Source: Asaia astilbis JCM 15831 | GTDB taxonomy: Bacteria; Pseudomonadota; Alphaproteobacteria; Acetobacterales; Acetobacteraceae | DNA: 64,000 bases | Assembly (NCBI RefSeq): GCF_000613845.1 | Contig: NZ_BAJT01000002.1 | Span: 186,001 to 250,000, forward strand | Direction of reading: 5' to 3' | Part shown: positions 1-64,000 of the stretch, in pieces | Layout: each line of letters begins with the position of its first letter | Numbering within the stretch: the first letter of the stretch is position 1 | Made by a program: the position numbers and the translations under genes | The notes under the pieces: model-generated | Database searches by the model: none | What the model was told of the DNA's origin: nothing | What the model saw: the letters and a program-made list of their open reading frames with translations, nothing else

Positions 1-356
1 TTCTCTCTTTCCTGCGTGAAAACCGGTAGTGCGGCGCCTGATTTTGCCACCCTGCCCAAACAGCAGAACATCACGAAAATACGAAATTCTTTCGTCTTCA
101 CGAAGCTCGTGATCACCCGAATGTCCGACGCAGAACACAATGCGGTGGTCTATCTTGTAACAAGCCAGGGTCTGATCGACGGATCTCCCGCCAATACCAT
201 CGCTGCAATTTCCTGGTAACGGGGCAGTCCGCCTGTCTCCAATGACCTCATTTCTTCTTGCGACTTTAGGCAGGGTCACGCGTTAACTTAACCACCTCAT
301 CATTCTGTCGCTGTCAGATGCGTCTGTCAGGCGGAATGCAGACAAGGAGCAAGAGC
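1..356. other. Left-edge intergenic stretch, no supported gene
   Basis: A short GTG-started frame (16-219) exists, but it has no recognisable domain or convincing ribosome binding site. I see no terminator, promoter or repeat that I can support here. Confidence 0.4.
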
Positions 357-569
357 ATGAGTTCATTGACGGATAAGATCGGCGGAACCGTGAACAAGGT
401 TGTCGGCACGATCAAGGAAGAAGCCGGAAAGCTGACCGACAACGAGAAGCTTCAGGCCGAAGGTGCCGCACAGCACCTGCAGGGTCAGGCAGAAACGGCC
501 AAGGGTGACGTCAAAGACACCGTAAAAAATGGCATCGACAGTGTCAAAGAGGGCATCAACAAGCTCTGA
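357..569 (+). CDS. CsbD family stress-response protein
   Basis: A 70-residue, lysine- and glutamate-rich, predicted helical protein. It shows the CsbD pattern: an N-terminal stretch around DKIGGTVNKVVG followed by a KEEAGKLTDNEKLQAEGAAQ segment and repeated amphipathic helices. CsbD proteins are small abundant cytoplasmic proteins induced by general stress; their biochemical role is unknown. The start at 357 is chosen over in-frame ATGs at 318 and 336 because AAGGAG (344-349) lies seven bases upstream and the family consensus begins here. It stands alone, about 100 bases before the SIMPL gene on the same strand. The family call is secure; the function is not known. Confidence 0.85.
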   Translation: MSSLTDKIGGTVNKVVGTIKEEAGKLTDNEKLQAEGAAQHLQGQAETAKGDVKDTVKNGIDSVKEGINKL

Positions 570-676
570 CAAAGTGAGCCCTGCTGGGAAGATGACAGTG
601 TGTTCCCTTCCCAGCACACCTAGGAGCAGACCCAGCTCCAATTCGACCGGGTTTCGATGAAGAATAGAGAAACACG

Positions 677-1375
677 ATGAAGCGTCTTCGCTATCTCGGC
701 GTGCCACTTGCCGCCTTCTCCGCGCTGACGTGCCAGACGGCCTCTGCTGAGGCGCTGCCGCGAGAGACCGGATTGAATTTTTCCGTTTCCGGACAGGCGC
801 AGTCAGCACCTGATCTCCTGACCATCCATCTTTACGGCCAGACCGAAGATGCATCATCCGTCGAAGCGCAGAATGCTCTGAATTCTCTGATCGCCAAAGC
901 GCTGAAACTATCTGCGTCTGCAGGCAATGTGACAGCTCGGGCCGGAAGTTACTCGGTCTACGACAATTCGTCTAAGCACGAACCCACTCATTGGACAGCC
1001 CGTCAGACGCTCTCCCTGAGCAGCAAAGATGCTGTCCATCTTCTTGAAATCGCTGGCAAGCTCCAGAATATGGGACTGCTCATGGATCGCGTTGAGTGGT
1101 CCCTGGCGCCATCGACTCACGACAGGCTTCAGGAAGAAGCCAAAACGGAAGCGCTGAAGAAGGTGCAGCGGGAAGCCGATTTAAGCGCCAAGACCCTGAA
1201 TCTTCACGTCTTGGGTCTCAAGCAGATCAGCATTGAAGCCGATGACTCGCGGCCGGTTGCCGTAATGATGGCAGCTGATTCCGCGTCCGCTGCCGTTCCA
1301 CCTCAGGCAACACAGGAAACGCAGACGGTCTTCGTCACGGTCACTGTGCAAGCAATCCTCGGGTCCGGGCAGTGA
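677..1375 (+). CDS. SIMPL (DUF541) domain exported protein
   Basis: A 232-residue protein with a cleavable signal peptide (roughly residues 1-24, ending TASAEA). A SIMPL/DUF541 domain covers nearly the whole mature part: an opening SVSGQAQSAPDLLTIHL strand, a central ALKKVQREADLSAKTL helix, and a C-terminal run of beta strands (TVFVTVTVQAIL). SIMPL proteins are periplasmic or outer-membrane-associated and poorly characterised; some bind signalling partners or affect oxidative stress tolerance. No lipobox is visible, so the mature protein is probably soluble in the periplasm. It follows the CsbD gene by about 100 bases on the same strand, but nothing shows co-transcription. Confidence 0.8.
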   Translation: MKRLRYLGVPLAAFSALTCQTASAEALPRETGLNFSVSGQAQSAPDLLTIHLYGQTEDASSVEAQNALNSLIAKALKLSASAGNVTARAGSYSVYDNSSKHEPTHWTARQTLSLSSKDAVHLLEIAGKLQNMGLLMDRVEWSLAPSTHDRLQEEAKTEALKKVQREADLSAKTLNLHVLGLKQISIEADDSRPVAVMMAADSASAAVPPQATQETQTVFVTVTVQAILGSGQ

Positions 1376-1594
1376 CTTTGATGCACTTGCCGGACGAAGT
1401 GGCGAATAACGGATCCCAAGGCCTTAGGCATCCGTTTGGCGACGCGATGCTACACTTTTAAATGGGCAGTCATTTATGAACTCAAGTTCGGAGTGTGGTC
1501 AAATCCGAACGATAAGGCATGCGAGCGGCGAAGCGTCAGTTATCGAAACACTGATCGCCTGCGTCGGCACTTGAAGGCTTCGGAGGAGCAATCC

Positions 1595-2113
1595 GTGAGC
1601 AATATCAAAATCTCTCCGAAAGAGAATTCAATCGACAGCTTTGATCTGTTCGATTTCATCATGACTGAGATCCGCTGCGAAAATGACGCCATAAATAGCA
1701 GACTTCAGGCCCTTCTCGGATCCCAGTCTTTTCTCGTCATTGCGTACGCGACAGCCCTGACAGGCTTTTACAGGGATGGCGCGACCAACCTTACGATATT
1801 GATCCCCTGCCTGTTCTGTCTACTGGGCTTTATGCTCGCGGTCATGGCGCTCGCCGGAATCCGGGCTGGATACGCCGCGATTTCGAAATGGGAGGGTCGC
1901 CAGCGGGAGCTGATTGCTCAAAACGCCATCTTCGGAAAGCTTACGCTGTTTTCAAACGAGGACGAGGCTTACGATACCGAGCGCAGGTCACAACGAGGCT
2001 CGATCTTCACGCACAAGGCCCCTCTCCTCTTCATGTTCGCCTGGACGGTTTTCTTTTCAATTCCGGCAATCCTTTTTGCCTTCAATTACTTAGATGGGCC
2101 GACTTTCAGGTAA
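1595..2113 (+). CDS. Uncharacterised membrane protein, first of two tandem paralogs
   Basis: Not a family I recognise. I place the start at the GTG at 1595 because GGAGGAG (1582-1588) sits just upstream, and this start gives 172 residues, exactly the length of the paralog at 2734-3252. The polar N-terminus (SIDSFDLFDFIMTEIR) is followed by a conserved RLQALLGSQSFLVIAYA block, a hydrophobic segment (about residues 65-90, LTILIPCLFCLLGFMLAVMA), a soluble stretch with many charges, and a last membrane segment near the C-terminus (LLFMFAWTVFFSIPAILF). So two to three membrane passes with a cytoplasmic middle are likely. A longer frame opens at 1436 but lacks support. Confidence 0.6.
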   Translation: MSNIKISPKENSIDSFDLFDFIMTEIRCENDAINSRLQALLGSQSFLVIAYATALTGFYRDGATNLTILIPCLFCLLGFMLAVMALAGIRAGYAAISKWEGRQRELIAQNAIFGKLTLFSNEDEAYDTERRSQRGSIFTHKAPLLFMFAWTVFFSIPAILFAFNYLDGPTFR

Positions 2114-2733
2114 AAAGCGATCACTACCCCCAAGGAGAACCTGATCGCCGGTCACCCTTTAGCAGGCGAGCGGGCTGATCAGATCTGCTCGCAAGAGTGA
2201 GCACCTAGAGCACGAGCGCTGGGAGATATCGGTACCGTCCCCGTAGAAGACACCAAGCGGACCACCCTAAAGGGCAGCAGCGATAGGGCTTAGAGACGTC
2301 GACGCTTCCTGTGTATCCTTAACGAGATAGGGCTCGGTCTTGCACGTTTGGAAGAAACGGCACCCCAGCGTCCCGGATCGGAACGGTAATTCGATTTACG
2401 CACTTTTGCCCTTCTCTTCTACGCGAATTTGATGGCAATCGTGCAGCTCTTCGTGACGCAACACTGCAAATCGGGCCAAATCCGTAGCCTCTGCGATTCA
2501 GAAAATATTAATTAGTTGGAATATCTAATCGGATCAGTATTTCACCCAATAAACCCGCTTATTTTTCCACCATTTACTCCAATGAATTCGTATCTAACGT
2601 AGTTTTAATTGTATGAAAATGATGTTTTTGTTCGATTGTCATCCTGGACTGTGTTAGCTCTCCCGAAAATCAAATTATCGTTACAAAGGTTAGCCACTCA
2701 CTTCTGAGCCAAGCAGCATTCGGGATTTTCCTC
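2114..2733. other. 620-bp spacer between the tandem paralogs, AT-rich toward its end
   Basis: No coding frame with support. From about 2500 to 2720 the sequence becomes markedly AT-rich compared with its surroundings, which would suit a promoter for the second paralog, but no clear -35/-10 pair can be defended. It could also be a scar of the duplication or of horizontal transfer. Confidence 0.35.
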
Positions 2734-3252
2734 ATGAATTACGTCAGTGATCCGTCGTACGAAAAAACGATCGACTGCGTCGATTTGTTCGAGTTCTTCA
2801 GAGGTGAGGTCCGCTCAGAGAGCAATGCGATCAATTGCAGGCTTCAAGCGCTTCTTGGCTCACAATCCTTTCTCGTCATTGCTTACGCCACAGCGTTAAC
2901 AGGCTTTCACAAGGATGGTGCGGTCGATCTTACGATCCTCGTTCCATGCCTGTTTTGTCTTCTCGGCTTCCTGCTTGCTCTTATGGCACTTCCGGGCATC
3001 CGAGCTGGTTATGCCTGCATTGAAAAATGGGAGAAAAAGCAAAGCGAGCTCATTTCTCGTAACGAACTTCTGGGAGATATGAGCCTCATCTCCACGAAAA
3101 TTGAAGCTTACGATACAAGATGCAGAGCGCGACGCGCTGCCATGTTCACGCATCAGGCCCCGCTCCTTTTCCTTATCGCGTGGAGTATCTTTTTCCTTAT
3201 CCCGTCGATTTTATTCGCTGGGCACCTATGGAGCTGCACGCGTGTTTACTGA
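2734..3252 (+). CDS. Uncharacterised membrane protein, second of two tandem paralogs
   Basis: 172 residues, the same length as the protein at 1595-2113 and clearly homologous along its entire length. The stretch RLQALLGSQSFLVIAYA and the following ATALTGF are identical in both, as is most of the hydrophobic segment ending FLLALMALPGIRAGYA. The C-terminal membrane segment (LLFLIAWSIFFLIPSILF) is also conserved. Divergence is concentrated at the N-terminal few residues, in the charged middle and in the last residues. Its ribosome binding site is weak. The gene is followed within 75 bases by the convergent nucleoside-type permease. The pair looks like an old local duplication kept for some membrane role that I cannot name. 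Confidence 0.6.
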   Translation: MNYVSDPSYEKTIDCVDLFEFFRGEVRSESNAINCRLQALLGSQSFLVIAYATALTGFHKDGAVDLTILVPCLFCLLGFLLALMALPGIRAGYACIEKWEKKQSELISRNELLGDMSLISTKIEAYDTRCRARRAAMFTHQAPLLFLIAWSIFFLIPSILFAGHLWSCTRVY

Positions 3253-3324
3253 ATTTTCGATCTACGGATCCCCTGCCGTATGCCGCACGCTGCAAGATAA
3301 CAAGCGGATCGTATCCGTCGAGGC

Positions 3325-4257
3325 TCAGCGCTCCTCTCTGAAATACGGCACGCCGAGTGCAGCCGGTGCAGCCATGACACGACGCAGGCCTGGTAGAAGC
3401 AATGCTGGGATGATCATGAACAGGATTGTGCCCAGATAAGGGGTCATGTTCAGGATCGGCGAAGGTACAGGCCATCCTTGCGCCTGACCGAAAAAGCTCA
3501 GTGACATGACCAGACCGAATAACAGCGATGATACCGCAGCGAGAACCGGACGATAGCCACAAAAAATAACCAGAGCGACCGCAATCCAGCCTCGTCCCGC
3601 AATCATCCCTTCTGACCAGACAGGCATCACCGAAAGGGTCATATCCGCTCCCGCGAGACCCGCCAGCGCTCCACCGGCAACCACCGCGCAAAGGCGGTAT
3701 TTTTTTACCGGAATGCCAACCGCATCCGCCGCTCCCGGGTTCTCTCCAACAGCCCGAAGACTTAGACCGAGCCGCGTTCGAAACAGGATGACATGGCCTA
3801 TCACCGGCAAGATCCCGAAGGCGAGATAGACGAACGGGCTCTGATTGAACAAAGCACCGATGACCGGCACCTGCGAGAGACCAGGGACAGGCCAGGAGGT
3901 GAATGTCGCTGACACAGGGAGGCCAGCGACGTCGTGACCGATCACAGCACTTAGCCCGAGACCGAGAAAGGTCAGGGCAATCCCGCACAGGGTCTGACTG
4001 GCTGACCCGCTTACGGTCGCCAACCCGAGAACCAGCGCGCCACCTGCACCAACGGCCAATGAGGCAAGGCAACCGAGCCAGGGCGAGGTTGACGCGTCCG
4101 CTGCCAGCACAGCTGTGACAGCACCCAGTGCCATCAAACCCTCGACACCGAGATTGATCACTCCGGCGCGTTCGGCAAGCACTTCGCCCTGCGCTGCCAA
4201 TGCGAGGATGCTTCCATATGCGAGAGCATGGAGAACGAGAGAGATCCAGAGGGTCAT
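3325..4257 (-). CDS. ABC transporter permease, nucleoside/simple-sugar (NupQ-like)
   Basis: 310 residues, mostly hydrophobic, about eight to nine membrane spans. It has the BPD_transp_2 (branched-chain/ribose-type) fold typical of importers that use BMP-family binding proteins. The N-terminal motif LAERAGVINLGVEGLMALGA and the cytoplasmic EAA-like loop LRAVGENPGAADAVGIPV are diagnostic of this subfamily and contact the ATPase. It is the last gene of a four-gene minus-strand operon; its start overlaps the end of the upstream permease by four bases (ATGA). With the partner permease it should form the heterodimeric channel for a purine nucleoside or related substrate. Substrate is inferred from family only. 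Confidence 0.85.
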   Translation of the reverse strand: MTLWISLVLHALAYGSILALAAQGEVLAERAGVINLGVEGLMALGAVTAVLAADASTSPWLGCLASLAVGAGGALVLGLATVSGSASQTLCGIALTFLGLGLSAVIGHDVAGLPVSATFTSWPVPGLSQVPVIGALFNQSPFVYLAFGILPVIGHVILFRTRLGLSLRAVGENPGAADAVGIPVKKYRLCAVVAGGALAGLAGADMTLSVMPVWSEGMIAGRGWIAVALVIFCGYRPVLAAVSSLLFGLVMSLSFFGQAQGWPVPSPILNMTPYLGTILFMIIPALLLPGLRRVMAAPAALGVPYFREER

Positions 4258-5294
4258 TTCTGTGTCTCCAACTTCACATAAGCCGCAAGCTCGTCACTAA
4301 CAGCAATCGCAAAAACAAGCAGACCCGTGATAGCGAGCACCGAGGAGGCGCTGACCTGAAGGGTTTGCAGCACGATCCCGGTATTCAGGATAACTGCCAT
4401 CAAAAACGCGGCTGGAATAAGCGCGAACGCCGATTTTCGGGCCAGAAGCGCGACAACGATACCGAGATAGCCGTACCCATGCGCCAGCCCTCCCTGAAGG
4501 CGGTGCACCGTGCCGAGGACTTCCATCATGCCGCCAAGCCCTGCGAGGGCACCTGAAAACAACAGGGCCACAAAAATGCGCGGTGCGACGGATACACCTG
4601 CGTAATGGGCGGCCGTCGGGTTCGACCCACTCAAGGCGAGCTCATAGCCAAAGCGGCTGCGTCCGAGACTGAGACCCATCGCGACGACGATCACGAGACC
4701 GAGCACCCCGCCCCAGTGAACAACGCCATGAATGACGGGGAGCGCCACATGTAGCCGCTCGCTGGAAACCTGCGCGCCGGTTACACGATCCGCCCATGGT
4801 CCGGTGACCAGATAATAGACCATGAAAGAGGCGATGAAATTCAGCAGCAATGTCGTGATGATCTCACTGACCCCAAGCCAGGCACGACCCGCCGCAGGAA
4901 CCGCACTCCATAAAGCTCCCGCAAGAAGACCCGCCAGTGCCGCAAGAGGGAGAGAAACGAGCGCTGACGCAGGAAGAAAAAGCCCGATAGCCGTTGCGGC
5001 TGTCGCTCCCGCGAGGAACTGCCCCTCTGCCCCGATATTCCACAACCCGGCACGCAATCCGAGCCAGACCGCGGCGCCGGTCATAAGCAGCGGTGTCATG
5101 TAAAGTGCCAGATCCTCAAGACCGAACTTGGTCCCGAAAGTGGAGGTGACCACGAGACGCGCCACCATACCCAGCTTCAGCCCGAGCATCGCAAGCACAA
5201 CGGCAAGAACGACGAAAACAAAGCCCAGCGCCAGCAGACGCCCGATAAAAATACGCCTCGCGGGAACGACCGCAAGTCGGATACGTCGGCTCAT
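4254..5294 (-). CDS. ABC transporter permease, nucleoside/simple-sugar (NupP-like)
   Basis: 346 residues with about ten predicted membrane spans. An N-terminal span (FIGRLLALGFVFVVLAVVLAM) precedes the conserved AVWLGLRAGLWNIGAEGQFL motif of the BMP-associated permease family. The coupling loop ALSGSNPTAAHYAGVSV is present near residue 225. It is the first of two adjacent permeases, so the channel is presumably a heterodimer. It abuts the ATPase gene at 5294 and overlaps the next permease by four bases, as expected for translational coupling in one operon. No break or missing motif is seen. Confidence 0.85.
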   Translation of the reverse strand: MSRRIRLAVVPARRIFIGRLLALGFVFVVLAVVLAMLGLKLGMVARLVVTSTFGTKFGLEDLALYMTPLLMTGAAVWLGLRAGLWNIGAEGQFLAGATAATAIGLFLPASALVSLPLAALAGLLAGALWSAVPAAGRAWLGVSEIITTLLLNFIASFMVYYLVTGPWADRVTGAQVSSERLHVALPVIHGVVHWGGVLGLVIVVAMGLSLGRSRFGYELALSGSNPTAAHYAGVSVAPRIFVALLFSGALAGLGGMMEVLGTVHRLQGGLAHGYGYLGIVVALLARKSAFALIPAAFLMAVILNTGIVLQTLQVSASSVLAITGLLVFAIAVSDELAAYVKLETQK

Positions 5295-6871
5295 CAGCCA
5301 TGCTCCTTTTCACGACCGCTCATCAGCGCGCCGATACGGGCAAGATCAAAATCGTCTTTCTCCAGAACAGTCATCAATCTTCCGCCGCACAGCACGGCAA
5401 TGCGGTCGCTCAGCGCCATCAGCTCATCGAGATCCTCCGAGATCAGCACGACTGCACGCCCTTCATCACGGATGTCGGCCAGTGTCTCCCGCATCACGGC
5501 GATCGCCCCGATATCGAGCCCCCGACTGGGATAGCTGGCAATGAGAGCACGATCACTGATCATGCGTTCTCTCGCGAGCACCAGTCGCTGTTGATTGCCT
5601 CCGGACAAGGCACGTATGGGCGTTGCCGGGTCAGACAGCGATACTTGCGCCCGTTCGAGCAGGGAACGGGTAAAACGCAGTGCTTCGGAGGCATGATAGA
5701 CCAGCCGCCCGCCAATCGGGTGCTCGCGAAACACGCGCATCACAGTATTCTCTGTCACGCTCAGCGCCGGGGCCAACGCCTTGTGAAGGCGATCTTCCGG
5801 CACGTAACCGATGCCTGCCTCGCGGAAGGCTTTGGGGGACACTCCCCCCATTTCCTTACCGTCAACCAGGACGCGACCGCCCTGCGGCGCCTGCAGGCCT
5901 GCCAGGAGATCGGCCAGCTCGGACTGCCCATTTCCCGTCACGCCAGCCACACCAAGGATCTCTCCCACTCTGATATCAAGCGAAACGGGATGCAATCGCA
6001 CTCTTCCCGCACCATCGCGACAGGAGACATTGTCGAGCCTGATGACGCAGGAATCTTTCTCCCGCGGGCTTTTGCGTGGATAAGCGCTCTTCTGTTCGAC
6101 CGGACGGCCGATCATTTCGGTGACAAGTGTCGCCGGATCGATTGCGCTGACCTTATGTGTGCCCGCAACGCGACCATGACGTAGCACTGTCACCCGATCA
6201 GCCAGTGCCATGATTTCGTCCAGCTTGTGGCTGATCAGGATAACCGCTCCGCCACCATCACGAAAACGCCGCAAGGCAGCATAGAGCTCACCCACTTCCA
6301 GGGGACTGAGCACAGCCGTGGGTTCATCAAGGATCAGAAGGGAAGCGCCGCGCGACAGAACACGTAGAATTTCCACGCGCTGCTGCTCTCCCGCCGTCAG
6401 ACTATCGATAGGTGCCGAAGCCTTGATGTCGAGCCCATAACGGGCGGCCTCAGCCTCGGCGCGACGCGCCATCTCGGAGGCTGAGAGCCACCGTCTTGTC
6501 TCTCGCCAGCCAAGTGCCAGATTTTCGGCCACCGTGAAGCGTGACACGAGCTTGAAATGCTGATGCACCATACCGATCCCTGCGGCGATCGCGGCCTCGG
6601 GACTATCGAACGAGACACCATATCCGTTCAGGATCAGCTCGCCCTCATCAGGTTGATAAAGCCCGGTCACGATATTCATCAGGGTCGATTTACCCGCCCC
6701 GTTTTCACCGAGAAGGGCATGGATTTCGCCGGGATAGAAATCGATCGAAACATCCTTGTTTGCGATCACGCCGGGAAAATATTTGGCGATCCCTGACAGG
6801 GTCAGAAGCGGAGGCGTGCCCGCAGGCAGATCAACAGGACGGCGATCGCCCGTAACAGACTGCTCAGACAA
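5294..6871 (-). CDS. ABC transporter ATP-binding protein with two ABC domains (NupO-like)
   Basis: About 525 residues with two fused ATPase halves. The first half is complete: Walker A GENGAGKST, signature LTAGEQQR, Walker B LLILDEPTAVL. In the second half Walker A is degenerate (GVTGNGQSE) while LSGGNQQR is kept, the usual asymmetry of BMP/ribose-type importers. I choose a TTG start at 6871: AAGGAG lies nine bases upstream and it overlaps the stop of the binding-protein gene by eight bases. The ATG at 6922 would overlap that gene by about 60 bases and lies before the conserved region. It energises import through the two downstream permeases. Confidence 0.85.
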   Translation of the reverse strand: MSEQSVTGDRRPVDLPAGTPPLLTLSGIAKYFPGVIANKDVSIDFYPGEIHALLGENGAGKSTLMNIVTGLYQPDEGELILNGYGVSFDSPEAAIAAGIGMVHQHFKLVSRFTVAENLALGWRETRRWLSASEMARRAEAEAARYGLDIKASAPIDSLTAGEQQRVEILRVLSRGASLLILDEPTAVLSPLEVGELYAALRRFRDGGGAVILISHKLDEIMALADRVTVLRHGRVAGTHKVSAIDPATLVTEMIGRPVEQKSAYPRKSPREKDSCVIRLDNVSCRDGAGRVRLHPVSLDIRVGEILGVAGVTGNGQSELADLLAGLQAPQGGRVLVDGKEMGGVSPKAFREAGIGYVPEDRLHKALAPALSVTENTVMRVFREHPIGGRLVYHASEALRFTRSLLERAQVSLSDPATPIRALSGGNQQRLVLARERMISDRALIASYPSRGLDIGAIAVMRETLADIRDEGRAVVLISEDLDELMALSDRIAVLCGGRLMTVLEKDDFDLARIGALMSGREKEHG

Positions 6872-7961
6872 GACCGGACACTCCTTCGACCTGCCAGTTC
6901 CAGTGGTAGATGTCCCAGTCATTCATGGTCTGTCCGGCAGGGACACGGATTGTCCCGTTTGAATCCTTGATCGGCCCCGTGAAGGGAGACCAGCCTGCCA
7001 GCATCTTGTCTCGAACGGCGTCAGCTTCTCGCTGAATCGCAACAGGGACGCGTGCGCCCCAGCGGTCACGATCCACGCCGTTGCCGAGTGTCAGGAACGT
7101 GCCTTTGGGGCGCCATTGGCCCGCAAGCCGCGCTGCAATCGTCTCGCGGTAGTAGTTTTCGAAGTCGAGCACCACGGAACTCACATAGGCGTCAGGAGCG
7201 AACTGGCGCATATCCGTGTTCCACATCGCGGCCCAGACGCCACGCTCCTGCGCGACACGCAGATAGCCGGGATCGTCCATGATGCCGCACAGGAAATCGC
7301 AGCCACTATCGATCAAGGCCGCACCCGCCGAGGCGGCAGCCTGTGGATCGAACCAGGAATTGATTGAGATCACGCGCATCGTCGCTTGCGGATTGACCGA
7401 GCGCGCACCCAGCAAGGTCGCATTGGCGCTGGCGATGACGGAGGGCGTCGGGAATGACGCGACATACCCAAGACGCCCGTTACGACTAAGCCGAGCGGCC
7501 GCAACGCCGATGACATAGCTCGCATACCAATGGGTGATGTAATACCAGCCAAGATTACCGGAAACATTGGTCCCGTCGCATTCCAGAAACCCCACTTCAG
7601 GCGCCTGATCGGCAACGTCCTTGATGAAATCTCCGTAGGTCGAGGTGGAGATAACCATCTGCGCGCCCTCAGCGACGAATTGTCGGAAAAGACGCGTCGC
7701 ATCGGCCGAGTAGGGAATACTCTCGACATAGAGCGAGCGCATTTTCGGGAAATGCTGCTTGAGCGCCCGTATCGCCTTGTCATGCATCTGCGTCCAGCCA
7801 CCGTCATTGACAGGGCTGGTATGACCGAACGCGACAAGCAGATCCTGCTCTGCGATGGGCGCAAAACGTGATGCAGCACGTGCGACCGATGGCAGAGCCG
7901 CAAGCGGAGCTGATCTCAAAAGAGTGCGGCGGGTCAGGATCGCTGGAGACTTCAAGGACAC
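6864..7961 (-). CDS. BMP family ABC transporter substrate-binding protein
   Basis: 365 residues. The N-terminus carries a Tat-like signal (TRRTLLRSAPLAALPSVARA). The rest matches the BMP/PnrA-type periplasmic binding proteins: VAFGHTSPVNDGGWTQMHD near the mature start, YSADATRLFRQFVAEGAQMVI, and LGYVASFPTPSVIASANA. Members bind purine nucleosides or, in some alphaproteobacteria, other nucleobase-like or autoinducer-like ligands. No lipobox is present, so it should be free in the periplasm. It is the first gene of the minus-strand importer operon; the frame of the ATPase overlaps its stop. The ligand cannot be told from sequence. Confidence 0.85.
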   Translation of the reverse strand: MSLKSPAILTRRTLLRSAPLAALPSVARAASRFAPIAEQDLLVAFGHTSPVNDGGWTQMHDKAIRALKQHFPKMRSLYVESIPYSADATRLFRQFVAEGAQMVISTSTYGDFIKDVADQAPEVGFLECDGTNVSGNLGWYYITHWYASYVIGVAAARLSRNGRLGYVASFPTPSVIASANATLLGARSVNPQATMRVISINSWFDPQAAASAGAALIDSGCDFLCGIMDDPGYLRVAQERGVWAAMWNTDMRQFAPDAYVSSVVLDFENYYRETIAARLAGQWRPKGTFLTLGNGVDRDRWGARVPVAIQREADAVRDKMLAGWSPFTGPIKDSNGTIRVPAGQTMNDWDIYHWNWQVEGVSGLV

Positions 7962-8969
7962 AGGCGCAGCCCGGGTTTAAGAACCGTTTCGAGCAAGTCT
8001 ATCCCTTTTCTGACGGAGAACCGGTTGCGGCATGACCAGCCCGAGACTTTCCCGATGTCGGATAAGCGCTGAGCCCACGAAAATGAAGCCTGGAGGTTAT
8101 CTTCGCGCATCTGAAACGGATCCATAACGAAGGCAGATTTTTCGGCATGAAATCGTGCTTCATGACATGCCCCCTCTTCGAGTGGAGGCTCTTTAGCTTC
8201 AACGATTTCGACACGATGTGTGACACCCGCTGAGCTTATGAAACTGGCAACTCTCATGTTTGAAAGCTGACGGAGAGAGAGAAGACCATTCACGGCAGGA
8301 AACAGCCTTTTCCGAGAGACGAAGACAAGTCGCCCCTTGCCAAGCTTTGTGTGATGACATCGACCGGGATCAAACTGGTCATTCATTCTCCTTTCCGGTC
8401 ACCACGACGACACCAATCCTGCCAGTAATAATTTTTTTGACAAGTGGACCTCGCTCATAAACACCATCACCATCGTAACGATCAGTCCAACGCGGCAAAT
8501 TTCACTCTATTTACGCTGTTCAGATTTCGATAAAGTAATGGTTTTTATTCGAGACAACTCCCAGAAATCTGGTGCATAAAATTCCGCCGATCCCAAGATA
8601 ACGAATAAACAGGAAATCCTGCTCTTCTGACGCTGATGATCGTCGCCTGCACACATCGCACGACAAAAACCGTTTCATGGCGCGCCCTTCACTATCGGGA
8701 TCGTAGAGCGTCGTCCCGGGACTTGAATACTCGCCCCGTTCAGACCGAACAGAGGCTCAAGACGGACAAAAGATCACGAAGCCGAGAGGTCTCATCGCCG
8801 CCCCCTTGCGTAACGACCCTTGGCATCTCTGACACAGGGACGGTAGGGCGGACAGACGCTCTTGGATTGATATCAAATATCACCGAACGTCTGATTGCAA
8901 AGCTGCGGTCGATCGCAGAAGGTCTGGCAATCAACCATTTCTGTCTCCAGGTCGGGATACCGAGTTCCA
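7962..8969. other. 1-kb region between divergent importer and antiporter genes
   Basis: A minus-strand frame (7952-8386, 144 codons, inner ATG near 8256) overlaps the binding-protein start by ten bases and has no recognisable domain; I treat it as unproven. The stretch 8400-8630 is AT-richer and is the likely site of the divergent promoters. Frames between 8636 and 8969 resemble nothing known. Confidence 0.35.
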
Positions 8970-10711
8970 ATGAGTCACGACGCCCCCTTGATCGGTATCC
9001 TCGTCATTGGACTTGGCCTCGCTTCATTCTCGGTACGATCGCTCAGCGGATCCGCATCTCACCTCTGGTCGGCTATCTTCTTGCTGGGATTGCGTCGGGC
9101 CCTTCACCCCCGGCTTCGTCGCCGATCAGCCCCTCGCATCAGAGCTTTCGGAAATCGGCATCATTCTCCTGATGTTCGGCGTCGGACTGCATTTTTCTCT
9201 CAAAGATCTCATCTCTGTGCGTGCCATTGCCGTCCCGGGTGCCCTGCTTCAGGTCGTTGCCTCGGTCTCGATCGGAGCGGGTGTCGCCTGGATGCTCGGA
9301 ATGTCGCTGGGCGCCTGCATCATCTTCGGCATCGCCCTGAGTGTCGCAAGTACCGTCGTTCTCTTGCGGACGCTACAGGAACAGCGCCTTATCGAGACTG
9401 AGCGCGGCCGACTCTCCGTGGGGTGGCTGGTCATTCAGGATCTGGTGACCGTTCTCGCGCTGGTTCTGCTTCCGCTTTTCACACCGCTCATGAAGAGTGG
9501 CGCGCATGAAGCGATCGACGTGCCGGGTCTCCTGCTCACCATTGCTCTCACCCTTGGCAAGGTCGCCGCTTCATGGCGCTTATGCTGGTCGTGGGGCGTC
9601 GCGTCATCCCAGCGGTTCTCCATTACGTGGCGCATACAGGCTCCCGCGAGCTTTTCCGGCTGGCCCTGCTTGCTCTGGCTCTGGGCGTCGCGTTTATCGC
9701 AACCGAGTGGTTCGATGTGTCCTTTGCGCTCGGTGCCTTCGTTGCCGGCATGGTGCTGAGTGAGTCCGAGCTCTCACACCGCGCTGCTGCTGAAACACTC
9801 CCGCTGCGTGACGCCTTTGCCGTGCTGTTCTTCATCTCCGTCGGCATGCTTTTTAACCCGCTTGTTCTGATCAGGCAGCCCTTCCCTCTCCTGCTCACGG
9901 TTCTGGTCATTCTCGTCGGAACACCGCTGGCCGTCATCATCATCCTGAGAACGCTCAGGCAGCCCTGGAACACCACTCTTTTCATTGCCAGTGGCCTTGC
10001 CCAGATCGGCGAGTTTTCCTTTATCCTTGCCGCACTGGGCATCAAGATGGGCGTTCTCGATGCCCGTGGGCAGGATCTGATTCTCGCGCCTCGATCCTCT
10101 CCATCCTGATCAACCCGTTCATTCTGATCGCAACCCAGAAGATCGAAGCCTGGATTACCCGCCACACCGTCACACCCCCCGTCTCGTGCAAGGAAGAAGC
10201 GGGCATTTTGCTTCCTCCCCCGGTTCCGACACAGCTCGTCGATCATGCCATCGTGGTCGGCTGCGGACGTGTAGGGCGGCTGGTGGTCGAGGGACTGACA
10301 AAAAGCGGCTGGCCTGTTCTGGTTGTCGAGACCGGTAAAATGGCTGATCCCTTCGCCTCCAGTGAAACAATAGAGCTTCTTCTCGGCAATGCCGCCGAAG
10401 CGCGAACGCTGAAAGCAATGAATCTCGACAAGGCAAGGCTGCTCATGGTCGCCATTCCCGAGCCCTTCGAGGCTGGTCAGATCATCGCTCAGGCCAGAGC
10501 AGCAAACCCGGACCTGACGATCATCGCGCGGGCGCATTTCGATAGCGCCGTCGAGCACCTGAAAGAACTGGGTGCCGATCATGTCATCATGGGAGAGCGC
10601 GAGATGGCACTCGCGATGCTTGCCATGAGCGCGGGAGATCTTCCCTTCGACACGCGTCCTCCCTTGGCCGATCCCTCCTCCGGCTTTGACGGTTCCGCGC
10701 AACCGGCATGA
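8970..10711 (+). CDS. Kef/YbaL-type cation:proton antiporter (four frame breaks)
   Basis: Once repaired, this is a roughly 580-residue CPA2 family antiporter: a hydrophobic Na/H exchanger domain (from MSHDAPLIGILVIG through ISPLVGYLLAG, FVADQPLASELSEIG, DVSFALGAFVAGMVLSES) followed by a cytosolic TrkA-N Rossmann domain (GCGRVGRLVVEGL) ending near the C-terminus. It would exchange K+ (or Na+) for protons under pH or electrophile stress. The frame is lost four times, each time by one missing base: T near 9023, C near 9101, T near 9570 and G near 10088. Restoring a base at each site gives a continuous family-like protein. Sequencing error is the simplest explanation; otherwise it is a pseudogene. 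Confidence 0.8.
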
Positions 10712-10992
10712 AAACCGGCCTCTTTGGCTGACCGGAACGGATCAGTTCAACGAACTGTGACCAAATGTGTCGATTGTGGCATTTTTGACATAGCCCGTGG
10801 CTGTGACGTTCCGACGCTTTTCATTTCACATTGCTGTCATATCTAAATCCGTAAACAGACCCTTAACAGTGACAAATGTCATGACGTCAAAGGCTGAAAA
10901 CACGGGATCTCGCCCGTTTTTCGCTGAACTGGCGCCCGACATTGTAACCTTACGTTGCTGACCTTCGGTTTCTGGTTCGGAAGATCAACAGA

Positions 10993-13500
10993 ATGTTTTC
11001 ACGCACGGCGCTTCTCTTCGCCACCACGGCTTTGATGGCTTCGCTCCTCCCCGTCGCTCACGCTGAGACCCAGCCGGGCGGACACGCTTCTGGCAAGGCC
11101 AATGCTGCCGGTGCCGCACAGACCGGCAAGAAGAGCGCCGGGTCGAACGAGACCATTGCCCCTTCGATGCTGGGTGCCACGGCGCCTACTGACGAGCGCA
11201 TTGAAGTAACAGGCCATACTTATGGTGATGGCGTGACCCGTCGCGCTTTCGGTGGCGGCCTCATGACGCCGTCTGACAGCCCGAAATCAGTGTCTGCCGT
11301 GACGCGTGATTACATTGCAAAGCAAAATCCGGCTCTTAACCCGATGCAGCTCATCGCGCTTCTTCCGGGCGCCAATGTGTCGGATACCGATCCGCTGGGC
11401 ATGACAGGAGGCAATCTCTCGGTGCGCGGCCTGACTGAATCCCAGATGGGCTTCACGCTTGAAGGCTTCCCGATCAACGATATCGGTAATTTTGCGGTTT
11501 ATCCGCAGGAAATCGTCGATGCCGAAAACCTGAAGACGATCCGCCTGGCCCAGGGCTCGGCCGATCTCGACAGCCCGCATATCAGCTCTTCTGGCGGCGT
11601 CGTCGACATGTACATGATCGACCCGAAGAACAAGATGGGAGGCATGGTCGACGTCACCTACGGGTCGTTCAACGCCACGCGTGGCTTCCTGCGTTTCGAT
11701 ACCGGCAAGATCGGTTCCACCAATCTGCGCGCTTATTTCTCCTACTCTCAGGGACGTCAGGATCATTGGCGCGGCCCGGGTTGGGACAACAAGAAGCACG
11801 GCGAAATGAAGATCGTGAACGACTGGGGCGACGGCAACCGCGTCTCGCTGGCCGTCGTTGGCAACAACATCCAGAACAACGCCTATCCCAATGTCTCCAA
11901 AGCGAGCTGGGACAAGTGGGGAACCGGCTTCAAGAACCCGATCGGCGGCAGCGGTCTCGCGTCAGGCGACCCGGTCAACACGGTCTATGACGCGAACTTC
12001 TACACGCCTGCGCGCGCTGGAGCGGTCAATTACTACAAGACGCGGCCGAACCCGTTCACCAATATCTATGCGTCAATGCCTTCGACGTTCAAGCTGAACG
12101 ACCATCTCGTCCAGACAGAAACCCCGTATTTCTGGTACGGCTACGGTAATGGCGGTGGGGCCCAGTATACCGACATGTCCAAGTTTGTTTACGGCAAGCA
12201 GACGCTGGCCGGGACGGTCAACGGTGCTGGCAAGGGCATGCAGGTGCTTTACAACCCGTCTCTGACGGAGACCTACCGTCCGGGTGCGACCACCAAGCTG
12301 ACACTAACGACTGGCATCAACCGTCTGATGATCGGTTACTGGTTCGAATACGCAAAGCAGCGGCAGTCTGCGCCGTACAGCTTTGTCGGAGCCGATGGAA
12401 CGCCGCTCAGCCAGTGGGGTGATTCGAACAACGTTGTGCTCAGCAACGGTGAGAAGGCCCAGTACCGCAACACGCTGACGCAGACACAGGTTCACACGCC
12501 CTTTATCGGTGACAGCCTGTCCCTTCTGCATGGCAAGCTCACAATCGATGCGGGTCTGAAATATTCGATCGTCAAGCGTTCGGGAACGAACTATCTGCCG
12601 GACACACGCAATAAATACGTGTCGACCAATTACAACCAGGCCCTGCCAACGGCAGCCGTGCGCTACAAGATCGACAGCCATAATCAGATCTTTGTCTCGG
12701 TGGCGACGAATTTCCGTATGCCGCAGAACTATGCGCTTTACGACGCTGGCAGCTTCAACCAGAGAACCGGTCTTTATTCGACACAGGCCAATCCGGACCA
12801 GAAAGCCGAAATCTCGATCTCTGAAGAGGCCGGCTGGCGCTATCAGGACGATCTGATTTCGACCTCGCTCACCTACTTCCACTACAACTTCACGAACCGT
12901 CTCTACACGCAGTCCGTCCAGGACGGCATCTCCGGCTCGTTCTACACGACCAACATCAATGCGGGCGGCATGCATTCCGATGGCTTCGATGCGGAAATCG
13001 GCACGCGTCCGATCCACAATATCCGCCCGTATGTCTCGGTTGAGTATCTTCATGCGGTGACGGACAGCAACCTTCCTGCAGGGTCGGGTGCCGGTGCCGA
13101 TTATGTGCGCAGCAAAGGCAAGAAGGCGCCGCAGGCTCCGGATTGGCAGGTCGGCTTTGGTCTCGATTACGACGACGGCACGCGTTTCGCCAATTTCAAC
13201 CTGAAATACGTGGCGCGCCAGTATGCAACATTCATGAACGACCAGAGTATTCCCGGTTATGTGCGTATGAATGTCGGCCTCGGCTACCGTTTCCCGAAGG
13301 TCAGCATTTTCAAGAGCCCGGTTCTGCGTCTGAATCTTCAGAACATCAGCGACAACCGCTACCTGAACTGGATCCAGTCTCCGCAGGCGAACGCTCAGGC
13401 AACAACGGGTGTCTTCGGCAAGACGGTTTCCGGATCGGTCCCGACCTACAAGATCGCCTCGCCCTTCGCGGCACTCGCAACCCTGTCGAGCGACTTCTAA
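10993..13500 (+). CDS. TonB-dependent outer membrane receptor
   Basis: 835 residues. A signal peptide (ending PVAHAE) is followed by an alanine/glycine-rich linker, a possible TonB box (ERIEVTGHTYG), the plug domain (LNPMQLIALLPGANVSD, GGNLSVRGLTESQMGF) and a long beta-barrel ending in an aromatic residue (LATLSSDF). The receptor uses proton-motive force via TonB to import a scarce ligand across the outer membrane. Its ligand is unknown; the next gene, 230 bases downstream on the same strand, is a sulfonate-type binding protein, so an organosulfur substrate is a reasonable inference. A GC-rich hairpin separates the two. The frame is intact. Confidence 0.85.
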   Translation: MFSRTALLFATTALMASLLPVAHAETQPGGHASGKANAAGAAQTGKKSAGSNETIAPSMLGATAPTDERIEVTGHTYGDGVTRRAFGGGLMTPSDSPKSVSAVTRDYIAKQNPALNPMQLIALLPGANVSDTDPLGMTGGNLSVRGLTESQMGFTLEGFPINDIGNFAVYPQEIVDAENLKTIRLAQGSADLDSPHISSSGGVVDMYMIDPKNKMGGMVDVTYGSFNATRGFLRFDTGKIGSTNLRAYFSYSQGRQDHWRGPGWDNKKHGEMKIVNDWGDGNRVSLAVVGNNIQNNAYPNVSKASWDKWGTGFKNPIGGSGLASGDPVNTVYDANFYTPARAGAVNYYKTRPNPFTNIYASMPSTFKLNDHLVQTETPYFWYGYGNGGGAQYTDMSKFVYGKQTLAGTVNGAGKGMQVLYNPSLTETYRPGATTKLTLTTGINRLMIGYWFEYAKQRQSAPYSFVGADGTPLSQWGDSNNVVLSNGEKAQYRNTLTQTQVHTPFIGDSLSLLHGKLTIDAGLKYSIVKRSGTNYLPDTRNKYVSTNYNQALPTAAVRYKIDSHNQIFVSVATNFRMPQNYALYDAGSFNQRTGLYSTQANPDQKAEISISEEAGWRYQDDLISTSLTYFHYNFTNRLYTQSVQDGISGSFYTTNINAGGMHSDGFDAEIGTRPIHNIRPYVSVEYLHAVTDSNLPAGSGAGADYVRSKGKKAPQAPDWQVGFGLDYDDGTRFANFNLKYVARQYATFMNDQSIPGYVRMNVGLGYRFPKVSIFKSPVLRLNLQNISDNRYLNWIQSPQANAQATTGVFGKTVSGSVPTYKIASPFAALATLSSDF

Positions 13501-13512
13501 GCTGCTCGAAAT

Positions 13513-13535
13513 CCCCTCCCGGTCAGCGGGAGGGG
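13513..13535 (+). terminator. GC-rich hairpin after the TonB receptor gene
   Basis: Arms CCCCTCCC (13513-13520) and GGGAGGGG (13528-13535) pair perfectly around a seven-base loop, 12 bases after the receptor stop. No T-run follows, so it may be a weak or factor-assisted terminator or an attenuating structure. Confidence 0.4.
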
Positions 13536-13731
13536 AAGCCGCTACCGAGGCGACGAGGCCCGGGGTGTACGCCAGCCGATCAGGTTCTCTATCTCGCAAA
13601 ATGTGCTCGCAGTTTCACCCATTCATGATCGCGAATTTGTAAAACAACCCACAAATCTCGTGATATAGCTATCCCACACCAATCGTGACGGGGTATCGAC
13701 TCCCTGACACGTAACAGGGAGTCCTGAACGA

Positions 13732-14655
13732 ATGAACCTGACGAGAAGAACCGCTTTGGCGGCGATTGGCGCGGCTGCACTCTTGCCACGCTCCCCTCGG
13801 GCCGCATCGGTAATCAGAATTGGTTACCAGCGATACAGCACGCTTATTCTGACGAAGCATCTCGGGCTTCTGGAAAAAGCGCTTGCGTCTAAGGGTGTCA
13901 CCGTGAGCTGGGCAGAGTTTGTGGCTGGCCCCCAGCTTCTTCAGGCTCTCGCTGCAGGGGCAATCGATCTCGGGCAGACAGGCGATGCCCCTCCCGTCTT
14001 TGCAGAAGCATCCCAACCCGGCGGACTGGTCTATCTCGGCTATGAGCCACCGGCTCCGGACGCCGAGGCAATCCTCGTTCTCAAAGACAGCGCGATCCAG
14101 AAGGTTTCCGACCTCAAGGGCAAACATGTCGCGCTCAACCGCGGGTCAAATGTCCACTGGTTTTTACTTGAGGCCTTGCGCAAAGCCGGTCTCAGCATCC
14201 ACGATATTCATGTCAGCTATCTGACACCGCCTGCCGCGCGCGCGGCGTTCGAGAACGGCCATCTCGATGCGTGGGCGATCTGGGATCCCTATCTCTCAAG
14301 CGCCCTGAACGACGAGACACGCATCCTCACAACGGCTGAGGACATTGTCCCCAATCGCGAGTTTTTCCTCCTCAGCAAACCCTTCGCCGAGCAGAGAAAG
14401 GATATGATCCCGGTTCTATCCGATGCCATCGCGCAGACGGATGTCTGGGCCATGGCGAACAAGGATGCCGTTGCCCAGATCTTTGCCAAGGAAACAGGTC
14501 TTGCGCTGGACGCTGTCAGACACGCTCTGTCCACGCGTCATTTCGGTTTTCATCCGATGGATTCCGGCATGGTGGCGGAGCAGACCCACCTCGCTGACAG
14601 CCTTCAGAAGGCGGGCCTGATCCCGAATGCACCAGCCGTGAGCACGCTCCTTTAA
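13732..14655 (+). CDS. ssuA: Aliphatic sulfonate ABC transporter substrate-binding protein
   Basis: 307 residues with a twin-arginine-like export signal (MNLTRRTALAAIGAAALLP). The mature part is an SsuA/NMT1-type periplasmic binding protein: VIRIGYQRYSTLILTKHLG at the start, AGPQLLQALAAGAIDLGQTGDAPPVF in the first lobe, and GHLDAWAIWDPYLS in the second. These motifs are typical of aliphatic sulfonate binding proteins. It converges on ssuB and ssuC, which lie on the opposite strand directly downstream, so binding protein and channel are separately transcribed although they presumably work together. A hairpin lies over its stop codon. Confidence 0.9.
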   Translation: MNLTRRTALAAIGAAALLPRSPRAASVIRIGYQRYSTLILTKHLGLLEKALASKGVTVSWAEFVAGPQLLQALAAGAIDLGQTGDAPPVFAEASQPGGLVYLGYEPPAPDAEAILVLKDSAIQKVSDLKGKHVALNRGSNVHWFLLEALRKAGLSIHDIHVSYLTPPAARAAFENGHLDAWAIWDPYLSSALNDETRILTTAEDIVPNREFFLLSKPFAEQRKDMIPVLSDAIAQTDVWAMANKDAVAQIFAKETGLALDAVRHALSTRHFGFHPMDSGMVAEQTHLADSLQKAGLIPNAPAVSTLL

Positions 14656-14663
14656 GGGAGCGT
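14644..14663. terminator. Shared hairpin between convergent ssuA and ssuB
   Basis: ACGCTCC (14644-14650) and GGAGCGT (14657-14663) form a perfect seven-base stem whose loop contains the ssuA stop codon. It ends four bases before the ssuB stop, so it could serve both convergent transcripts. Confidence 0.5.
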
Positions 14664-14667
14664 TGCG

Positions 14668-15408
14668 TCAGACCGAGACGCCAAGCGCGCCGAGGAGGCG
14701 CTCACGCAGCGCCTCGAAGGCAGGATCTGCGTGACGCCGCGGGCGGGCCATCGGGATTTCGACTTCTGTACGGATTTCACCGCGCTCAAGCACCAGAGCG
14801 CGGTCTGCGAGAGCAAGTGCCTCGTCGACGTCATGCGTCACGAGAAGAACCGCGCAATTGTGCTTTTTCCAGAGATCGAGCACCAGTTTCTGCATGCGCA
14901 GACGCGTCAGTGCATCCAGAGCGGCAAAAGGCTCGTCCAGCATCAGGAGCTGGGGCTCACGAATGAGCGCACGCGCCAGAGCTGCGCGCTGCGCCTCACC
15001 GCCAGAAAGAGTCAGAGGCCATGCTTCCGTGCGGTGACCGAGACCCACTTCCTGCAGAATGGTGCCTGCCTGCTGATCCCATTCTTTCCCGTCGAGCCCG
15101 AGCGTGACATTGTCTCGCACGCTCTTCCAGGGGAGCAGGCGATGCTCCTGAAACACGACCGAGACGTTTTTGGGACGCTGGATCTGCCCTTCGTCAACTG
15201 GGTCGAGCCCTGCAAGCGCTCTGAGTAGAGTCGATTTACCCGAGCCGCTATGGCCCAGAAGAGCGACGAATTCACCCGGAGCAATATCGAGGTTCAGGTT
15301 GCGAAGAACCGTCGACTCCCCGAAACGGCGCGTAAAGTGACGGATGCTGACCGCGTTATCTGCAATCGCAGTATCAACGTCAGGGCGCAGCGCTGAAGCA
15401 ACGGCCAT
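14668..15408 (-). CDS. ssuB: Aliphatic sulfonate ABC transporter ATP-binding protein
   Basis: 246 residues, a single ABC domain of the SsuB/TauB/NrtD group. Walker A GHSGSGKSTLLRALAG is near residue 52, the signature LSGGEAQRAALARAL near 135, Walker B LLMLDEPFAALD near 155, and a switch histidine follows in LLVTHDVDEALALADR. It hydrolyses ATP to power sulfonate import through SsuC. Its first codon overlaps the last base of ssuC, so the two are one operon. It is the only ATPase of this type in the window, although four SsuA-type binding proteins are present. Confidence 0.9.
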   Translation of the reverse strand: MAVASALRPDVDTAIADNAVSIRHFTRRFGESTVLRNLNLDIAPGEFVALLGHSGSGKSTLLRALAGLDPVDEGQIQRPKNVSVVFQEHRLLPWKSVRDNVTLGLDGKEWDQQAGTILQEVGLGHRTEAWPLTLSGGEAQRAALARALIREPQLLMLDEPFAALDALTRLRMQKLVLDLWKKHNCAVLLVTHDVDEALALADRALVLERGEIRTEVEIPMARPRRHADPAFEALRERLLGALGVSV

Positions 15409-16250
15409 TAGCGTGTTCCCCCATTCGGCAGGCGACGGCCGCGCCAGACAAGAAGGCGTCCTTCCGCAAGGCGCACGAGCTGGTCCGAGAGCAGACCAAG
15501 AACCGCATAAACCGCAAGGCCGACCAGAATGATGTCTGTCCGAAGGAAGTCTTCAGCATCCATCATCATGTGCCCGATGCCGCTCTCTGCATTGACCTGC
15601 TCGGCAACGACAAGCATCAGCCATGAAATGCCCACGGCAAAACGAATGCCGACCAGCAGATCCGGCAATGCGCCGGGGATGACGATATCTCGGATGGTCT
15701 TCCAGCGTGACAGACCCAGCGTCTTGGCGAGTTCCAGAAGCTTGGGGTCGATCCCCCGGATGCCCTTGTAAAGATTGAGGTAAACAGGAAACTTCACACC
15801 GAGCGCGACGAGCAGGATCTTGGGCAGCTCGCCAATGCCGAACCAGAGAATAAACAAAGGAACGAGCGCAAGGGCTGGCAACGTGCGTGCCATCTGCATC
15901 GGCGCATCGACCAGATCCTCACCAAGACGCGAAAGCCCTGCGATGAGAGCCAGAACGACACCAATGCCAATACCCAGAGCAAGCCCGGCAGCGGCCCGAC
16001 CGAGCGACACCAGCAAATTCTGAGGCAGTGTCTTGTCGAGTGTCAGAGACCAGGCAGTCTCAAGAATCTGGATCGGCGATGCGAGCAGACGCGTGGGGAT
16101 TAATCCCGCCTGCGCCCCGATCTGCCACAAGACAAGAAGAACGATCACCGACAGGTAGCGACGGCAGAGCGACAGGAACCCGCCAAATCGGAGCCCCGTC
16201 GGGCGCATCGACGCGCGTGCGGGAAACAGGTTCATGACCAGCTCGACCAT
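15408..16250 (-). CDS. ssuC: Aliphatic sulfonate ABC transporter permease
   Basis: 280 residues, six membrane spans of the BPD_transp_1 family. The cytoplasmic EAA-type coupling loop is visible as LLELAKTLGLSRWKTIRDIVIPGALPDLLVG, the SsuC/TauC signature. The homodimer would form the inner-membrane channel with SsuB. It is the first gene of a two-gene minus-strand operon and is divergent from the binding-protein/flavoprotein/ferredoxin operon that starts at 16364; the 113-bp AT-rich gap between them must carry both promoters. Confidence 0.9.
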   Translation of the reverse strand: MVELVMNLFPARASMRPTGLRFGGFLSLCRRYLSVIVLLVLWQIGAQAGLIPTRLLASPIQILETAWSLTLDKTLPQNLLVSLGRAAAGLALGIGIGVVLALIAGLSRLGEDLVDAPMQMARTLPALALVPLFILWFGIGELPKILLVALGVKFPVYLNLYKGIRGIDPKLLELAKTLGLSRWKTIRDIVIPGALPDLLVGIRFAVGISWLMLVVAEQVNAESGIGHMMMDAEDFLRTDIILVGLAVYAVLGLLSDQLVRLAEGRLLVWRGRRLPNGGTR

Positions 16251-16363
16251 TCCACATTCCTTAAAAGTGATATATACTGAGGTTAGATAAAAATATCGCT
16301 CTCGTCAGTTAAATTTTTCATATATCGACCTTAAGCGTTATTTGCTTCCCTCATCGTCCGCGT
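16251..16363. promoter_or_regulatory. AT-rich divergent promoter region of ssuCB and the flavoprotein operon
   Basis: 113 bases between divergent start codons, much more AT-rich than the flanking genes. Near-symmetric AT-rich words GATATATAC (about 16269) and CATATATCGA (about 16319) sit about 40 bases apart and could be a regulator-binding pair, for example for a CysB/Cbl-type LysR protein. No consensus is firm enough to name the regulator. Confidence 0.4.
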
Positions 16364-17347
16364 ATGTCTCAGAAATTCTTCATGATTTCAGACCTTTTCC
16401 GCCTTCGAGCCAGATTCCCGCAGCGCGTCACGCGTGCATTTCTCGCGACTTTTGCGGCTTTGAGCTGTGGAATTGGCCCTGCTTATGCCTCTGATCCCCT
16501 GATTGTGGCCGATCAACGCGGGGTGCTCAGAGCCCTTCTACAGGCTGCGCATGTGGATCAGGATATCGGTTTCGATCTGCATTGGGTCGAGTTCGATGCG
16601 GCCGCCCCGCTGCTTCAGGCAATGGGTGCCGGGGCTGTCGATATCGGCATTGCAGGGGATGGTCCCTATCTATTTGCATGGGCCGCAGGGATCCCGGCAC
16701 GGGCGGTTTTGCTGCTTCCGCCGCGCGGCGGCGGCCATATGACGGCGATCGTCGTCCCGAAAGACAGCCCGATCCACAACCTCAAGGATCTGGCAGGAAA
16801 GAAAATCGCCACGGGCCGTGGCTCTATCGGTCATCTTCTGGCGCTGAGTCTGCTGCAGGACGGGACGGCTCTCCGACCTGCCTACGTCTTTCTCCCCCCG
16901 TCCCAGGCCAAAACGGCACTGGATTCAGGCGCGGTGGAGGCCTGGGCAACCTGGGAGCCTTACATCACGCTCGCGGCAGCCCAGACCGGCGCTCGCGTTG
17001 TGGCGGACGGACAGGGTGTGATGCCCAATAATGGTTTGATGGTTGCGAGCAACGCGGCAATCGCGGGCAAGAAGGCCCAGATACAGGCGCTGCTCAAGCG
17101 TATTACCCAGGCCTACGGGTGGAGCAGCTCACACCCGGACGAGTTTGCCGCGCTTCTCTCTCGTCAGACCGGTCTGCCCGTGGGTGTTGCAACCAAGGTC
17201 GCGCGCGAACAGATCACGATACCCGCTGCCATCACCCCGGCGACCATCGCCGAAGAGGCGCATGTCATCGACACCTATAAACAGGCCCATCTGATCGACG
17301 TAAAAGCGCCTCTCGCTCAGGCGTTCGACACCGGCTTCACCCCATGA
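16364..17347 (+). CDS. SsuA/NMT1-type periplasmic substrate-binding protein
   Basis: 327 residues. A signal peptide (to about residue 42, GPAYASD) precedes a binding-protein fold of the nitrate/sulfonate/taurine group: DPLIVADQRGVLRALLQAA, LLQAMGAGAVDIGIAGDGPYLF and GAVEAWATWEPYITLAA. It is closest in layout to the protein at 25733-26701 within this window. The last four bases overlap the flavoprotein start (ATGA), so it is translationally coupled to an oxidoreductase, not to a permease. It probably supplies substrate to the SsuBC channel encoded divergently next door. The ligand is inferred only as an organosulfur compound. Confidence 0.85.
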   Translation: MSQKFFMISDLFRLRARFPQRVTRAFLATFAALSCGIGPAYASDPLIVADQRGVLRALLQAAHVDQDIGFDLHWVEFDAAAPLLQAMGAGAVDIGIAGDGPYLFAWAAGIPARAVLLLPPRGGGHMTAIVVPKDSPIHNLKDLAGKKIATGRGSIGHLLALSLLQDGTALRPAYVFLPPSQAKTALDSGAVEAWATWEPYITLAAAQTGARVVADGQGVMPNNGLMVASNAAIAGKKAQIQALLKRITQAYGWSSSHPDEFAALLSRQTGLPVGVATKVAREQITIPAAITPATIAEEAHVIDTYKQAHLIDVKAPLAQAFDTGFTP

Positions 17348-18924
17348 ACCAAAAGGCGCTGCCTCACGCCTTACACGACCATGCCGCTGATCTTGTCGTT
17401 CTGGGTGGAGGGCTCTCCGGCTGCTGGGCTGCGCTGACGGCAGCGCGCTCGGGCGCGAAGGTCAGTCTTTTTGAAAAAGGCTATTGCGGCACATCGGGCG
17501 TGGCCGCCCCTGCTGGTCCAGGCCATTGGTGGGTCCCTCCTTTGCCTGGCGCCAGAGAAGACGCCGTCGCCGCCCGCCTCTCCAAAGCAAAAGGTCTCGG
17601 CGACGGTCAGTGGATGCATCGCATCATCGAGCGCACCTGGCAGAATTTGCCCGATATCGGCCGCTATTACGCTTACGAACCTGACGATGATAACAGAATA
17701 CGTCTGAACGCCCTGCGTGGCCCTGAATATCTCAACGCCTTGCGCCGCTATTGCCTTGCAATGGGGGTGACAATCTTCGACCACAGCCCCGTCCTGTCAT
17801 TGCTGCGGGATTCAACAGGCCGCGTAGCCGGTGCCTTCGGTGCCCATCTGCAGGGTACTCAGGGCCTTTATCGAGCCCGGGCGAACGCCGTTATTCTCGC
17901 TTCAGGCGGCTGCGCCTTTCAGTCGCGCCTGCTCGGCGCCGCCAATAACACAGGCGACGGCCATTTTATGGCTGCGGAACTCGGTGCGCAGTTCTCCGGC
18001 ATGGAATTCTCCTCGATCTTCAGCGTCGTACCCAAGAACACCACCATGTCCCGTTCCATGATCTACAGCTTTGCCCGCTATTTCGACACGCATGGCCGCG
18101 AGATTGCACCAGATGCTCAGGGTCAGGCCTCTCTTGGCCTCGCCGAAGCTCTGGCAGCCGGACCGGTCTATTGCGATCTGAGCCGTGTCCCTCAGGACAT
18201 CAGGGCGCAACTCCCTCTCATTTCACCCAATGTGATGCTGCCGTTCAGACGTCAGGGCATCGATCCATTCAAGGATCGTTTCGAAATTGATCTTGTCGGC
18301 GAGGGAACGATCCGCGGTGTGGGCGGCATCAAACTGGCCGGCCCCAACTGCGAGAGCGGTCTTGAGGGGCTCTTCGCCACAGGTGACATCGCCTCGCGCG
18401 AGGCCGTCACAGGGCCGATCAGTGGTGGCGGCGCCGTCAACGCCGCATGGGCGCTGGCCTCCGGGTGCCTCGCGGCGGAGGCTGCTCTTTCTACCGATCG
18501 CAGGACGCCCCGAAGGCTGGACCTGCCTGGCAGGGCCAAGCCCAAAACTTCAGCCGCCTTTTCTTCTGAGAGCCACCGCGCGATCCGCACAGGCGTGCAG
18601 CGTGAGATGCTGGACGCGTCTCGTCAGCTTTCCAGAAGGGCATCGCATCTGAAGCGCTCTCTCACGACACTCGATACGCTGTGGAGTCAGAGTGCCCCCT
18701 CGCCTGCTGACGCAAGCCTGCAAAATCTGAAGCGTGACCGCGAAACGCAGGCAATGCTTGCCGTAGCACGGTGGTGCACCTCGAGCGCGCTGGAGCGAAC
18801 AGAGAGCCTCGGCATGCATCGCCGTGCCGATGAGCCCGAGCTGAAAGAGCCCGTCAAACCCTATCACGTTCTGAGCGGAGGACTGAACGAGGTCCGTAGC
18901 TGGCGAGAAGAGGCGTTCTCATGA
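17344..18924 (+). CDS. FAD-dependent oxidoreductase, adenylylsulfate/fumarate reductase flavoprotein type
   Basis: 526 residues. The N-terminal dinucleotide-binding motif DLVVLGGGLSGCWAALTAA and the C-terminal FAD-binding motif GLEGLFATGDIASREAVTG with GGGAVNAAWALASG place it in the succinate dehydrogenase/fumarate reductase/AprA flavoprotein superfamily. No export signal is seen, so it is cytoplasmic. The next gene, overlapping by four bases, encodes a two-cluster ferredoxin, the arrangement seen in AprA/AprB. The whole lies between a sulfonate-type binding protein and an SsuD-like monooxygenase. This suggests a soluble flavin/Fe-S complex acting on a sulfur intermediate or feeding electrons to oxygenases; that is inference. 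True dissimilatory AprA is about 620-660 residues, so this is not a canonical AprA. Confidence 0.75.
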   Translation: MNQKALPHALHDHAADLVVLGGGLSGCWAALTAARSGAKVSLFEKGYCGTSGVAAPAGPGHWWVPPLPGAREDAVAARLSKAKGLGDGQWMHRIIERTWQNLPDIGRYYAYEPDDDNRIRLNALRGPEYLNALRRYCLAMGVTIFDHSPVLSLLRDSTGRVAGAFGAHLQGTQGLYRARANAVILASGGCAFQSRLLGAANNTGDGHFMAAELGAQFSGMEFSSIFSVVPKNTTMSRSMIYSFARYFDTHGREIAPDAQGQASLGLAEALAAGPVYCDLSRVPQDIRAQLPLISPNVMLPFRRQGIDPFKDRFEIDLVGEGTIRGVGGIKLAGPNCESGLEGLFATGDIASREAVTGPISGGGAVNAAWALASGCLAAEAALSTDRRTPRRLDLPGRAKPKTSAAFSSESHRAIRTGVQREMLDASRQLSRRASHLKRSLTTLDTLWSQSAPSPADASLQNLKRDRETQAMLAVARWCTSSALERTESLGMHRRADEPELKEPVKPYHVLSGGLNEVRSWREEAFS

Positions 18925-19268
18925 TCGAGCTCATCTTGGCGGAGCGTTGCACAGGATGCGGCACCTGCATTTCGATCTGCCCAAGTAACGTCTTCGAGCC
19001 GTCATCGGGGGCAGTCCCGATGATCGTGCGACAGGAGGACTGCCAGACCTGCTTTTTGTGCGAACTTTATTGCGAGACAGACGCCCTCTACGTGCATCCT
19101 GATGCGACTGGCCATGTCCCTTCGCCCGACACTCTCACGCCGCCCGGGGATTATCGTCGCGACTCAGGCTGGGGAAGCTGGCTGAAGACCCCCGTTACCG
19201 CAACGAGCACTGGCGCATGGGCGATGTATTCGCACGCGCAAGAAAACCCTCTTGAAGAACAGTTATGA
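18921..19268 (+). CDS. Two-[4Fe-4S] ferredoxin, partner of the upstream flavoprotein
   Basis: 115 residues with two four-cysteine cluster motifs: CTGCGTCISICP near residue 10 and CQTCFLCELYCE near residue 37. Each supplies three spaced cysteines and a fourth one, so two [4Fe-4S] clusters are likely. The remaining 65 residues form an uncharacterised C-terminal tail rich in Thr, Ser and Pro. It overlaps the flavoprotein gene by four bases, an AprAB-like layout. Its role would be electron transfer to or from the FAD subunit. Alternative: a general ferredoxin that merely shares the operon. Confidence 0.8.
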   Translation: MIELILAERCTGCGTCISICPSNVFEPSSGAVPMIVRQEDCQTCFLCELYCETDALYVHPDATGHVPSPDTLTPPGDYRRDSGWGSWLKTPVTATSTGAWAMYSHAQENPLEEQL

Positions 19269-19348
19269 GACTATTGAGCAATACTCGCTAAAACCCCAAG
19301 CGAAAACACGACATGGTTTGACATCTAAAAACTGATGTCGGAAAATCA

Positions 19349-20474
19349 ATGTCTGTCGAATTCATCGGCTACGTGTCGGCGCGTGAGCAAAGCGAAACCA
19401 TTTCTCCCTCCGGGCCGGAAGTCGATACCGGATATATTGCCGCAACAGCCCTGCTGCACGAGCGCGCGGGCTTCGACCGCGCTCTGGTCGCCTTCCATTC
19501 GAGTTCGCCCGAAAGCCTTCTGATCGCCCAGCATGCGGCCTCTGTCACGACGCAACTCGGGTTGTTGATCGCCCATAGGCCCGGTTTCACCGCCCCTACC
19601 CTCGCCGCGCGGCAATTCGCCACCCTCGATCATCTGAGCAAGGGCCGCGTTGCCGTGCATGTCATCACGGGCGGCAACGATCAGGAGCTCAAGGCCGATG
19701 GCGATTACCTGACCAAGACAGAGCGCTACGCCCGAACGGCTGAATATCTCGAAGTGCTACGCCGGGAATGGACATCCAATAAGCCCTTCGACCATAGCGG
19801 CGCTCACTATCATCTCGAGGGAGCGCATTCCGACGTCAAACCCTATCGTCAAGAAGGCATACCCATCTATTTCGGCGGGGCGTCCGACGAGGCGATAGAG
19901 GTCGCAGCGCGACAGGCCGATGCTTATGCACTTTGGGGCGAAACCCTTGAAGGGACGAAGGAACTCATCCAGCGCGTGCGCAATGCCGCCGCTCTTCACC
20001 ACCGATTCCCTCGTTTTTCAATCTCGTTTAGTCCCATCATCGCCGAGACGGAATCCCAGGCATGGGAGCGGGCAGCGGCAATTGAAGAAGAGATTCTGAA
20101 GCGTCAGAAACAGATCGATCAGCTTCCGACACCGAGCGCCCTCGACACAGCTGGCGTCTCACCCGAGCTGAAGGGCCTGCCGACCAATGAGGGCTCCAGA
20201 CGTCTGCAGGCGCTCTCCGCTCGGGGAGACCGTCATGATTCGCGTCTCTGGACCGGCGTGACTCGGGCAACGGGTGGTCGCTGGAATTCGACGTCACTCG
20301 TCGGCACCGCCTCTCAGGTCGCTGAATCCCTTCTCGCCTATTACCGGCTCGGCATTGGCACTTTTCTCATTCGAGCTTCGACCGTTGCGTGACGCCCAGA
20401 CCTACGGGCACGATCTTATCCCGATTGTCAGAGAACTTGTCGCGAAAGAGAAGGCGCACTCCCCCCATGGCTGA
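19349..20474 (+). CDS. SsuD-like FMN-dependent alkanesulfonate monooxygenase (two frame breaks)
   Basis: About 375 residues, a luciferase-like TIM barrel of the SsuD group. Family landmarks: LGLLIAHRPGFTAPTLAARQFATLDHLSKGR, HVITGGND, ERYARTAEYLEVLRREW, and IPIYFGGASDEAIEVAARQADAYALWGE. With reduced FMN and oxygen such enzymes split the C-S bond of sulfonates to sulfite and an aldehyde. The apparent end at 20392 is artificial: adding G near 20374 and C near 20382 restores the conserved C-terminus (GFDPLRDAQTYGHDLIPIVREL) and a stop at 20474, eight bases into the downstream receptor gene. No SsuE-type FMN reductase is in the window. Confidence 0.8.
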
Positions 20475-22683
20475 GCGACCTGACACCCCTCGCGGCACCG
20501 CTTCAACTCGTGCACGTCGCGGCAAGACTGCATCGCTTGTGGTCCTTGCCCTTGGATCTCCTGCATTTGCTTATGCCGCGCCCGTCCACAAGGCGGCACC
20601 GGATCGAAAGGCGCATGACAGGACGCAATCACACGGCAAGGACGAAAGCCGGAAAAAACCTGTTCTTGCCAAGACAGGCACAGAGACGGTCACAGTCCAT
20701 GCCAACGCCCGAACGCCAAGGCTGGCCGGCAAAGTCTCGCTTGGAATTCTGGGAACGCGCTCCGAGCTCGACACGCCCTTTGCCGTCGCCTCGGCATCCG
20801 CTGCGCAAATCCAGAAGCTTCAGGCCGCCGACATCAACGATGTTTTCCGCTACGAACCCGGCATTCAGGAAAATTCGAATGGCGGCTCGACGGCGTCAGG
20901 GTCGAGTTTTCGTGTGCGCGGGCTGAATCTCGACTGGACCAATGGCTACAAGATCGACGGTCTCGCGATCCCTTACTGGTATATCGATATTCCGTTGGCG
21001 AATATCGACCGTTTGCAGCTCGTCAAAGGCGCGTCGGCCTTCATGTACGGGTTCGGCTCGCCGGGCGGCGTTCTCGATTACCAGCTCAAGGCCCCGGTTG
21101 AGGACCGCCAGATTGCAGCCGAGGCAGGATATCGATCCGACGCCGTCTTTCGTCAGATGCTCGATCTCGGCGGATCACTCGATCACGCCCATGCCATCCA
21201 GACCCGGTTTTCGTTTGGGAGCGAAGTTGGAGATCAGTATAATCAGAGCTTCGTCCGCAATCTGTCGCTTTCCTTTACGACACGCGTGCGCCTGGCGGAC
21301 TCCCTGCACTGGAATTTCAGCAGTTTTTACATGAATACCCTGCAAAAAGGCATGGTGAACGGTGTCGCCGTTGCAAACGGCTTGACGTCGCTGGAAACGA
21401 TCAGTGGCAGGGCGCCTTTCGGAGCCGCAGGGTCATGGAAGACGAACGATCTGAAACGCTTCAGCACGGGTCTGGACTGGGATATCGCCCCAAACTGGAA
21501 AGCATCCATCGTCTACGGCTTTACGCATCTGGATGAGCGTTTTCCCTCCAATCAGGTCACTTTCACCAGCCCGACCGGGAATTACTACAACCAGAGTTTC
21601 CAGCAGACGCGCGTGCTGACCTATCATCAGGTCAATGCTTCGGTAGATGGTCATTTCACAACCGGCCCCTTCAGACATGACGTCACAATTGGTCTGACCT
21701 GGCTGCGACAGCTTTTTGACGCCGATGCAGCGTCCGGCACTGCGCCTTTGAAGGAATACGGCAATATCCATGTCAACCGCCCCACGCTGACCAACGCAAC
21801 GGCTTACAACCCCCGGCTTTATCGCTATGTTGATTACCTTCAGCTCGCGCCTTTCTGGATGGATACGATAAGCTGGCATCGCTGGTCGTTGATGGCCGGC
21901 GCCCGATATACCGATTATCATGAGAATGATTACCTGCCTTCGGGGAGCACGACCGCTGCGCATCGCAACAATCCGGTGACGCCCCTGGTCTCGCTTTCCT
22001 ACAAGCCTGAACCGGACATCAATCTCTATTTCAGCGATGTCGAGGCCATGCAGGCAGGCGGTCAGGCAGGCTCGACCAACGTCAATTACATGCAGGTTTT
22101 TGGCCCGATCCGCAGTGAGGAATATGAGCTTGGCCTGAAGATCCAGAAAAAACGATGGAGCGGCACGCTCGCAGTTTACCGTCTCGACACCGGGGCAGCC
22201 TACACCAACGCGCAGAACTATTACGTGCAGGACGGTATCTCTCGCTATCAGGGTGTTGAGGCATCGGCAGGCTGGCAGGCCACGAGAGATCTGACGATGG
22301 GTGGAAGCCTGACTTACCTCGATGCACGCTATGTGAAGGCCGCCGCCGGTTATGCCGGGCGCAAACTTGAAGCGGTTGCGCCTTTTCAGGCTGCATTCAG
22401 CGCAGATTATGCGCCACCTTTCATCAAGTCTTTCGTCTTCTCGGCAGGGTTTAACTACGTTTCATCGAGCTGGCTCGACGCCGCCAATACGTTCCGGCTT
22501 CCCTCCTACATCGTCGGCAATGTCGGAGCGAGCTACGTCGCCCATCTGAGCGGGCACAAGCTGACCTTGCGAGCAGGAACGCAGAATATCGGCAATGTTC
22601 AATACTGGGTCAGCCGCGGTAATCGTGGCCTCTTCCCCGGTGCGCCCAGAACGGCAACGCTGAGCGCGCGTCTCGAACTGTGA
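20467..22683 (+). CDS. TonB-dependent outer membrane receptor in a monooxygenase operon
   Basis: 738 residues from the ATG at 20467, chosen because it starts just before an export signal (TASLVVLALGSPAFAYAAP) and overlaps the repaired monooxygenase stop by eight bases; a frame start at 20389 would lie far inside that gene. A plug domain (DINDVFRYEPGIQENS, FRVRGLNLDWTNGYKIDG, LQLVKGASAFMYGFGSPGGVLDY) and a full 22-strand-type barrel ending ATLSARLEL follow. It resembles ferrisiderophore-type receptors, but its place right after an SsuD-like enzyme argues for an organosulfur ligand. The ligand itself is not readable from the sequence. Confidence 0.85.
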   Translation: MAERPDTPRGTASTRARRGKTASLVVLALGSPAFAYAAPVHKAAPDRKAHDRTQSHGKDESRKKPVLAKTGTETVTVHANARTPRLAGKVSLGILGTRSELDTPFAVASASAAQIQKLQAADINDVFRYEPGIQENSNGGSTASGSSFRVRGLNLDWTNGYKIDGLAIPYWYIDIPLANIDRLQLVKGASAFMYGFGSPGGVLDYQLKAPVEDRQIAAEAGYRSDAVFRQMLDLGGSLDHAHAIQTRFSFGSEVGDQYNQSFVRNLSLSFTTRVRLADSLHWNFSSFYMNTLQKGMVNGVAVANGLTSLETISGRAPFGAAGSWKTNDLKRFSTGLDWDIAPNWKASIVYGFTHLDERFPSNQVTFTSPTGNYYNQSFQQTRVLTYHQVNASVDGHFTTGPFRHDVTIGLTWLRQLFDADAASGTAPLKEYGNIHVNRPTLTNATAYNPRLYRYVDYLQLAPFWMDTISWHRWSLMAGARYTDYHENDYLPSGSTTAAHRNNPVTPLVSLSYKPEPDINLYFSDVEAMQAGGQAGSTNVNYMQVFGPIRSEEYELGLKIQKKRWSGTLAVYRLDTGAAYTNAQNYYVQDGISRYQGVEASAGWQATRDLTMGGSLTYLDARYVKAAAGYAGRKLEAVAPFQAAFSADYAPPFIKSFVFSAGFNYVSSSWLDAANTFRLPSYIVGNVGASYVAHLSGHKLTLRAGTQNIGNVQYWVSRGNRGLFPGAPRTATLSARLEL

Positions 22684-22777
22684 GGCGCCAAAACTCCCTT
22701 GGCTGAAACCGGGGGAGCGCATTTTATCTTCTCAGCGCTTCAGCGTCTCGCAACAAAAAGACGGCTTTCGCTCTCGA

Positions 22778-23263
22778 TCACTGCAAACTCTCGGCACGGG
22801 TTTTGAGTGCTTCGTTCATTTCTATAAACCCCGACCGAACCGTCTCAACATCGAAGAACCAGAGCATGATGCCGAAAAAGGCCTCGCTCTGGCGAAACAA
22901 TGTTCCCATATCGGTGGGAATAAGCTCGAATTCATGAGTTCCTGTGAAGAGCCCGGGGAGCCCCAGTAGCTTGCCGACCCATATCAGACGTCGTTCGGGC
23001 ACGACCGAGAGAATTTTCGGGTGAAAAGCCATCCCGCGCCTATTCCCGTTACCCCGCAATCGCACAGTCAGTGTCTGATCGATTTTCAGCGAGCCGGTCA
23101 GTTCGCAGAAAAGAGGGTTCCAGTTGGGGAATGACGATGTTTCCGTAAGCGCCCTCCATACATGCGCGGGGGAAGCCTTGATCTCAATATGTGTTGCAAT
23201 ATCACGGCTCGGAATAAGAAATCTGACCAAGTAAGTTTCTCCTGAAGAGCCCAGAACACGCAT
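22778..23263 (-). CDS. SRPBCC family (polyketide cyclase/START-like) protein
   Basis: 161 residues with the helix-grip fold pattern of the SRPBCC superfamily: ATHIEIKASPAHVWRALTETSSFPNWNP at the start, a middle strand LIWVGKLLGLPGLFTGTHEFEL, and a C-terminal helix IEMNEALKTRAESL. Such proteins bind hydrophobic small molecules in a central cavity and seldom have assignable ligands. It is divergent from the LysR gene 97 bases away, which hints that the LysR protein controls it. It has no visible link to sulfur chemistry. Confidence 0.7.
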   Translation of the reverse strand: MRVLGSSGETYLVRFLIPSRDIATHIEIKASPAHVWRALTETSSFPNWNPLFCELTGSLKIDQTLTVRLRGNGNRRGMAFHPKILSVVPERRLIWVGKLLGLPGLFTGTHEFELIPTDMGTLFRQSEAFFGIMLWFFDVETVRSGFIEMNEALKTRAESLQ

Positions 23264-23359
23264 TCGAGGCGTATTTTAAGGCATCGAAGAGCCAGAAATT
23301 AAGGTGTTCTCCAGAGCTTACCCATTGCGAAACAGGGAAGAGTTTCTCTACATTTTTGT

Positions 23360-24241
23360 ATGGATCAGATCGATTTGCATCTTTGGCGGAGCTTTGCCGC
23401 CGCGTGTCGTGCAGGCTCCCTTTCCGGGGCCGCGCGCGCCCTGAGCTCAACGCAGCCAACGGTGAGCCGTCAGATCGCTCAGCTGGAAGCCCAGATCGGT
23501 CACACCCTGTTTTCCCGATCCCGATCCGGCCTCATCCCGACGGAGCATGCGAGGTCTCTCATGACCCTTGCCGCCTCCATGATCGATCAGGCCGAAACGC
23601 TCGAACGACTGGCAAGGTCGGGCAGCTCAACCGAGACGACCGCCCTCACGCTCACAGCGAGCCAGATTACTGGCACCGCTATTTTGCCGCCTCTCCTCTC
23701 GGCCTTTTACAACTCTCATCCTGCCCTCCGACTGACGCTCTCACTGAGCGAGACCACTGAGAACGTGCTCGAGCGCGAGGCCGATATCGCAATACGCCAC
23801 ACAGCGCCAATGCAGCAGGAACTTTGGGGCCGCAGGATCGGCACGGTACCGATCAAGCTTTTCGCCCATCGTGAGTATCTGGAGAAACATGGTCCGCCCT
23901 CCTCTCTGGCAGACCTGCCACGACACCGCCTGATCGCCTCGACGGCTCATTTGCGCGACATCCCCGAACTGGCTGCACTCGGATTGACGCCCGCGTTCAG
24001 CTGTCGCGACGATATCGGTCTGCTCGCAGCACTAAGGGCGGGTGTCGGGATTGGCTATTCTCAGGCGCCCCTCGCCTCCGGCTATCCGGAGCTCCTTCCA
24101 GTTCTGCCGGATTATGTTCCGGCCACTCTTCCTTTCTGGGTCGTCACCCATCGGGATCTTCGAAATGTCCCGAGCATCCGCACACTGATGCAGTTTCTTG
24201 CGGAGGCCTTGGGCGCCTATTGCCGCCAAGCTGGATCATGA
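23360..24241 (+). CDS. LysR family transcriptional regulator
   Basis: 293 residues. An N-terminal winged helix-turn-helix (LWRSFAAACRAGSLSGAARALSSTQPTVSRQIAQLEAQIG) is followed by the periplasmic-binding-protein-like effector domain (LTLTASQITGTAILPPLL). It lies divergently from the SRPBCC gene and about 160 bases ahead of the convergent monooxygenase operon. By the usual LysR rule it may regulate the divergent neighbour. The effector is unknown. It is intact, unlike the second LysR of the region. Confidence 0.85.
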   Translation: MDQIDLHLWRSFAAACRAGSLSGAARALSSTQPTVSRQIAQLEAQIGHTLFSRSRSGLIPTEHARSLMTLAASMIDQAETLERLARSGSSTETTALTLTASQITGTAILPPLLSAFYNSHPALRLTLSLSETTENVLEREADIAIRHTAPMQQELWGRRIGTVPIKLFAHREYLEKHGPPSSLADLPRHRLIASTAHLRDIPELAALGLTPAFSCRDDIGLLAALRAGVGIGYSQAPLASGYPELLPVLPDYVPATLPFWVVTHRDLRNVPSIRTLMQFLAEALGAYCRQAGS

Positions 24242-24401
24242 CCCCTGAGCGGCCCTTTCACCTGCGACGGCGCGAATGAAGCGAAAGAGCGACGCGCTCA
24301 TGGTCAAGCGATGCGCCTGCATCGGAAACGCTCAAACGCTTCCGGCTTTGACCGAAGGTACGAAAGGGCTGAGTGTAATTTTCCGAAGCACCGGACCGCT
24401 A

Positions 24402-25705
24402 TCATGCAAGCCCGAGAGTCTCGCGCAGGCTCCCTCCCTCATAGCCCTCTGGCAGCAGGCCTCGCCTTTGCAGCTCGGGGCATAAAAGAGAGACGACATC
24501 GCGTATGCCATCGGGCGCGGAGGTGAACATGATGTTGAAACCGTCTGCCGCGCCGGACCTGAACCAGCCTTCCATATCATCCGCTACGCTTCTGGGCGTG
24601 CCGACGATGATCCGGTGTCCGCCTCTGGTAAATGTCCGCAAAACGTCGCGCACATAGGGTTTTTGACGGCGGATCCAGTCGACGATCAACGATTGCCTGC
24701 TTTTATGGGAATTCGTGCCCGCAACCTCCCCGATCACGATCGGCTTGTTCTCGGGCCAGACGGAGAGATCGATCCCGAGACTGGCGTAACGTGACAGGGC
24801 CCGCAGCGTCTCCGCCTGGTCGAGGTGGCCGAGATAAGCCTCGAAAGCGGCCCGCGCGTCCGCCTCCGTAGGGCGGATAAAAGGAGCAAGACCGGGCAGG
24901 ATCCGCAGATGCTCCGGGCCACGCCCAAAACCAGCCGCTTTTTCGAGAAGCAGAGAACGGTAGTCACGGGCTGCGTCCACATCCCAGGCTGCGGTGTAGA
25001 TCACTTCGCCGATCCGTGCCGCCAGAGCGACACCGGGGCCTGAGGCCCCTGCCTGTGCCAAAACGGGGCGTCTCTGGACTGTCGGCGGCGTATTCAGCGG
25101 ACCTGCAACACGGAAATGTGGACCGGAATGATTGAGAGGCCGTAATCCTGATGGATCGAGCCACTGCCCCGTCTCGCGGTCTCGTGGATAGCGTCGGGTG
25201 AGACACTATCCCATAGCCCTGTGACGACATCGACGAACTCTTCTGCCCGCACGTAGCGATCAGCATGAGCGACATGCGCGTCATGGCCGAAATTTTCGCC
25301 ACCGCCCGTGCCCGTCACGACATTCCAGCCCGCACGGCCCTTGCTCAACCTGTCAAGCGATGCCACCCGACGGGCCAGATTGTAAGGCTCGTTATAGGTC
25401 GTGTTGGCCGTGCCGATCAGCCCGATATGCCGTGACGTGACTGCAAGTGCTGCCAGCAGCATGAACGTGTCCCAACGCGGAATACCCGGGTCACGCTCAA
25501 ACGTCGCCGGGTCGGGCAAGGTCCCTACCGTGTCGAACAGAAAGATGGCGTCGAACCGGCCCTTTTCCAGAAGAGCCACATAGTCACGGTACCGCTCGAA
25601 GACGAGATCGGCGTCGATATCCGCACTGGGGTCACGCCACGCATCGCCGTTGACAGCGCCGCCTGAGAGATAAGCTCCTAAGGTAAAGCGACGCTTGAAT
25701 GCCAC
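24402..25705 (-). CDS. NtaA/SnaA/DszA-type flavin-dependent monooxygenase (one frame break)
   Basis: About 434 residues after repair. Start MAFKRRFTLGAYLSGGAVNGDAWR; then FDAIFLFDTVGTLPD, LIGTANTTYNEPYNLARRVASLDRLSKGRAGWNVVTG, all marks of the NtaA/SnaA/DszA branch of the luciferase-like family. These enzymes oxidise nitrilotriacetate, dibenzothiophene sulfone and similar substrates with FMNH2. A base is missing near 25190; restoring it joins the N-terminal part to RETGQWLDPSGL and the rest (VAGPLNTPP, VLAQAGASGPG). It follows the binding-protein gene by 27 bases in the same minus-strand operon. A sulfone or organosulfur substrate is inferred from that context. Confidence 0.8.
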
Positions 25706-25732
25706 GGCTCTGTCCTCTCTTGCCGAAGATCG

Positions 25733-26701
25733 TCAGAAACGGAAACTGGTGTCCATCGCCGCCTGCACATCGAGATGCGAGGGGATCATGCGCGTCGCAG
25801 CCATGAAATCGGCCACATGCTGCTGGGCGGTAACAACTTCAGGTGTCAGCGGGACGATGCTGCCCCGCATTCCCCGGACGACCTCCCGCGCAACCGGAAC
25901 GGACAACCCTACCTCACCCGCCCATGTTGCTGCATAGAGATCCTCATGCGCGCCCATCCAGCGATAACCGGCCGATAGGGCTCTCAGATAGGCCGCCACC
26001 GCGTCCGGTCTGGCCGCGATGGTGTCCTGTCTGGCGACGATGTAGCTTAGTCCGCTCATCAATTTGCCGCCGTTGACAATCTCGCGGGCCCCGTCGCTGA
26101 TCTTGGCATCGGCGATATAAGGGCCCCATGTCGCCCAGGCGTCGACCGCCCCGGTCTGCAAGGCAAGCTTTGCCGAAGTAGGCGGAATGAAGACGAAATT
26201 TACTGCATCATCGGGCAAGCCCGCTTCTCTCAAGGCTGCGAGCGTCAGGTAGTGCCCGGTCTGTGCCCGAAGGGTTGCAACGCGCTTGCCTTTCAGATCC
26301 GCAATGCTCCGGATGGCGCTGTCCCGCTGCACGACGAGTGCGGTTGTGGTTCCGTCCGTGCGTAGACCCGCTACTGCCCGGATGGGCGATCCCCCAGCCT
26401 GAGCAAAGACCAGGGGCGCATCGCCGATGGCCCCGACTTCAACCGCGCCCGCCGTCATCGCCTGAATAAGCATTGGCGCACCGGCAAACAGCACCCAGTT
26501 GATCGACGTGGCCGGTACAGCCGCCCCGGCAGCCGAGAGAAGCGAGCGCACACCGCCTTTCTGGTCTCCGACAAGGAGAGGTTGTCCCGCAGCCGCACGC
26601 GCGCGCGACGATGAAAGTGCGAGCGCACCCAGCGTTGTGCCGAGAAGCGCCCGTCGGCCGAGCATCAGGCGATAATCACCAGGACCAGGCGAGCTTTCCA
26701 T
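25733..26701 (-). CDS. SsuA/NMT1-type substrate-binding protein
   Basis: 322 residues. Export signal LGRRALLGTTLGALALSSSRARAAA, then LLVGDQKGGVRSLLSAAG, LIQAMTAGAVEVGAIGDAPLVFAQAG and GAVDAWATWGPYIADA, matching sulfonate/nitrate-type binding proteins. The start at 26701 lies inside the end of the TonB receptor gene but is backed by AAGGAGG eight bases upstream; an inner ATG at 26665 would remove twelve residues ahead of the signal. The overlap with the receptor implies coupled translation: receptor, binding protein and oxygenase in one operon. No permease is nearby, so it presumably uses SsuBC. Confidence 0.85.
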   Translation of the reverse strand: MESSPGPGDYRLMLGRRALLGTTLGALALSSSRARAAAGQPLLVGDQKGGVRSLLSAAGAAVPATSINWVLFAGAPMLIQAMTAGAVEVGAIGDAPLVFAQAGGSPIRAVAGLRTDGTTTALVVQRDSAIRSIADLKGKRVATLRAQTGHYLTLAALREAGLPDDAVNFVFIPPTSAKLALQTGAVDAWATWGPYIADAKISDGAREIVNGGKLMSGLSYIVARQDTIAARPDAVAAYLRALSAGYRWMGAHEDLYAATWAGEVGLSVPVAREVVRGMRGSIVPLTPEVVTAQQHVADFMAATRMIPSHLDVQAAMDTSFRF

Positions 26702-29191
26702 AGAAATAACCTCCTTCTGCGCCGTAGATTGCGGCGGAGCTGTAATTGGGATTGACCTGCAGGAGTGACGTTGCGCTCTGCGCCAGAGGACTGAGCGTCT
26801 GAGGCCGGTGGTTGAAGACGTTGGTACCTCCGATCGACGCAGCCAGACCGTGGGAGAACCGATAAGTCAGGTCAAAATCGACAAGCCACGCCGGAGCCAC
26901 GGTTTCGTCATAGGCTGCCCCTCTGTCACTCAATGCTTTGGTCGCAGAATAGCGCGACAGGCGCAGCGTCGTCGTCCAGCGATGGTAATTCCAGTTCACG
27001 ATCGCACGGAGCGTGTTGCGCGGATAGAGCGTCGTGATGTTTCCGATCTGACTACGAAACAGGCCGCTCACCCCCGAGCCGAGATTGACGTTCAGCGGGT
27101 TGATGCGAAGCACCGAATGCTGCTGCTGGTTCATCATCACTGTCCAAGAAACATTACCGTAACGCCCAAAATCGGACAGGTAATGCGCCTGCAGATCGAG
27201 CCCGAGTGCTCTCGTATGAGCGGCATTACGCTCATAGGTGTAGCCGTAATAGCGCCCGTCATTGGGAACGACCCCGGCATCGTGCAACAATTGGAGGACA
27301 CGAGGCCCTGCGACACCGGAGCCCGCGACGGAAATCGGCACGATCTGATTGAAGATATCGATCCGGTAGGCATCGAGCGAGATATCGAGATGACGCAAGG
27401 GTGTTGCGACCGCACCGACGCTGAAATTATGCGACGTCTCCGGCTTGAGCGCGGTCGCACCAAGTGCGCGCGCACCGGGATTATCGACAGAGGCATAATT
27501 TGTGTAGGATTGCACCAGCTGGTTCGTGCTCGGCAGGATACTGTAATACAGCGCCGTGCTCTGGAAATGTTCCTGCTGGAGCGTCGGCGCATGAAAGCCG
27601 TTACTGGCCGAGCCACGTAGGGCCAGCCAGCGCGTCGCCTGATAGCGGGTTGAGACCTTGCCTGCCAGGCATTGCCAAAATCGCTGTATTGCTCGTCACG
27701 GCCTGACAGCGCCACCGTCCAGTCCCGCGTGATTGCCTGTGACAGGTCGAGGTAAAAAGCCCCGTTCATGCGAGAATAGGATCCGGCCTGAGACTGTGAT
27801 GTTGCCCCGAGGCCCGATGCTCCCGGCAATGCGACACTCGCTTGAGGAAACACATAGCTGGCAGGATAGACATAACCGCCATCGGCGTAGGAGGCGCTGT
27901 CTCCGGCGGCAACGTCATAGCCATTATACCGATATTCAAGACCAGCGGCGACCTGCAACGGCCTCGAGAACACACCGGTGTTGAAACCGCGTCTGATGTC
28001 GAAATCAGCGGTCAGCTCCGAATTCGTGAGCGTCTGAAGGTGGAAATTATGCGGGCTGGTCGGGCCAAGGGAATTGTTGAGCGTGTTCTGGATACCCACC
28101 GAGGCCGCATCACGCCCGTAATTAACGCTTCCATCCCAGTGCCATCCGAAGAAATTGTCGCCCTTGATCCCCGTCGTGAACTGGAAGTCCTGATCGTCGG
28201 TCGTGTCCGTCGGCAGATATCCATCGGGATAAACCGATAGGATATTCTGTTGGGAGTTGGACGGACGATACCACGCGGAAGCGAAAATACTCCGATGGCT
28301 ATAGGTCGCGAAGGAATACAGCGTCGCCGCTGAGGACAGAGGAAGCTCGAGATTATAAGCCACGCTCTGACGCTGGCTCTCCGGCTGGCCAGAAATCTGG
28401 CGATAACGATCCCCTTTCTCGCGAGGATCCTGACTACCATTGGCCAGCAAGGGATAGAGCAGCACAGGCTTGCCGCCTTGAGTATACGGAACGTAGCCCG
28501 CGTTATTCGTCGCCTGATTGCCGACGAATTCAGCCGTCACGTTGACGAACCCTTTCGGCCCGAGATGGAAACCCTGATTATAGGACAGGTTACCGCCCCG
28601 CCCGTAATCGCCGAGAGGCCCGACGGTCCAGCCGTATTGATTATAACCCAGCTCTGCACGGCCACCATGATCGGCAGTCTTGAGGATGATGTTGACCACG
28701 CCTGCAATGGCGTCAGAGCCGTATTGCGCGGCAGCACCGTCTTTTAGAATTTCGATATGATCGATGGCCGCCATGGGAATGAGATCGAGATCGACGGGCG
28801 ACTGCCCCTGCATGGCGCCACCGTAGAAAACCGATGCCATCGTATGGCGGCGCTTGCCGTTGACGAGGACGAGCGTCTCATTGGCTGGCAGCCCCCTCAG
28901 CGAAGCCGTCTTGGTGGTAAAACCAAGCTGACCCGGATAGCCCGGTGTGTTGTTGATCGAAGGGTCGAGCGCTGCAAGCGCCGTGCGCAAACTTGTCTGC
29001 CCTGTTCGCCGCAGGTCGGTCGCGCTGTAGATCGCAATCGGTGCCATGCTTTTTGCAGCACGCACGGCAGTCCGGGTGCCGGTGACAACAACCTGCTCGG
29101 CTGAAAGAGAGGGATCTTCGGAGGCCAGTGCAGGCACTGCGAAGGCGCCGAGAACGACGCTTGAACTTGCAAAAATAAAAGGGGATCGCAC
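26676..29191 (-). CDS. TonB-dependent outer membrane receptor (one frame break)
   Basis: About 838 residues after repair. A signal peptide ending PALASED precedes a TonB-box-like stretch (EQVVVTGTRTAVRAAKS). The plug (LRTALAALDPSINNTPG, LRGLPANETLVLVNGKRRH, IEILKDGAAAQYGSDAIAGVVNIIL) is of the CirA/BtuB-like group. The barrel reads through to GKLAWSW at the C-terminus. The frame is lost at about 27663, where one G (top-strand C) is missing; the downstream frame continues the barrel (MQSYTNYASVDNPG and onward). It is the first gene of the operon with a sulfonate-type binding protein and an NtaA/DszA-type oxygenase, which points to an organosulfur ligand. Confidence 0.8.
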
Positions 29192-29351
29192 CGGTCTCTC
29201 GTCTTTCTCGCCATGTTACACAGCGGAAATAATCATTTCGAATACAGAACCGTAAAACGAGTTAAATCAATGCGGAGTATAACGAAACGTCAACAATGTG
29301 GCACTGGGTGCTGTCACGTTAACTGTGGCGTGTCAGAGGCGAGCGATGAGA

Positions 29352-29378
29352 GCGTCATTTGCGCGCTACAAATGACGC
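29352..29378. repeat. 10-bp inverted repeat upstream of the receptor operon
   Basis: GCGTCATTTG (29352-29361) and CAAATGACGC (29369-29378) are perfectly complementary with a seven-base loop. It lies just before the IS6 remnant, so it could be a relic of an element boundary, a terminator without T-run, or an operator. Confidence 0.45.
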
Positions 29379-29381
29379 CGA

Positions 29382-29844
29382 TTTCCTCGTGAGTTTTCAT
29401 TGCCTATGCGATTTGGCTGCATTTCCGCTTCCCGCTGAGCTTTCGTCTTGTCAAAAATATGCCGCAGACCGGTCGGGGCACCTAGGAAGCCGAACGTTTA
29501 CTGGTCAGACTTTCAAAACCGTAGGGTTTTCGGCCCATGCGCATGATCACAGACAAGCTCAAAACCTACGGAGCAGCGAGACGCAAGATACGTCTCTCTA
29601 ACCAGCATCTCTCGCACGAGGGGCTGAACAATCGAGCAGAGAACAGTCATCTTCCCCTGCGAAACGCGGATGTATCATGCCGCACTCCCACTCAATGGAC
29701 GGATGTCAGCGCTTCATCCCCACCTTCTCCGCTATCAGAACTCACTTCGTTCCGTCCGCGTCCGTCACCAGCCCTCTTTCCCGGCACATCCACCGTCTCA
29801 GGGCTTTCGCCCAATGGAACAGTGCGACCAGTCTCGGCGCCTGA
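29382..29844 (+). pseudogene. IS6-family transposase remnant
   Basis: Broken pieces of one transposase in changing frames. About 29382-29480: FPREF, then AIWLHFRFPLSFRLV in the next frame, matching the start of IS6-type transposases. From about 29537: MRMITDKLKTYGAARRKIRLS and GLNNRAENSHLPLR, the core around the last catalytic residues. Finally QRFIPTFSAIRTHFV to a stop at 29842-29844. The middle, including the first catalytic aspartates, is missing and there are several frame changes, so it cannot be functional. Possible right terminal-repeat traces occur near 29905-29930 but are too degraded to call. It marks past insertion activity between the receptor operon and cynS. Confidence 0.7.
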
Positions 29845-30025
29845 ATACCCGTTTCCCGGGCTTCGTTTACCTTACTTCAGCTGACGTGGCAGCACCCCCA
29901 GCGCTTGCAGCACATAACAGAGCCGACGGCAGAGGTAATTCTTGACCGCCTGTCCGCTGTTGGCCGGACGCCGGGATGCGCATGGCGTGAGACCTGCCGA
30001 TCAAGTTGCATTCCGGCTCATACCA

Positions 30026-30523
30026 TCAGGCCTCATCGTCTTCCTTAAAGCCATATTCCTGTACGCCTTGCTGGTGACCATAATACCGGTAGGGCAGAAA
30101 CTTACCCGACATCGAGATGCGGACGCGGTCACCTTTCGGATTGGCTTCCCGTTTGAAATCGAAATCGAAGTCGATCGCGGACATGATCCCGTCTCCGAAT
30201 TCCTCCTGGATCAATTCCTTCCAGGCTGGACCGTTGACCATGACCATTTCATAGAACCGGTAGAGCAGCGGATCGGTTGGCGGCATCGGCGTCCCTGTGC
30301 CGCGATAGGGCACTTCGTTGAGCATGTTTTGCTCGGCCTTGGTCAGGCCGAACAGCGCGGCTGCCCTGGCGGCCTGCGGCTTGACGAGCTTCATTTGTCC
30401 CAGAAGGGCCCCGACGATCAGCACGTCGGACATGCCTCCGATCTCGTCGCAGATGTGACGCCACGACCAGCTGTTTTCACGTTTGACATCGAGTATTTTC
30501 TCAGTCAGCTCTTCACGTTTCAT
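30026..30523 (-). CDS. cynS: Cyanate hydratase (cyanase)
   Basis: 165 residues from the ATG at 30523, preferred over the frame start at 30568 because AAAGGAA precedes it and family members begin MKREELTEKIL. The N-terminal helical domain and the C-terminal catalytic part are complete. The catalytic triad is visible: Arg and Glu in YRFYEM and Ser in DGIMSAIDF. The decameric enzyme converts cyanate plus bicarbonate to ammonia and CO2. No cyanate transporter or carbonic anhydrase is seen in the window. Mobile-element relics lie on both sides, so cynS may have arrived by transfer or lost its partner genes to insertion. Confidence 0.9.
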   Translation of the reverse strand: MKREELTEKILDVKRENSWSWRHICDEIGGMSDVLIVGALLGQMKLVKPQAARAAALFGLTKAEQNMLNEVPYRGTGTPMPPTDPLLYRFYEMVMVNGPAWKELIQEEFGDGIMSAIDFDFDFKREANPKGDRVRISMSGKFLPYRYYGHQQGVQEYGFKEDDEA

Positions 30524-30608
30524 CGCACGATTCCTTTTATGTGAGAACGGCCAGGCCACCCAGTGCATATGGTAGGACTGTTTACCCGAGGATCATGGCT
30601 CCCACATT

Positions 30609-30800
30609 TCACAGACATTGCACAATCCGTGAAGCAGCATCCTGCGCATAATTCCGTCGTCGCGCGCCGTCGTCCGGATCGTCCAACGTCGCTTCCGCTC
30701 GCGCTACATGAAGCTCCGCAATACCCACCATGCGCGCCCATAGCTGCAGGTAAAGCACCTGCTGGTCATGGATGTCCGATGGAAAATCCGGTCTCAGCAC
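30609..30800 (-). CDS. Truncated C-terminal gene fragment ahead of cynS
   Basis: The last roughly 63 residues of an open frame read HDQQVLYLQLWARMVGIAELHVARAEATLDDPDDG and end at 30609, 85 bases before cynS. The frame runs upstream without a good start into the inverted-repeat element at 30822-31072, as if a gene was cut by it. I do not recognise the family. It could be part of a gene once co-transcribed with cynS. Confidence 0.35.
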   Translation of the reverse strand: MLRPDFPSDIHDQQVLYLQLWARMVGIAELHVARAEATLDDPDDGARRRNYAQDAASRIVQCL

Positions 30801-30821
30801 GACGCCACGCGCGGCACAGAC

Positions 30822-31072
30822 GGCACTGTTGCAAAGTTTTCCCTCTTGTTTGAAACCGCTTTCCGTTTTGGTGTGAGGCGGTGCGGTTAGAGGTTTTCAG
30901 AGTCTTCGAGGTCATGCTTGCCTTGAAGAAAGGGCAGGCCAGACCCTGACAGCAGGCAAAGGGCATCATAGGAGAGATGCACCTGATCGAAAGGCAGTTC
31001 GGGATGTGCACCGTCTGAAAACCCGGAACATTGGGCCCACTTCAACCTTTGCCAGACCTTGCAACAGGGCCC
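30822..31072. mobile_element. 251-bp element bounded by IS6-like terminal inverted repeats
   Basis: The left end begins GGCACTGTTGCAAAG, identical over 14 bases to the well-known terminal repeat of IS26 (IS6 family). The right end, read inward, is GGCCCTGTTGCAAG, matching 12 of the first 13. Between them there is no transposase, only short unconvincing frames. No matching 8-bp target duplication is found at the two flanks. It is either a deletion relic of an IS6-type element or a small non-autonomous element mobilised by one. Confidence 0.55.
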
Positions 31073-31100
31073 GATCACCAGATTTTACTCCGGTGATCGG
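31071..31100 (-). terminator. Nine-bp hairpin after the SsuD-like gene
   Basis: CCGATCACC (31071-31079) and GGTGATCGG (31092-31100) pair perfectly around a 12-base loop, 38 bases after the monooxygenase stop on the minus strand and directly abutting the 251-bp element. No T-run follows on the minus strand. It could be the terminator of the receptor-monooxygenase operon. Confidence 0.4.
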
Positions 31101-31137
31101 CTGAAACTCATCGCCTCGGGTCACGCCCTGTTCAGTG

Positions 31138-32225
31138 TCAGCTGGCTTCCGCACGATTCAGCGCGTCATACGCCGCGATCTTTTCGCGAACGACCGGCAA
31201 GAGATCACGGCCGTAGATCTCTGCATCACCTAGAGGGTCGAACCCACGGATCAGGAAATGATCGACGCCGAGGCGATAATATTCGAGCATGGCATCGGCC
31301 ACTTGTTCCGGCGTACCGACCAGCCCGGTCGAATTCCCCGCTGCGCCCGTCAGCTGTGCCACACCTGTCCAGAGACGCTCATCCTGACGTAGCGAAGACG
31401 CCGTCTCCAGCAAACGCCGCGATCCGTCATTCGGTGGCGCATGATCCTTGATCGGTAATCCCAGACGCAGCCGGGCTTCGCGAACCTGCTCGACAATATC
31501 AGCGGCTTTTTTCCACGCCTCGGCCTCGGTCGCAGCGATGACCGGCCTCAGAGAAAGCGAAAAGCCGGGCGAACGGCCATAACGTGCCGCAGAAGCCCGC
31601 ACCCGCGTAATGGTGTCGCGCGTTGCCGCCAGCGTTTCGCCCCATGTGGCGTACACATCGGCATGGCGCCCAGCGACTTCGATGGCTTCCGGGGACGTTC
31701 CTCCGAAGAAGACCGGCAGGTTATCGGGCTTGATGGCGCTCTGCGCTTTCCTGATGCGATAAAAGGCGCTTCGTGATCGAAGGGTGCCGTCGCAGTCCAT
31801 TCCTGTCGCAGAATACCGAGATACTCATCCGAACGCGCGTAACGCTCTGACTTGGTCGTTCCGACATCGCCATCACGCGCCATGTCGTCATCCGCCCCCC
31901 CAGTGATGATATGCACGGCAACCCTGCCGCCCGAGAGCTGGTCGAGCGTGGCCAGCTGGCGCGCAGCGACCGTCGGCTGCGTAAATCCGGGTCTGTGGGC
32001 GACGAGAAAGCCAAGTCTGGTTGTCAGGGCGGCGCCATAGGCAGCAACGATCTGGCTCTCAGGTGTGTTGGAGCCGAACGGGATCAGAACACGGTCGAAG
32101 CCGCCCTCTTCCTGCACCCGCAGGGCGGAGCGGACATAGTCGAGATCAAGAGCGCGGTCGCGCTCCCCATGGATGGTTTCAGAGCTGTTATTGAAGCCGA
32201 TATAGCCGATGAATTTGACGGGCAT
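31138..32225 (-). CDS. SsuD-like FMN-dependent monooxygenase (one frame break)
   Basis: About 362 residues after repair. N-terminus MPVKFIGYIGFNNSSETIHG; then LGFLVAHRPGFTQPTVAARQLATLDQLSGGRVAVHIITGG, ERYARSDEYLGILRQEW, and after the break DNLPVFFGGTSPEAIEVAGRHADVYATWGE through LIRGFDPLGDAEIYGRDLLPVVRE. A T is missing in a T-run (top strand A-run 31761-31764); adding it joins FDHEAPF to YRIRKAQ. It is a paralog of the enzymes at 19349 and 42129. It lies 105 bases after a TonB receptor on the same strand, repeating the receptor plus oxygenase theme. Confidence 0.8.
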
Positions 32226-32330
32226 TGAGCCTTACTCCGTGATGACATTCTTCATCATCGGAGCGGCTATTCATCGGCAGCACAAACGAGTTTAAATGTT
32301 GGCTGACTTCAGCTTTCCCAATCAATGGGG

Positions 32331-34750
32331 TTAGAGACGGAATTCGACCGATCCGTAAATGGTGCGCGGATCGTTGAATGACGCTGCGTAATAAACCGGG
32401 ACACCCGCACCCTGCACGAAGCTCAAAGTCTGAGGATAGCGGTGGTCGAGCAGGTTTCTGCCATTGACCGACACGGTCCAGCGACGATTGGCACTGGTCC
32501 AGGCGGCAATTGCATTGACATAGGTCTGGGCTGGCAGACGGGTCTGGGCATTGGTCAATGCATCGGTGAAGAGGCTGGACTGATAGGCGATGTCGGCCCC
32601 GACGCGCCAGTTACCGGGCACATGAGGCACGGCGAAGCTGTAGCTCGTCTCGGCATGCATCTGGAACCGTGGCGAATACGGCAAGGGTCCGCCTGCCCGA
32701 GCTGCGCCGTTCAGCGTCTGCCCATTGGCCAACCTCACCTGACTGAACGTGCCTGAGAAGCGATCGAGCTGGGCAAAAAGCCACGATGCGGTTCCGTTTA
32801 CTTCCCAGCCCTTCGTCAGCTGTGCGCTGGTTTCCAACTCGGCCCCGACGGAGTGCCCCTTGCCCGCATTATAGCGTCTGGTGAGGCTAGTTGCGGGATC
32901 GAGCGTCGTGACCTGGATATCCTGAAAATCGTTGTAGAAGAAATCTCCGTTGACGGTCAGGACATCGGGGATCGGCTTCGTCTTCGCACCGATTTCGTAT
33001 GTTGTAAGGATCTCAGGCTTGTACGGAAGCAGAGCCTGCAACCGGCCAAGGGCTGTTGGCGTCTGCGCGCGATAATCGAACCCGCCCGATTTGCTGCCCT
33101 GTGAAATAGAGACGTAAGGCATCAGTCGCGACGTTGCCTGCCAGGTCAGCGCTCCCTTGGGAAGGATTTGCGTCCAGCTCTTCGTCGCACTTGCGGTCCA
33201 GGCCTGTTTGCCCGGCACGGCTGAATAAAGTGTCGCCAGATTATTGGCGACGCCCTGTGTATAAGGCGCCGTCCCCACGAGATAAGAGAGCTGCTCGGAG
33301 TTCGAATGGTTCTCCCAGTTAAAGCGTAGCCCGGCTGTGGCCGTGAGCGTCGGCGTGATGCGATAATGGGCCTCTCCATAGACGGCCCAATTTCTCGTCA
33401 ACTGGTCGATCCCGGCATAAACGGGCTGATATCGGATCAAGCTCGCGTTGTTGGTCTGCGCACCTGCGGTGTTATTGGCCCGCCGCTGTGTAAGCCAGTC
33501 TTCGTAGAAAAAGAACGCCCCGGTTGTGAAAGAAAGCCGCCCGTAATCGCCCTTGAGATGCACATCCTGCGAGTAGGCACGATCACGATAGGAGAGGAGC
33601 TGGGAGGAGCGAATATAGTAATCGCCAAAATTATCGTAAGCGCCTTTGGTATCGTAGCCCCTGATGCCGGTCGTACCATGCACCGACAGATGGGAGTTGA
33701 TGATATAATTCACGTTTCCGGTGAAACCGGCTTCGTTATAGCTGTTTTTTGGATAGACCCGCGAATAGAGCCCATAGCGATAGGGGTTCAGCAAATTGCC
33801 ATACCCACGGTTCTGGCTGTTATCGATGGTGCCATCGAAAGCGAGCGTAATGTCGAGGCGCTCATTGGGCGTAAAGCGCAGCTTGCCCCGCCCCTGGCTG
33901 TAATCGATATTATTCTCACCACGATTGAGCGTGTAATTGTGGTCCAGCGTGCCCCGGCCATGATGGTTCAGGGCAATGCTGGCATAGATCTTGTCTTTCA
34001 GAAGCGCCCCGCTCGCTGCGACACTCAGACGGTACTCATTATAGCTGCCATACCCGGCCAGTGCAGCAACATGGGTACGATTGGTCGGGGTTTCTGTCGT
34101 GATCCGCACCGCACCTCCCTCAGCCTGATGCCCTTCTGTAAAGCCCACCGGTCCGCGACTGATGGAGATCGCCTCGACGTCGAGAAGCTCCTGCATCGTT
34201 CCCAGATTTCGTGGCAGGTAGACACCGTCGATATAGGTGCCCACTGAAGGCTCACCCTGCGGGTCGAGTTCACCGATACCCCGGATAAAGTAATTGGTGG
34301 CTGAGTATCCGACAGACGCACGAGCTGGTAGAGGTTAGGCGTCAGATTGCTGATCTGGCGCATATCCGTCACGCCAAGGGCGCGAAGGCGGTCGCCCGTC
34401 AGGACAGAAATCGATTGCGGCGTTTTCTGCGCCTGAGCCACCAGATGGTCGGCCCGGGGCGCCGCACTGACGGTCAGAGTCTCCGTTTGTCCGGCAACGG
34501 GTTTGGCAGAGTGTCGGGCACGAGCGTTCTGCGCTCCTGAGGGAAGAGCCGTATGCTTTGCCCCAGCTGCTTTGCCTCGCTGACCGGACGACGCTTTCGC
34601 TATGCCCACCTGCGCGTCGGACGCGAGCGCAATCGGGGCGAGCCCGCAGACAAGGACCGCCGATGTGCTTGCGCAAAGCAGGAAGCGGAAGGGTGTCGCC
34701 ATGCCTTTCTGCGCAATGATGGAAACGGCGTGTCGTGGAAGCGGAATCAT
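32331..34750 (-). CDS. TonB-dependent outer membrane receptor (one frame break)
   Basis: About 806 residues after repair. An export signal (FRFLLCASTSAVLVCGLAPIALASD), a low-complexity linker, a TonB-box-like ETLTVSAAPRA, then a plug (QISVLTGDRLRALG-type region, MRQISNLTPNLYQL). After the break it continues GELDPQGEPSVGTYIDGVYLPRN and IEAISISRGP-like region into a long barrel ending YGSVEFRL. This is the iron-pesticin/FyuA-like receptor layout with a TYIDGVY motif. One base is missing near 34302-34306. The start at 34750 has GGAGA upstream. It is divergent from the acyl-CoA-dehydrogenase-like gene and heads the operon with an SsuD-like enzyme. Confidence 0.8.
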
Positions 34751-34798
34751 TGAGGCTCTCCAGTGGGATATGCCTCGTATTTATTTCGCAACGATTGT

Positions 34799-34835
34799 AT
34801 ATTTCAACAAACAACTGCATTCAATAGTGAAATAT
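34799..34835. promoter_or_regulatory. Inverted repeat in the divergent receptor/flavoprotein promoter region
   Basis: ATATTTCA (34799-34806) and TGAAATAT (34828-34835) are perfect inverse copies, their centres 29 bases apart. They lie in the 158-bp AT-rich gap between the receptor gene (34750, minus) and the DszC/SfnC-like gene (34909, plus), so a dimeric regulator could control both directions. A related short GAAAT/ATTTC pair lies at 29226-29239 before another receptor. Confidence 0.4.
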
Positions 34836-34908
34836 GATCCATGATCGTTCCTCATTATCCCTTGAGGGAGGTGGATCGTAAAAAGGCCCGATAAAGGAGA
34901 AAAGACGG

Positions 34909-36048
34909 ATGACGGTGCCCGCCCCCACGCTCGACCGACTGGTCGCGACCTTCGCCAAGCGCGCTGGCGCTCATGATGCGTCAGGCGAGATCTGCACGGC
35001 CAATCTGGCCGATCTGCGTGAGGCCGGCCTCCTCGCTTTGACAGTGCGACCTGAATTCGGGGGCGCGGGCGCAGGACTACGTGAGGTCACCAAGGTTATT
35101 GCTGCCATCGCCAAGGGCGATCCCTCAACGGCACTGATCGTGTCGATGCAGTATCTGCAACATGCCGGAGCAGCAGCGTCTCCCTGGCCTGAAGCCACAC
35201 TCAAACTTGTCTCCGAAGAGGCCGTCAAATCGGGCGCGCTGATCAATGCCCTGCGCGTGGAACCGGCTCTGGGTACGCCCGCCCGTGGTGGCGTTCCGGC
35301 CACCACGCTCAGTCGAGAAGAAACGGGCTGGCGTCTGAACGGGAGCAAGATCTATTCGACCGGGTCGATCGCCCTGCGCTGGGGACTGGTCTGGGCTGCG
35401 ACGAATGAAGAAGCACCCCGTATCGGCTATGTCCTCGTTCCTCTCGATCAGGAAGGCGTCAGCATCGATGCCAGCTGGAACCATCTCGGTATGCGCGCCA
35501 CAGGCAGCCATACCGTGACGTTCAGCAATGTCCCGATTGCCGATGACCATGTCGTCGATATGCGCCTTCCCGCTGACTGGAAAGGCCATGGCGACGATCT
35601 CATGGCGTGGCATGGGGTGCTGATCGCGGCGCTCTACGATGGCGTGGCGCGCGCGGCGCGTGACTGGTTCCTCAGCTTCTTGAAAGACCGCGTACCGGCC
35701 AATCTGGGACAGCCCCTCGCCTCCCTGCCCCGCTTTCACGAGATTGCCGGCGAAATCGAGGCCCTGCTTTTGTCCAATGAGGCACTGATCGAGCACCAGA
35801 TTACCCAGCAGGAGCGCCGCGAAGCGAACGCGACACAGGCCAATCTGGTCAAGCAGATCGTGACCGAAAACGCCATCAAGGCGGTCGAACGCGCCGTATC
35901 GGCCATCGGAAACCCCGCTTTGAGCCGGGACAACCCGCTGGAGCGCCATTATCGCAACGTTCTCTGCGCCCGCATTCACACCCCCCAGGCCGACATAGCG
36001 CTCTCCGCCGCAGGACGCGCAGCCCTGACAGAGGAGTTTTCCGCATGA
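34909..36048 (+). CDS. Acyl-CoA-dehydrogenase-like flavoprotein, DszC/SfnC-type
   Basis: 379 residues with the acyl-CoA dehydrogenase fold: N-terminal helical domain (LREAGLLALTVRPEFGGAGAGLREVTKVIAAIAKGDPSTALI), central beta domain (WRLNGSKIYSTGSIALRWGLVWA, NHLGMRATGSHTVTFSNVPIADD), and C-terminal helices. The usual catalytic glutamate region is not obvious, and its neighbour is a sulfonate-type binding protein, so an FMN/FAD-dependent oxygenase of the DszC/SfnC/SfnB group is more likely than a true acyl-CoA dehydrogenase. AAAGGAG sits nine bases before the start. It overlaps the next gene by four bases (ATGA). Substrate unknown, inferred organosulfur. Confidence 0.75.
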   Translation: MTVPAPTLDRLVATFAKRAGAHDASGEICTANLADLREAGLLALTVRPEFGGAGAGLREVTKVIAAIAKGDPSTALIVSMQYLQHAGAAASPWPEATLKLVSEEAVKSGALINALRVEPALGTPARGGVPATTLSREETGWRLNGSKIYSTGSIALRWGLVWAATNEEAPRIGYVLVPLDQEGVSIDASWNHLGMRATGSHTVTFSNVPIADDHVVDMRLPADWKGHGDDLMAWHGVLIAALYDGVARAARDWFLSFLKDRVPANLGQPLASLPRFHEIAGEIEALLLSNEALIEHQITQQERREANATQANLVKQIVTENAIKAVERAVSAIGNPALSRDNPLERHYRNVLCARIHTPQADIALSAAGRAALTEEFSA

Positions 36049-37009
36049 ATTTGACCCGTCGCAGCCTTCTGGCATCGCTCCCTGTCGCCGCCATGACGCT
36101 TCCCCATCAGGCGCGCAGCGCCGATCTTTCCGGGGTTACGTTGCGCGTTGCCGCTTTTCGTGGCGTCGATCAGCCGATCCTCAAAGCAACAGGCCTCGAT
36201 CATTTTCCCTATAAGGTTGAGTACAGCGAGTTCAATTCCGGCAATCTGATCGCACGCGCCATCGACGCCGATGCCATCGACCTCGGTGCATGGAGCGAAA
36301 TTCCGATGGTCTTCGCCGCCGCCAGCGGCGCCCGCGTTGCCATCGCCGCAACGCTGGACGGTCCCACGACCAATCAGGCGGTTCTTGTGCCGACGCGCTC
36401 GACTGCCAAAAGCATCGCCGATCTGCGCGGCAAGCGTGTCGGTTATATTCGCTCGACCACAACGCAGTATTTCCTGCTCAAGATGCTGAAGGCGCATAAC
36501 CTGTCTTTCAGCGACATCATCCAGTTGCTCTAGGCATGAGTGAGGGTCTGACTGCGCTGAAATCCGGTAGTCTGGATGCCTGGGCGACCTACGGATATGC
36601 GATCGAAATTCTTGAAGCCGATTCAAGCGCCCGCACGCTTGAAAGCGCCGAAAACATTCTCTCAGGGCATTACTTTATCGGGATCAACCCCAAGCGTCTT
36701 CCTGACCCCATCTTCAGGGAAGCTGCAGCCGACTACATCAACCGTATCGGCAAGGCCTATAGCATACTCGACGCAGACAAGCCTCTCTGGGCACGCGCCG
36801 TTGCGCCTGATGTGCATGTCCCTGAACCACTCGTCCTGTCTTATCTGAATCACATGAACCGGCCCTATCACACCCGCCCCTGGAGGCAGTCGGATATCGA
36901 AACTGCCTCAGAGGTCGCCGCAACGCTGGGAGCGGCCGGTGTTCTGCCGCTCAACCCGAACCTGGCCGCTGTGTTTTCACCAGTCCTGAACAATCTGCTG
37001 AATTCATGA
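36045..37009 (+). CDS. SsuA-type substrate-binding protein (one frame break)
   Basis: About 321 residues after repair. A Tat-like signal (MNLTRRSLLASLPVAAM) precedes VTLRVAAFRGVDQPILKATG, a first lobe YKVEYSEFNSGNLIARAIDADAIDLGAWSEIPMVFA, and, after the break, LTALKSGSLDAWATYGYAIEIL. The break at about 36530 lacks one base and produces a false stop; restoring it gives QLLLGMSEGLTALK. It is coupled to the DszC/SfnC-like flavoprotein by a four-base overlap. Compared with the SsuA at 13732 the motifs around the ligand site differ (SEIPMVFA against GDAPPVFA), suggesting another ligand. Confidence 0.8.
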
Positions 37010-37014
37010 CGTCC

Positions 37015-37048
37015 GCACCTGCCCGGGCGCTTACGCTCCGGCAGGTGC
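37015..37048 (+). terminator. Nine-bp hairpin after the binding-protein gene
   Basis: GCACCTGCC (37015-37023) and GGCAGGTGC (37040-37048) pair perfectly, starting six bases after the stop codon. No T-run follows. A likely end of the flavoprotein/binding-protein operon. Confidence 0.5.
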
Positions 37049-37271
37049 ACTGAAGACAGACGGAACGGCTTCGTGCCCAAACAACCTCTACAGGGGGCGT
37101 CAAAGCCAGATCTGACGACCAGCCATCGCCATGTACCGAACCGAAAACCGGCGTTTGGTACAAGCGCGCCTTGATTGTAAAAGACACAACAATGCCACGT
37201 TTTGTAAATTCATGTTTACAGTTTGTAATTCCGATATCGAATCATTTTGCGGTGATGTATCGGACCAGCCC

Positions 37272-37469
37272 ATGACGAAAAAACGCACTCTTTTCGCCTC
37301 GATGATTGCTGTCTGGGCGCTCTCACTCCTGCTCAACGCGCTGCCTTTCGGCGGCTTGGGCAACCTGTCCGACAACCTTGCTATCATTGCCCAGGCATTG
37401 TTCGTATTCTGGGGGACGCGCATTTTCGCCTCGCTTGTGATGAGAAGCAGCAAGGCTCAGACCATCTGA
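37272..37469 (+). CDS. Small two-helix membrane protein, uncharacterised
   Basis: 65 residues from MTKKRTLFASM. Two hydrophobic segments (about 7-27, LFASMIAVWALSLLLNALPF, and 38-60, NLAIIAQALFVFWGTRIFASLVM) are separated by a glycine-rich turn. The charged N-terminus suggests a cytoplasmic start. An upstream in-frame extension to 37131 has no support. The ribosome binding site is weak. No family recognised; it may be a real small membrane protein, with moderate confidence. Confidence 0.4.
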   Translation: MTKKRTLFASMIAVWALSLLLNALPFGGLGNLSDNLAIIAQALFVFWGTRIFASLVMRSSKAQTI

Positions 37470-37653
37470 GTTCCAAACGCGGTGAGAGACAGGGTCTTTT
37501 ACCGCTTACGCATTCATGTCCTCAACTCACCCAAGCCGAGACGGGGCACCCTCCTTCACCATGACATCGGCGCTGCACTTTGACCTCACAGCTTCCGAGG
37601 ACAGACATTTTGCTATCTCGAGACTATCGCCTGGGCTCGTGAGACGACCGTCG

Positions 37654-37699
37654 TGCATCTTCTTAAGAGCAGCATCGGGGCAGCTCTTAAGAAGATGCA
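37654..37699. repeat. Perfect 17-bp inverted repeat
   Basis: TGCATCTTCTTAAGAGC (37654-37670) and its exact inverse complement (37683-37699) flank a 12-base loop. It is too long for chance and is not followed by a T-run on either side. It could be an extended operator, a transposon-end relic or a stable RNA hairpin. Confidence 0.6.
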
Positions 37700-37913
37700 T
37701 CAACAATCACATGCATTCGGCTACCTGATAATTGCCTTGAGCTGATCCGGATGTTCGATACCATTTGCGGCTTGCGGCAGACTCAGCGTCCGGCACACTA
37801 TCGACCACACATCCCGTAGAGAGGGTTCACGCTGCATTGGTTTGAATGTCTACCGGTGAACATCCACTAAGCCGTATTGTTACAGACGATCCGCTGACAA
37901 CATCTGACAGTTG

Positions 37914-37933
37914 ACCCCGAGATTGGGGTTTTT
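37914..37933 (+). terminator. Terminator-like hairpin with T-run, no gene assigned upstream
   Basis: ACCCC (37914-37918) pairs with GGGGT (37925-37929), followed directly by more T. The nearest plus-strand gene ends 445 bases upstream, so it may terminate an unannotated transcript. Confidence 0.4.
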
Positions 37934-38044
37934 CACGTGCCTTGTTTCGGAGCATTTAGACGAAGAAGAAGACGCCTCGCAGAGCGATAACGTGTCGCTC
38001 GAAAAACCTCCGCTACAGGTCGAGGCAAAACAAACTCGAAACCT

Positions 38045-38072
38045 CCCGGGACCTCAGACCTCTGGTCCCGGG
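38045..38072 (-). terminator. Nine-bp hairpin after the rhodanese gene
   Basis: CCCGGGACC (38045-38053) and GGTCCCGGG (38064-38072) pair perfectly, about 60 bases after the rhodanese stop on the minus strand; a T-rich run (GTTTCGAGTTTGTTTT) follows on that strand. Likely terminator of the five-gene minus-strand operon. Confidence 0.55.
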
Positions 38073-38133
38073 GGGACTTTTCTCTGCTGTTCCCAGCGTC
38101 GTCCCGGATCCTGAAGGCTTTGAGGTAGCCCGG

Positions 38134-39717
38134 TCAAACAGGACCGAGCACGCGGAAATTATGCGTGCCATCGCGCTCCAGCTGCGCGATGAGGCCGAAT
38201 TCCCAATCGAGGTAAGCTTGCATGGCAGCAGCTGCGTTGTCGGTGCCTTCATAGGGGCGCTTATAGACGTCATCGGTCGAGGTAAGAGCCGCTCCCTCCT
38301 CAAGGCCCGAGGCAAGCGGAAGGCCCTGTTGCCGCCATGCGTCCGTGCCCCCCTCGAGCACCTGCACAGCAATACCAGCAACTGCAAGTTCAGGAGCCGC
38401 CAATGCGGCAAGACGTCCGTCGGGAGAGGTCAGCACAACTTCCCTGACCTCCCTCGCCCTGAGCTGCGTCGCCAGCTCGGCGCGGCTGGCGAAGACCGCG
38501 CCCTCGACATGGCCCTTGCGATGGATCGGAGACGGAGCAAGATCAACGATGAGACGCTTGCCGCCCGATCCGGCGAGATCCTTAGGCGAAATCAACCGGA
38601 CGCTCGGTGAGTTCGGAGGGAGACGATCCTGTTCCGAGCCGGTCTCCCGAGCCAGATCATCCCACTCAGGCAGGATATAGACCTCGTTCCAGCCGAGTTG
38701 ACGCAGCCAATGGCCAGCCATACGCGCTCTGACGCCGTCATCATCGGTCAACACGATGGTGCCATGCCGCACGGCAATCCATTCTTCCGTCGCCTGAATC
38801 AGCTGACCGCCGGGCGCCGAGCGAAAACCGCTCAGATGCCCTGCAGCGAATTCTTCTGGCAGACGCACATCGAGACGATAAAGCGTGCGCTCAGGGTCCG
38901 CCTGAAGCGCCAGAAATTCGGCACTTGTCAGGCTTCTGACGCCAGAAGCCTCGGCAAGCTGGATCGCCCGATTTTTGGCGAGCGCTGCGTTCTCTGAGCT
39001 TGCCTTGGCTCCCTCCGCCAACTGCCCCCGCGCCACATCGAAGCCAGCGAGCGTCCAGCCAATCGTTCCGTTACGCAGCGCATAAACAGGATTAGGAAGT
39101 GCTGCGTTGACCAGCGATTGTGCACCGATGATAGAGCGCGTGCGTCCGGCGCAATTCACCACGATCGTCGTGTCAGGAGACGGCGCGTTATCACGCGCAC
39201 GGTAGGCCAAATCGCCACCCGGTACGCTGCGGCCTTGCGGGATGGACATCACCTCATATTCGCTGAACCGCCTCGCATCGAGAATGACAATATTCTCACC
39301 CGCTGCAATCCGCCTCTCCAGCTCCTCAGCAGGGAGCGAGGGCGTCTGGCGCTCATGCTCGACCAGCTCACCGAACGCCTTGGAGGGCACATTAACGTCG
39401 ATGAAAATCTCGCCGCCGCTCGCACGCCAGCCTTCCAGTCCGCCTTCGAGGACCGAAACATCACCATAACCAAGTGCTGCCAGCAAGGGCAAGGCACGTG
39501 ACGCATATCCCTCGCCATCATCATACACGACGATCGGCGCGTTTCCGCGGGGAATCAAAGCGCCGATATACAGATCGAGACGGCTCAGAGGGATATTGAC
39601 CGCAAATAGCGGATGCGCGCGAGAAAAAGGTCCTTCTTCCCGCAGATCGATCAGGGCGATCTCCCGCCCTTCGCGCAGCGCAGCACGGACGGCTTCAGAA
39701 GTCGTGGTTCGTGTCAT
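38134..39717 (-). CDS. Four-domain rhodanese-like sulfurtransferase
   Basis: 527 residues from MTRTTTSEAVRAA (39717), a start that overlaps the dioxygenase gene by 23 bases. Four rhodanese repeats in a row: about residues 1-105, 130-235, 265-370 and 385-485. Only the second keeps a cysteine at the active-loop position (VVNCAGRTRS). The others have Asp (VVYDDGEGYAS, VLTDDDGVRAR) or Ser (VLTSPDGRLAA) there and should be inactive in sulfur transfer. The enzyme may move sulfane sulfur or act as a scaffold. It is the last gene of a sulfur-linked operon with a cysteine-dioxygenase-type enzyme directly upstream. The substrate is unknown. Confidence 0.8.
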   Translation of the reverse strand: MTRTTTSEAVRAALREGREIALIDLREEGPFSRAHPLFAVNIPLSRLDLYIGALIPRGNAPIVVYDDGEGYASRALPLLAALGYGDVSVLEGGLEGWRASGGEIFIDVNVPSKAFGELVEHERQTPSLPAEELERRIAAGENIVILDARRFSEYEVMSIPQGRSVPGGDLAYRARDNAPSPDTTIVVNCAGRTRSIIGAQSLVNAALPNPVYALRNGTIGWTLAGFDVARGQLAEGAKASSENAALAKNRAIQLAEASGVRSLTSAEFLALQADPERTLYRLDVRLPEEFAAGHLSGFRSAPGGQLIQATEEWIAVRHGTIVLTDDDGVRARMAGHWLRQLGWNEVYILPEWDDLARETGSEQDRLPPNSPSVRLISPKDLAGSGGKRLIVDLAPSPIHRKGHVEGAVFASRAELATQLRAREVREVVLTSPDGRLAALAAPELAVAGIAVQVLEGGTDAWRQQGLPLASGLEEGAALTSTDDVYKRPYEGTDNAAAAMQAYLDWEFGLIAQLERDGTHNFRVLGPV

Positions 39718-40297
39718 TTCGTAAGATCCCACAGATTGGCACAACATCGGACGAATAGCCGGAGATGAATTGCTTTTCCTCCCCGGTTTCGATGTCGTAG
39801 GTCGCGCGTGTCACCGCGCCGATATTGGCGCCATAGACATGGATCGACACCGAAGGGGCGTCGTCGAGGGCATTGGAGACGCGGTGATAATCTGCGTCAC
39901 CGGGCCGCAAGGGCCCGACATGCCCGACCCCGAGGACCTCCTCTTCCTCCAGTCGGAAGCCACCTCCCTCAGAGCGCGTAAAGCGCTCTTCGCGCTCCTT
40001 GCCCCGAAGGATCCCGATGAGGCCCCACACACGGTGATCGTGCAAAGGGGTGGTCTGTCCGGGTCCCCAGACAAAGCTCACGACCGAAAATCGTCCATAA
40101 GGGTCGGCATGCAGCAGATACTGGCTGTAGCGCTCGGGGTTCGGCTTCGCGAAACAATCGGGGAGCCAGTCATCTCCGGAGATCAGCTCCTTGAGAAGCC
40201 GGCCTCCTTCTTCAAGGACGGTTTCCTGATCCTCCGTGCGATCGAGCACAGCGGTCAGGCTCTGAACGAAGACGCGCAATGGCGCGATGTCAGTCAT
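39695..40297 (-). CDS. Cysteine dioxygenase-type thiol dioxygenase
   Basis: About 200 residues from the ATG at 40297, taken because it overlaps the aldolase stop (40305) closely and the frame start at 40417 lies deep in that gene. A single-domain cupin of the cysteine dioxygenase family: iron-ligand motif PLHDHRVWGLIGILRGKE near the middle and a third histidine in SIHVYGANIG. GDADYHRVSNALDD is also family-typical. Such enzymes oxidise a thiol (cysteine, 3-mercaptopropionate) with O2 to the sulfinate. In bacteria this branch often prefers 3-mercaptopropionate or an unknown thiol. Sits between aldolase and rhodanese genes. Confidence 0.8.
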   Translation of the reverse strand: MTDIAPLRVFVQSLTAVLDRTEDQETVLEEGGRLLKELISGDDWLPDCFAKPNPERYSQYLLHADPYGRFSVVSFVWGPGQTTPLHDHRVWGLIGILRGKEREERFTRSEGGGFRLEEEEVLGVGHVGPLRPGDADYHRVSNALDDAPSVSIHVYGANIGAVTRATYDIETGEEKQFISGYSSDVVPICGILRNDTNHDF

Positions 40298-40304
40298 GAA
40301 CGCA

Positions 40305-41099
40305 CTACTCCAGCAACTCGGGTTCTGCGGCAGTGATCCAGTCCCACAGAGGCTGAAAGGAATAATACCCCCCCTGCTCGGTTCCGACCTGACTGGCCGT
40401 GAGTTTGGCAACATCATGCGCGATCGGACGGGTTGTTCCAGCCGCCTGCGCCAAAAGCTGGGTCTGGGCCGCGTTATCCATGGCGAGGAACCACCAGGCG
40501 GCAGATTCTACCGTGTTTCCGACGGTAAGAAGCCCGTGGTTCTGCAGGATGAGCGCCTTGCGCTGACCGAGTGTTCTGGCCAAGCGATCCCCCTCATCGT
40601 CATTGAGGACGACGCCAGAGAAAGGATCGAAAACAGCGTGATCCTCGTAGAATGCGCAGGCATCCTGCGTGAGCGGCGCAAGCTCGATCCCCAGTGTTGA
40701 AAACGCCTTGCCATAGGTCGAATGGGTATGAGCTGCAGCGATCACATCGGGGCGCTCACGGTGAATCGCAGAGTGAATGGTAAATCCTGCCTGATTGATC
40801 GGCTTGTCCCCGATCAGGATATTCCCTTCATGGTCCACGAGCTGCAGATCGGACACCTTGATCTGGGAGAAATGAACCGCGAGCGGATTGATCCAGAATC
40901 GGTCCGGAAATTCGGGGTCGCGCGCCGTGACATGCCCAGCCAGCCCCTGATCGTAGCCGTAGCGACCGAAAAGGCGAAAGGTTGCCGCGAGACGCTGCTT
41001 GCGATGAAGCCGCTCCTCCTCAAAGCTTTGGGGCTCGGGACGCGGGTTCAGTCGGATAACACGGGCTGGACGAACCAGATCTTCTGCAAGAGCGCTCAT
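40305..41099 (-). CDS. Class II aldolase/adducin family protein
   Basis: 264 residues. The zinc site is visible as AAAHTHSTYGKAF and a later histidine in LILQNHGLLTVG; GLAGHVTARDPEFPDRFWINP is the usual N-terminal substrate loop. The family contains fuculose-phosphate aldolase, ribulose-5-phosphate epimerase and methylthioribulose-phosphate dehydratase (MtnB), so the reaction cannot be fixed. Because its operon partners are an SsuD-like oxygenase, a 2-hydroxyacid dehydrogenase, a thiol dioxygenase and a rhodanese, a sulfur-containing carbon skeleton is plausible as substrate. Confidence 0.8.
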   Translation of the reverse strand: MSALAEDLVRPARVIRLNPRPEPQSFEEERLHRKQRLAATFRLFGRYGYDQGLAGHVTARDPEFPDRFWINPLAVHFSQIKVSDLQLVDHEGNILIGDKPINQAGFTIHSAIHRERPDVIAAAHTHSTYGKAFSTLGIELAPLTQDACAFYEDHAVFDPFSGVVLNDDEGDRLARTLGQRKALILQNHGLLTVGNTVESAAWWFLAMDNAAQTQLLAQAAGTTRPIAHDVAKLTASQVGTEQGGYYSFQPLWDWITAAEPELLE

Positions 41100-41138
41100 T
41101 GAAAAATTCCAAATGCCGAAAGGGTCGATACGCTGGGG

Positions 41139-42127
41139 TCAGCGGCGTTTGTGTTGCTGGTTCAGCAGGGGTTCCCCTGCGAGATAACGATGATAATTCG
41201 TGCCGATCAGGGCCGTCAGACGCTCTTTGCTGCGCCCGCCGGACCAGGAAATGTGAGGCGTCAGACGCACCGACGGGTGCGTGTAGAGCCAATGACCTGA
41301 AGGAAGAGGTTCGGGATCGGTGACGTCGAGGCTTGCGAGGCGCACACGTCCCGTATCGAGCGCATCGCGCAGGGCGTTCTGATCGATCAATCCACCCCGT
41401 GCGACATTGATCAGATGGAGCCCCTGCTTGGTCTGCTCAAGCGTGCGACGATCCACGCAATGATGCGTCTCTTCATTATGGGGCAGAGCAAGGACGACGA
41501 TGTCGCTCGCTGCGAAAAGCTCTGCAACAGTCGACGCCGACCGTACGCCCGAGGGATTAGACTCTGGGTTCTGGCGGTAAACCAGAGGCACGAGCCGAAG
41601 GCGATTGCCCGCTTGGCAACAGCCTCTCCAATCGCGCCGAACCCGGCAAGACCGAGCGTCTTGCCCTCAAGCGTTCCGAGCGGCGTCAGAACGTCGGGAG
41701 CACGATAGTCCGCGGGACCATGAGCCTGACGCGCTGCGAGATTTTTCAGGTCGTCGAAAATGGCCGCGAAGACATATTCGGCGATGGCACCAGCCGTGAG
41801 CCCACGACCGGTCGTGACATTCGGCACATCGAAAAGCCAGTCGGGAAAGCCATCCGTGCCTGACGACGCGATCTGCACCCAGCGCAAATCGTGAGGCCAT
41901 CCCTCTGGCGGCTGCGCCGGAGCAGCACGCCATCCGGCAGAAGGACCCGTCAAAAGCACCTCGGCATCTCCGACCTGCCAAGGGGCTCCGTCGCGTGAAG
42001 CCGCCTCGATCTGACCATCCGGGAGCTGCGCCAGAGACCCGGCAATCACGTCCCCGATCTGGTTGACGATGCGCAGTTTCTGTCTTGGTAGAAACTCGGC
42101 TGCGAGAAGGCTCCGGCTCTCCGCCAT
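41139..42127 (-). CDS. D-isomer-specific 2-hydroxyacid dehydrogenase (one frame break)
   Basis: About 330 residues after repair. The start at 42127 follows the monooxygenase stop by one base and has AAGG upstream. NAD(P) motif GKTLGLAGFGAIGEAVAKRA; catalytic Arg in LINVARGGLIDQNAL, Glu in LDVTDPEPLP and His in LTPHISWSGGR are all present, so the enzyme should be active once the frame is restored. One base is missing near 41595 in a short G/C run; adding it joins KRAIAFG to LVPLVYRQN. It would reduce a 2-keto acid such as glyoxylate, hydroxypyruvate or a sulfur analogue. Confidence 0.8.
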
Positions 42128-42128
42128 G

Positions 42129-43232
42129 TCAGGCAGCCTTGCTGGAAAGTTCACTTGCCTGACGGCGCTCATCCTGTGCGATCAGCTCTCTCACCCGGGG
42201 CAGGAGATCCGTACCATAAGCCAGGGCATCCGGCAGTGGATCGAAACCACGGATCAGGAAAGTGGAAATGCCGAGACAATGATAGTCCAGCAGGGCATCG
42301 GCGACCTGATCCGGCGTCCCAACCAGAGATGTTGTATTACCCTTTGCTCCGGTGAGCGCCGCAATTCCCGTCCAGAGCCGCTTATCGGCGCGATGATCCG
42401 ATCCGGCTGCCGCCAGAAGGCGACGCGATCCTTCTGAGTGGATCTGATCGTCCGGCCCATAGCCGGTTCGTGCCAGAAGACTTTGCGCACGAGCGAGAAT
42501 ATCGTCAGCTTTCGCCCACGCAGCCTCTTCCGTATCCGCAATAATCGGTCGCAGAGAGAGGGAGAAGCGCGGTGAGCGTCCATGGGGCGCTGCAGCAGCT
42601 CTCACATTTGCGATCGTCTGGGCGACCTGAGCATAGCTCTCCCCCCAGAGCGCATAAACATCTGCGTGCTTGCCTGCGACGGCAATCGCCTCCGCTGAAG
42701 ATCCACCGAAATAGATCGGAATACCGCTCTCACGCTTGGGAAGGATCTGGGATCTCGCGCCATTCACACGGTAGAATTTCCCCTCATAGTCGAAAGGCTG
42801 CCTGGACTCCCATTCAAGGCGGACGATATCGAGATATTCCTTGGTGCGAGCATAGCGCTCGGCCTTGGTCGTATAATCGCCATCGGCCTGAAACTCGACA
42901 TCACTGGCCCCGGTAATGATATGCGGCGCAACACGACCATCGGACAGGTGATCGAGTGTCGCAAACTGACGGGCCGCAAGCGTGGGCGCGATGAAACCGG
43001 GTCTATGTGCGATGAGAAGGCCGAGCTTTGGTGCAATCGCCGCAGCATGAGCCGCAACGGTGAAACTATCGGGTGAATCGGAATGAAGCGCAAAAAGAGC
43101 CCGGTCAAAACCGGCACTTTCATGAATCTTGGCAGCTGCTTCGACATAGCCGGGGTCGAAACTTGCGCCTGAGGGCGCAATCGTTTCGGAGAAATTCCTG
43201 TTTCCGACAAAGCCTATGAACTCAACCGACAT
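42129..43232 (-). CDS. SsuD-like FMN-dependent alkanesulfonate monooxygenase
   Basis: 367 residues from MSVEFIGFVGNRNFSETIAPSG at 43232; GGAG lies eight bases upstream, while the longer frame to 43304 has only a basic leader. LGLLIAHRPGFIAPTLAARQFATLDHLSDGR, HIITGASD, ERYARTKEYLDIVRLEW and IPIYFGGSSAEAIAVAGKHADVYALWGE mark the SsuD group. It is the intact member of three paralogs in this region and starts a five-gene minus-strand operon. It is divergent from a LysR gene 119 bases away. Expected reaction: FMNH2-dependent C-S cleavage with release of sulfite; substrate not known. Confidence 0.85.
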   Translation of the reverse strand: MSVEFIGFVGNRNFSETIAPSGASFDPGYVEAAAKIHESAGFDRALFALHSDSPDSFTVAAHAAAIAPKLGLLIAHRPGFIAPTLAARQFATLDHLSDGRVAPHIITGASDVEFQADGDYTTKAERYARTKEYLDIVRLEWESRQPFDYEGKFYRVNGARSQILPKRESGIPIYFGGSSAEAIAVAGKHADVYALWGESYAQVAQTIANVRAAAAPHGRSPRFSLSLRPIIADTEEAAWAKADDILARAQSLLARTGYGPDDQIHSEGSRRLLAAAGSDHRADKRLWTGIAALTGAKGNTTSLVGTPDQVADALLDYHCLGISTFLIRGFDPLPDALAYGTDLLPRVRELIAQDERRQASELSSKAA

Positions 43233-43315
43233 GATTCTTCTCCGCATTCGACGATATAATCTCGTGGATAAGCGCATTTCACATTGAGTTTCCGAAACAA
43301 TCAACGCAATAATCT

Positions 43316-43331
43316 TAAATTGACTAATTTA
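43316..43331. promoter_or_regulatory. Candidate LysR operator between divergent lysR and the five-gene operon
   Basis: TAAATT (43316-43321) and AATTTA (43326-43331) are perfect inverse copies around a four-base centre and contain a T-N11-A core, the generic LysR-type box. It lies 20 bases before the LysR start and 84 bases from the monooxygenase start, where the LysR protein would be expected to bind. Confidence 0.5.
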
Positions 43332-43350
43332 GATCGTTAAACGAGGACCT

Positions 43351-44258
43351 ATGGCAGACGCGCCTTCTCACGCCCCGCAACGTCAGGCCCGGCGCATGGC
43401 AACCAATATGCCGACCGAGCTCATTCGCTCTTTCGTAGCAATCGTCGATGCGGGGTCCATGGCTCAGGCGACAGAGACGATTTTCCTGACGCAATCGGCG
43501 CTCAGCCTCCAGATGAAGCGTCTTGAAGACCTGTTGCAGCAAAAGCTTTTCAGGCGTGATGGACGCGCATTGGCCCTGACTGCGGCGGGAGAGGATCTTC
43601 TGGTACGCGCCCGGCAGTTTCTGGCCTTGAATGACCAGATCGTGCAATCAATGGGTCAGGGGTTCGATCCGGAACCGATCCATATCGGTATGACACAGGA
43701 TTACGCCGATACAGTTCTGCCGATGTGCTGGCCCGCTTCCATCACGCGCATCCACGAGCCCGCCTTCGTCTGCATGTCGGCGGCACGGTCGATCTGCTCG
43801 AACTTTTTGATCGCAGCAAGCTGGACATTGTGCTCGGGTTTGGACGCCATGCCGAGCGGCCCGACGGCGAATTGATTCAGGTGGCACTAACCCAGATGAT
43901 CTGGCTCGGCGGCCATACTCATGCCGAAGCTGCTGAGGTTCCCCTCGTTCTCCTCGAACCCCCCTGCCAGTTCCGTAATGCTGTGCTGACCACGCTCAAG
44001 GAGTCAGGCCGCGACCACCGTATTCTGCTCGAAACGCCTCATCTTCCGGGGCTCAGGGCCGCCCTGCGAAGCGGTCTCGGCGCGAGTGCCAGAACCACAG
44101 GATATGCGGCAGCCGCAGGATTGCCGATCATGGCTCCGGGCAGCCTGCCTGCCTTGCCCGAACTGCCAACGATCCTCCTCAAGCGCCGGGCCGCTGCGGA
44201 TGCAGTTGACGATCTGGCAGAGCTGCTCGTGCAGGAAACGAGGAAGACCCACGATTAG
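43351..44258 (+). CDS. LysR family transcriptional regulator (one frame break)
   Basis: About 300 residues after repair. Helix-turn-helix ELIRSFVAIVDAGSMAQATETIFLTQSALSLQMKRLEDLLQ, then the effector domain starting FDPEPIHIGMTQDYADTVL; after the break DVLARFHHAHPRARLRLHVGG through LIQVALTQMIWLGG to the end. A G is missing near 43719. The start may be 43351 or one of the ATGs at 43396 and 43408. It is divergent from the SsuD-like operon and a palindrome with a T-N11-A core lies between, so it is the natural regulator of that operon. Confidence 0.8.
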
Positions 44259-44369
44259 GGCGCTCATGAGTTTCACCAAAGGGTCGGTTCAGAATAACTC
44301 TGTGGTGACAGGAAGCCGTCTCTGACACGCTCGAGGAGGAATCATCATAGTTTTCGGGAGAGAAGACCC

Positions 44370-45077
44370 ATGGGCGATCTATCTGCAACCACTGAACCAC
44401 CACGTCAGAAAATCCTGTCCCTGCAGGAGAGGTTCGACGCGCTCGATGACGAACGACGTCGCAGCTGGGCTCCTGAGGCGCTGGCAGTCAACGTCAACCA
44501 GCGCGCCACGCTCGTTCGGGAGCATCGTCTCGACGGTTACCCTGAAGAGGGTGACGCGTTCCCTGCCTCCACGCTTGAGACGCTCGCAGGCGATGCCCTC
44601 GTGCTCCCTCGCGACACGGCGCAAAAGCCTGTCGTTCTGGTCTTTTTCAGGTTTGCCGGCTGCCCCGCCTGCAATATCGCCCTGCCTTATTACCGCGATC
44701 ATCTCTATCCTGAGCTCGCGCGACGGGGGATCGATCTGATCGCCGTCTCACCGCAACCAGCGGGACTCCTCAGCGCGATTCAGGTGGCGCACGCCCTACC
44801 CTTCACAGTGGCAACAGATCCGGGCTTGGAACTGTCTCGCGCGCTCGGGATCACCTATCATTTCGATGAGCCCTCAAAATCCGCCTCGATCGCTAAAGGC
44901 GGCAACCCCGAGGCTCTGAACGGCACGTCAGAATGGGAGCTGCCCAAACCTGCTGTCTATGTCATCGATACCGCAGGCAGGATCGCTTTTCGCGACGTCT
45001 CACCCGACTGGATGAGCAGAACTGAGGCAAACCTCGTCCTCAAGAGGCTCCACGATGTGGCAGAGTTAGGACTATGA
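44370..45077 (+). CDS. Peroxiredoxin-like (AhpC/TSA) protein
   Basis: 235 residues with a helical N-terminal extension (about 75 residues) and a thioredoxin-fold AhpC/TSA domain. The active-site loop reads FFRFAGCPACNIALPYY, that is CPAC, and the domain continues IDLIAVSPQPAGLLSAIQ and VATDPGLELSRALGI. Such proteins reduce peroxides or act as redox sensors. Placed at the edge of the sulfur region it could protect from peroxide made by FMNH2-dependent oxygenases; that is inference. About 110 bases separate it from the LysR gene on the same strand. Confidence 0.75.
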   Translation: MGDLSATTEPPRQKILSLQERFDALDDERRRSWAPEALAVNVNQRATLVREHRLDGYPEEGDAFPASTLETLAGDALVLPRDTAQKPVVLVFFRFAGCPACNIALPYYRDHLYPELARRGIDLIAVSPQPAGLLSAIQVAHALPFTVATDPGLELSRALGITYHFDEPSKSASIAKGGNPEALNGTSEWELPKPAVYVIDTAGRIAFRDVSPDWMSRTEANLVLKRLHDVAELGL

Positions 45078-45749
45078 GGATCGCTCCCGAGCTCCATTAA
45101 CCGGCTCATGATATCAAGGATCGTACTTGCCCTCATTTTGCCAACGTGAGGCGCTTACGGCCTTCGCAACATCTTGAGCGCGTAGTCAGGCGCGTTCGAG
45201 TTGGTGCATCAAAGCGTCAAACAAGGCACCGCAGCGAGATGCCCCAGCGGAAAGCGCCCCTTTTCGAGTTTAAATGAGGGATGGGCGAGCACTTAATCAC
45301 CCTATCTGCAGCTCCCGGGTACCGTACAGATCGCGAAGCCGAATTGGGCAAGTGTCGTGCTCCCAACCAATGGTTACGATTCCGATTCCAGAGAATGAAA
45401 CATCGCCGCCATGTTCCTCAAGGCGCTGACACAATCAAAAATGTGTCTTTATGTTTCTATGTTTCGATTCGGTTTACCCACACTTGGTTAATTCTTAATT
45501 TATCTTCTGGTTTTTTACGTGATACCAATTTTTATATCACAGCAGGACGATTAATAGGAAACAGGTAAATCAAAGAGCAAAATATCCTGTTTACTGTCAG
45601 TACATTGGTATCCGTAAAAATAATTAATAGTCATCAAGTAAATTGATAAACAACTACTCCACTTCTATGTACCACAGTACGATCTCCGTAAATATTGTCG
45701 ATATTCTGCTGATTCTTGAATAAAAACAAAACCTCAAGAGGCACAAGAA
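45078..45749. other. 670-bp gene-free stretch before the Hint protein gene
   Basis: No supported gene. Composition turns clearly AT-rich from about 45430 to 45750, likely the promoter region of the surface protein gene; no promoter boxes can be named with confidence. It also marks a composition change from the sulfur region to the surface protein gene, compatible with acquired DNA. Confidence 0.35.
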
Positions 45750-48337
45750 ATGTCTTCCGTCATCGTCAGCTCCGGAGCCGTTATCAGCGGATCAACTTCC
45801 GATTATGAGAGTGAGAATAATGTCTCACAATCGGATACATGGAATATAAAAAAAGGCGGCACGACGGTTGACCAAATCAGCTGGGGAACGAGAATCGTTG
45901 AAAGCGGTGGGGTTATGCTCAATCCCTACACCAGCAAAGACTCCAACGATCATCTCAAAGCTGATGCCTACACGTCGGGCGGCAGCATTTATCGTGGTGG
46001 CCGCAGGTACATCTCGTCAGGAGCAAGCTCGGTTGAATTCAGCGTAAAAGACAACGGCACAGCCTCGATATTGGACGGAGGGTATGTCTCCGGAGCACGG
46101 ATAGCAGGCAATGGTCATCCCTGGCAGGATGAAGTTGGCCGCATTGTCGTTGAGACAGCAGGCTCATAGAGACTACTGCCATAAGCGGTGGGTACCTCGC
46201 TTTGGCGGGCGATGGAGCACGCTCCATCAGGACAGAAATTTGGAATGATGGCTTACAAGACGTCGGTTACAATAACGTCGATGAACACACGGGTTCGGCC
46301 ATCTCTGAAAATACCGTTATACACGCTGGCGGTCGACAGGTCATTTACCCGAAAGGATCATCTTCCAACGTAACGGTAGAGGCGAAAGGGATAGCTGTAG
46401 TCAGTGGAGGCCACGCTTCAGAGGTGTTGCTGTCAGGCGCTGTCGGCCCGCTTTGGGAGAGCTCAGTTGCTCGCCTGCTTGTTCTAGATGGTGGCAGTGC
46501 TCAGCATGTAACCGTCAAAGGTGGCTATATTGGCGTTGCTGGCAAAAATGCCGAAACGTCTAACGTTGAGCTTTTGAGCGGCGGACTAATGGATGTCGGT
46601 TACATCAATGTAAGAGAAGATAGCGGCACCGCTCTCGCGCGAAATACGGTCGTTCATAGTGGTGCGAAACAGGTCATTTACCCGCGGGGCTCGTCCTCCG
46701 ACGTCAGAATCGATTCTGGGGGAACAGTCTCTCTAAGTGGCGGAACCTTGTCTGACGCCTATGTCTCAACGGGCGGTTTTATCAGCGCCGTGTCCGGCGG
46801 TTACGGGGGTACGGTTACTGTAGACGGCTTGATGTCGGGAGGCTCAGTGTTTGCTGGCGGAACACTCAACATCAATTCGGGCGCGACGCTGGTCGGCAGG
46901 ATGACCGTAGGTTCGGGCGGATCACTCCAGATTGCATCAGGAGGCAAACTGCTAGGCCGTGCAAAGCTCAATTCCGGCGGCCATGCGACCATAGATCGGA
47001 GCGCTGGAGGCACAATTTTCATGCCGGAAGCCAGCCAGTATGGTCTCCTGTCCCTGACCGGATCGGGCACGCCAACAGTCCTGATTTCCGGCTTCAAAGG
47101 TAATAAGGTCGAGGCTTCTGATCGTATCCGCCTTCAGGATGTAAATCTCAGCGACATTGTTGGCGTCGCTTATCCCGATGCGGACACGGTTCGATTCACG
47201 CTTGAAGACGGCAACTCGCTCTCGCTTAGAATTTCCGGCATTCGAAACAAAGGCTATGAACTCATCAACGACGGTCAGGGAAATACTATTTTTGCGGTTT
47301 GCTTCCTTGAGGGAACGTTAATCAGAACTCCCCTTGGGGAACGAAGAATAGAGTCCATCAAGGCCGGAGAGCAGGTCTTTGTCTTCCATAACGGCTGTGA
47401 AGAAACCCAAAAAGTCGTCTGGTGCGGAATGAAAGAAGTTACACCATCCTGTAGCAATCGTTTCAACACCACCGACTTCCCTGTAAAAATATCGGTCGAC
47501 GCTTTTGGTAAAGGACGACCCTATAAGGACCTTTTTGTTACGCCTGAACATTGTCTGTTTGTTCGTGGCTTCTTCGTTCCTGCCCGCATGCTCGTCAACG
47601 GCAAGAGCATCACCCATGATACAACCTTAAAAACATATCGATATTATCATCTGGAGACCGAAACTCATTCGGTAATCATCGCAGACGGCTTAATGACGGA
47701 GAGCTATCTGGACACAGGAAACCGTGACGAATTCGCCAAACAGTCGGACAAGCCGCGTTCAGCCATGACGCAAAACTGTGCGAAAAAGTCGGCTGCTCCC
47801 CTGAATGTCTCTCGTGAGTTCGTCGAACAAGTCTGGAGAGAACTGGCTTGTAAAGCTGACGTTGAAATTCCTTCGCTTGTGACCACTACAGGCAGACCAG
47901 CATTTCATCTCGAAACCGGTGAAGGCACTATAATCAAACCCTCACGGGTCTGCGGCGATCGTTACGTCTTTCAGATACCGTTCGACACGACGCTTTTGTA
48001 TCTCTGTTCGCGAAGCGCAAAGCCAAGTGACGCTATCGGGCCCTTTGTTGACGACCGGCGTACACTCGGAGTTCTAGTTGGCGAGATCACTCTTTTCGCA
48101 GCGAATGCGACTAAGGTGATCGACGTCGCAACGTTTCTGACACATGCTCGAGGGTGGCTTGAGCCTGAAAATGCCTCGTCTCGCTGGACGACGGGAAGAG
48201 GCGCACTACCGATTGGGCGAGCGACCCGCGACCACGAATTGCGTATGATTGCGATACAAATCCTGGCCTTAGGACCTTACGGTTCGGCGAATAACGCTCC
48301 TCCCGTCGAGAGCCAGCCTCAACCCGTCGCCCATTGA
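45750..48337 (+). CDS. Large repeat surface protein with C-terminal Hint domain (one frame break)
   Basis: About 862 residues after repair. The N-terminal two thirds are serine/glycine repeats of the autotransporter passenger strand-loop-strand type (SGGxxxVSSGG, VIYPKGSSSNVTV, VIYPRGSSSDVRI) that should form a beta-helix. From residue about 525 a Hint (Hedgehog/intein-type) domain follows: VCFLEGTLIRTPLGERRIESIKAGEQV with the nucleophilic Cys, and DLFVTPEHCLFVRGFFVPARML with the conserved TPxH block. It ends in a further 200 residues of unknown fold. Hint proteins of this kind are common in acetic acid bacteria; self-cleavage or crosslinking is possible. One base is missing near 46168, making a false stop. 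Confidence 0.7.
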
Positions 48338-48365
48338 ATACTGGCAATTCTTTGCCGGAAAAAAA

Positions 48366-48383
48366 GGGGGGGGAGCCCCCCCC
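48366..48383. terminator. G8/C8 hairpin after the Hint protein gene
   Basis: Eight G (48366-48373), AG, then eight C (48376-48383), flanked by AAAAA. It forms a very stable small hairpin about 30 bases after the stop. Long pure G and C runs survive here although shorter runs elsewhere seem to have lost a base. Confidence 0.45.
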
Positions 48384-49928
<1,545 letters not shown>

Positions 49929-49949
49929 CACCGGCCTTCTTCACGTTTG

Positions 49950-49985
49950 AAAAAACCCCGCCGGAGTGATCCGGCGGGGTTTTTC
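49950..49985. terminator. Bidirectional terminator between gfo and clpB
   Basis: AAAAACCCCGCCGG (from 49951) pairs perfectly with CCGGCGGGGTTTTT (to 49984) around a six-base loop. T-runs on both strands make it a textbook intrinsic terminator for the two convergent genes. Confidence 0.9.
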
Positions 49986-50025
49986 GTTTCGGGGCGGCGG
50001 CGGCGTCGCCTGCGTAGAAATTGAG

Positions 50026-52627
50026 TCAGTCGAGTTCGGCCTGCTGGCCATTGATGACAAGCCCCTTGTCATTGGCAGACACCCGCACTGTCCTGCCATC
50101 CAGAACGCTACCATCCAGTATCAGCCCGGCCAGCGTATTCTGAAGGCTGCGCTGGATGACCCGCTTCAATGGACGTGCTCCATAGACCGGGTCATATCCC
50201 GCATCGGCCAACCAGTCATCGGCAGCCTGATCCATATCCAGCTCGATTTTACGGTCATCGAGAAGTTCACGCAGGCGCTTGAGCTGAATGGAGACGATGC
50301 GATTCATATCGGCGCGCTGCAAGCGCGAGAACAGAACGATTTCATCCAGACGGTTTAGAAATTCCGGTCGGAAATGATTACGCACGACAGCATGACCTGC
50401 GCATGGACCAGAGCTGCACTCTCTCCATCCGGCTGATTGGCCAGAATTTCCGAACCGAGATTGGAGGTCAGAATGATGATCGTATTGCGGAAATCGACAA
50501 CACGACCCTGCCCGTCTGTCAGTCGGCCGTCATCAAGCACCTGAAGAAGAATATTGAACACATCCTCATGCGCCTTCTCACTTCGTCGAACAAGATGACC
50601 TGATAGGGCCTACGCCTGACGGCCTCGGTCAGAACGCCGCCCTCTTCGTACCCGACATAGCCGGGAGGAGCACCAACCAGACGGGAGACGGCGTGCTTCT
50701 CCATGAACTCGCTCATATCGACGCGAAGCATGGCGCGGTCGTCATCGAACAGGAACTGCGCGAGCGCTTTTGCAAGCTCCGTCTTGCCAACACCGGTCGG
50801 CCCAAGAAACAGGAACGATCCGATTGGCCGGTTAGGGTCCTGCAAGCCGGCGCGTGCACGCCGGACCGCATTCGAGACGGCTTTGAGTGCAGGCTCCTGC
50901 CCTACGACCCGTTCACGCAAGGCATCTTCCATGCGCAGCAGCTTGGCGCGCTCGCCTTCGAGCATGCGATCCACCGGGACACCGGTCCAGCGCGAGACCA
51001 CCGAGGCAATGCCCTGATCGGTTACCGCTTCGCTGAACAGCCCTGCCTGATCGGCCTCTTTCTGCTCCTGCTGCTGGGACTCTTCAATCTTGCGCTCGAG
51101 GCTGGGGATCGTCGCATACATGAGCTCGGAGGCCTTGCCGAGATCGCCTTTACGCTGCGCAACCTCTACTTCCGAACGGGCTTGGTCCAGCTGCTCTTTC
51201 AGCTTCTGAACCGCGTGAACACGATCCTTTTCCGCATGCCAGGCTGCACCGATTGTATCGGATTGCTCCTGAAGATCGGCAAGCTCCACCTCGAGCTTGA
51301 CCAAACGCTCACGGCTCGCGCTGTCTTCTTCCTTCCGGATGGCTTCACGTTCGATCTTGAGCTGGATAATCCGCCTGTCGAGTTCATCCAGAGCTTCGGG
51401 CTTGCTGTCGATCTGCATGCGGAGGCGACTTGCAGCCTCATCCATCAGATCGATGGCTTTATCCGGCAGAAAGCGATCCGTGATGTAGCGGTTAGAAAGC
51501 GTGGCTGCAGCTACAAGGGCGCCATCGGTGATCCGAACGCCGTGATGCAGCTCGTATTTTTCCTTGATACCGCGCAGGATCGAAATCGTATCAGCGACCG
51601 ACGGCTCACCAACGAAGACTGGCTGGAAACGCCGGGCAAGGGCCGCGTCCTTCTCGATGTATTTGCGATACTCGTCCAGCGTCGTTGCACCGATGCAGTG
51701 CAGGACACCACGAGCAAGCTCAGGCTTGATGAGATTCGACGCATCCATGGCCCCGTCCGAGCGTCCCGCTCCGACGAGAGTATGCATCTCGTCGATGAAA
51801 AGGATGACCTCTCCCTCGGCACTCTCTATTTCCTTCAGCACCGCTTTGAGGCGCTCTTCGAATTCACCGCGAAATTTGGCTCCGGCGACCAGAGCGCCCA
51901 TATCGAGAGAGAGTAGCTTCTTGTTGCGAAGGGCTTCGGGCACGTCCCCGTTGACGATGCGCAAGGCGAGACCCTCGACAATAGCCGTCTTGCCTACGCC
52001 CGGCTCGCCGATCAGAACCGGATTGTTCTTGGTGCGTCGTGCCAGAACCTGAATCGCGCGACGGATTTCTTCGTCACGACCGATGACCGGATCGAGCTTA
52101 CCAGTCTGGGCGACTGCCGTGACGTCACGGGCGTATTTCTTCAGGGCGTCAAAGCCTGCTTCGGCATTGGCGCTGTCGACCACCCGCCCCTTGCGAAGCT
52201 GCACGACAGCGCGTTCAAGCGCATTTGCATCCGCCTTACCCCCGCTCAAAGCCTGACCCGCTGCTGTTTTGCTTCCAGCCAGCGCGACGAGAAGACGGTC
52301 TTGCGCGACAAAACTGTCCCCTGCCCGCTGGGCATCCTGCTCTGCTGCATCGAGGGTACGGACAAGATCCGGCGTCGGCTGAGGCTGACCGGCGCCGCCC
52401 CCTTGCACTTTTGGCAATCGGCTCAACGCCGCGTCGTTGGCTTTGCGGACGGCTTCGGAGTCTCCCCCGGCTGCGCGGATTAGTCCAGACGCAGCCCCTT
52501 CCGGGTCATCCAGCAGGGCTTTGAGCAAATGCTCCGGGGTCAGTTGCTGATGGTAGTCACGAAGCGCAATTGTTGAGGCGGCCTGCAGAAATCCGCGGCT
52601 CCGTTCGGTAAATTTCTCAATATTCAT
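50026..52627 (-). CDS. clpB: ATP-dependent disaggregase ClpB (two frame breaks)
   Basis: About 868 residues after repair. N-terminal Clp repeats ([22 protein letters not shown]), first AAA domain ([28 protein letters not shown]), the long coiled-coil middle domain (residues about 400-520, [21 protein letters not shown]), second AAA domain ([14 protein letters not shown]) and the C-terminal [10 protein letters not shown] to ELD. ClpB rescues aggregated proteins with DnaK. One base is missing near 50578, inside Walker B of the second AAA domain (VILFDEV then [12 protein letters not shown]), and one near 50390. As it is a conserved housekeeping chaperone, assembly error is likely. A sigma32-type promoter lies upstream. 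Confidence 0.9.
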
Positions 52628-52714
52628 CGTATCACCTTGCTCACAGGCCCCCGAAGGCGGCCGGTTGCGACAGCGCGAACCCCGTTATGGCAGTCCACAC
52701 AATATCTTACTGAC

Positions 52715-52744
52715 AAGATGGGACCGCCGCGCGCGCCTGCCAAG
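52715..52744 (-). promoter_or_regulatory. Candidate RpoH (sigma32) heat-shock promoter of clpB
   Basis: On the minus strand CTTGG (52744-52740) serves as -35 and CCCATCTT (52722-52715) as -10, with 17 bases between, close to the CTTGAAA-N13/17-CCCCATNT heat-shock consensus. It lies 88 to 117 bases upstream of the clpB start, in front of a known heat-shock gene. Confidence 0.6.
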
Positions 52745-53184
52745 GATTTCTGTCAAAAATACAAAGGCTGCGTCACGTCGACCCGGAAGTTGATGGAGAC
52801 GCTTGTCGTGGCAAGCTTGAGAAAGACAATTAAGGAGGTACCGGTCATCGCTGGAAGACTTTTCTGCCATCACCGAATGGTCAGCGGTGACGCCTGAGGT
52901 GCAGGACAAAGCATGCTGAACCCGAACCTCATGGCCATGTCACAAAACCGAATGGGGAGAGACTCCCTCGGCATCTTCATTGGACTGAAATCGTATAATC
53001 ACTGAGCTCTAGTTGGTGGGCGGTTGTTATCTTCAGCTTTGAAGACCCGTCCTGCGTCGCATTTGTGTAGCAGGACCGAAAACACGCTGTTAAACAAGGA
53101 CTTATCGTCATCGAACTTGACAGCGTAATGAACTCGTGTGTCCTTCCGCGTCAGAAAACAGTCTTAATAGGAAAAGCCGCAAGC
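52745..53184. other. 440-bp gene-free stretch between clpB and a glycosyltransferase gene
   Basis: Divergent promoter region beyond the clpB promoter. Short frames here have no support. A small palindromic stretch around CACCGAATGGTCAGCGGTG (about 52872) is imperfect. Confidence 0.3.
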
Positions 53185-54150
53185 ATGTCTATCCCAGCCA
53201 AGGCGCATTTTTGTTGGATTGGTACCAAACTCCCTTGGATGTATGCTTTTGCGGTGCTCTCTGCTGCGGATAATAGCGGCCTTGATGAGATCATTCTTCA
53301 CCACACAGACACTCTGGAAGAAGGCGAGGTCAAGAGAACTCTCCTCTCAGATCCCCGAATTACGCTGAGGAAGTTCGACCCCACAGAAGAATTGATCGGG
53401 ATCGCGAGAGACGCAGACCTTCCTGATTTGAGCCTCAGCGATCTCTACGGGAAGATCGCGTCCCCGGCAGCAAAATCGGATCTTCTGCGATACGCTTTGT
53501 TGTTCAGATATGGTGGCATCTATCTGGACATGGATACGGTTACCGTCAAACCGTTGCTCACTCTTCTGAAAAACGATCCTTTTATCGGCTCAGAGATCAT
53601 CGTCTGGCCCCCGCATGTGAGAGGCTCTCGCTCTCACCTTCTGAAGACGAAACACAAAATTTTGTCTGTCGTGAGGACCGTCTGTCGGTGCGTTCCCCAT
53701 GGCTGGAAAGCGTTTCGAAAAATCGAATTCCTGTTCCCCCAGGGTTTCAATGGCGCAATCATGGGGGCCTCGGCTCGTCATGACTGGATACGCGAGTGCA
53801 TGCGCGCGATGGTTTCCCTTCCTGCGGAAATCCAGGTCAAACCTTACTCCATTGGACCGCATCTTCTTCATGAGACGATCACTCACTCCAAAGTAAAGGT
53901 TTATCCGCCGAAGTTTTTCTACCCGATCTCGACCGAAATCTCTCAACATCTCTTCCGGTCTTATGCTGCCGTGGATGCAGAGAAGATCTTATATGCAGAA
54001 ACCAATATCGTTCATTGGTATGCCTCAGTAAGAACGAAGAGTATCGTAGGAAAGATCACCCCGGATTACATCAGAGATCAGAAGAAAACGCAGATGTATG
54101 CTGCAATCGTCAACCAGGCCGTCCCGTCTCTTTTCGCGGCAATCAAGTAG
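53185..54150 (+). CDS. GT32-like glycosyltransferase
   Basis: 321 residues from MSIPAKAHFCWIGTKLPWMYAFAVL; this start is typical of the family, whereas the frame start at 53128 only adds 19 unsupported residues. The DXD sugar-nucleotide motif is visible in RYGGIYLDMDTVTVKPL near residue 115, preceded by AAKSDLLRYALLF, both hallmarks of the Gly_transf_sug/OCH1-type (GT32) family. No signal or membrane anchor is seen, so it works at the cytoplasmic face, probably on surface polysaccharide. Donor and acceptor are unknown. A second glycosyltransferase gene follows convergently. Confidence 0.8.
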   Translation: MSIPAKAHFCWIGTKLPWMYAFAVLSAADNSGLDEIILHHTDTLEEGEVKRTLLSDPRITLRKFDPTEELIGIARDADLPDLSLSDLYGKIASPAAKSDLLRYALLFRYGGIYLDMDTVTVKPLLTLLKNDPFIGSEIIVWPPHVRGSRSHLLKTKHKILSVVRTVCRCVPHGWKAFRKIEFLFPQGFNGAIMGASARHDWIRECMRAMVSLPAEIQVKPYSIGPHLLHETITHSKVKVYPPKFFYPISTEISQHLFRSYAAVDAEKILYAETNIVHWYASVRTKSIVGKITPDYIRDQKKTQMYAAIVNQAVPSLFAAIK

Positions 54151-54444
54151 GGATGAGATTGCCCCCTTCGTCGAACGACATGTCAGGCTGCAATCATCAG
54201 GATTGAGAGCAAAGCGTGAGATGCTGACGGGCACAGCCTCTGCCTCACTTCTGATAATCTCATCGGGCTTCGCGCTCATGCACTGGATCGCCGTGCTCGC
54301 CCTATGAGGCGACTGGCAAGCTGGAAATACCTCGATCCGGTCTGGCTTGCTATCGACATGGTATAACAAGGCCCTCAGTACGAGGCTATCTGCCCCTATC
54401 GGCAAGCTCGCCTGAGCGTTAAGCCTGCCGATAAGCGCCTCACA
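54151..54444. other. 294-bp gap between convergent glycosyltransferase genes
   Basis: No clear terminator hairpin or supported gene. A plus-strand frame ends at 54307 with a hydrophobic 28-residue tail from about 54221, too weak to call. Confidence 0.3.
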
Positions 54445-55946
54445 TCACACCGATGCCGTTTCCGGGCGGCGCTGCATCTCGAATTCCTTCAAAGAGAAGA
54501 CCCGGCCAAAGATCTCGATCTGATCTGTCTGGAGATAGACCTGGGCCCCGGGGATTGTCAGCCGGACGAATCTGCCAACACACCGGCCTCGTCCCGCCAG
54601 CTGAACGGTTTCCCCTCAAGACCTCCAAAGACGTCGGCACCGGTACACTCGACGATTGTCTTCCAGAAGAAGCGGTCATGGGAGACTTCGATTTTAAAAT
54701 CTCTTAGCCGATCCATGACACCGTCGAGACGATTGAAAATCTTGACCTCATGGATGTGGCTGAGTGCACCGAGATCGACCATCCACCACGGGTTGGTCTC
54801 CAAAGCGGTATGATGTTGCGGGCGCCCCGTGAGACGCCCGGAGACGGCACGGCACGCATCCTCGTCGCGCGAACCGGAATGCAATGTCGAGCTTTGCGTT
54901 GCGCGCTTCCCTTCAGAGAGCAGCGCCCAGTCCGACCCGGCGACCAGTGTCGACTGCCATGCCGGGGCCAGCAACGCATTCCAGTATGTGCACAGATAAA
55001 GATCGGAGACGGCGTTGAAATCAGCGTGATACGCCTGACGTGCCTCCTCGCTTTTTCCCGCCCAATGCGCCTGTGCTCCGAATTCGCCTTTGGTGCCGCG
55101 CGCCACACGACGATCGAAATCCTCATCCGACCGAATATTGAAATGGGCGATATATCCGGCTTCAGCCAGACGGGTCCGCCGACTTTCTGCGTTGAGGAAG
55201 GCCCAGGCATTGTCCGGAAAATTGTCGTAATAGCCCGCCATGGACTCACCGAGCATGTTGCAGGCTCTTACCGGCCCACCCAGCGCAAGAAGATCGTGAT
55301 GGAACGCCACCTGCGGCTTCTCGAAAGAAAGCCGATAGGAAACTGCACCCGCCTTGGCAAGGATCTTGGTAAAGGGCGACGCTCCCTCTTCACGCCTGGT
55401 ATAATTCGTCAGGACGCTGCCCTTGGGCCTCACGTGATGCCCATTATGCCCGTACCCGCACCAGTTGAGATAAACGGCGTCGAACATCCCGCCGAAGCGT
55501 TCGCTGACACTGTTGATGTCATTACTGCCGGGAAGACACACAAACTCGTCCAGATCGAGGAACATGAGCCATTTGGTCTCATGAGCGTGATGTCTGAGGA
55601 AATGGCGATACATCTGGAGCTGCTCGCCGAGATAACGATAGTGATGAAACGTGAGGAACGGATCGCTACCCTGAACAAAAGGAAGAACAGCTTCGTAAAG
55701 CGCAGTTGGATCGTCGTCATTACAGTACAGATAAACGTGATCGAACCCGATCGAGCGATGATAGCTCAGCCATTCGGCGATGTTCTCGGACTCCCAACGC
55801 GCGCAGGCCACCAGAACATGACGATAACGTGCCTGAGGCCAGATCCCCTTGTTGCGGGCAACGGCAAGTGGAAGCCTGCCAAAACTGCTGAGATCCTGAA
55901 TATCGGCCTGTGTGGGTGTGGACGGCGACATATCTGCTCTGGTCAT
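54445..55946 (-). CDS. Family 2/GT92-like glycosyltransferase with C-terminal discoidin-like domain (one frame break)
   Basis: About 500 residues after repair. The N-terminal two thirds are a glycosyltransferase: VLVACARWESENIAEWLSYH, DHVYLYCNDDDPTALYEAV, and the metal motif in WLMFLDLDEFVCLPG. This is the glycosyltransferase 2_4/GT92 pattern. From residue about 335 a F5/8 type C (discoidin)-like module follows (ATQSSTLHSGS, NPWWMVDLGALSHIHEVKIFNRLD). One base is missing near 54563; restoring it extends the module to LTIPGAQVYLQTDQIEIFGRVF and a stop at 54445. A carbohydrate-binding tail on a glycosyltransferase could anchor it to its acceptor polysaccharide. Role inferred: surface polysaccharide. 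Confidence 0.75.
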
Positions 55947-56185
55947 CCTGATCTGGGTTTAACGGTCAATGGTCTTACTCAATAGAGACGAGCTTATGCC
56001 CGTTACTTTGGGAGCACACCAGCCATTACCTTAATTTCCATATCCGGAAACCCATAGTGAATTCTTGTGACTGCCTGACCCAAGGAGGCAATCACCGTGT
56101 ATCCGGATCGTCCATGACAGTCCTTTTAGAAACCGTAGCCGTCTCTCCGTGTTGTCTGAAATGCTATCATGACAGGATTGACAGA

Positions 56186-57441
56186 ATGAACGATCTTCTC
56201 TCGCCCATGCTTCTGCCTGAGACCAGCTGGGTGCGCCGCGCCGCCCACCGCCACTGGCTTGCCGCACAAGGCCGTCGTCTGCTGCGCTTCGCTCAGGCAT
56301 CGCGCATGGAGGGGGGATTTGGTGCACTCGGGCGCGACGGCAAACTCCCCGCCAACGCCGAAGCAGATGGCATTCTCACCGCGCGATGGTGCATTCTTTC
56401 GCAATGGCCGCCTTGCAAGGCATTCCCGGCTGCCTGCCCCTCGTCAATCACGGCGTAAAGGCTCTGCTCGGCCCCCTGCACGATAAGCAACACGGTGGCT
56501 GGTACGAAGCGGCCTCCGATCCCGGCGCACGCAAGCAAGCTTATCTTCACGCCTTCGTCGCTCTGGCAGGATCATCGGCCAAGCTGCTCAGTGTCGAAGG
56601 CGGTGAAAAGCTGATGTCTCTGGCAACCGAAATTCTGGAGACACGCTACTGGTCTGAAGAAGAAGGCGTGATGCGCGAGAGCTTTGCCGCGGACTGGAGC
56701 GATGAGGAAGATTACCGCGGTGCGAACGCCAATATGCACTCGACTGAGGCCTGTCTGGCTTTGGCCGACATCACAGGCAATGATGAATGGCTGAACAGGG
56801 CCCACCTCATCGTTCATCGCTTCGTCCATGAAATTGCCGGCAGCCACGACCACTGCATGCCCGAGCATTTCGATCGCAACTGGACCCTTCTGCGCGACTA
56901 CAACAAGGACAATCCGACAGACTCGCTACGTCCCTATGGCATGACACCGGGTCACTTTTCCGAATGGGCACATCTCACGCTCAAGGTCGAGGCCGCCCTC
57001 CTGCGTCGCGAAGGCATTGCCCCAAGCTGGATGCTCCAGGACGCCCGTGCTCTGCTCGACTCAGCCTTACGCTATGGCTGGGCACCCGACGGCAAGCCCG
57101 GAATGGTCTATACAATCGACTGGGACCATAAGCCTCACGTCACTGTCAGAGCACATTGGGTTCAGGCGGAGACAGTCACGGCTGCCGTCAACCTGCTCAA
57201 GCGCACAGGAAGCCCTGCCTATGAGAGCTGGTATCGCAAGGTCTGGGATTACATTGCCGAAGCCCTGATCGATAATGATCAGGGAGGCTGGCTCAACGAA
57301 GTCGATGCCGAGGGCCGCGTTTCGGAAGAGGTCTATCCCGACAAGGCGGATCTCTATCACGCTTTTCAGGCAACAGTAGCGCCGATCCTGCCTCTGTCGC
57401 CCTGCCTGACACTCGCCCTGCGTGAGTCAGACATCGTGTGA
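56186..57441 (+). CDS. AGE family sugar epimerase/isomerase (one frame break)
   Basis: About 418 residues after repair, an alpha/alpha-barrel of the N-acylglucosamine 2-epimerase (AGE) superfamily, which includes mannose isomerase YihS and cellobiose epimerases. Motifs: LLGPLHDKQHGGWYEAAS, KQAYLHAFVALAGSS, ANANMHSTEACLALAD, MTPGHFSEWAHLTLKVEAAL and HWVQAETVTAAVNLL; several histidines in the barrel centre are the likely catalytic residues. The start MNDLLSPML at 56186 follows an AGGA site; one base is missing near 56385 (ILTARM then VHSFAMAALQ). Sugar substrate uncertain, probably mannose/glucose or a phosphate ester. Confidence 0.8.
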
Positions 57442-57448
57442 CGTGGCT

Positions 57449-57483
57449 CGCCCTCTGCGCAGAGCAAAATCACGCAGAGGGCG
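57449..57483. terminator. 11-bp hairpin between convergent epimerase and exported-protein genes
   Basis: CGCCCTCTGCG (57449-57459) and CGCAGAGGGCG (57473-57483) pair perfectly around a 13-base loop, eight bases after one stop and eight before the other. It can serve both convergent transcripts although no T-run follows. Confidence 0.65.
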
Positions 57484-57491
57484 GCGTCAGA

Positions 57492-58214
57492 CTATTCCGT
57501 ACCGCCGGGGGGCTGAATCTGATCGTATCCGGTCGAACCTGGCGGTGCGCCGCGTGGCACTGAGGGTTCGTCGGAGACGTGAACAGCCTGAAGCCGATCC
57601 GGCCCAAGCCGGCGGGCAACCACGAGATTGCCAAACGCTGTCTGGTACCCCGATCCCTCAGCATAAATCGGTGCCCCGACACGCAGGAAGCGGGGACGCG
57701 CGCCTGACGCGGGCACGCGCAACACGGTTCCGGTGTTCAGAAGAGCCCCGTTAAGGGCGCCATCACCATCATGAAGCAGACGCTCAATATGGCCTTCGGC
57801 TCTGGCTGGCGGTGCTGCTGTCACAAGCTCAGGCATGGGCGCCGCACAGACGTCCATTTTATCACTCAAGGCAAAGGCCCGAACCAGCCTCAGCCCCGGA
57901 GCTGCCAGACCTCTGACATCTAGAACAGCCCCTGCGCGCAAGGTGTGATCCTGCGCTGCGAGGCCTGGCGGCATCTCTACCTCGGTGCCATCGGTCAGAA
58001 TGGCACCCACGGCATCACCCTGCGTCCCGGGCAACAGGCGCTCGATCCGCCCGGTAAAGCGCGGCAGGCTCGATACGTCGAACACACAATTCATGCCCAT
58101 CACGGGCTGGGCCTTGAGCGGGGGCGGATTGGCAGCATGCGCGATGAGTGGCGCGTATGCTGTCATGGCGAAAACGCCTAGTGAGACTGAAAGTCCTCTT
58201 GCCCAGTGTTTCAT
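57492..58214 (-). CDS. Exported protein of unknown function
   Basis: 240 residues. A signal peptide (MKHWARGLSVSLGVFAMTAYAPLIAHAAN) is clear. The mature part holds two similar beta-rich segments (FTGRIERLLPGTQGDAVGAILTDGTEVEMPPG and EGHIERLLHDGDGALNGALLNTGTVLRVPAS), a duplicated small OB-like or DUF5666-like unit. The C-terminus is proline/glycine rich. Function unknown. It lies 39 bases after purH on the same strand, so could be co-transcribed, without metabolic logic. Confidence 0.7.
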   Translation of the reverse strand: MKHWARGLSVSLGVFAMTAYAPLIAHAANPPPLKAQPVMGMNCVFDVSSLPRFTGRIERLLPGTQGDAVGAILTDGTEVEMPPGLAAQDHTLRAGAVLDVRGLAAPGLRLVRAFALSDKMDVCAAPMPELVTAAPPARAEGHIERLLHDGDGALNGALLNTGTVLRVPASGARPRFLRVGAPIYAEGSGYQTAFGNLVVARRLGPDRLQAVHVSDEPSVPRGAPPGSTGYDQIQPPGGTE

Positions 58215-58253
58215 CTTGCCCCCTGTAAGCCTTGTCCCGCATGCACGCGGTCC

Positions 58254-59833
58254 TCAGTGACGGAAATGACGCATCCCGGTGAATACCATGGCAATCCCGG
58301 CCGCATCGGCAGCATCGATCACTTCCTGATCGCGGATCGAGCCACCCGGCTGGATCACGGCAATGGCGCCTGCGGCAATCACGCTTTCCAACCCATCGGC
58401 GAAGGGGAAGAACGCGTCGGACGCAGCGACAGAACCTTGAGTCAGCGCGACAGTTTCACCAGCAACCTCGGCAGCATCAAGGCTTTTCCGCGCCGCGATG
58501 CGGGCTGAGTCAACGCGCGACATCTGACCCGCGCCAATCCCGACAGTTGCCCGATCCTTGGCGTAGATGACGGCATTCGACTTGACGTGCTTTGCGACGC
58601 GGAACGCAAAAAGCAGGTCGGCCATCTCTGCGTCGGTCGGCGCACGCTTGGTCACAACACGGAGATCGGCCTCCGTGACCTCACCGGCATCACGGCTCTG
58701 CGCCAGAAAACCGCCCGCCACGGATTTGAAGGTAAGCCCCTCAGAGACAGCCGAGGGGACGCCCCCCGTCAACAGGAGACGGAGGTTCTTTTTGCGGCTC
58801 AGGACCGCCTTCGCTCCCTCGCTCGCATCGGGTGCCACGATGACCTCCGTAAAGATGGTCGCAATCTGTTCGGCCGTCGCTTCGTCCAGCGGACGGTTGA
58901 GCGCGACAATTCCGCCGAAAGCCGACACCGGATCGCATTTGAGAGCGGCCTTCCAGGCGGTTTCGAGGGTTTCGGCGCTTGCAACACCGCAAGGGTTCGC
59001 GTGCTTGACAATCACCACGCTCGGCTTGTCGAACTCAGCCACTGCCTCGAACGCCGCATCCGTGTCGTTGAGGTTATTGTAGCTCAGGGCCTTGCCCTGC
59101 ACCTGCGTAGCCGTTGCAATGCCGTAGCGCTTTTCCGACGTCGTGTAGAAAGCCGCGTTCTGGTGAGGGTTCTCGCCGTAGCGGAGCGCTTCACGACGCA
59201 CACCGCTGACCGTCATGGTTGCAGGCAGAGCCTCACCGCGCTGCCCGGCGAACATGAGGCGATCATGGAGTCATAAGCGGCCGTATGCGCATAGGCGGCC
59301 CCTGCCCAAAGCTGACGCTCGGCGAGGGTGGAGCCCCCCTGAGCCAGAGCCTCGATAAGCGCCGTGTATTGAGCCGGCTCGGTCAGGATCACGACATGGT
59401 CGTGGTTCTTGGCTGCCGCCCGGATGAGCGCCGGGCCGCCAATATCGATGTTTTCGATGCAGTCTTCAGCCCCGGCACCCGATGCGACCGTCGCGGCGAA
59501 GGGGTAAAGATTGACGCAGACGAGATCGATCGGGGCGATATTGTGCTCTTCCATCTGGGCCAGATGCGAGGCGAGATCACGTCGACCCAGAATGCCTCCA
59601 TGGACCTGCGGCACCAGCGTCTTGACGCGTCCGTCGAGAATCTCGGGAAAACCGGTATGTTCGGAAACATCGGTGACCGCCAGCCCGGCATCACGCAGTG
59701 CCTTGGCGGAACCACCTGTGGAGAGAAGCTGCGCTCCCTGTGCCGCAAGCGCCTTGCCGAGCTCGATCAGCCCCGCCTTGTCTGAGACGGAAAGAAGTGC
59801 CCGACGGATGGGCAGGCGATCGGGAGAAGACAT
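58254..59833 (-). CDS. purH: Bifunctional AICAR transformylase/IMP cyclohydrolase (one frame break)
   Basis: About 526 residues after repair. N-terminal IMP cyclohydrolase (MGS-like) domain: [75 protein letters not shown]-terminal AICAR transformylase domain: [26 protein letters not shown], and [16 protein letters not shown] near the end. It catalyses the last two steps of purine synthesis. The two frames overlap near 59257; restoring one missing base gives [18 protein letters not shown] or similar. The gene is normally essential on minimal medium, which argues for a sequencing deletion. Confidence 0.9.
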
Positions 59834-59887
59834 GGCGGGCTCCAGAATGGCTGTTTTGTTGAGCTGCTCTTAGTCATCCAGCGCCGT

Positions 59888-60421
59888 TTAGGCAATCAAG
59901 CCCGGACGATGAAGCCTTGAAACGGGGTGAATGAGATCCTGCGAGAGATAGTGGTAGGTGACGCAACTCAGCAGTCCAAGGCAGAAGACCAGCACGACAT
60001 ATTCGCCGAAACTGCCTGTCTTGGCATAGGGCCAGAACGCAATACGCCCTCGCGCCAGAGGATAAAGGGCCCAGCAGCCACCGGTCACGAGATCAGCAAG
60101 GATATGGCTCGCATAGCCAATCAGAAATGCGCCCCATGCTGAGCGCAGCGCAGCAACGCCTGCATAATGAAGCGTGAGCCCGGAGGCGAGCAGAGGAATC
60201 AACAGCGAGTGCGTCACGGTGCGATGCCCGCACAGACGGGACAAAGGGCGCGAGAGCCAGCGCGCCCGACAGCCGAGCATCGAGCGTTCCGTATCGAGAT
60301 CGGGGGTCAGGCTACCGAACCCGGCCGCAATGAGACTGGCCAGTGAAAGCGGAACATAGCCCATGGAAGACGCGGTGACTGCGCAGGCGACACCAAGAAC
60401 GATATGAGAACGACCGATCAT
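59888..60421 (-). CDS. YdjM/DUF457-like metal-dependent membrane hydrolase
   Basis: 177 residues, about four to five membrane spans. It matches the YdjM/LexA-binding inner-membrane hydrolase (DUF457) family: MIGRSHIVLGVACAVTAS, GSLTPDLDTERSMLG, CGHRTVTHSLLIPLLASG and GYASHILADLVTGGCW, with conserved histidines and aspartates that would bind a metal. The biological role is poorly known. It lies 54 bases upstream of purH on the same strand and may form a transcription unit with it. Confidence 0.8.
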   Translation of the reverse strand: MIGRSHIVLGVACAVTASSMGYVPLSLASLIAAGFGSLTPDLDTERSMLGCRARWLSRPLSRLCGHRTVTHSLLIPLLASGLTLHYAGVAALRSAWGAFLIGYASHILADLVTGGCWALYPLARGRIAFWPYAKTGSFGEYVVLVFCLGLLSCVTYHYLSQDLIHPVSRLHRPGLIA

Positions 60422-60645
60422 GGCGCCTTATGACATCAGGTTCATGTCGGCGTCTATCCTGATGATTCTAAAACAGACTCAATCGTGAGCGTTGCTTCCG
60501 AATAGTTACCCATCAGCCGTAGAAAACGTGATCCATTACGCCATCCAGACCTTGGACTTTTTGATTCCCGAGGATCAGTCGGCCAAATCGGTTCAGGCAG
60601 AAGATCTCAGCAAAGAGAGTTCATCTATTTTCTTAGTATATTGAT

Positions 60646-62118
60646 TTATCGCGCTGTTTTCGCGTTATTTTTCTCAAGAAATCCGGGATAGGCCCATCCG
60701 CCTCCGAGCGCACGGTAGAGTGACACGAAAGCTGTTGCTACCTGTGTCCGATTGGCCGAGAAAGCGGCTTCTGCGGCAAGGGCATTGCCCTCAGCTGTAT
60801 CGACCTGAAGGAAATCCACGGCTCCCTCACGATATTGCTGCTGAGCAATGTCGACTGCTTTGCGGCTCTCCCTTGCAGCGATCCTGGTCTGGGCCAGTCG
60901 CTTCTGAGCCTGCGCGTAAGCGGTCAACGCGTTATCGACCTCGTTCCAGGCGGTCATCACCGTCTGATGGAATGCAAGGGCGGCGTCTTTCTGCTCAGCC
61001 TTTCTCAAGGCCAAGGTTCCGCGCAAACGACCGCCTTCGAAGAGCGGCACAGAAAGCGTCGGACCTGTGGCGAACTGACGCGAGGGCAAGGAGAAAAAAT
61101 TAGCGGCAGAGAGGGTCTGAGTGCCCATCTGGCCGGTCAGTGTGATGTCAGGGTAAAAGGCGGCAATCGCGACCCCGACCCCGGCAGTTGCGGCATGGAG
61201 CTTTGCTTCTGCCTCCCGAATATCGGGGCGCCTGCGCGCAAGCGCCGAAGGCAAACCAATCGGCGCCGCAGGGACGACGATCGGCATGGCACCGTGATGG
61301 CGGTCGAGCTCCTGCGCGAGACTACGTGGCGGCTCGTCGAGAAGAAGGCCGATTGCGTTGATCAGGGCGCTCTCGGCATTATGCAGCGTAGGTAAAGAGG
61401 CTGCGGTGTTGGCTTGCTCTGTGCGCGCCTGCGCAAGATCGAGCGCTGTCGCAGCGCCATTCCCGAAACGGGACTCAACAAGAGCAACATCGTGATCGGC
61501 AACAGCCAGATGCCGCTCGGTGATCGAGAGCTGATCCTGCACGCCCCTGAGCTGCATGTAGGAATCGACCAGCGTCGCCAGCGTGCTGAGCGCAAGTCCA
61601 TGACGGGCTTCGATCGCTGCCTCCTGGGTTGCATGCTGCGCTTCGACCGCGCGCCGGATCTGCCCGAACAGATCGAGATCCCACGAAGCACCCAGCGTAT
61701 TCTGGAAAAAATTATACTCGTTCGGCGCACCGGTCCGAGCTTGAACAAGCGAAATAAACCCTGTCGGGCTCTGATGCGTGCGCGAATACGACCCCGCCCA
61801 ATCGACACTGGGCAATCCCTGTGCCGCCGCGATCCGCGTCTGGGACCGTGCTTCTTCAATCCGCTGCATGCCACGCTGCAAATCGATGTTCTGCACCGCA
61901 AGCCGATCGATCAGCCGGTTCAGTTCAGGGTCGTTGAAGAGCTTCCACCAGGCATGATCGACGGGACCGCCATAGGTTGCTCCTGCAAGCCCCTGAGGCT
62001 CTTCCTCGAAATGCCTCGGCGCAATGACATCGGGTTGCTTGTAATCAGGCCCGAGGGTGCACCCCGCAAGGCAGGTTGCCGCTGACAGAACCCCGAGCAG
62101 AGTCGTCGCAAGCCTCAT
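60646..62118 (-). CDS. NodT family outer-membrane efflux lipoprotein
   Basis: 490 residues. A lipoprotein signal with lipobox (LSAATCLAGCTLGPDYKQPD), then two repeats of the outer-membrane efflux (TolC/OprM-like) domain: LIDRLAVQNIDLQRGMQRIEEARSQTRIAAAQGLP and RRPDIREAEAKLHAATAGVGVAIAAFYPDITLTGQ, with LEAKL-type helices. It should form the trimeric outer-membrane channel of a tripartite pump. Its start overlaps the adaptor stop by four bases (ATGA), so it is part of the emrB-emrA-nodT operon. Confidence 0.85.
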   Translation of the reverse strand: MRLATTLLGVLSAATCLAGCTLGPDYKQPDVIAPRHFEEEPQGLAGATYGGPVDHAWWKLFNDPELNRLIDRLAVQNIDLQRGMQRIEEARSQTRIAAAQGLPSVDWAGSYSRTHQSPTGFISLVQARTGAPNEYNFFQNTLGASWDLDLFGQIRRAVEAQHATQEAAIEARHGLALSTLATLVDSYMQLRGVQDQLSITERHLAVADHDVALVESRFGNGAATALDLAQARTEQANTAASLPTLHNAESALINAIGLLLDEPPRSLAQELDRHHGAMPIVVPAAPIGLPSALARRRPDIREAEAKLHAATAGVGVAIAAFYPDITLTGQMGTQTLSAANFFSLPSRQFATGPTLSVPLFEGGRLRGTLALRKAEQKDAALAFHQTVMTAWNEVDNALTAYAQAQKRLAQTRIAARESRKAVDIAQQQYREGAVDFLQVDTAEGNALAAEAAFSANRTQVATAFVSLYRALGGGWAYPGFLEKNNAKTAR

Positions 62119-63209
62119 CGTGCCGTGATCCCGGCTGCACTATGCTTTTGCTCGTCCACAACGTTTTCGAGATGGGTATCGACTGTCGTCTCAACCGAAA
62201 AGCCTATCCGCAGAAGCTTGGCCAGAGGCTGTCCGGGGGCAAGGACAATCTTGACCGGCAGACGTTGCACGATCTTGGTGAAATTGCCTGTCGCATTTTC
62301 CGGCGCTATGGGCGCAAAGGCTGCCCCTGAAGCCGGTGGAATGCTGTCGACAATCCCTTCCAGATCCATGTCATAGGCATCGACATGGATCCGCGCCCGC
62401 TGGCCGGGACGCATGTTGCGCAGGGCAATCTCACGATAATTCGCCATGATCCAGAGCTGATCCATCGGCACGAGCCCCATCAGTGCAGCGCCGGGCGCCA
62501 CGTAATTCCCGCTTTGCACCGTCTTCTCTCCGACCATCCCGTCAAACGGGGCACGGATTTCCGTGTAGGAGAGGTTGAGTTCGTCCTGTCTGATCACAGC
62601 ATGGTCGATCTCAATCGTCTTCAGAGCCGCCTGGTGCCGGGCCCGCAACATCGGTAATTCGGCCTCGGCAGCAGCGATCCGTGCCTTCATGCTTCGCAGA
62701 TTAGCCTCCAGCTCTCTCATGGAGGCATCGGTCATCTGGTGTTCCTGGGTCGAGCCCGCACCCGTTTGGGCGAGATTGTGGTAGCGCTGAGCATTCTGAC
62801 GCGCATAAACAAGTTGCGCCTCAATGCGGCCAGCCTCGGCCTTGCTCTCATCGATCAGGCTTGGCTGACGATCGACCGAGGATTCCGCGTCCAGAACCAA
62901 TGCTTCATCATGGGCCAGCTGCCCGCGGCTCCGCATCAGCGCCGTCTCGTAATCTCTCGGATCGAGACGCGCCAGAACCTGCCCTGCCTTGACGCTCTGA
63001 TTGTCATCGACGAGCACCTCGATCACCTGACCGGAGACCCGAGGAGCAATCGTCGCATAATGCGCGCTGACATAAGCGTCATTGGTCCAGACATGACGGG
63101 ACGGTATGAAAACGATCGCGAGCACAATGCCGCAGAACACTGCAATAATGAGGCCAGTAACGGCAAAAGGCCATTTGGCGGGGCTTCTCTTCTGGTCGTC
63201 AGAGGCCAT
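62115..63209 (-). CDS. HlyD/EmrA-type membrane fusion protein
   Basis: 364 residues. One N-terminal membrane anchor (WPFAVTGLIIAVFCGIVLAIVF), then VWTNDAYVSAHYATIAPRVSGQVIEVLVDDNQSVKAGQVLARLD (biotinyl-lipoyl-like strand), a coiled-coil hairpin of about 100 residues, and the beta-barrel part (LSYTEIRAPFDGMVGEKTVQSGNYVAPGAAL, WIMANYREIALRNM). It links the inner-membrane transporter to the NodT channel. It is four bases from the MFS stop and overlaps nodT, so all three genes are one transcription unit. Confidence 0.85.
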   Translation of the reverse strand: MASDDQKRSPAKWPFAVTGLIIAVFCGIVLAIVFIPSRHVWTNDAYVSAHYATIAPRVSGQVIEVLVDDNQSVKAGQVLARLDPRDYETALMRSRGQLAHDEALVLDAESSVDRQPSLIDESKAEAGRIEAQLVYARQNAQRYHNLAQTGAGSTQEHQMTDASMRELEANLRSMKARIAAAEAELPMLRARHQAALKTIEIDHAVIRQDELNLSYTEIRAPFDGMVGEKTVQSGNYVAPGAALMGLVPMDQLWIMANYREIALRNMRPGQRARIHVDAYDMDLEGIVDSIPPASGAAFAPIAPENATGNFTKIVQRLPVKIVLAPGQPLAKLLRIGFSVETTVDTHLENVVDEQKHSAAGITAR

Positions 63210-63212
63210 GGG

Positions 63213-64000
63213 TCAGGACTGTTTCTTTATGAACATGAGACGGGGAGGATAAGTACGCTGAGGCAGGACAAGCACCCAGACCATCAGAAACACGGTGATC
63301 GCAGCGATGATCAGATAGGCATCGGATAATTCCAGTACTGCGGTCTGATGGGCGAGCTGCGATTTGAAGGTCACGACTGAATCCGCGGTTCGAGGCGTTC
63401 CATCAGGCAATAGCGGTGCCGGCTTTTGCAGCGGAAGCGCGTTGGCCTGATAGGTGCGAAAACGATCACGCCCAATCTGATCGGTCAGCCGATCGGAATG
63501 CAGCCCTCCGCGCCAACGGTGAATCAGCTGCAGCAGCCAGATGCCGATTGCCTGCGCCACAGCGCGCGGCGTGTTGACCATGGCCGCTGCAAAAGGCCCC
63601 TCCGCCGGAACGAGCGAATTGGTCGACATCATCAGGAGCGGCATGACGATCATCGCCTCGCCTGCCCCCATGAAAATCTGCCAGAGATAGAATTCGTTGC
63701 GGTTCCAGTCGACGGTCATGAAGCTGTCGCCGAGGCACGCCATCAGGATAAGCCCCATCCCGAGAAAACTGACGACACGGCTGTCGACTGATTTGCTGTT
63801 CAACACCACCGCCATCAGAGGCAGCATCACGAGCTGAATGCACGCAATTTCGAGCGTCACAAGATAGATCTGCTCAGGCCGGTATCCGGCCACTTCCTGC
63901 AGGAATGTCGCGGGCAGCGTCGATGAAGCGAGCGACACGACCAGAAAAATAAGCAGCGTCGACGCGCCATAGGCAAAGTTACGCCTGCCAAGCAACTGAA
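63213..64000 (-). CDS. EmrB/QacA-type MFS drug transporter, C-terminal part, cut by the window edge
   Basis: At least 262 residues are in the window; the frame is open at the right edge and its true start lies beyond 64000. Several membrane spans follow (FAYGASTLLIFLVVSLASSTLP, YLVTLEIACIQLVMLPLMAVVL, VVSFLGMGLILMACLGDSF, IFMGAGEAMIVMPLLMMST). The layout is that of the C-terminal half of a DHA2-type (14-span) proton-driven multidrug exporter. The last segment (AYLIIAAITVFLMVWVLVLPQ) matches the final span. It pairs with the EmrA-like adaptor and the NodT channel. Confidence 0.8.
   Translation of the reverse strand, partial: QLLGRRNFAYGASTLLIFLVVSLASSTLPATFLQEVAGYRPEQIYLVTLEIACIQLVMLPLMAVVLNSKSVDSRVVSFLGMGLILMACLGDSFMTVDWNRNEFYLWQIFMGAGEAMIVMPLLMMSTNSLVPAEGPFAAAMVNTPRAVAQAIGIWLLQLIHRWRGGLHSDRLTDQIGRDRFRTYQANALPLQKPAPLLPDGTPRTADSVVTFKSQLAHQTAVLELSDAYLIIAAITVFLMVWVLVLPQRTYPPRLMFIKKQS

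Follow-up and report, generated by a model that had tools for sequence, protein, structure and literature searches.

A nameless flavoprotein and its two-cluster ferredoxin partner recur beside sulfonate-type importer genes in many bacteria

The 64,000-nucleotide stretch of Asaia astilbis JCM 15831 DNA analysed here (the window) carries adjacent genes for a FAD-binding flavoprotein and an eight-cysteine ferredoxin. On sequence criteria this pair is a discrete nameless family, neither AprBA nor fumarate reductase. Its two genes stay together across bacteria, and they stand beside sulfonate-type importer genes even at loci that hold no scored oxygenase. The reading that we favour, by a slight balance, is that the pair is one enzyme acting on an imported sulfonate-type anion, with either direction of electron flow included.

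The pair belongs to a three-gene operon on the + strand. The first gene (16364..17347, +) encodes a 327-residue SsuA-family periplasmic binding protein, whose N-terminus resembles a signal peptide by eye and which passes the TIGR01728 SsuA_fam model (175 bits, cut-off 163.5), as expected from the sulfonate-type binding protein of the first-pass annotation. The flavoprotein follows (17344..18924, +; 526 residues; FAD_binding_2 62.8 bits, cut-off 20.4), and then its dedicated two-[4Fe-4S] partner (18921..19268, +; 115 residues), in which ferredoxin domains carry eight cysteines arranged as two CxxCxxCxxxC motifs. Both junctions are ATGA, 4 bp common to the neighbouring genes, and the operon with four-base overlaps opposite ssuC thus stands as annotated. 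A gap of 113 bp separates it from the divergent gene for an SsuC-like ABC permease (15408..16250, −; PRK11365 232 bits, under the cut-off of 347). Beyond lie genes for an SsuB-like ABC ATPase (14668..15408, −; PRK11247 253 bits, under the cut-off of 395) and another SsuA-family binding protein (13732..14655, +; TIGR01728 217 bits, cut-off 163.5). On the other side, the gene for an SsuD-like LLM flavin-dependent monooxygenase (19349..20392, +; SsuD model 198 bits, cut-off 518) starts 80 bp past the ferredoxin gene and overlaps by 4 bp the gene for a TonB-dependent receptor (20389..22683, +; TIGR01783 237 bits, cut-off 223.5). The Asaia siamensis locus (L023) shares the order of binding protein, flavoprotein, ferredoxin and LLM genes.

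Comparison of the flavoprotein with the AprA, SdhA and FrdA families, as the first-pass annotation had proposed, gave scores far under the cut-offs (TfrA 85, SdhA/FrdA 73, NadB 71 and AprA NF005331 36 bits). A tree sets the pair family apart from AprA and from the known non-sulfur enzymes. Because the scores are so low, the clade is separate and the catalytic residues of both AprA and FrdA are missing, the pair is best placed in a family of its own. A single-sequence search of the genome contigs gave no relative. The AlphaFold model of the flavoprotein (pLDDT 85.7, pTM 0.89) finds its best Foldseek matches among SdhA/FrdA structures (TM 0.73-0.78 in the top 20), which share its C-terminal ESRGxHxRxD motif but only 17-21% identity. 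The flavoprotein lacks H232, H355 and R390, the substrate residues of FrdA; in 28 family rows these columns hold Y24 F4, E26 D2 and G28, respectively. The covalent-FAD histidine of SdhA and FrdA is missing as well: G52 occupies its position in 28/28 rows, and the FAD is predicted to be non-covalent. SdhB and FrdB partners have three cluster types and work with membrane anchors, whereas the partner here has 115 residues and two 4Fe-4S motifs and is not SdhB/FrdB, and its neighbours are the LLM and TonB receptor genes, with no membrane anchors. NadB is similar in size, and its profile alignment to the flavoprotein is nearly full-length (72 bits), but the TIGR00551 score is 70.9 bits against a cut-off of 452.75. 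NadB binds FAD non-covalently and is not known to have an iron-sulfur partner. Membership among fumarate reductases, succinate dehydrogenases or NadB was rejected on model scores, tree and residues. E221, R324, R352 and W369 are identical in all 28 family rows, N366 in 27, W62 in 26 and R303 in 24 (lysine in three), and no known sulfur-chemistry residue set is kept across the family. The motif around W62 was associated with oxygenase presence (54 loci with and 10 lacking an oxygenase for one form of the motif, 14 and 16 for the other; p=0.00035; rough ORF calls; 14 of 108 loci, in which the motif was not captured, were dropped); this split tracks clades, and we therefore gave it no weight.

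The pair does resemble AprBA and the Methanothermococcus PAPS reductase (8a8o) in having a FAD_binding_2 subunit and an adjoining two-[4Fe-4S] subunit in a sulfur context, and AprA likewise has a glycine in place of the covalent-FAD histidine. The label "AprA-like" given at first pass was right in part only; kinship with AprA was not upheld, since that model ranks under TfrA, SdhA/FrdA and NadB. AprA membership was rejected on the NF005331 score (36.4 bits against a cut-off of 557, which is also missed by our four Pseudomonadota AprA references, at 385-409 bits, drawn from 17 places at 368-409 bits), on the tree and on the missing catalytic residues. These are N74, R265 and H398 in A. fulgidus numbering, and their columns hold H13 V6 L4 T4 I1, I14 V7 L7 and T16 V6 I3 plus single L, S and G, respectively, in the 28 family rows. 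The electron-path tryptophan of AprB, which sits after the first cysteine of motif 2, is Q, E or H in the family ferredoxins examined and Trp42 in MtPAPSR. Identity in Foldseek alignments is 19% to 8a8o and 15% to AprA 3gyx, and the flavoprotein forms its own clade. A distinct set of Pseudomonadota loci (L204-L213), which we call family X, combines an AprA-like flavoprotein (matched stretches of 530-541 residues) with a ferredoxin ORF of 77-95 residues. Like the pair, it has separate FAD and ferredoxin genes beside SsuABC-like importers (importer genes at 9/10 loci). Unlike the pair, it clusters with AprA in the tree, subject to a long-branch warning, and its ferredoxin has a CWYC motif akin to the AprB-type CWEC, with a tryptophan at the AprB position.

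The adjacency of flavoprotein and ferredoxin genes seen in Asaia extends to many other bacteria. Separate tblastn searches with each protein matched the identical 59 of 72,556 plasmid records, and a two-cluster motif comes after the FAD gene in 76/79 genome loci. This adjacency is beyond chance because it is found again across phyla: the family is present in Pseudomonadota, Actinomycetota, Cyanobacteriota and Bacillota. One scan placed it at 545 places or more. Many of the plasmid matches are in rhizobia and Azospirillum. In the plasmid annotation, viewed for 18 stretches from the 59 records (one without annotation, and with incomplete gene tables), the flavoprotein is labelled just "FAD-binding protein" and its partner "ferredoxin family protein", or similarly.

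The sulfur linkage of the pair is strong. A genome-neighbourhood survey, called for at first pass, found an organosulfur gene within about 20 kb of 72/79 pair loci against 3/40 random stretches; the controls were 20-kb stretches at round coordinates on pair-bearing contigs of 20 of 21 genomes, some pair loci end at contig ends, and Fisher p-values overstate independence because the loci are related. The same contrast held for binding proteins (58/79 against 1/40), LLM genes (59/79 against 3/40) and permeases (45/79 against 0/40). SfnB-like genes were near 33/79 pair loci. Sulfatase (0/79 against 2/40) and LysR genes (0/79 against 3/40) went in the opposite direction. Neither of the outcomes named at first pass as refuting its reading, a tree position with a known non-sulfur enzyme or a lack of consistent linkage to sulfur genes, was seen.

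Among 108 loci, counted on rough ORF calls, 22 had importer genes with no LLM, SfnB or TauD, the families scored as oxygenases. With 12 label changes, these loci are dispersed across a family tree that has long branches, including L023. Another 21 loci had scored oxygenases but lacked importer genes close to the pair, and 8 had neither. A 2-oxoglutarate oxygenase at L014 and a P450 at L222 fall outside the scored families. Predicted operons, also from rough ORF calls, contained importer genes in 41 of 90 loci, scored oxygenases in 29 and neither in 39. An ABC importer and the pair make up essentially the whole operon at five annotated plasmid loci, those of Paenibacillus, P. aminophilus pAMI5 and pAMI6, Roseateles and S. 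meliloti Ak57, the last with a thioredoxin gene upstream. Binding proteins were tested at ten loci and most are divergent: those of L184-L186 pass SsuA_fam (245-292 bits), that of L187 exceeds the cut-off of 304 for the taurine equivalog, at 428 bits, and 6/10 in the set that includes L184-L187 and 5/10 in another set fall under their cut-offs. At L187 the genes for a taurine-type binding protein, ATPase and permease are followed by the FAD and ferredoxin genes, so that the pair occupies the position of tauD in E. coli; some 7 kb from this pair there is an SfnB-like gene. SsuD was found in 8/10 pair genomes and TauD-like genes in 5/10, and the pair therefore mostly supplements those routes. 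Two of the ten (G538 and G310) gave no SsuD at E<=1e-60 and no TauD at E<=1e-20.

We infer complex formation, cofactor load, an imported compound as substrate, electron direction and product along the following lines. The FAD protein and the ferredoxin would form one cytoplasmic complex of AprBA-like build, with a catalytic flavoprotein and a two-[4Fe-4S] electron-transfer subunit. Its substrate would be a small sulfonate-type anion imported by the adjoining SsuA/TauA-type ABC importer, and the pair would take the position where SsuD or TauD usually act. In the version that we prefer, a cellular low-potential donor would reduce both clusters, the clusters would reduce the FAD, and the reduced flavin would reductively release sulfite into the ordinary assimilatory route. 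An oxidative version, in which the sulfonate would be dehydrogenated and electrons would exit via the ferredoxin, is nearly as likely as the reductive one. Of the roles put forward at first pass, oxygen-independent sulfur release is the one we prefer. The more specific proposal of a ferredoxin-driven, O2-independent flavoprotein desulfonase, an import-coupled family whose members would release sulfite by reduction of sulfonates (or sulfate esters), is a tentative one with the chances against it; it would differ from SsuD and TauD, which use O2.

Three other functions were weighed against an enzyme acting on the imported anion. Sulfite or activated-sulfate handling by flavin-sulfite chemistry, as in AprBA or the Methanothermococcus PAPS reductase, has the common two-subunit plan to commend it, together with the position of 8a8o at Foldseek rank 3 (TM 0.77), its alignment in a single stretch over nearly the full profile (88 bits), and cysD and cysN about 7 kb from the pAMI6 pair. 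We regard it as unlikely, given the low AprA score, the lack of the AprA residues and AprB tryptophan, and the rarity of assimilatory genes nearby (CysH, CysI and CysD near 0/79 pairs, CysN near 1/79). The host genome also already has two genes of the PAPS_reduct family, which we interpret as cysH and cysD, and a stand-in for an absent CysH was rejected on that account. Alternatively, the pair could act on the carbon moiety of an organosulfur compound, either as a dehydrogenase or ene-reductase that adapts the complex II family mechanism to a dicarboxylate-like sulfonate, or in an amine oxidation like that of taurine dehydrogenase. Such a role would match the nearest fold and profile, SdhA/FrdA, and the class II aldolase (25/91 loci) and 2-hydroxyacid dehydrogenase genes (24/91) that recur nearby. 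At two importer-only loci, however, neither an aldolase nor a hydroxyacid dehydrogenase is annotated, and the FrdA residues are not kept. This role, which overlaps the oxidative version described above, is also improbable in our estimate.

The pair might instead reduce flavin for, or directly feed, the nearby FMN-dependent LLM and SfnB/DszC-like monooxygenases in place of SsuE, as the first-pass annotation had suggested. It had noted that the window holds no SsuE-type reductase, and indeed none of the E. coli proteins SsuE, RutF and WrbA, used as phmmer queries, matched an ORF of >=100 residues in it at E<10. The frequency of LLM (59/79) and SfnB-like genes (33/79) at pair loci points the same way, as does the presence of a flavin reductase at 10/79 pair loci against 15/20 canonical SsuD loci (20 of 26 places). 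With the LLM type matched, however, reductases were as rare with the pair (5/37) as without it (3/20, from 57 places, mostly top-scoring; p=1), and a substitute for SsuE was rejected once the contrast had gone. Importer genes occur without any scored oxygenase at the 22 loci noted above, and other FMN_red and Flavin_Reduct genes are present in the host genome. The flavoprotein has no separate NAD(P)H-binding domain, its Pyr_redox and NAD_binding_8 matches being sub-cut-off and at the FAD-binding N-terminus. Electron supply to the oxygenases is thus a doubtful role for the pair.

Textbooks assign aerobic sulfonate desulfurization to oxygenases, and desulfonation by the Ssu and Tau systems requires O2 via SsuD or TauD. 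The importer proteins beside the pair belong to the families of these systems (SsuABCDE, TauABCD), but the pair is part of neither, and so lies outside textbook sulfonate assimilation, as first proposed. Among the matches listed from the open-licence PMC literature, including PMC10322725, PMC8557817, PMC10256816, PMC12581299, PMC9861168, PMC8305402 and PMC5748707, we found no description of the pair, which does not imply absence from print. Since a nameless redox pair recurs beside sulfonate-type importers in many bacteria, it may be an overlooked means of freeing sulfur from organic compounds. Its repeated position next to such importers, at some loci with none of SsuD, SfnB and TauD, makes an additional desulfurization chemistry directly testable; such a chemistry would assign a role to a family of at least 545 places. 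If that chemistry is O2-independent, bacteria in low-oxygen nodules or biofilms could, speculatively, mine organosulfur.

The locus comprises three overlapping open reading frames that encode an SsuA-family binding protein (16364-17347), a flavoprotein (17344-18924) and a ferredoxin with two [4Fe-4S] clusters (18921-19268). The operon described in the first-pass annotation was confirmed, with an ATGA overlap at both ends of the flavoprotein gene. The ssuC- and ssuB-like genes (16250-14668) are divergent from it. An SsuD-like flavin-dependent monooxygenase (LLM) gene (19349-20392) starts 80 bp after the ferredoxin gene and overlaps a TonB receptor gene (20389-22683) by 4 bp. In Asaia siamensis, the order binding protein, flavoprotein, ferredoxin and LLM is conserved and is followed by a TonB gene. 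Elsewhere, the host genome carries an SsuD above the cut-off on a different contig, one FMN_red gene, and one Flavin_Reduct gene that is in two pieces in different frames. On the minus strand of the window, two LLM genes and one TonB receptor gene (24402-25705, 31138-32225 and 26676-29191) are each split in two. Given the two-piece Flavin_Reduct gene as well, sequencing errors are as likely as pseudogenes for these split window genes.

On its sequence, the flavoprotein forms a separate family. None of the NCBIfam models scored near its cut-off (TfrA 85, SdhA/FrdA 73, NadB 71 and AprA 36 bits). A profile built from 52 relatives and searched against the PDB matched SdhA at 108 bits (in pieces), FrdA at 91, NadB at 72 and AprA at 58, and the Methanothermococcus PAPS reductase (8a8o) at 88 bits in one stretch. 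The AlphaFold model of the flavoprotein (pLDDT 85.7, pTM 0.89) is about as close to human SDHA as to fumarate reductase and to 8a8o (TM 0.75-0.78, 18-21% identity), and AprA (3gyx) ranks 45th among its structural matches (TM 0.74, 15% identity). A 45-protein tree places all 28 members of the family together on one side of a branch with an SH-aLRT support of 100; the FrdA/SdhA/NadB group is supported at 99, and a group of AprA with a second flavoprotein group, family X, at 97 with a long-branch warning.

Active-site columns were read in an alignment with 28 family rows, using residue positions that we take to be the catalytic ones. None of the FrdA residues is kept in the 28 rows (H232 is Y/F, H355 is E/D and R390 is G), the covalent-FAD histidine is replaced by G, and none of the AprA residues is kept either (N74 is H/V/L/T/I, R265 is I/V/L and H398 is mostly T/V/I). 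By contrast with these columns, G52, E221, R324, R352 and W369 are invariant (28/28), and N366 (27/28), W62 (26/28) and R303 (24/28, K in 3) nearly so. The constant R324 and R352, together with R303, would fit an anionic substrate. Membership of the AprA, SdhA/FrdA or NadB families was rejected on the model scores far under cut-offs, the separate branch and the residues not kept. Thus, of the AprA/fumarate-reductase-type flavoprotein with a two-cluster partner proposed initially, the partner stands, while the type is not supported: the AprA model gives 36 bits and the tree sets the protein apart from both.

The two subunits are tightly coupled. The ferredoxin gene directly follows the flavoprotein gene in 61 of 79 genome loci under a strict coordinate rule, with an exact 4-bp overlap in 36 of those 61, and a two-cluster motif lies within 700 bp in any forward frame in 76 of 79. 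The remaining three show a frame change inside motif 1, a Cys-to-Phe change, and no ferredoxin, respectively. When 72,556 plasmid records were searched with each subunit alone, the identical 59 records were matched. The ferredoxin gene precedes its partner in two loci (L189 and P. aminophilus pAMI5). A Calothrix flavoprotein gene (L098) has no ferredoxin within 700 bp, and a second copy in the same genome (L190) has one. Two pairs lie near each other on one strand in Bradyrhizobium (L069, L070) and in Paenibacillus (L280). The flavoprotein was matched at E<=1e-25 in 12 of 398 Pseudomonadota genomes, host counted, and the 11 complete matches all exceed 500 bits in this survey, where three candidates per genome were fully scored; the family boundary looks sharp. 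The flavoprotein is present in 8 of 200 genomes of the host's taxonomic family, host counted, and in one of three other Asaia genomes. Hosts of the pair include Pseudomonadota, Actinomycetota, Cyanobacteriota and Bacillota.

The linkage to sulfur genes expected from the first-pass annotation held in a count within about 20 kb, in which the 79 pair loci were compared with 40 stretches drawn at random from the same genomes; p-values for these counts are guides only, since the loci share ancestry. At least one organosulfur gene was found in 72/79 pair loci versus 3/40 stretches, and at least two kinds in 63/79 versus 2/40. The neighbours include an SsuA/TauA-type binding protein (58/79 versus 1/40), LLM (59/79 versus 3/40), SsuC-type permease (45/79 versus 0/40), SfnB-like (33/79 versus 1/40), TauD-like (20/79 versus 0/40), rhodanese (14/79 versus 0/40) and O-acetylhomoserine sulfhydrylase-like proteins (10/79 versus 0/40). 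Short-chain dehydrogenases, a neutral family, gave 10/79 versus 8/40, and sulfatase (0/79 versus 2/40) and LysR (0/79 versus 3/40) ran opposite to the trend. CysH, CysI and CysD were absent within about 20 kb of all 79 loci and CysN was present near one; cysD and cysN lie about 7 kb from one plasmid pair. Also recurrent, among 91 loci, are AhpC/TSA peroxiredoxin (29), class II aldolase (25), 2-hydroxyacid dehydrogenase (24) and a cysteine-dioxygenase-like protein (13). Another part of the window (38134-45077) carries rhodanese, cysteine-dioxygenase-like, class II aldolase, 2-hydroxyacid dehydrogenase, LLM, LysR-type HTH and AhpC/TSA genes, mostly the kinds that recur around the pair in other genomes. 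A cyanate lyase gene (30026-30568, minus strand) lies mid organosulfur island, and 46202-48337 encodes a 711-aa protein with a Hint domain. Excerpts of PMC8305402 and PMC5748707 describe the Paraburkholderia phymatum Bphy_7232-37 operon, with a desulfurization monooxygenase and a sulfonate-type ABC transporter, as nodule-expressed and NifA-dependent.

The pair had been suggested as a possible electron supplier for the FMN-dependent oxygenases, a role that SsuE would otherwise fill. SsuE-/RutF-type reductase genes are indeed scarcer at pair loci (10/79) than at canonical SsuD loci (15/20). However, they are equally rare at NtaA/DmoA-type LLM loci without the pair (3/20) and at those with it (5/37), so that this role is left without specific support, and loci with an importer only speak against it. 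Among 90 loci, predicted operons contain importer genes in 41 and scored oxygenases (LLM, SfnB or TauD families) in 29: importer without oxygenase in 22, both in 19, oxygenase without importer in 10 and neither in 39. Among 108 loci, some cut by contig ends and all labelled by seed searches, which do not pick up distant oxygenases or those of other kinds, 57 have both, 22 the importer only, 21 the oxygenase only and 8 neither. The importer-only state is scattered across the family tree (12 label changes). In 5 of 17 annotated plasmid stretches examined, the pair shares an operon with an ABC importer and no oxygenase is annotated in the stretch; these five come from Paenibacillus (with two pairs), P. 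aminophilus pAMI5 and pAMI6, Roseateles (flanked by rhamnose and other genes) and S. meliloti Ak57 (where a thioredoxin gene lies upstream).

Among the first ten binding proteins near the pair, three (L184-L186) passed the SsuA_fam model (245-292 bits), one (L187) passed the taurine equivalog (428 bits, cut-off 304) and six were under cut-offs; for ten further ones SsuA_fam was the best model in all and its cut-off was passed by five. The L187 order, binding protein, ATPase, permease, flavoprotein and ferredoxin, is like that of tauABC, and the pair takes the position that tauD occupies in E. coli; the taurine model was applied to the binding protein only, and about 7 kb off there is an SfnB-like gene. 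A search of 150 genomes with the AprA model revealed family X at ten places in Pseudomonadota genomes (L204-L213; 275-302 bits, cut-off 557), five belonging to a single family of another class than the window's and five to the window's own class. Family X is nearer AprA than the window pair is; in 9/10 loci it is accompanied by a 77-95-aa ferredoxin ORF that contains a CWYC motif, and in 9/10 by SsuABC-like importer genes nearby. Two different flavoprotein-ferredoxin lineages thus adjoin SsuABC-like importers.

All functional statements on the pair are drawn from sequence. Since it consists of an FAD subunit and a two-[4Fe-4S] partner and lacks a separate NAD(P)H domain, the pair would be expected to transfer electrons, in one direction or the other, between a small substrate at its flavin and an external carrier. 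We slightly prefer the reductive direction, which excerpts of PMC10322725 propose for 8a8o and AprBA; the active-site residues of both are unlike those of the pair flavoprotein, so that we can only infer this direction. The likeliest substrate would be an imported sulfonate-type anion, because the importer alone constantly accompanies the pair in the simplest loci, and the useful product of the pair would most likely be sulfite.
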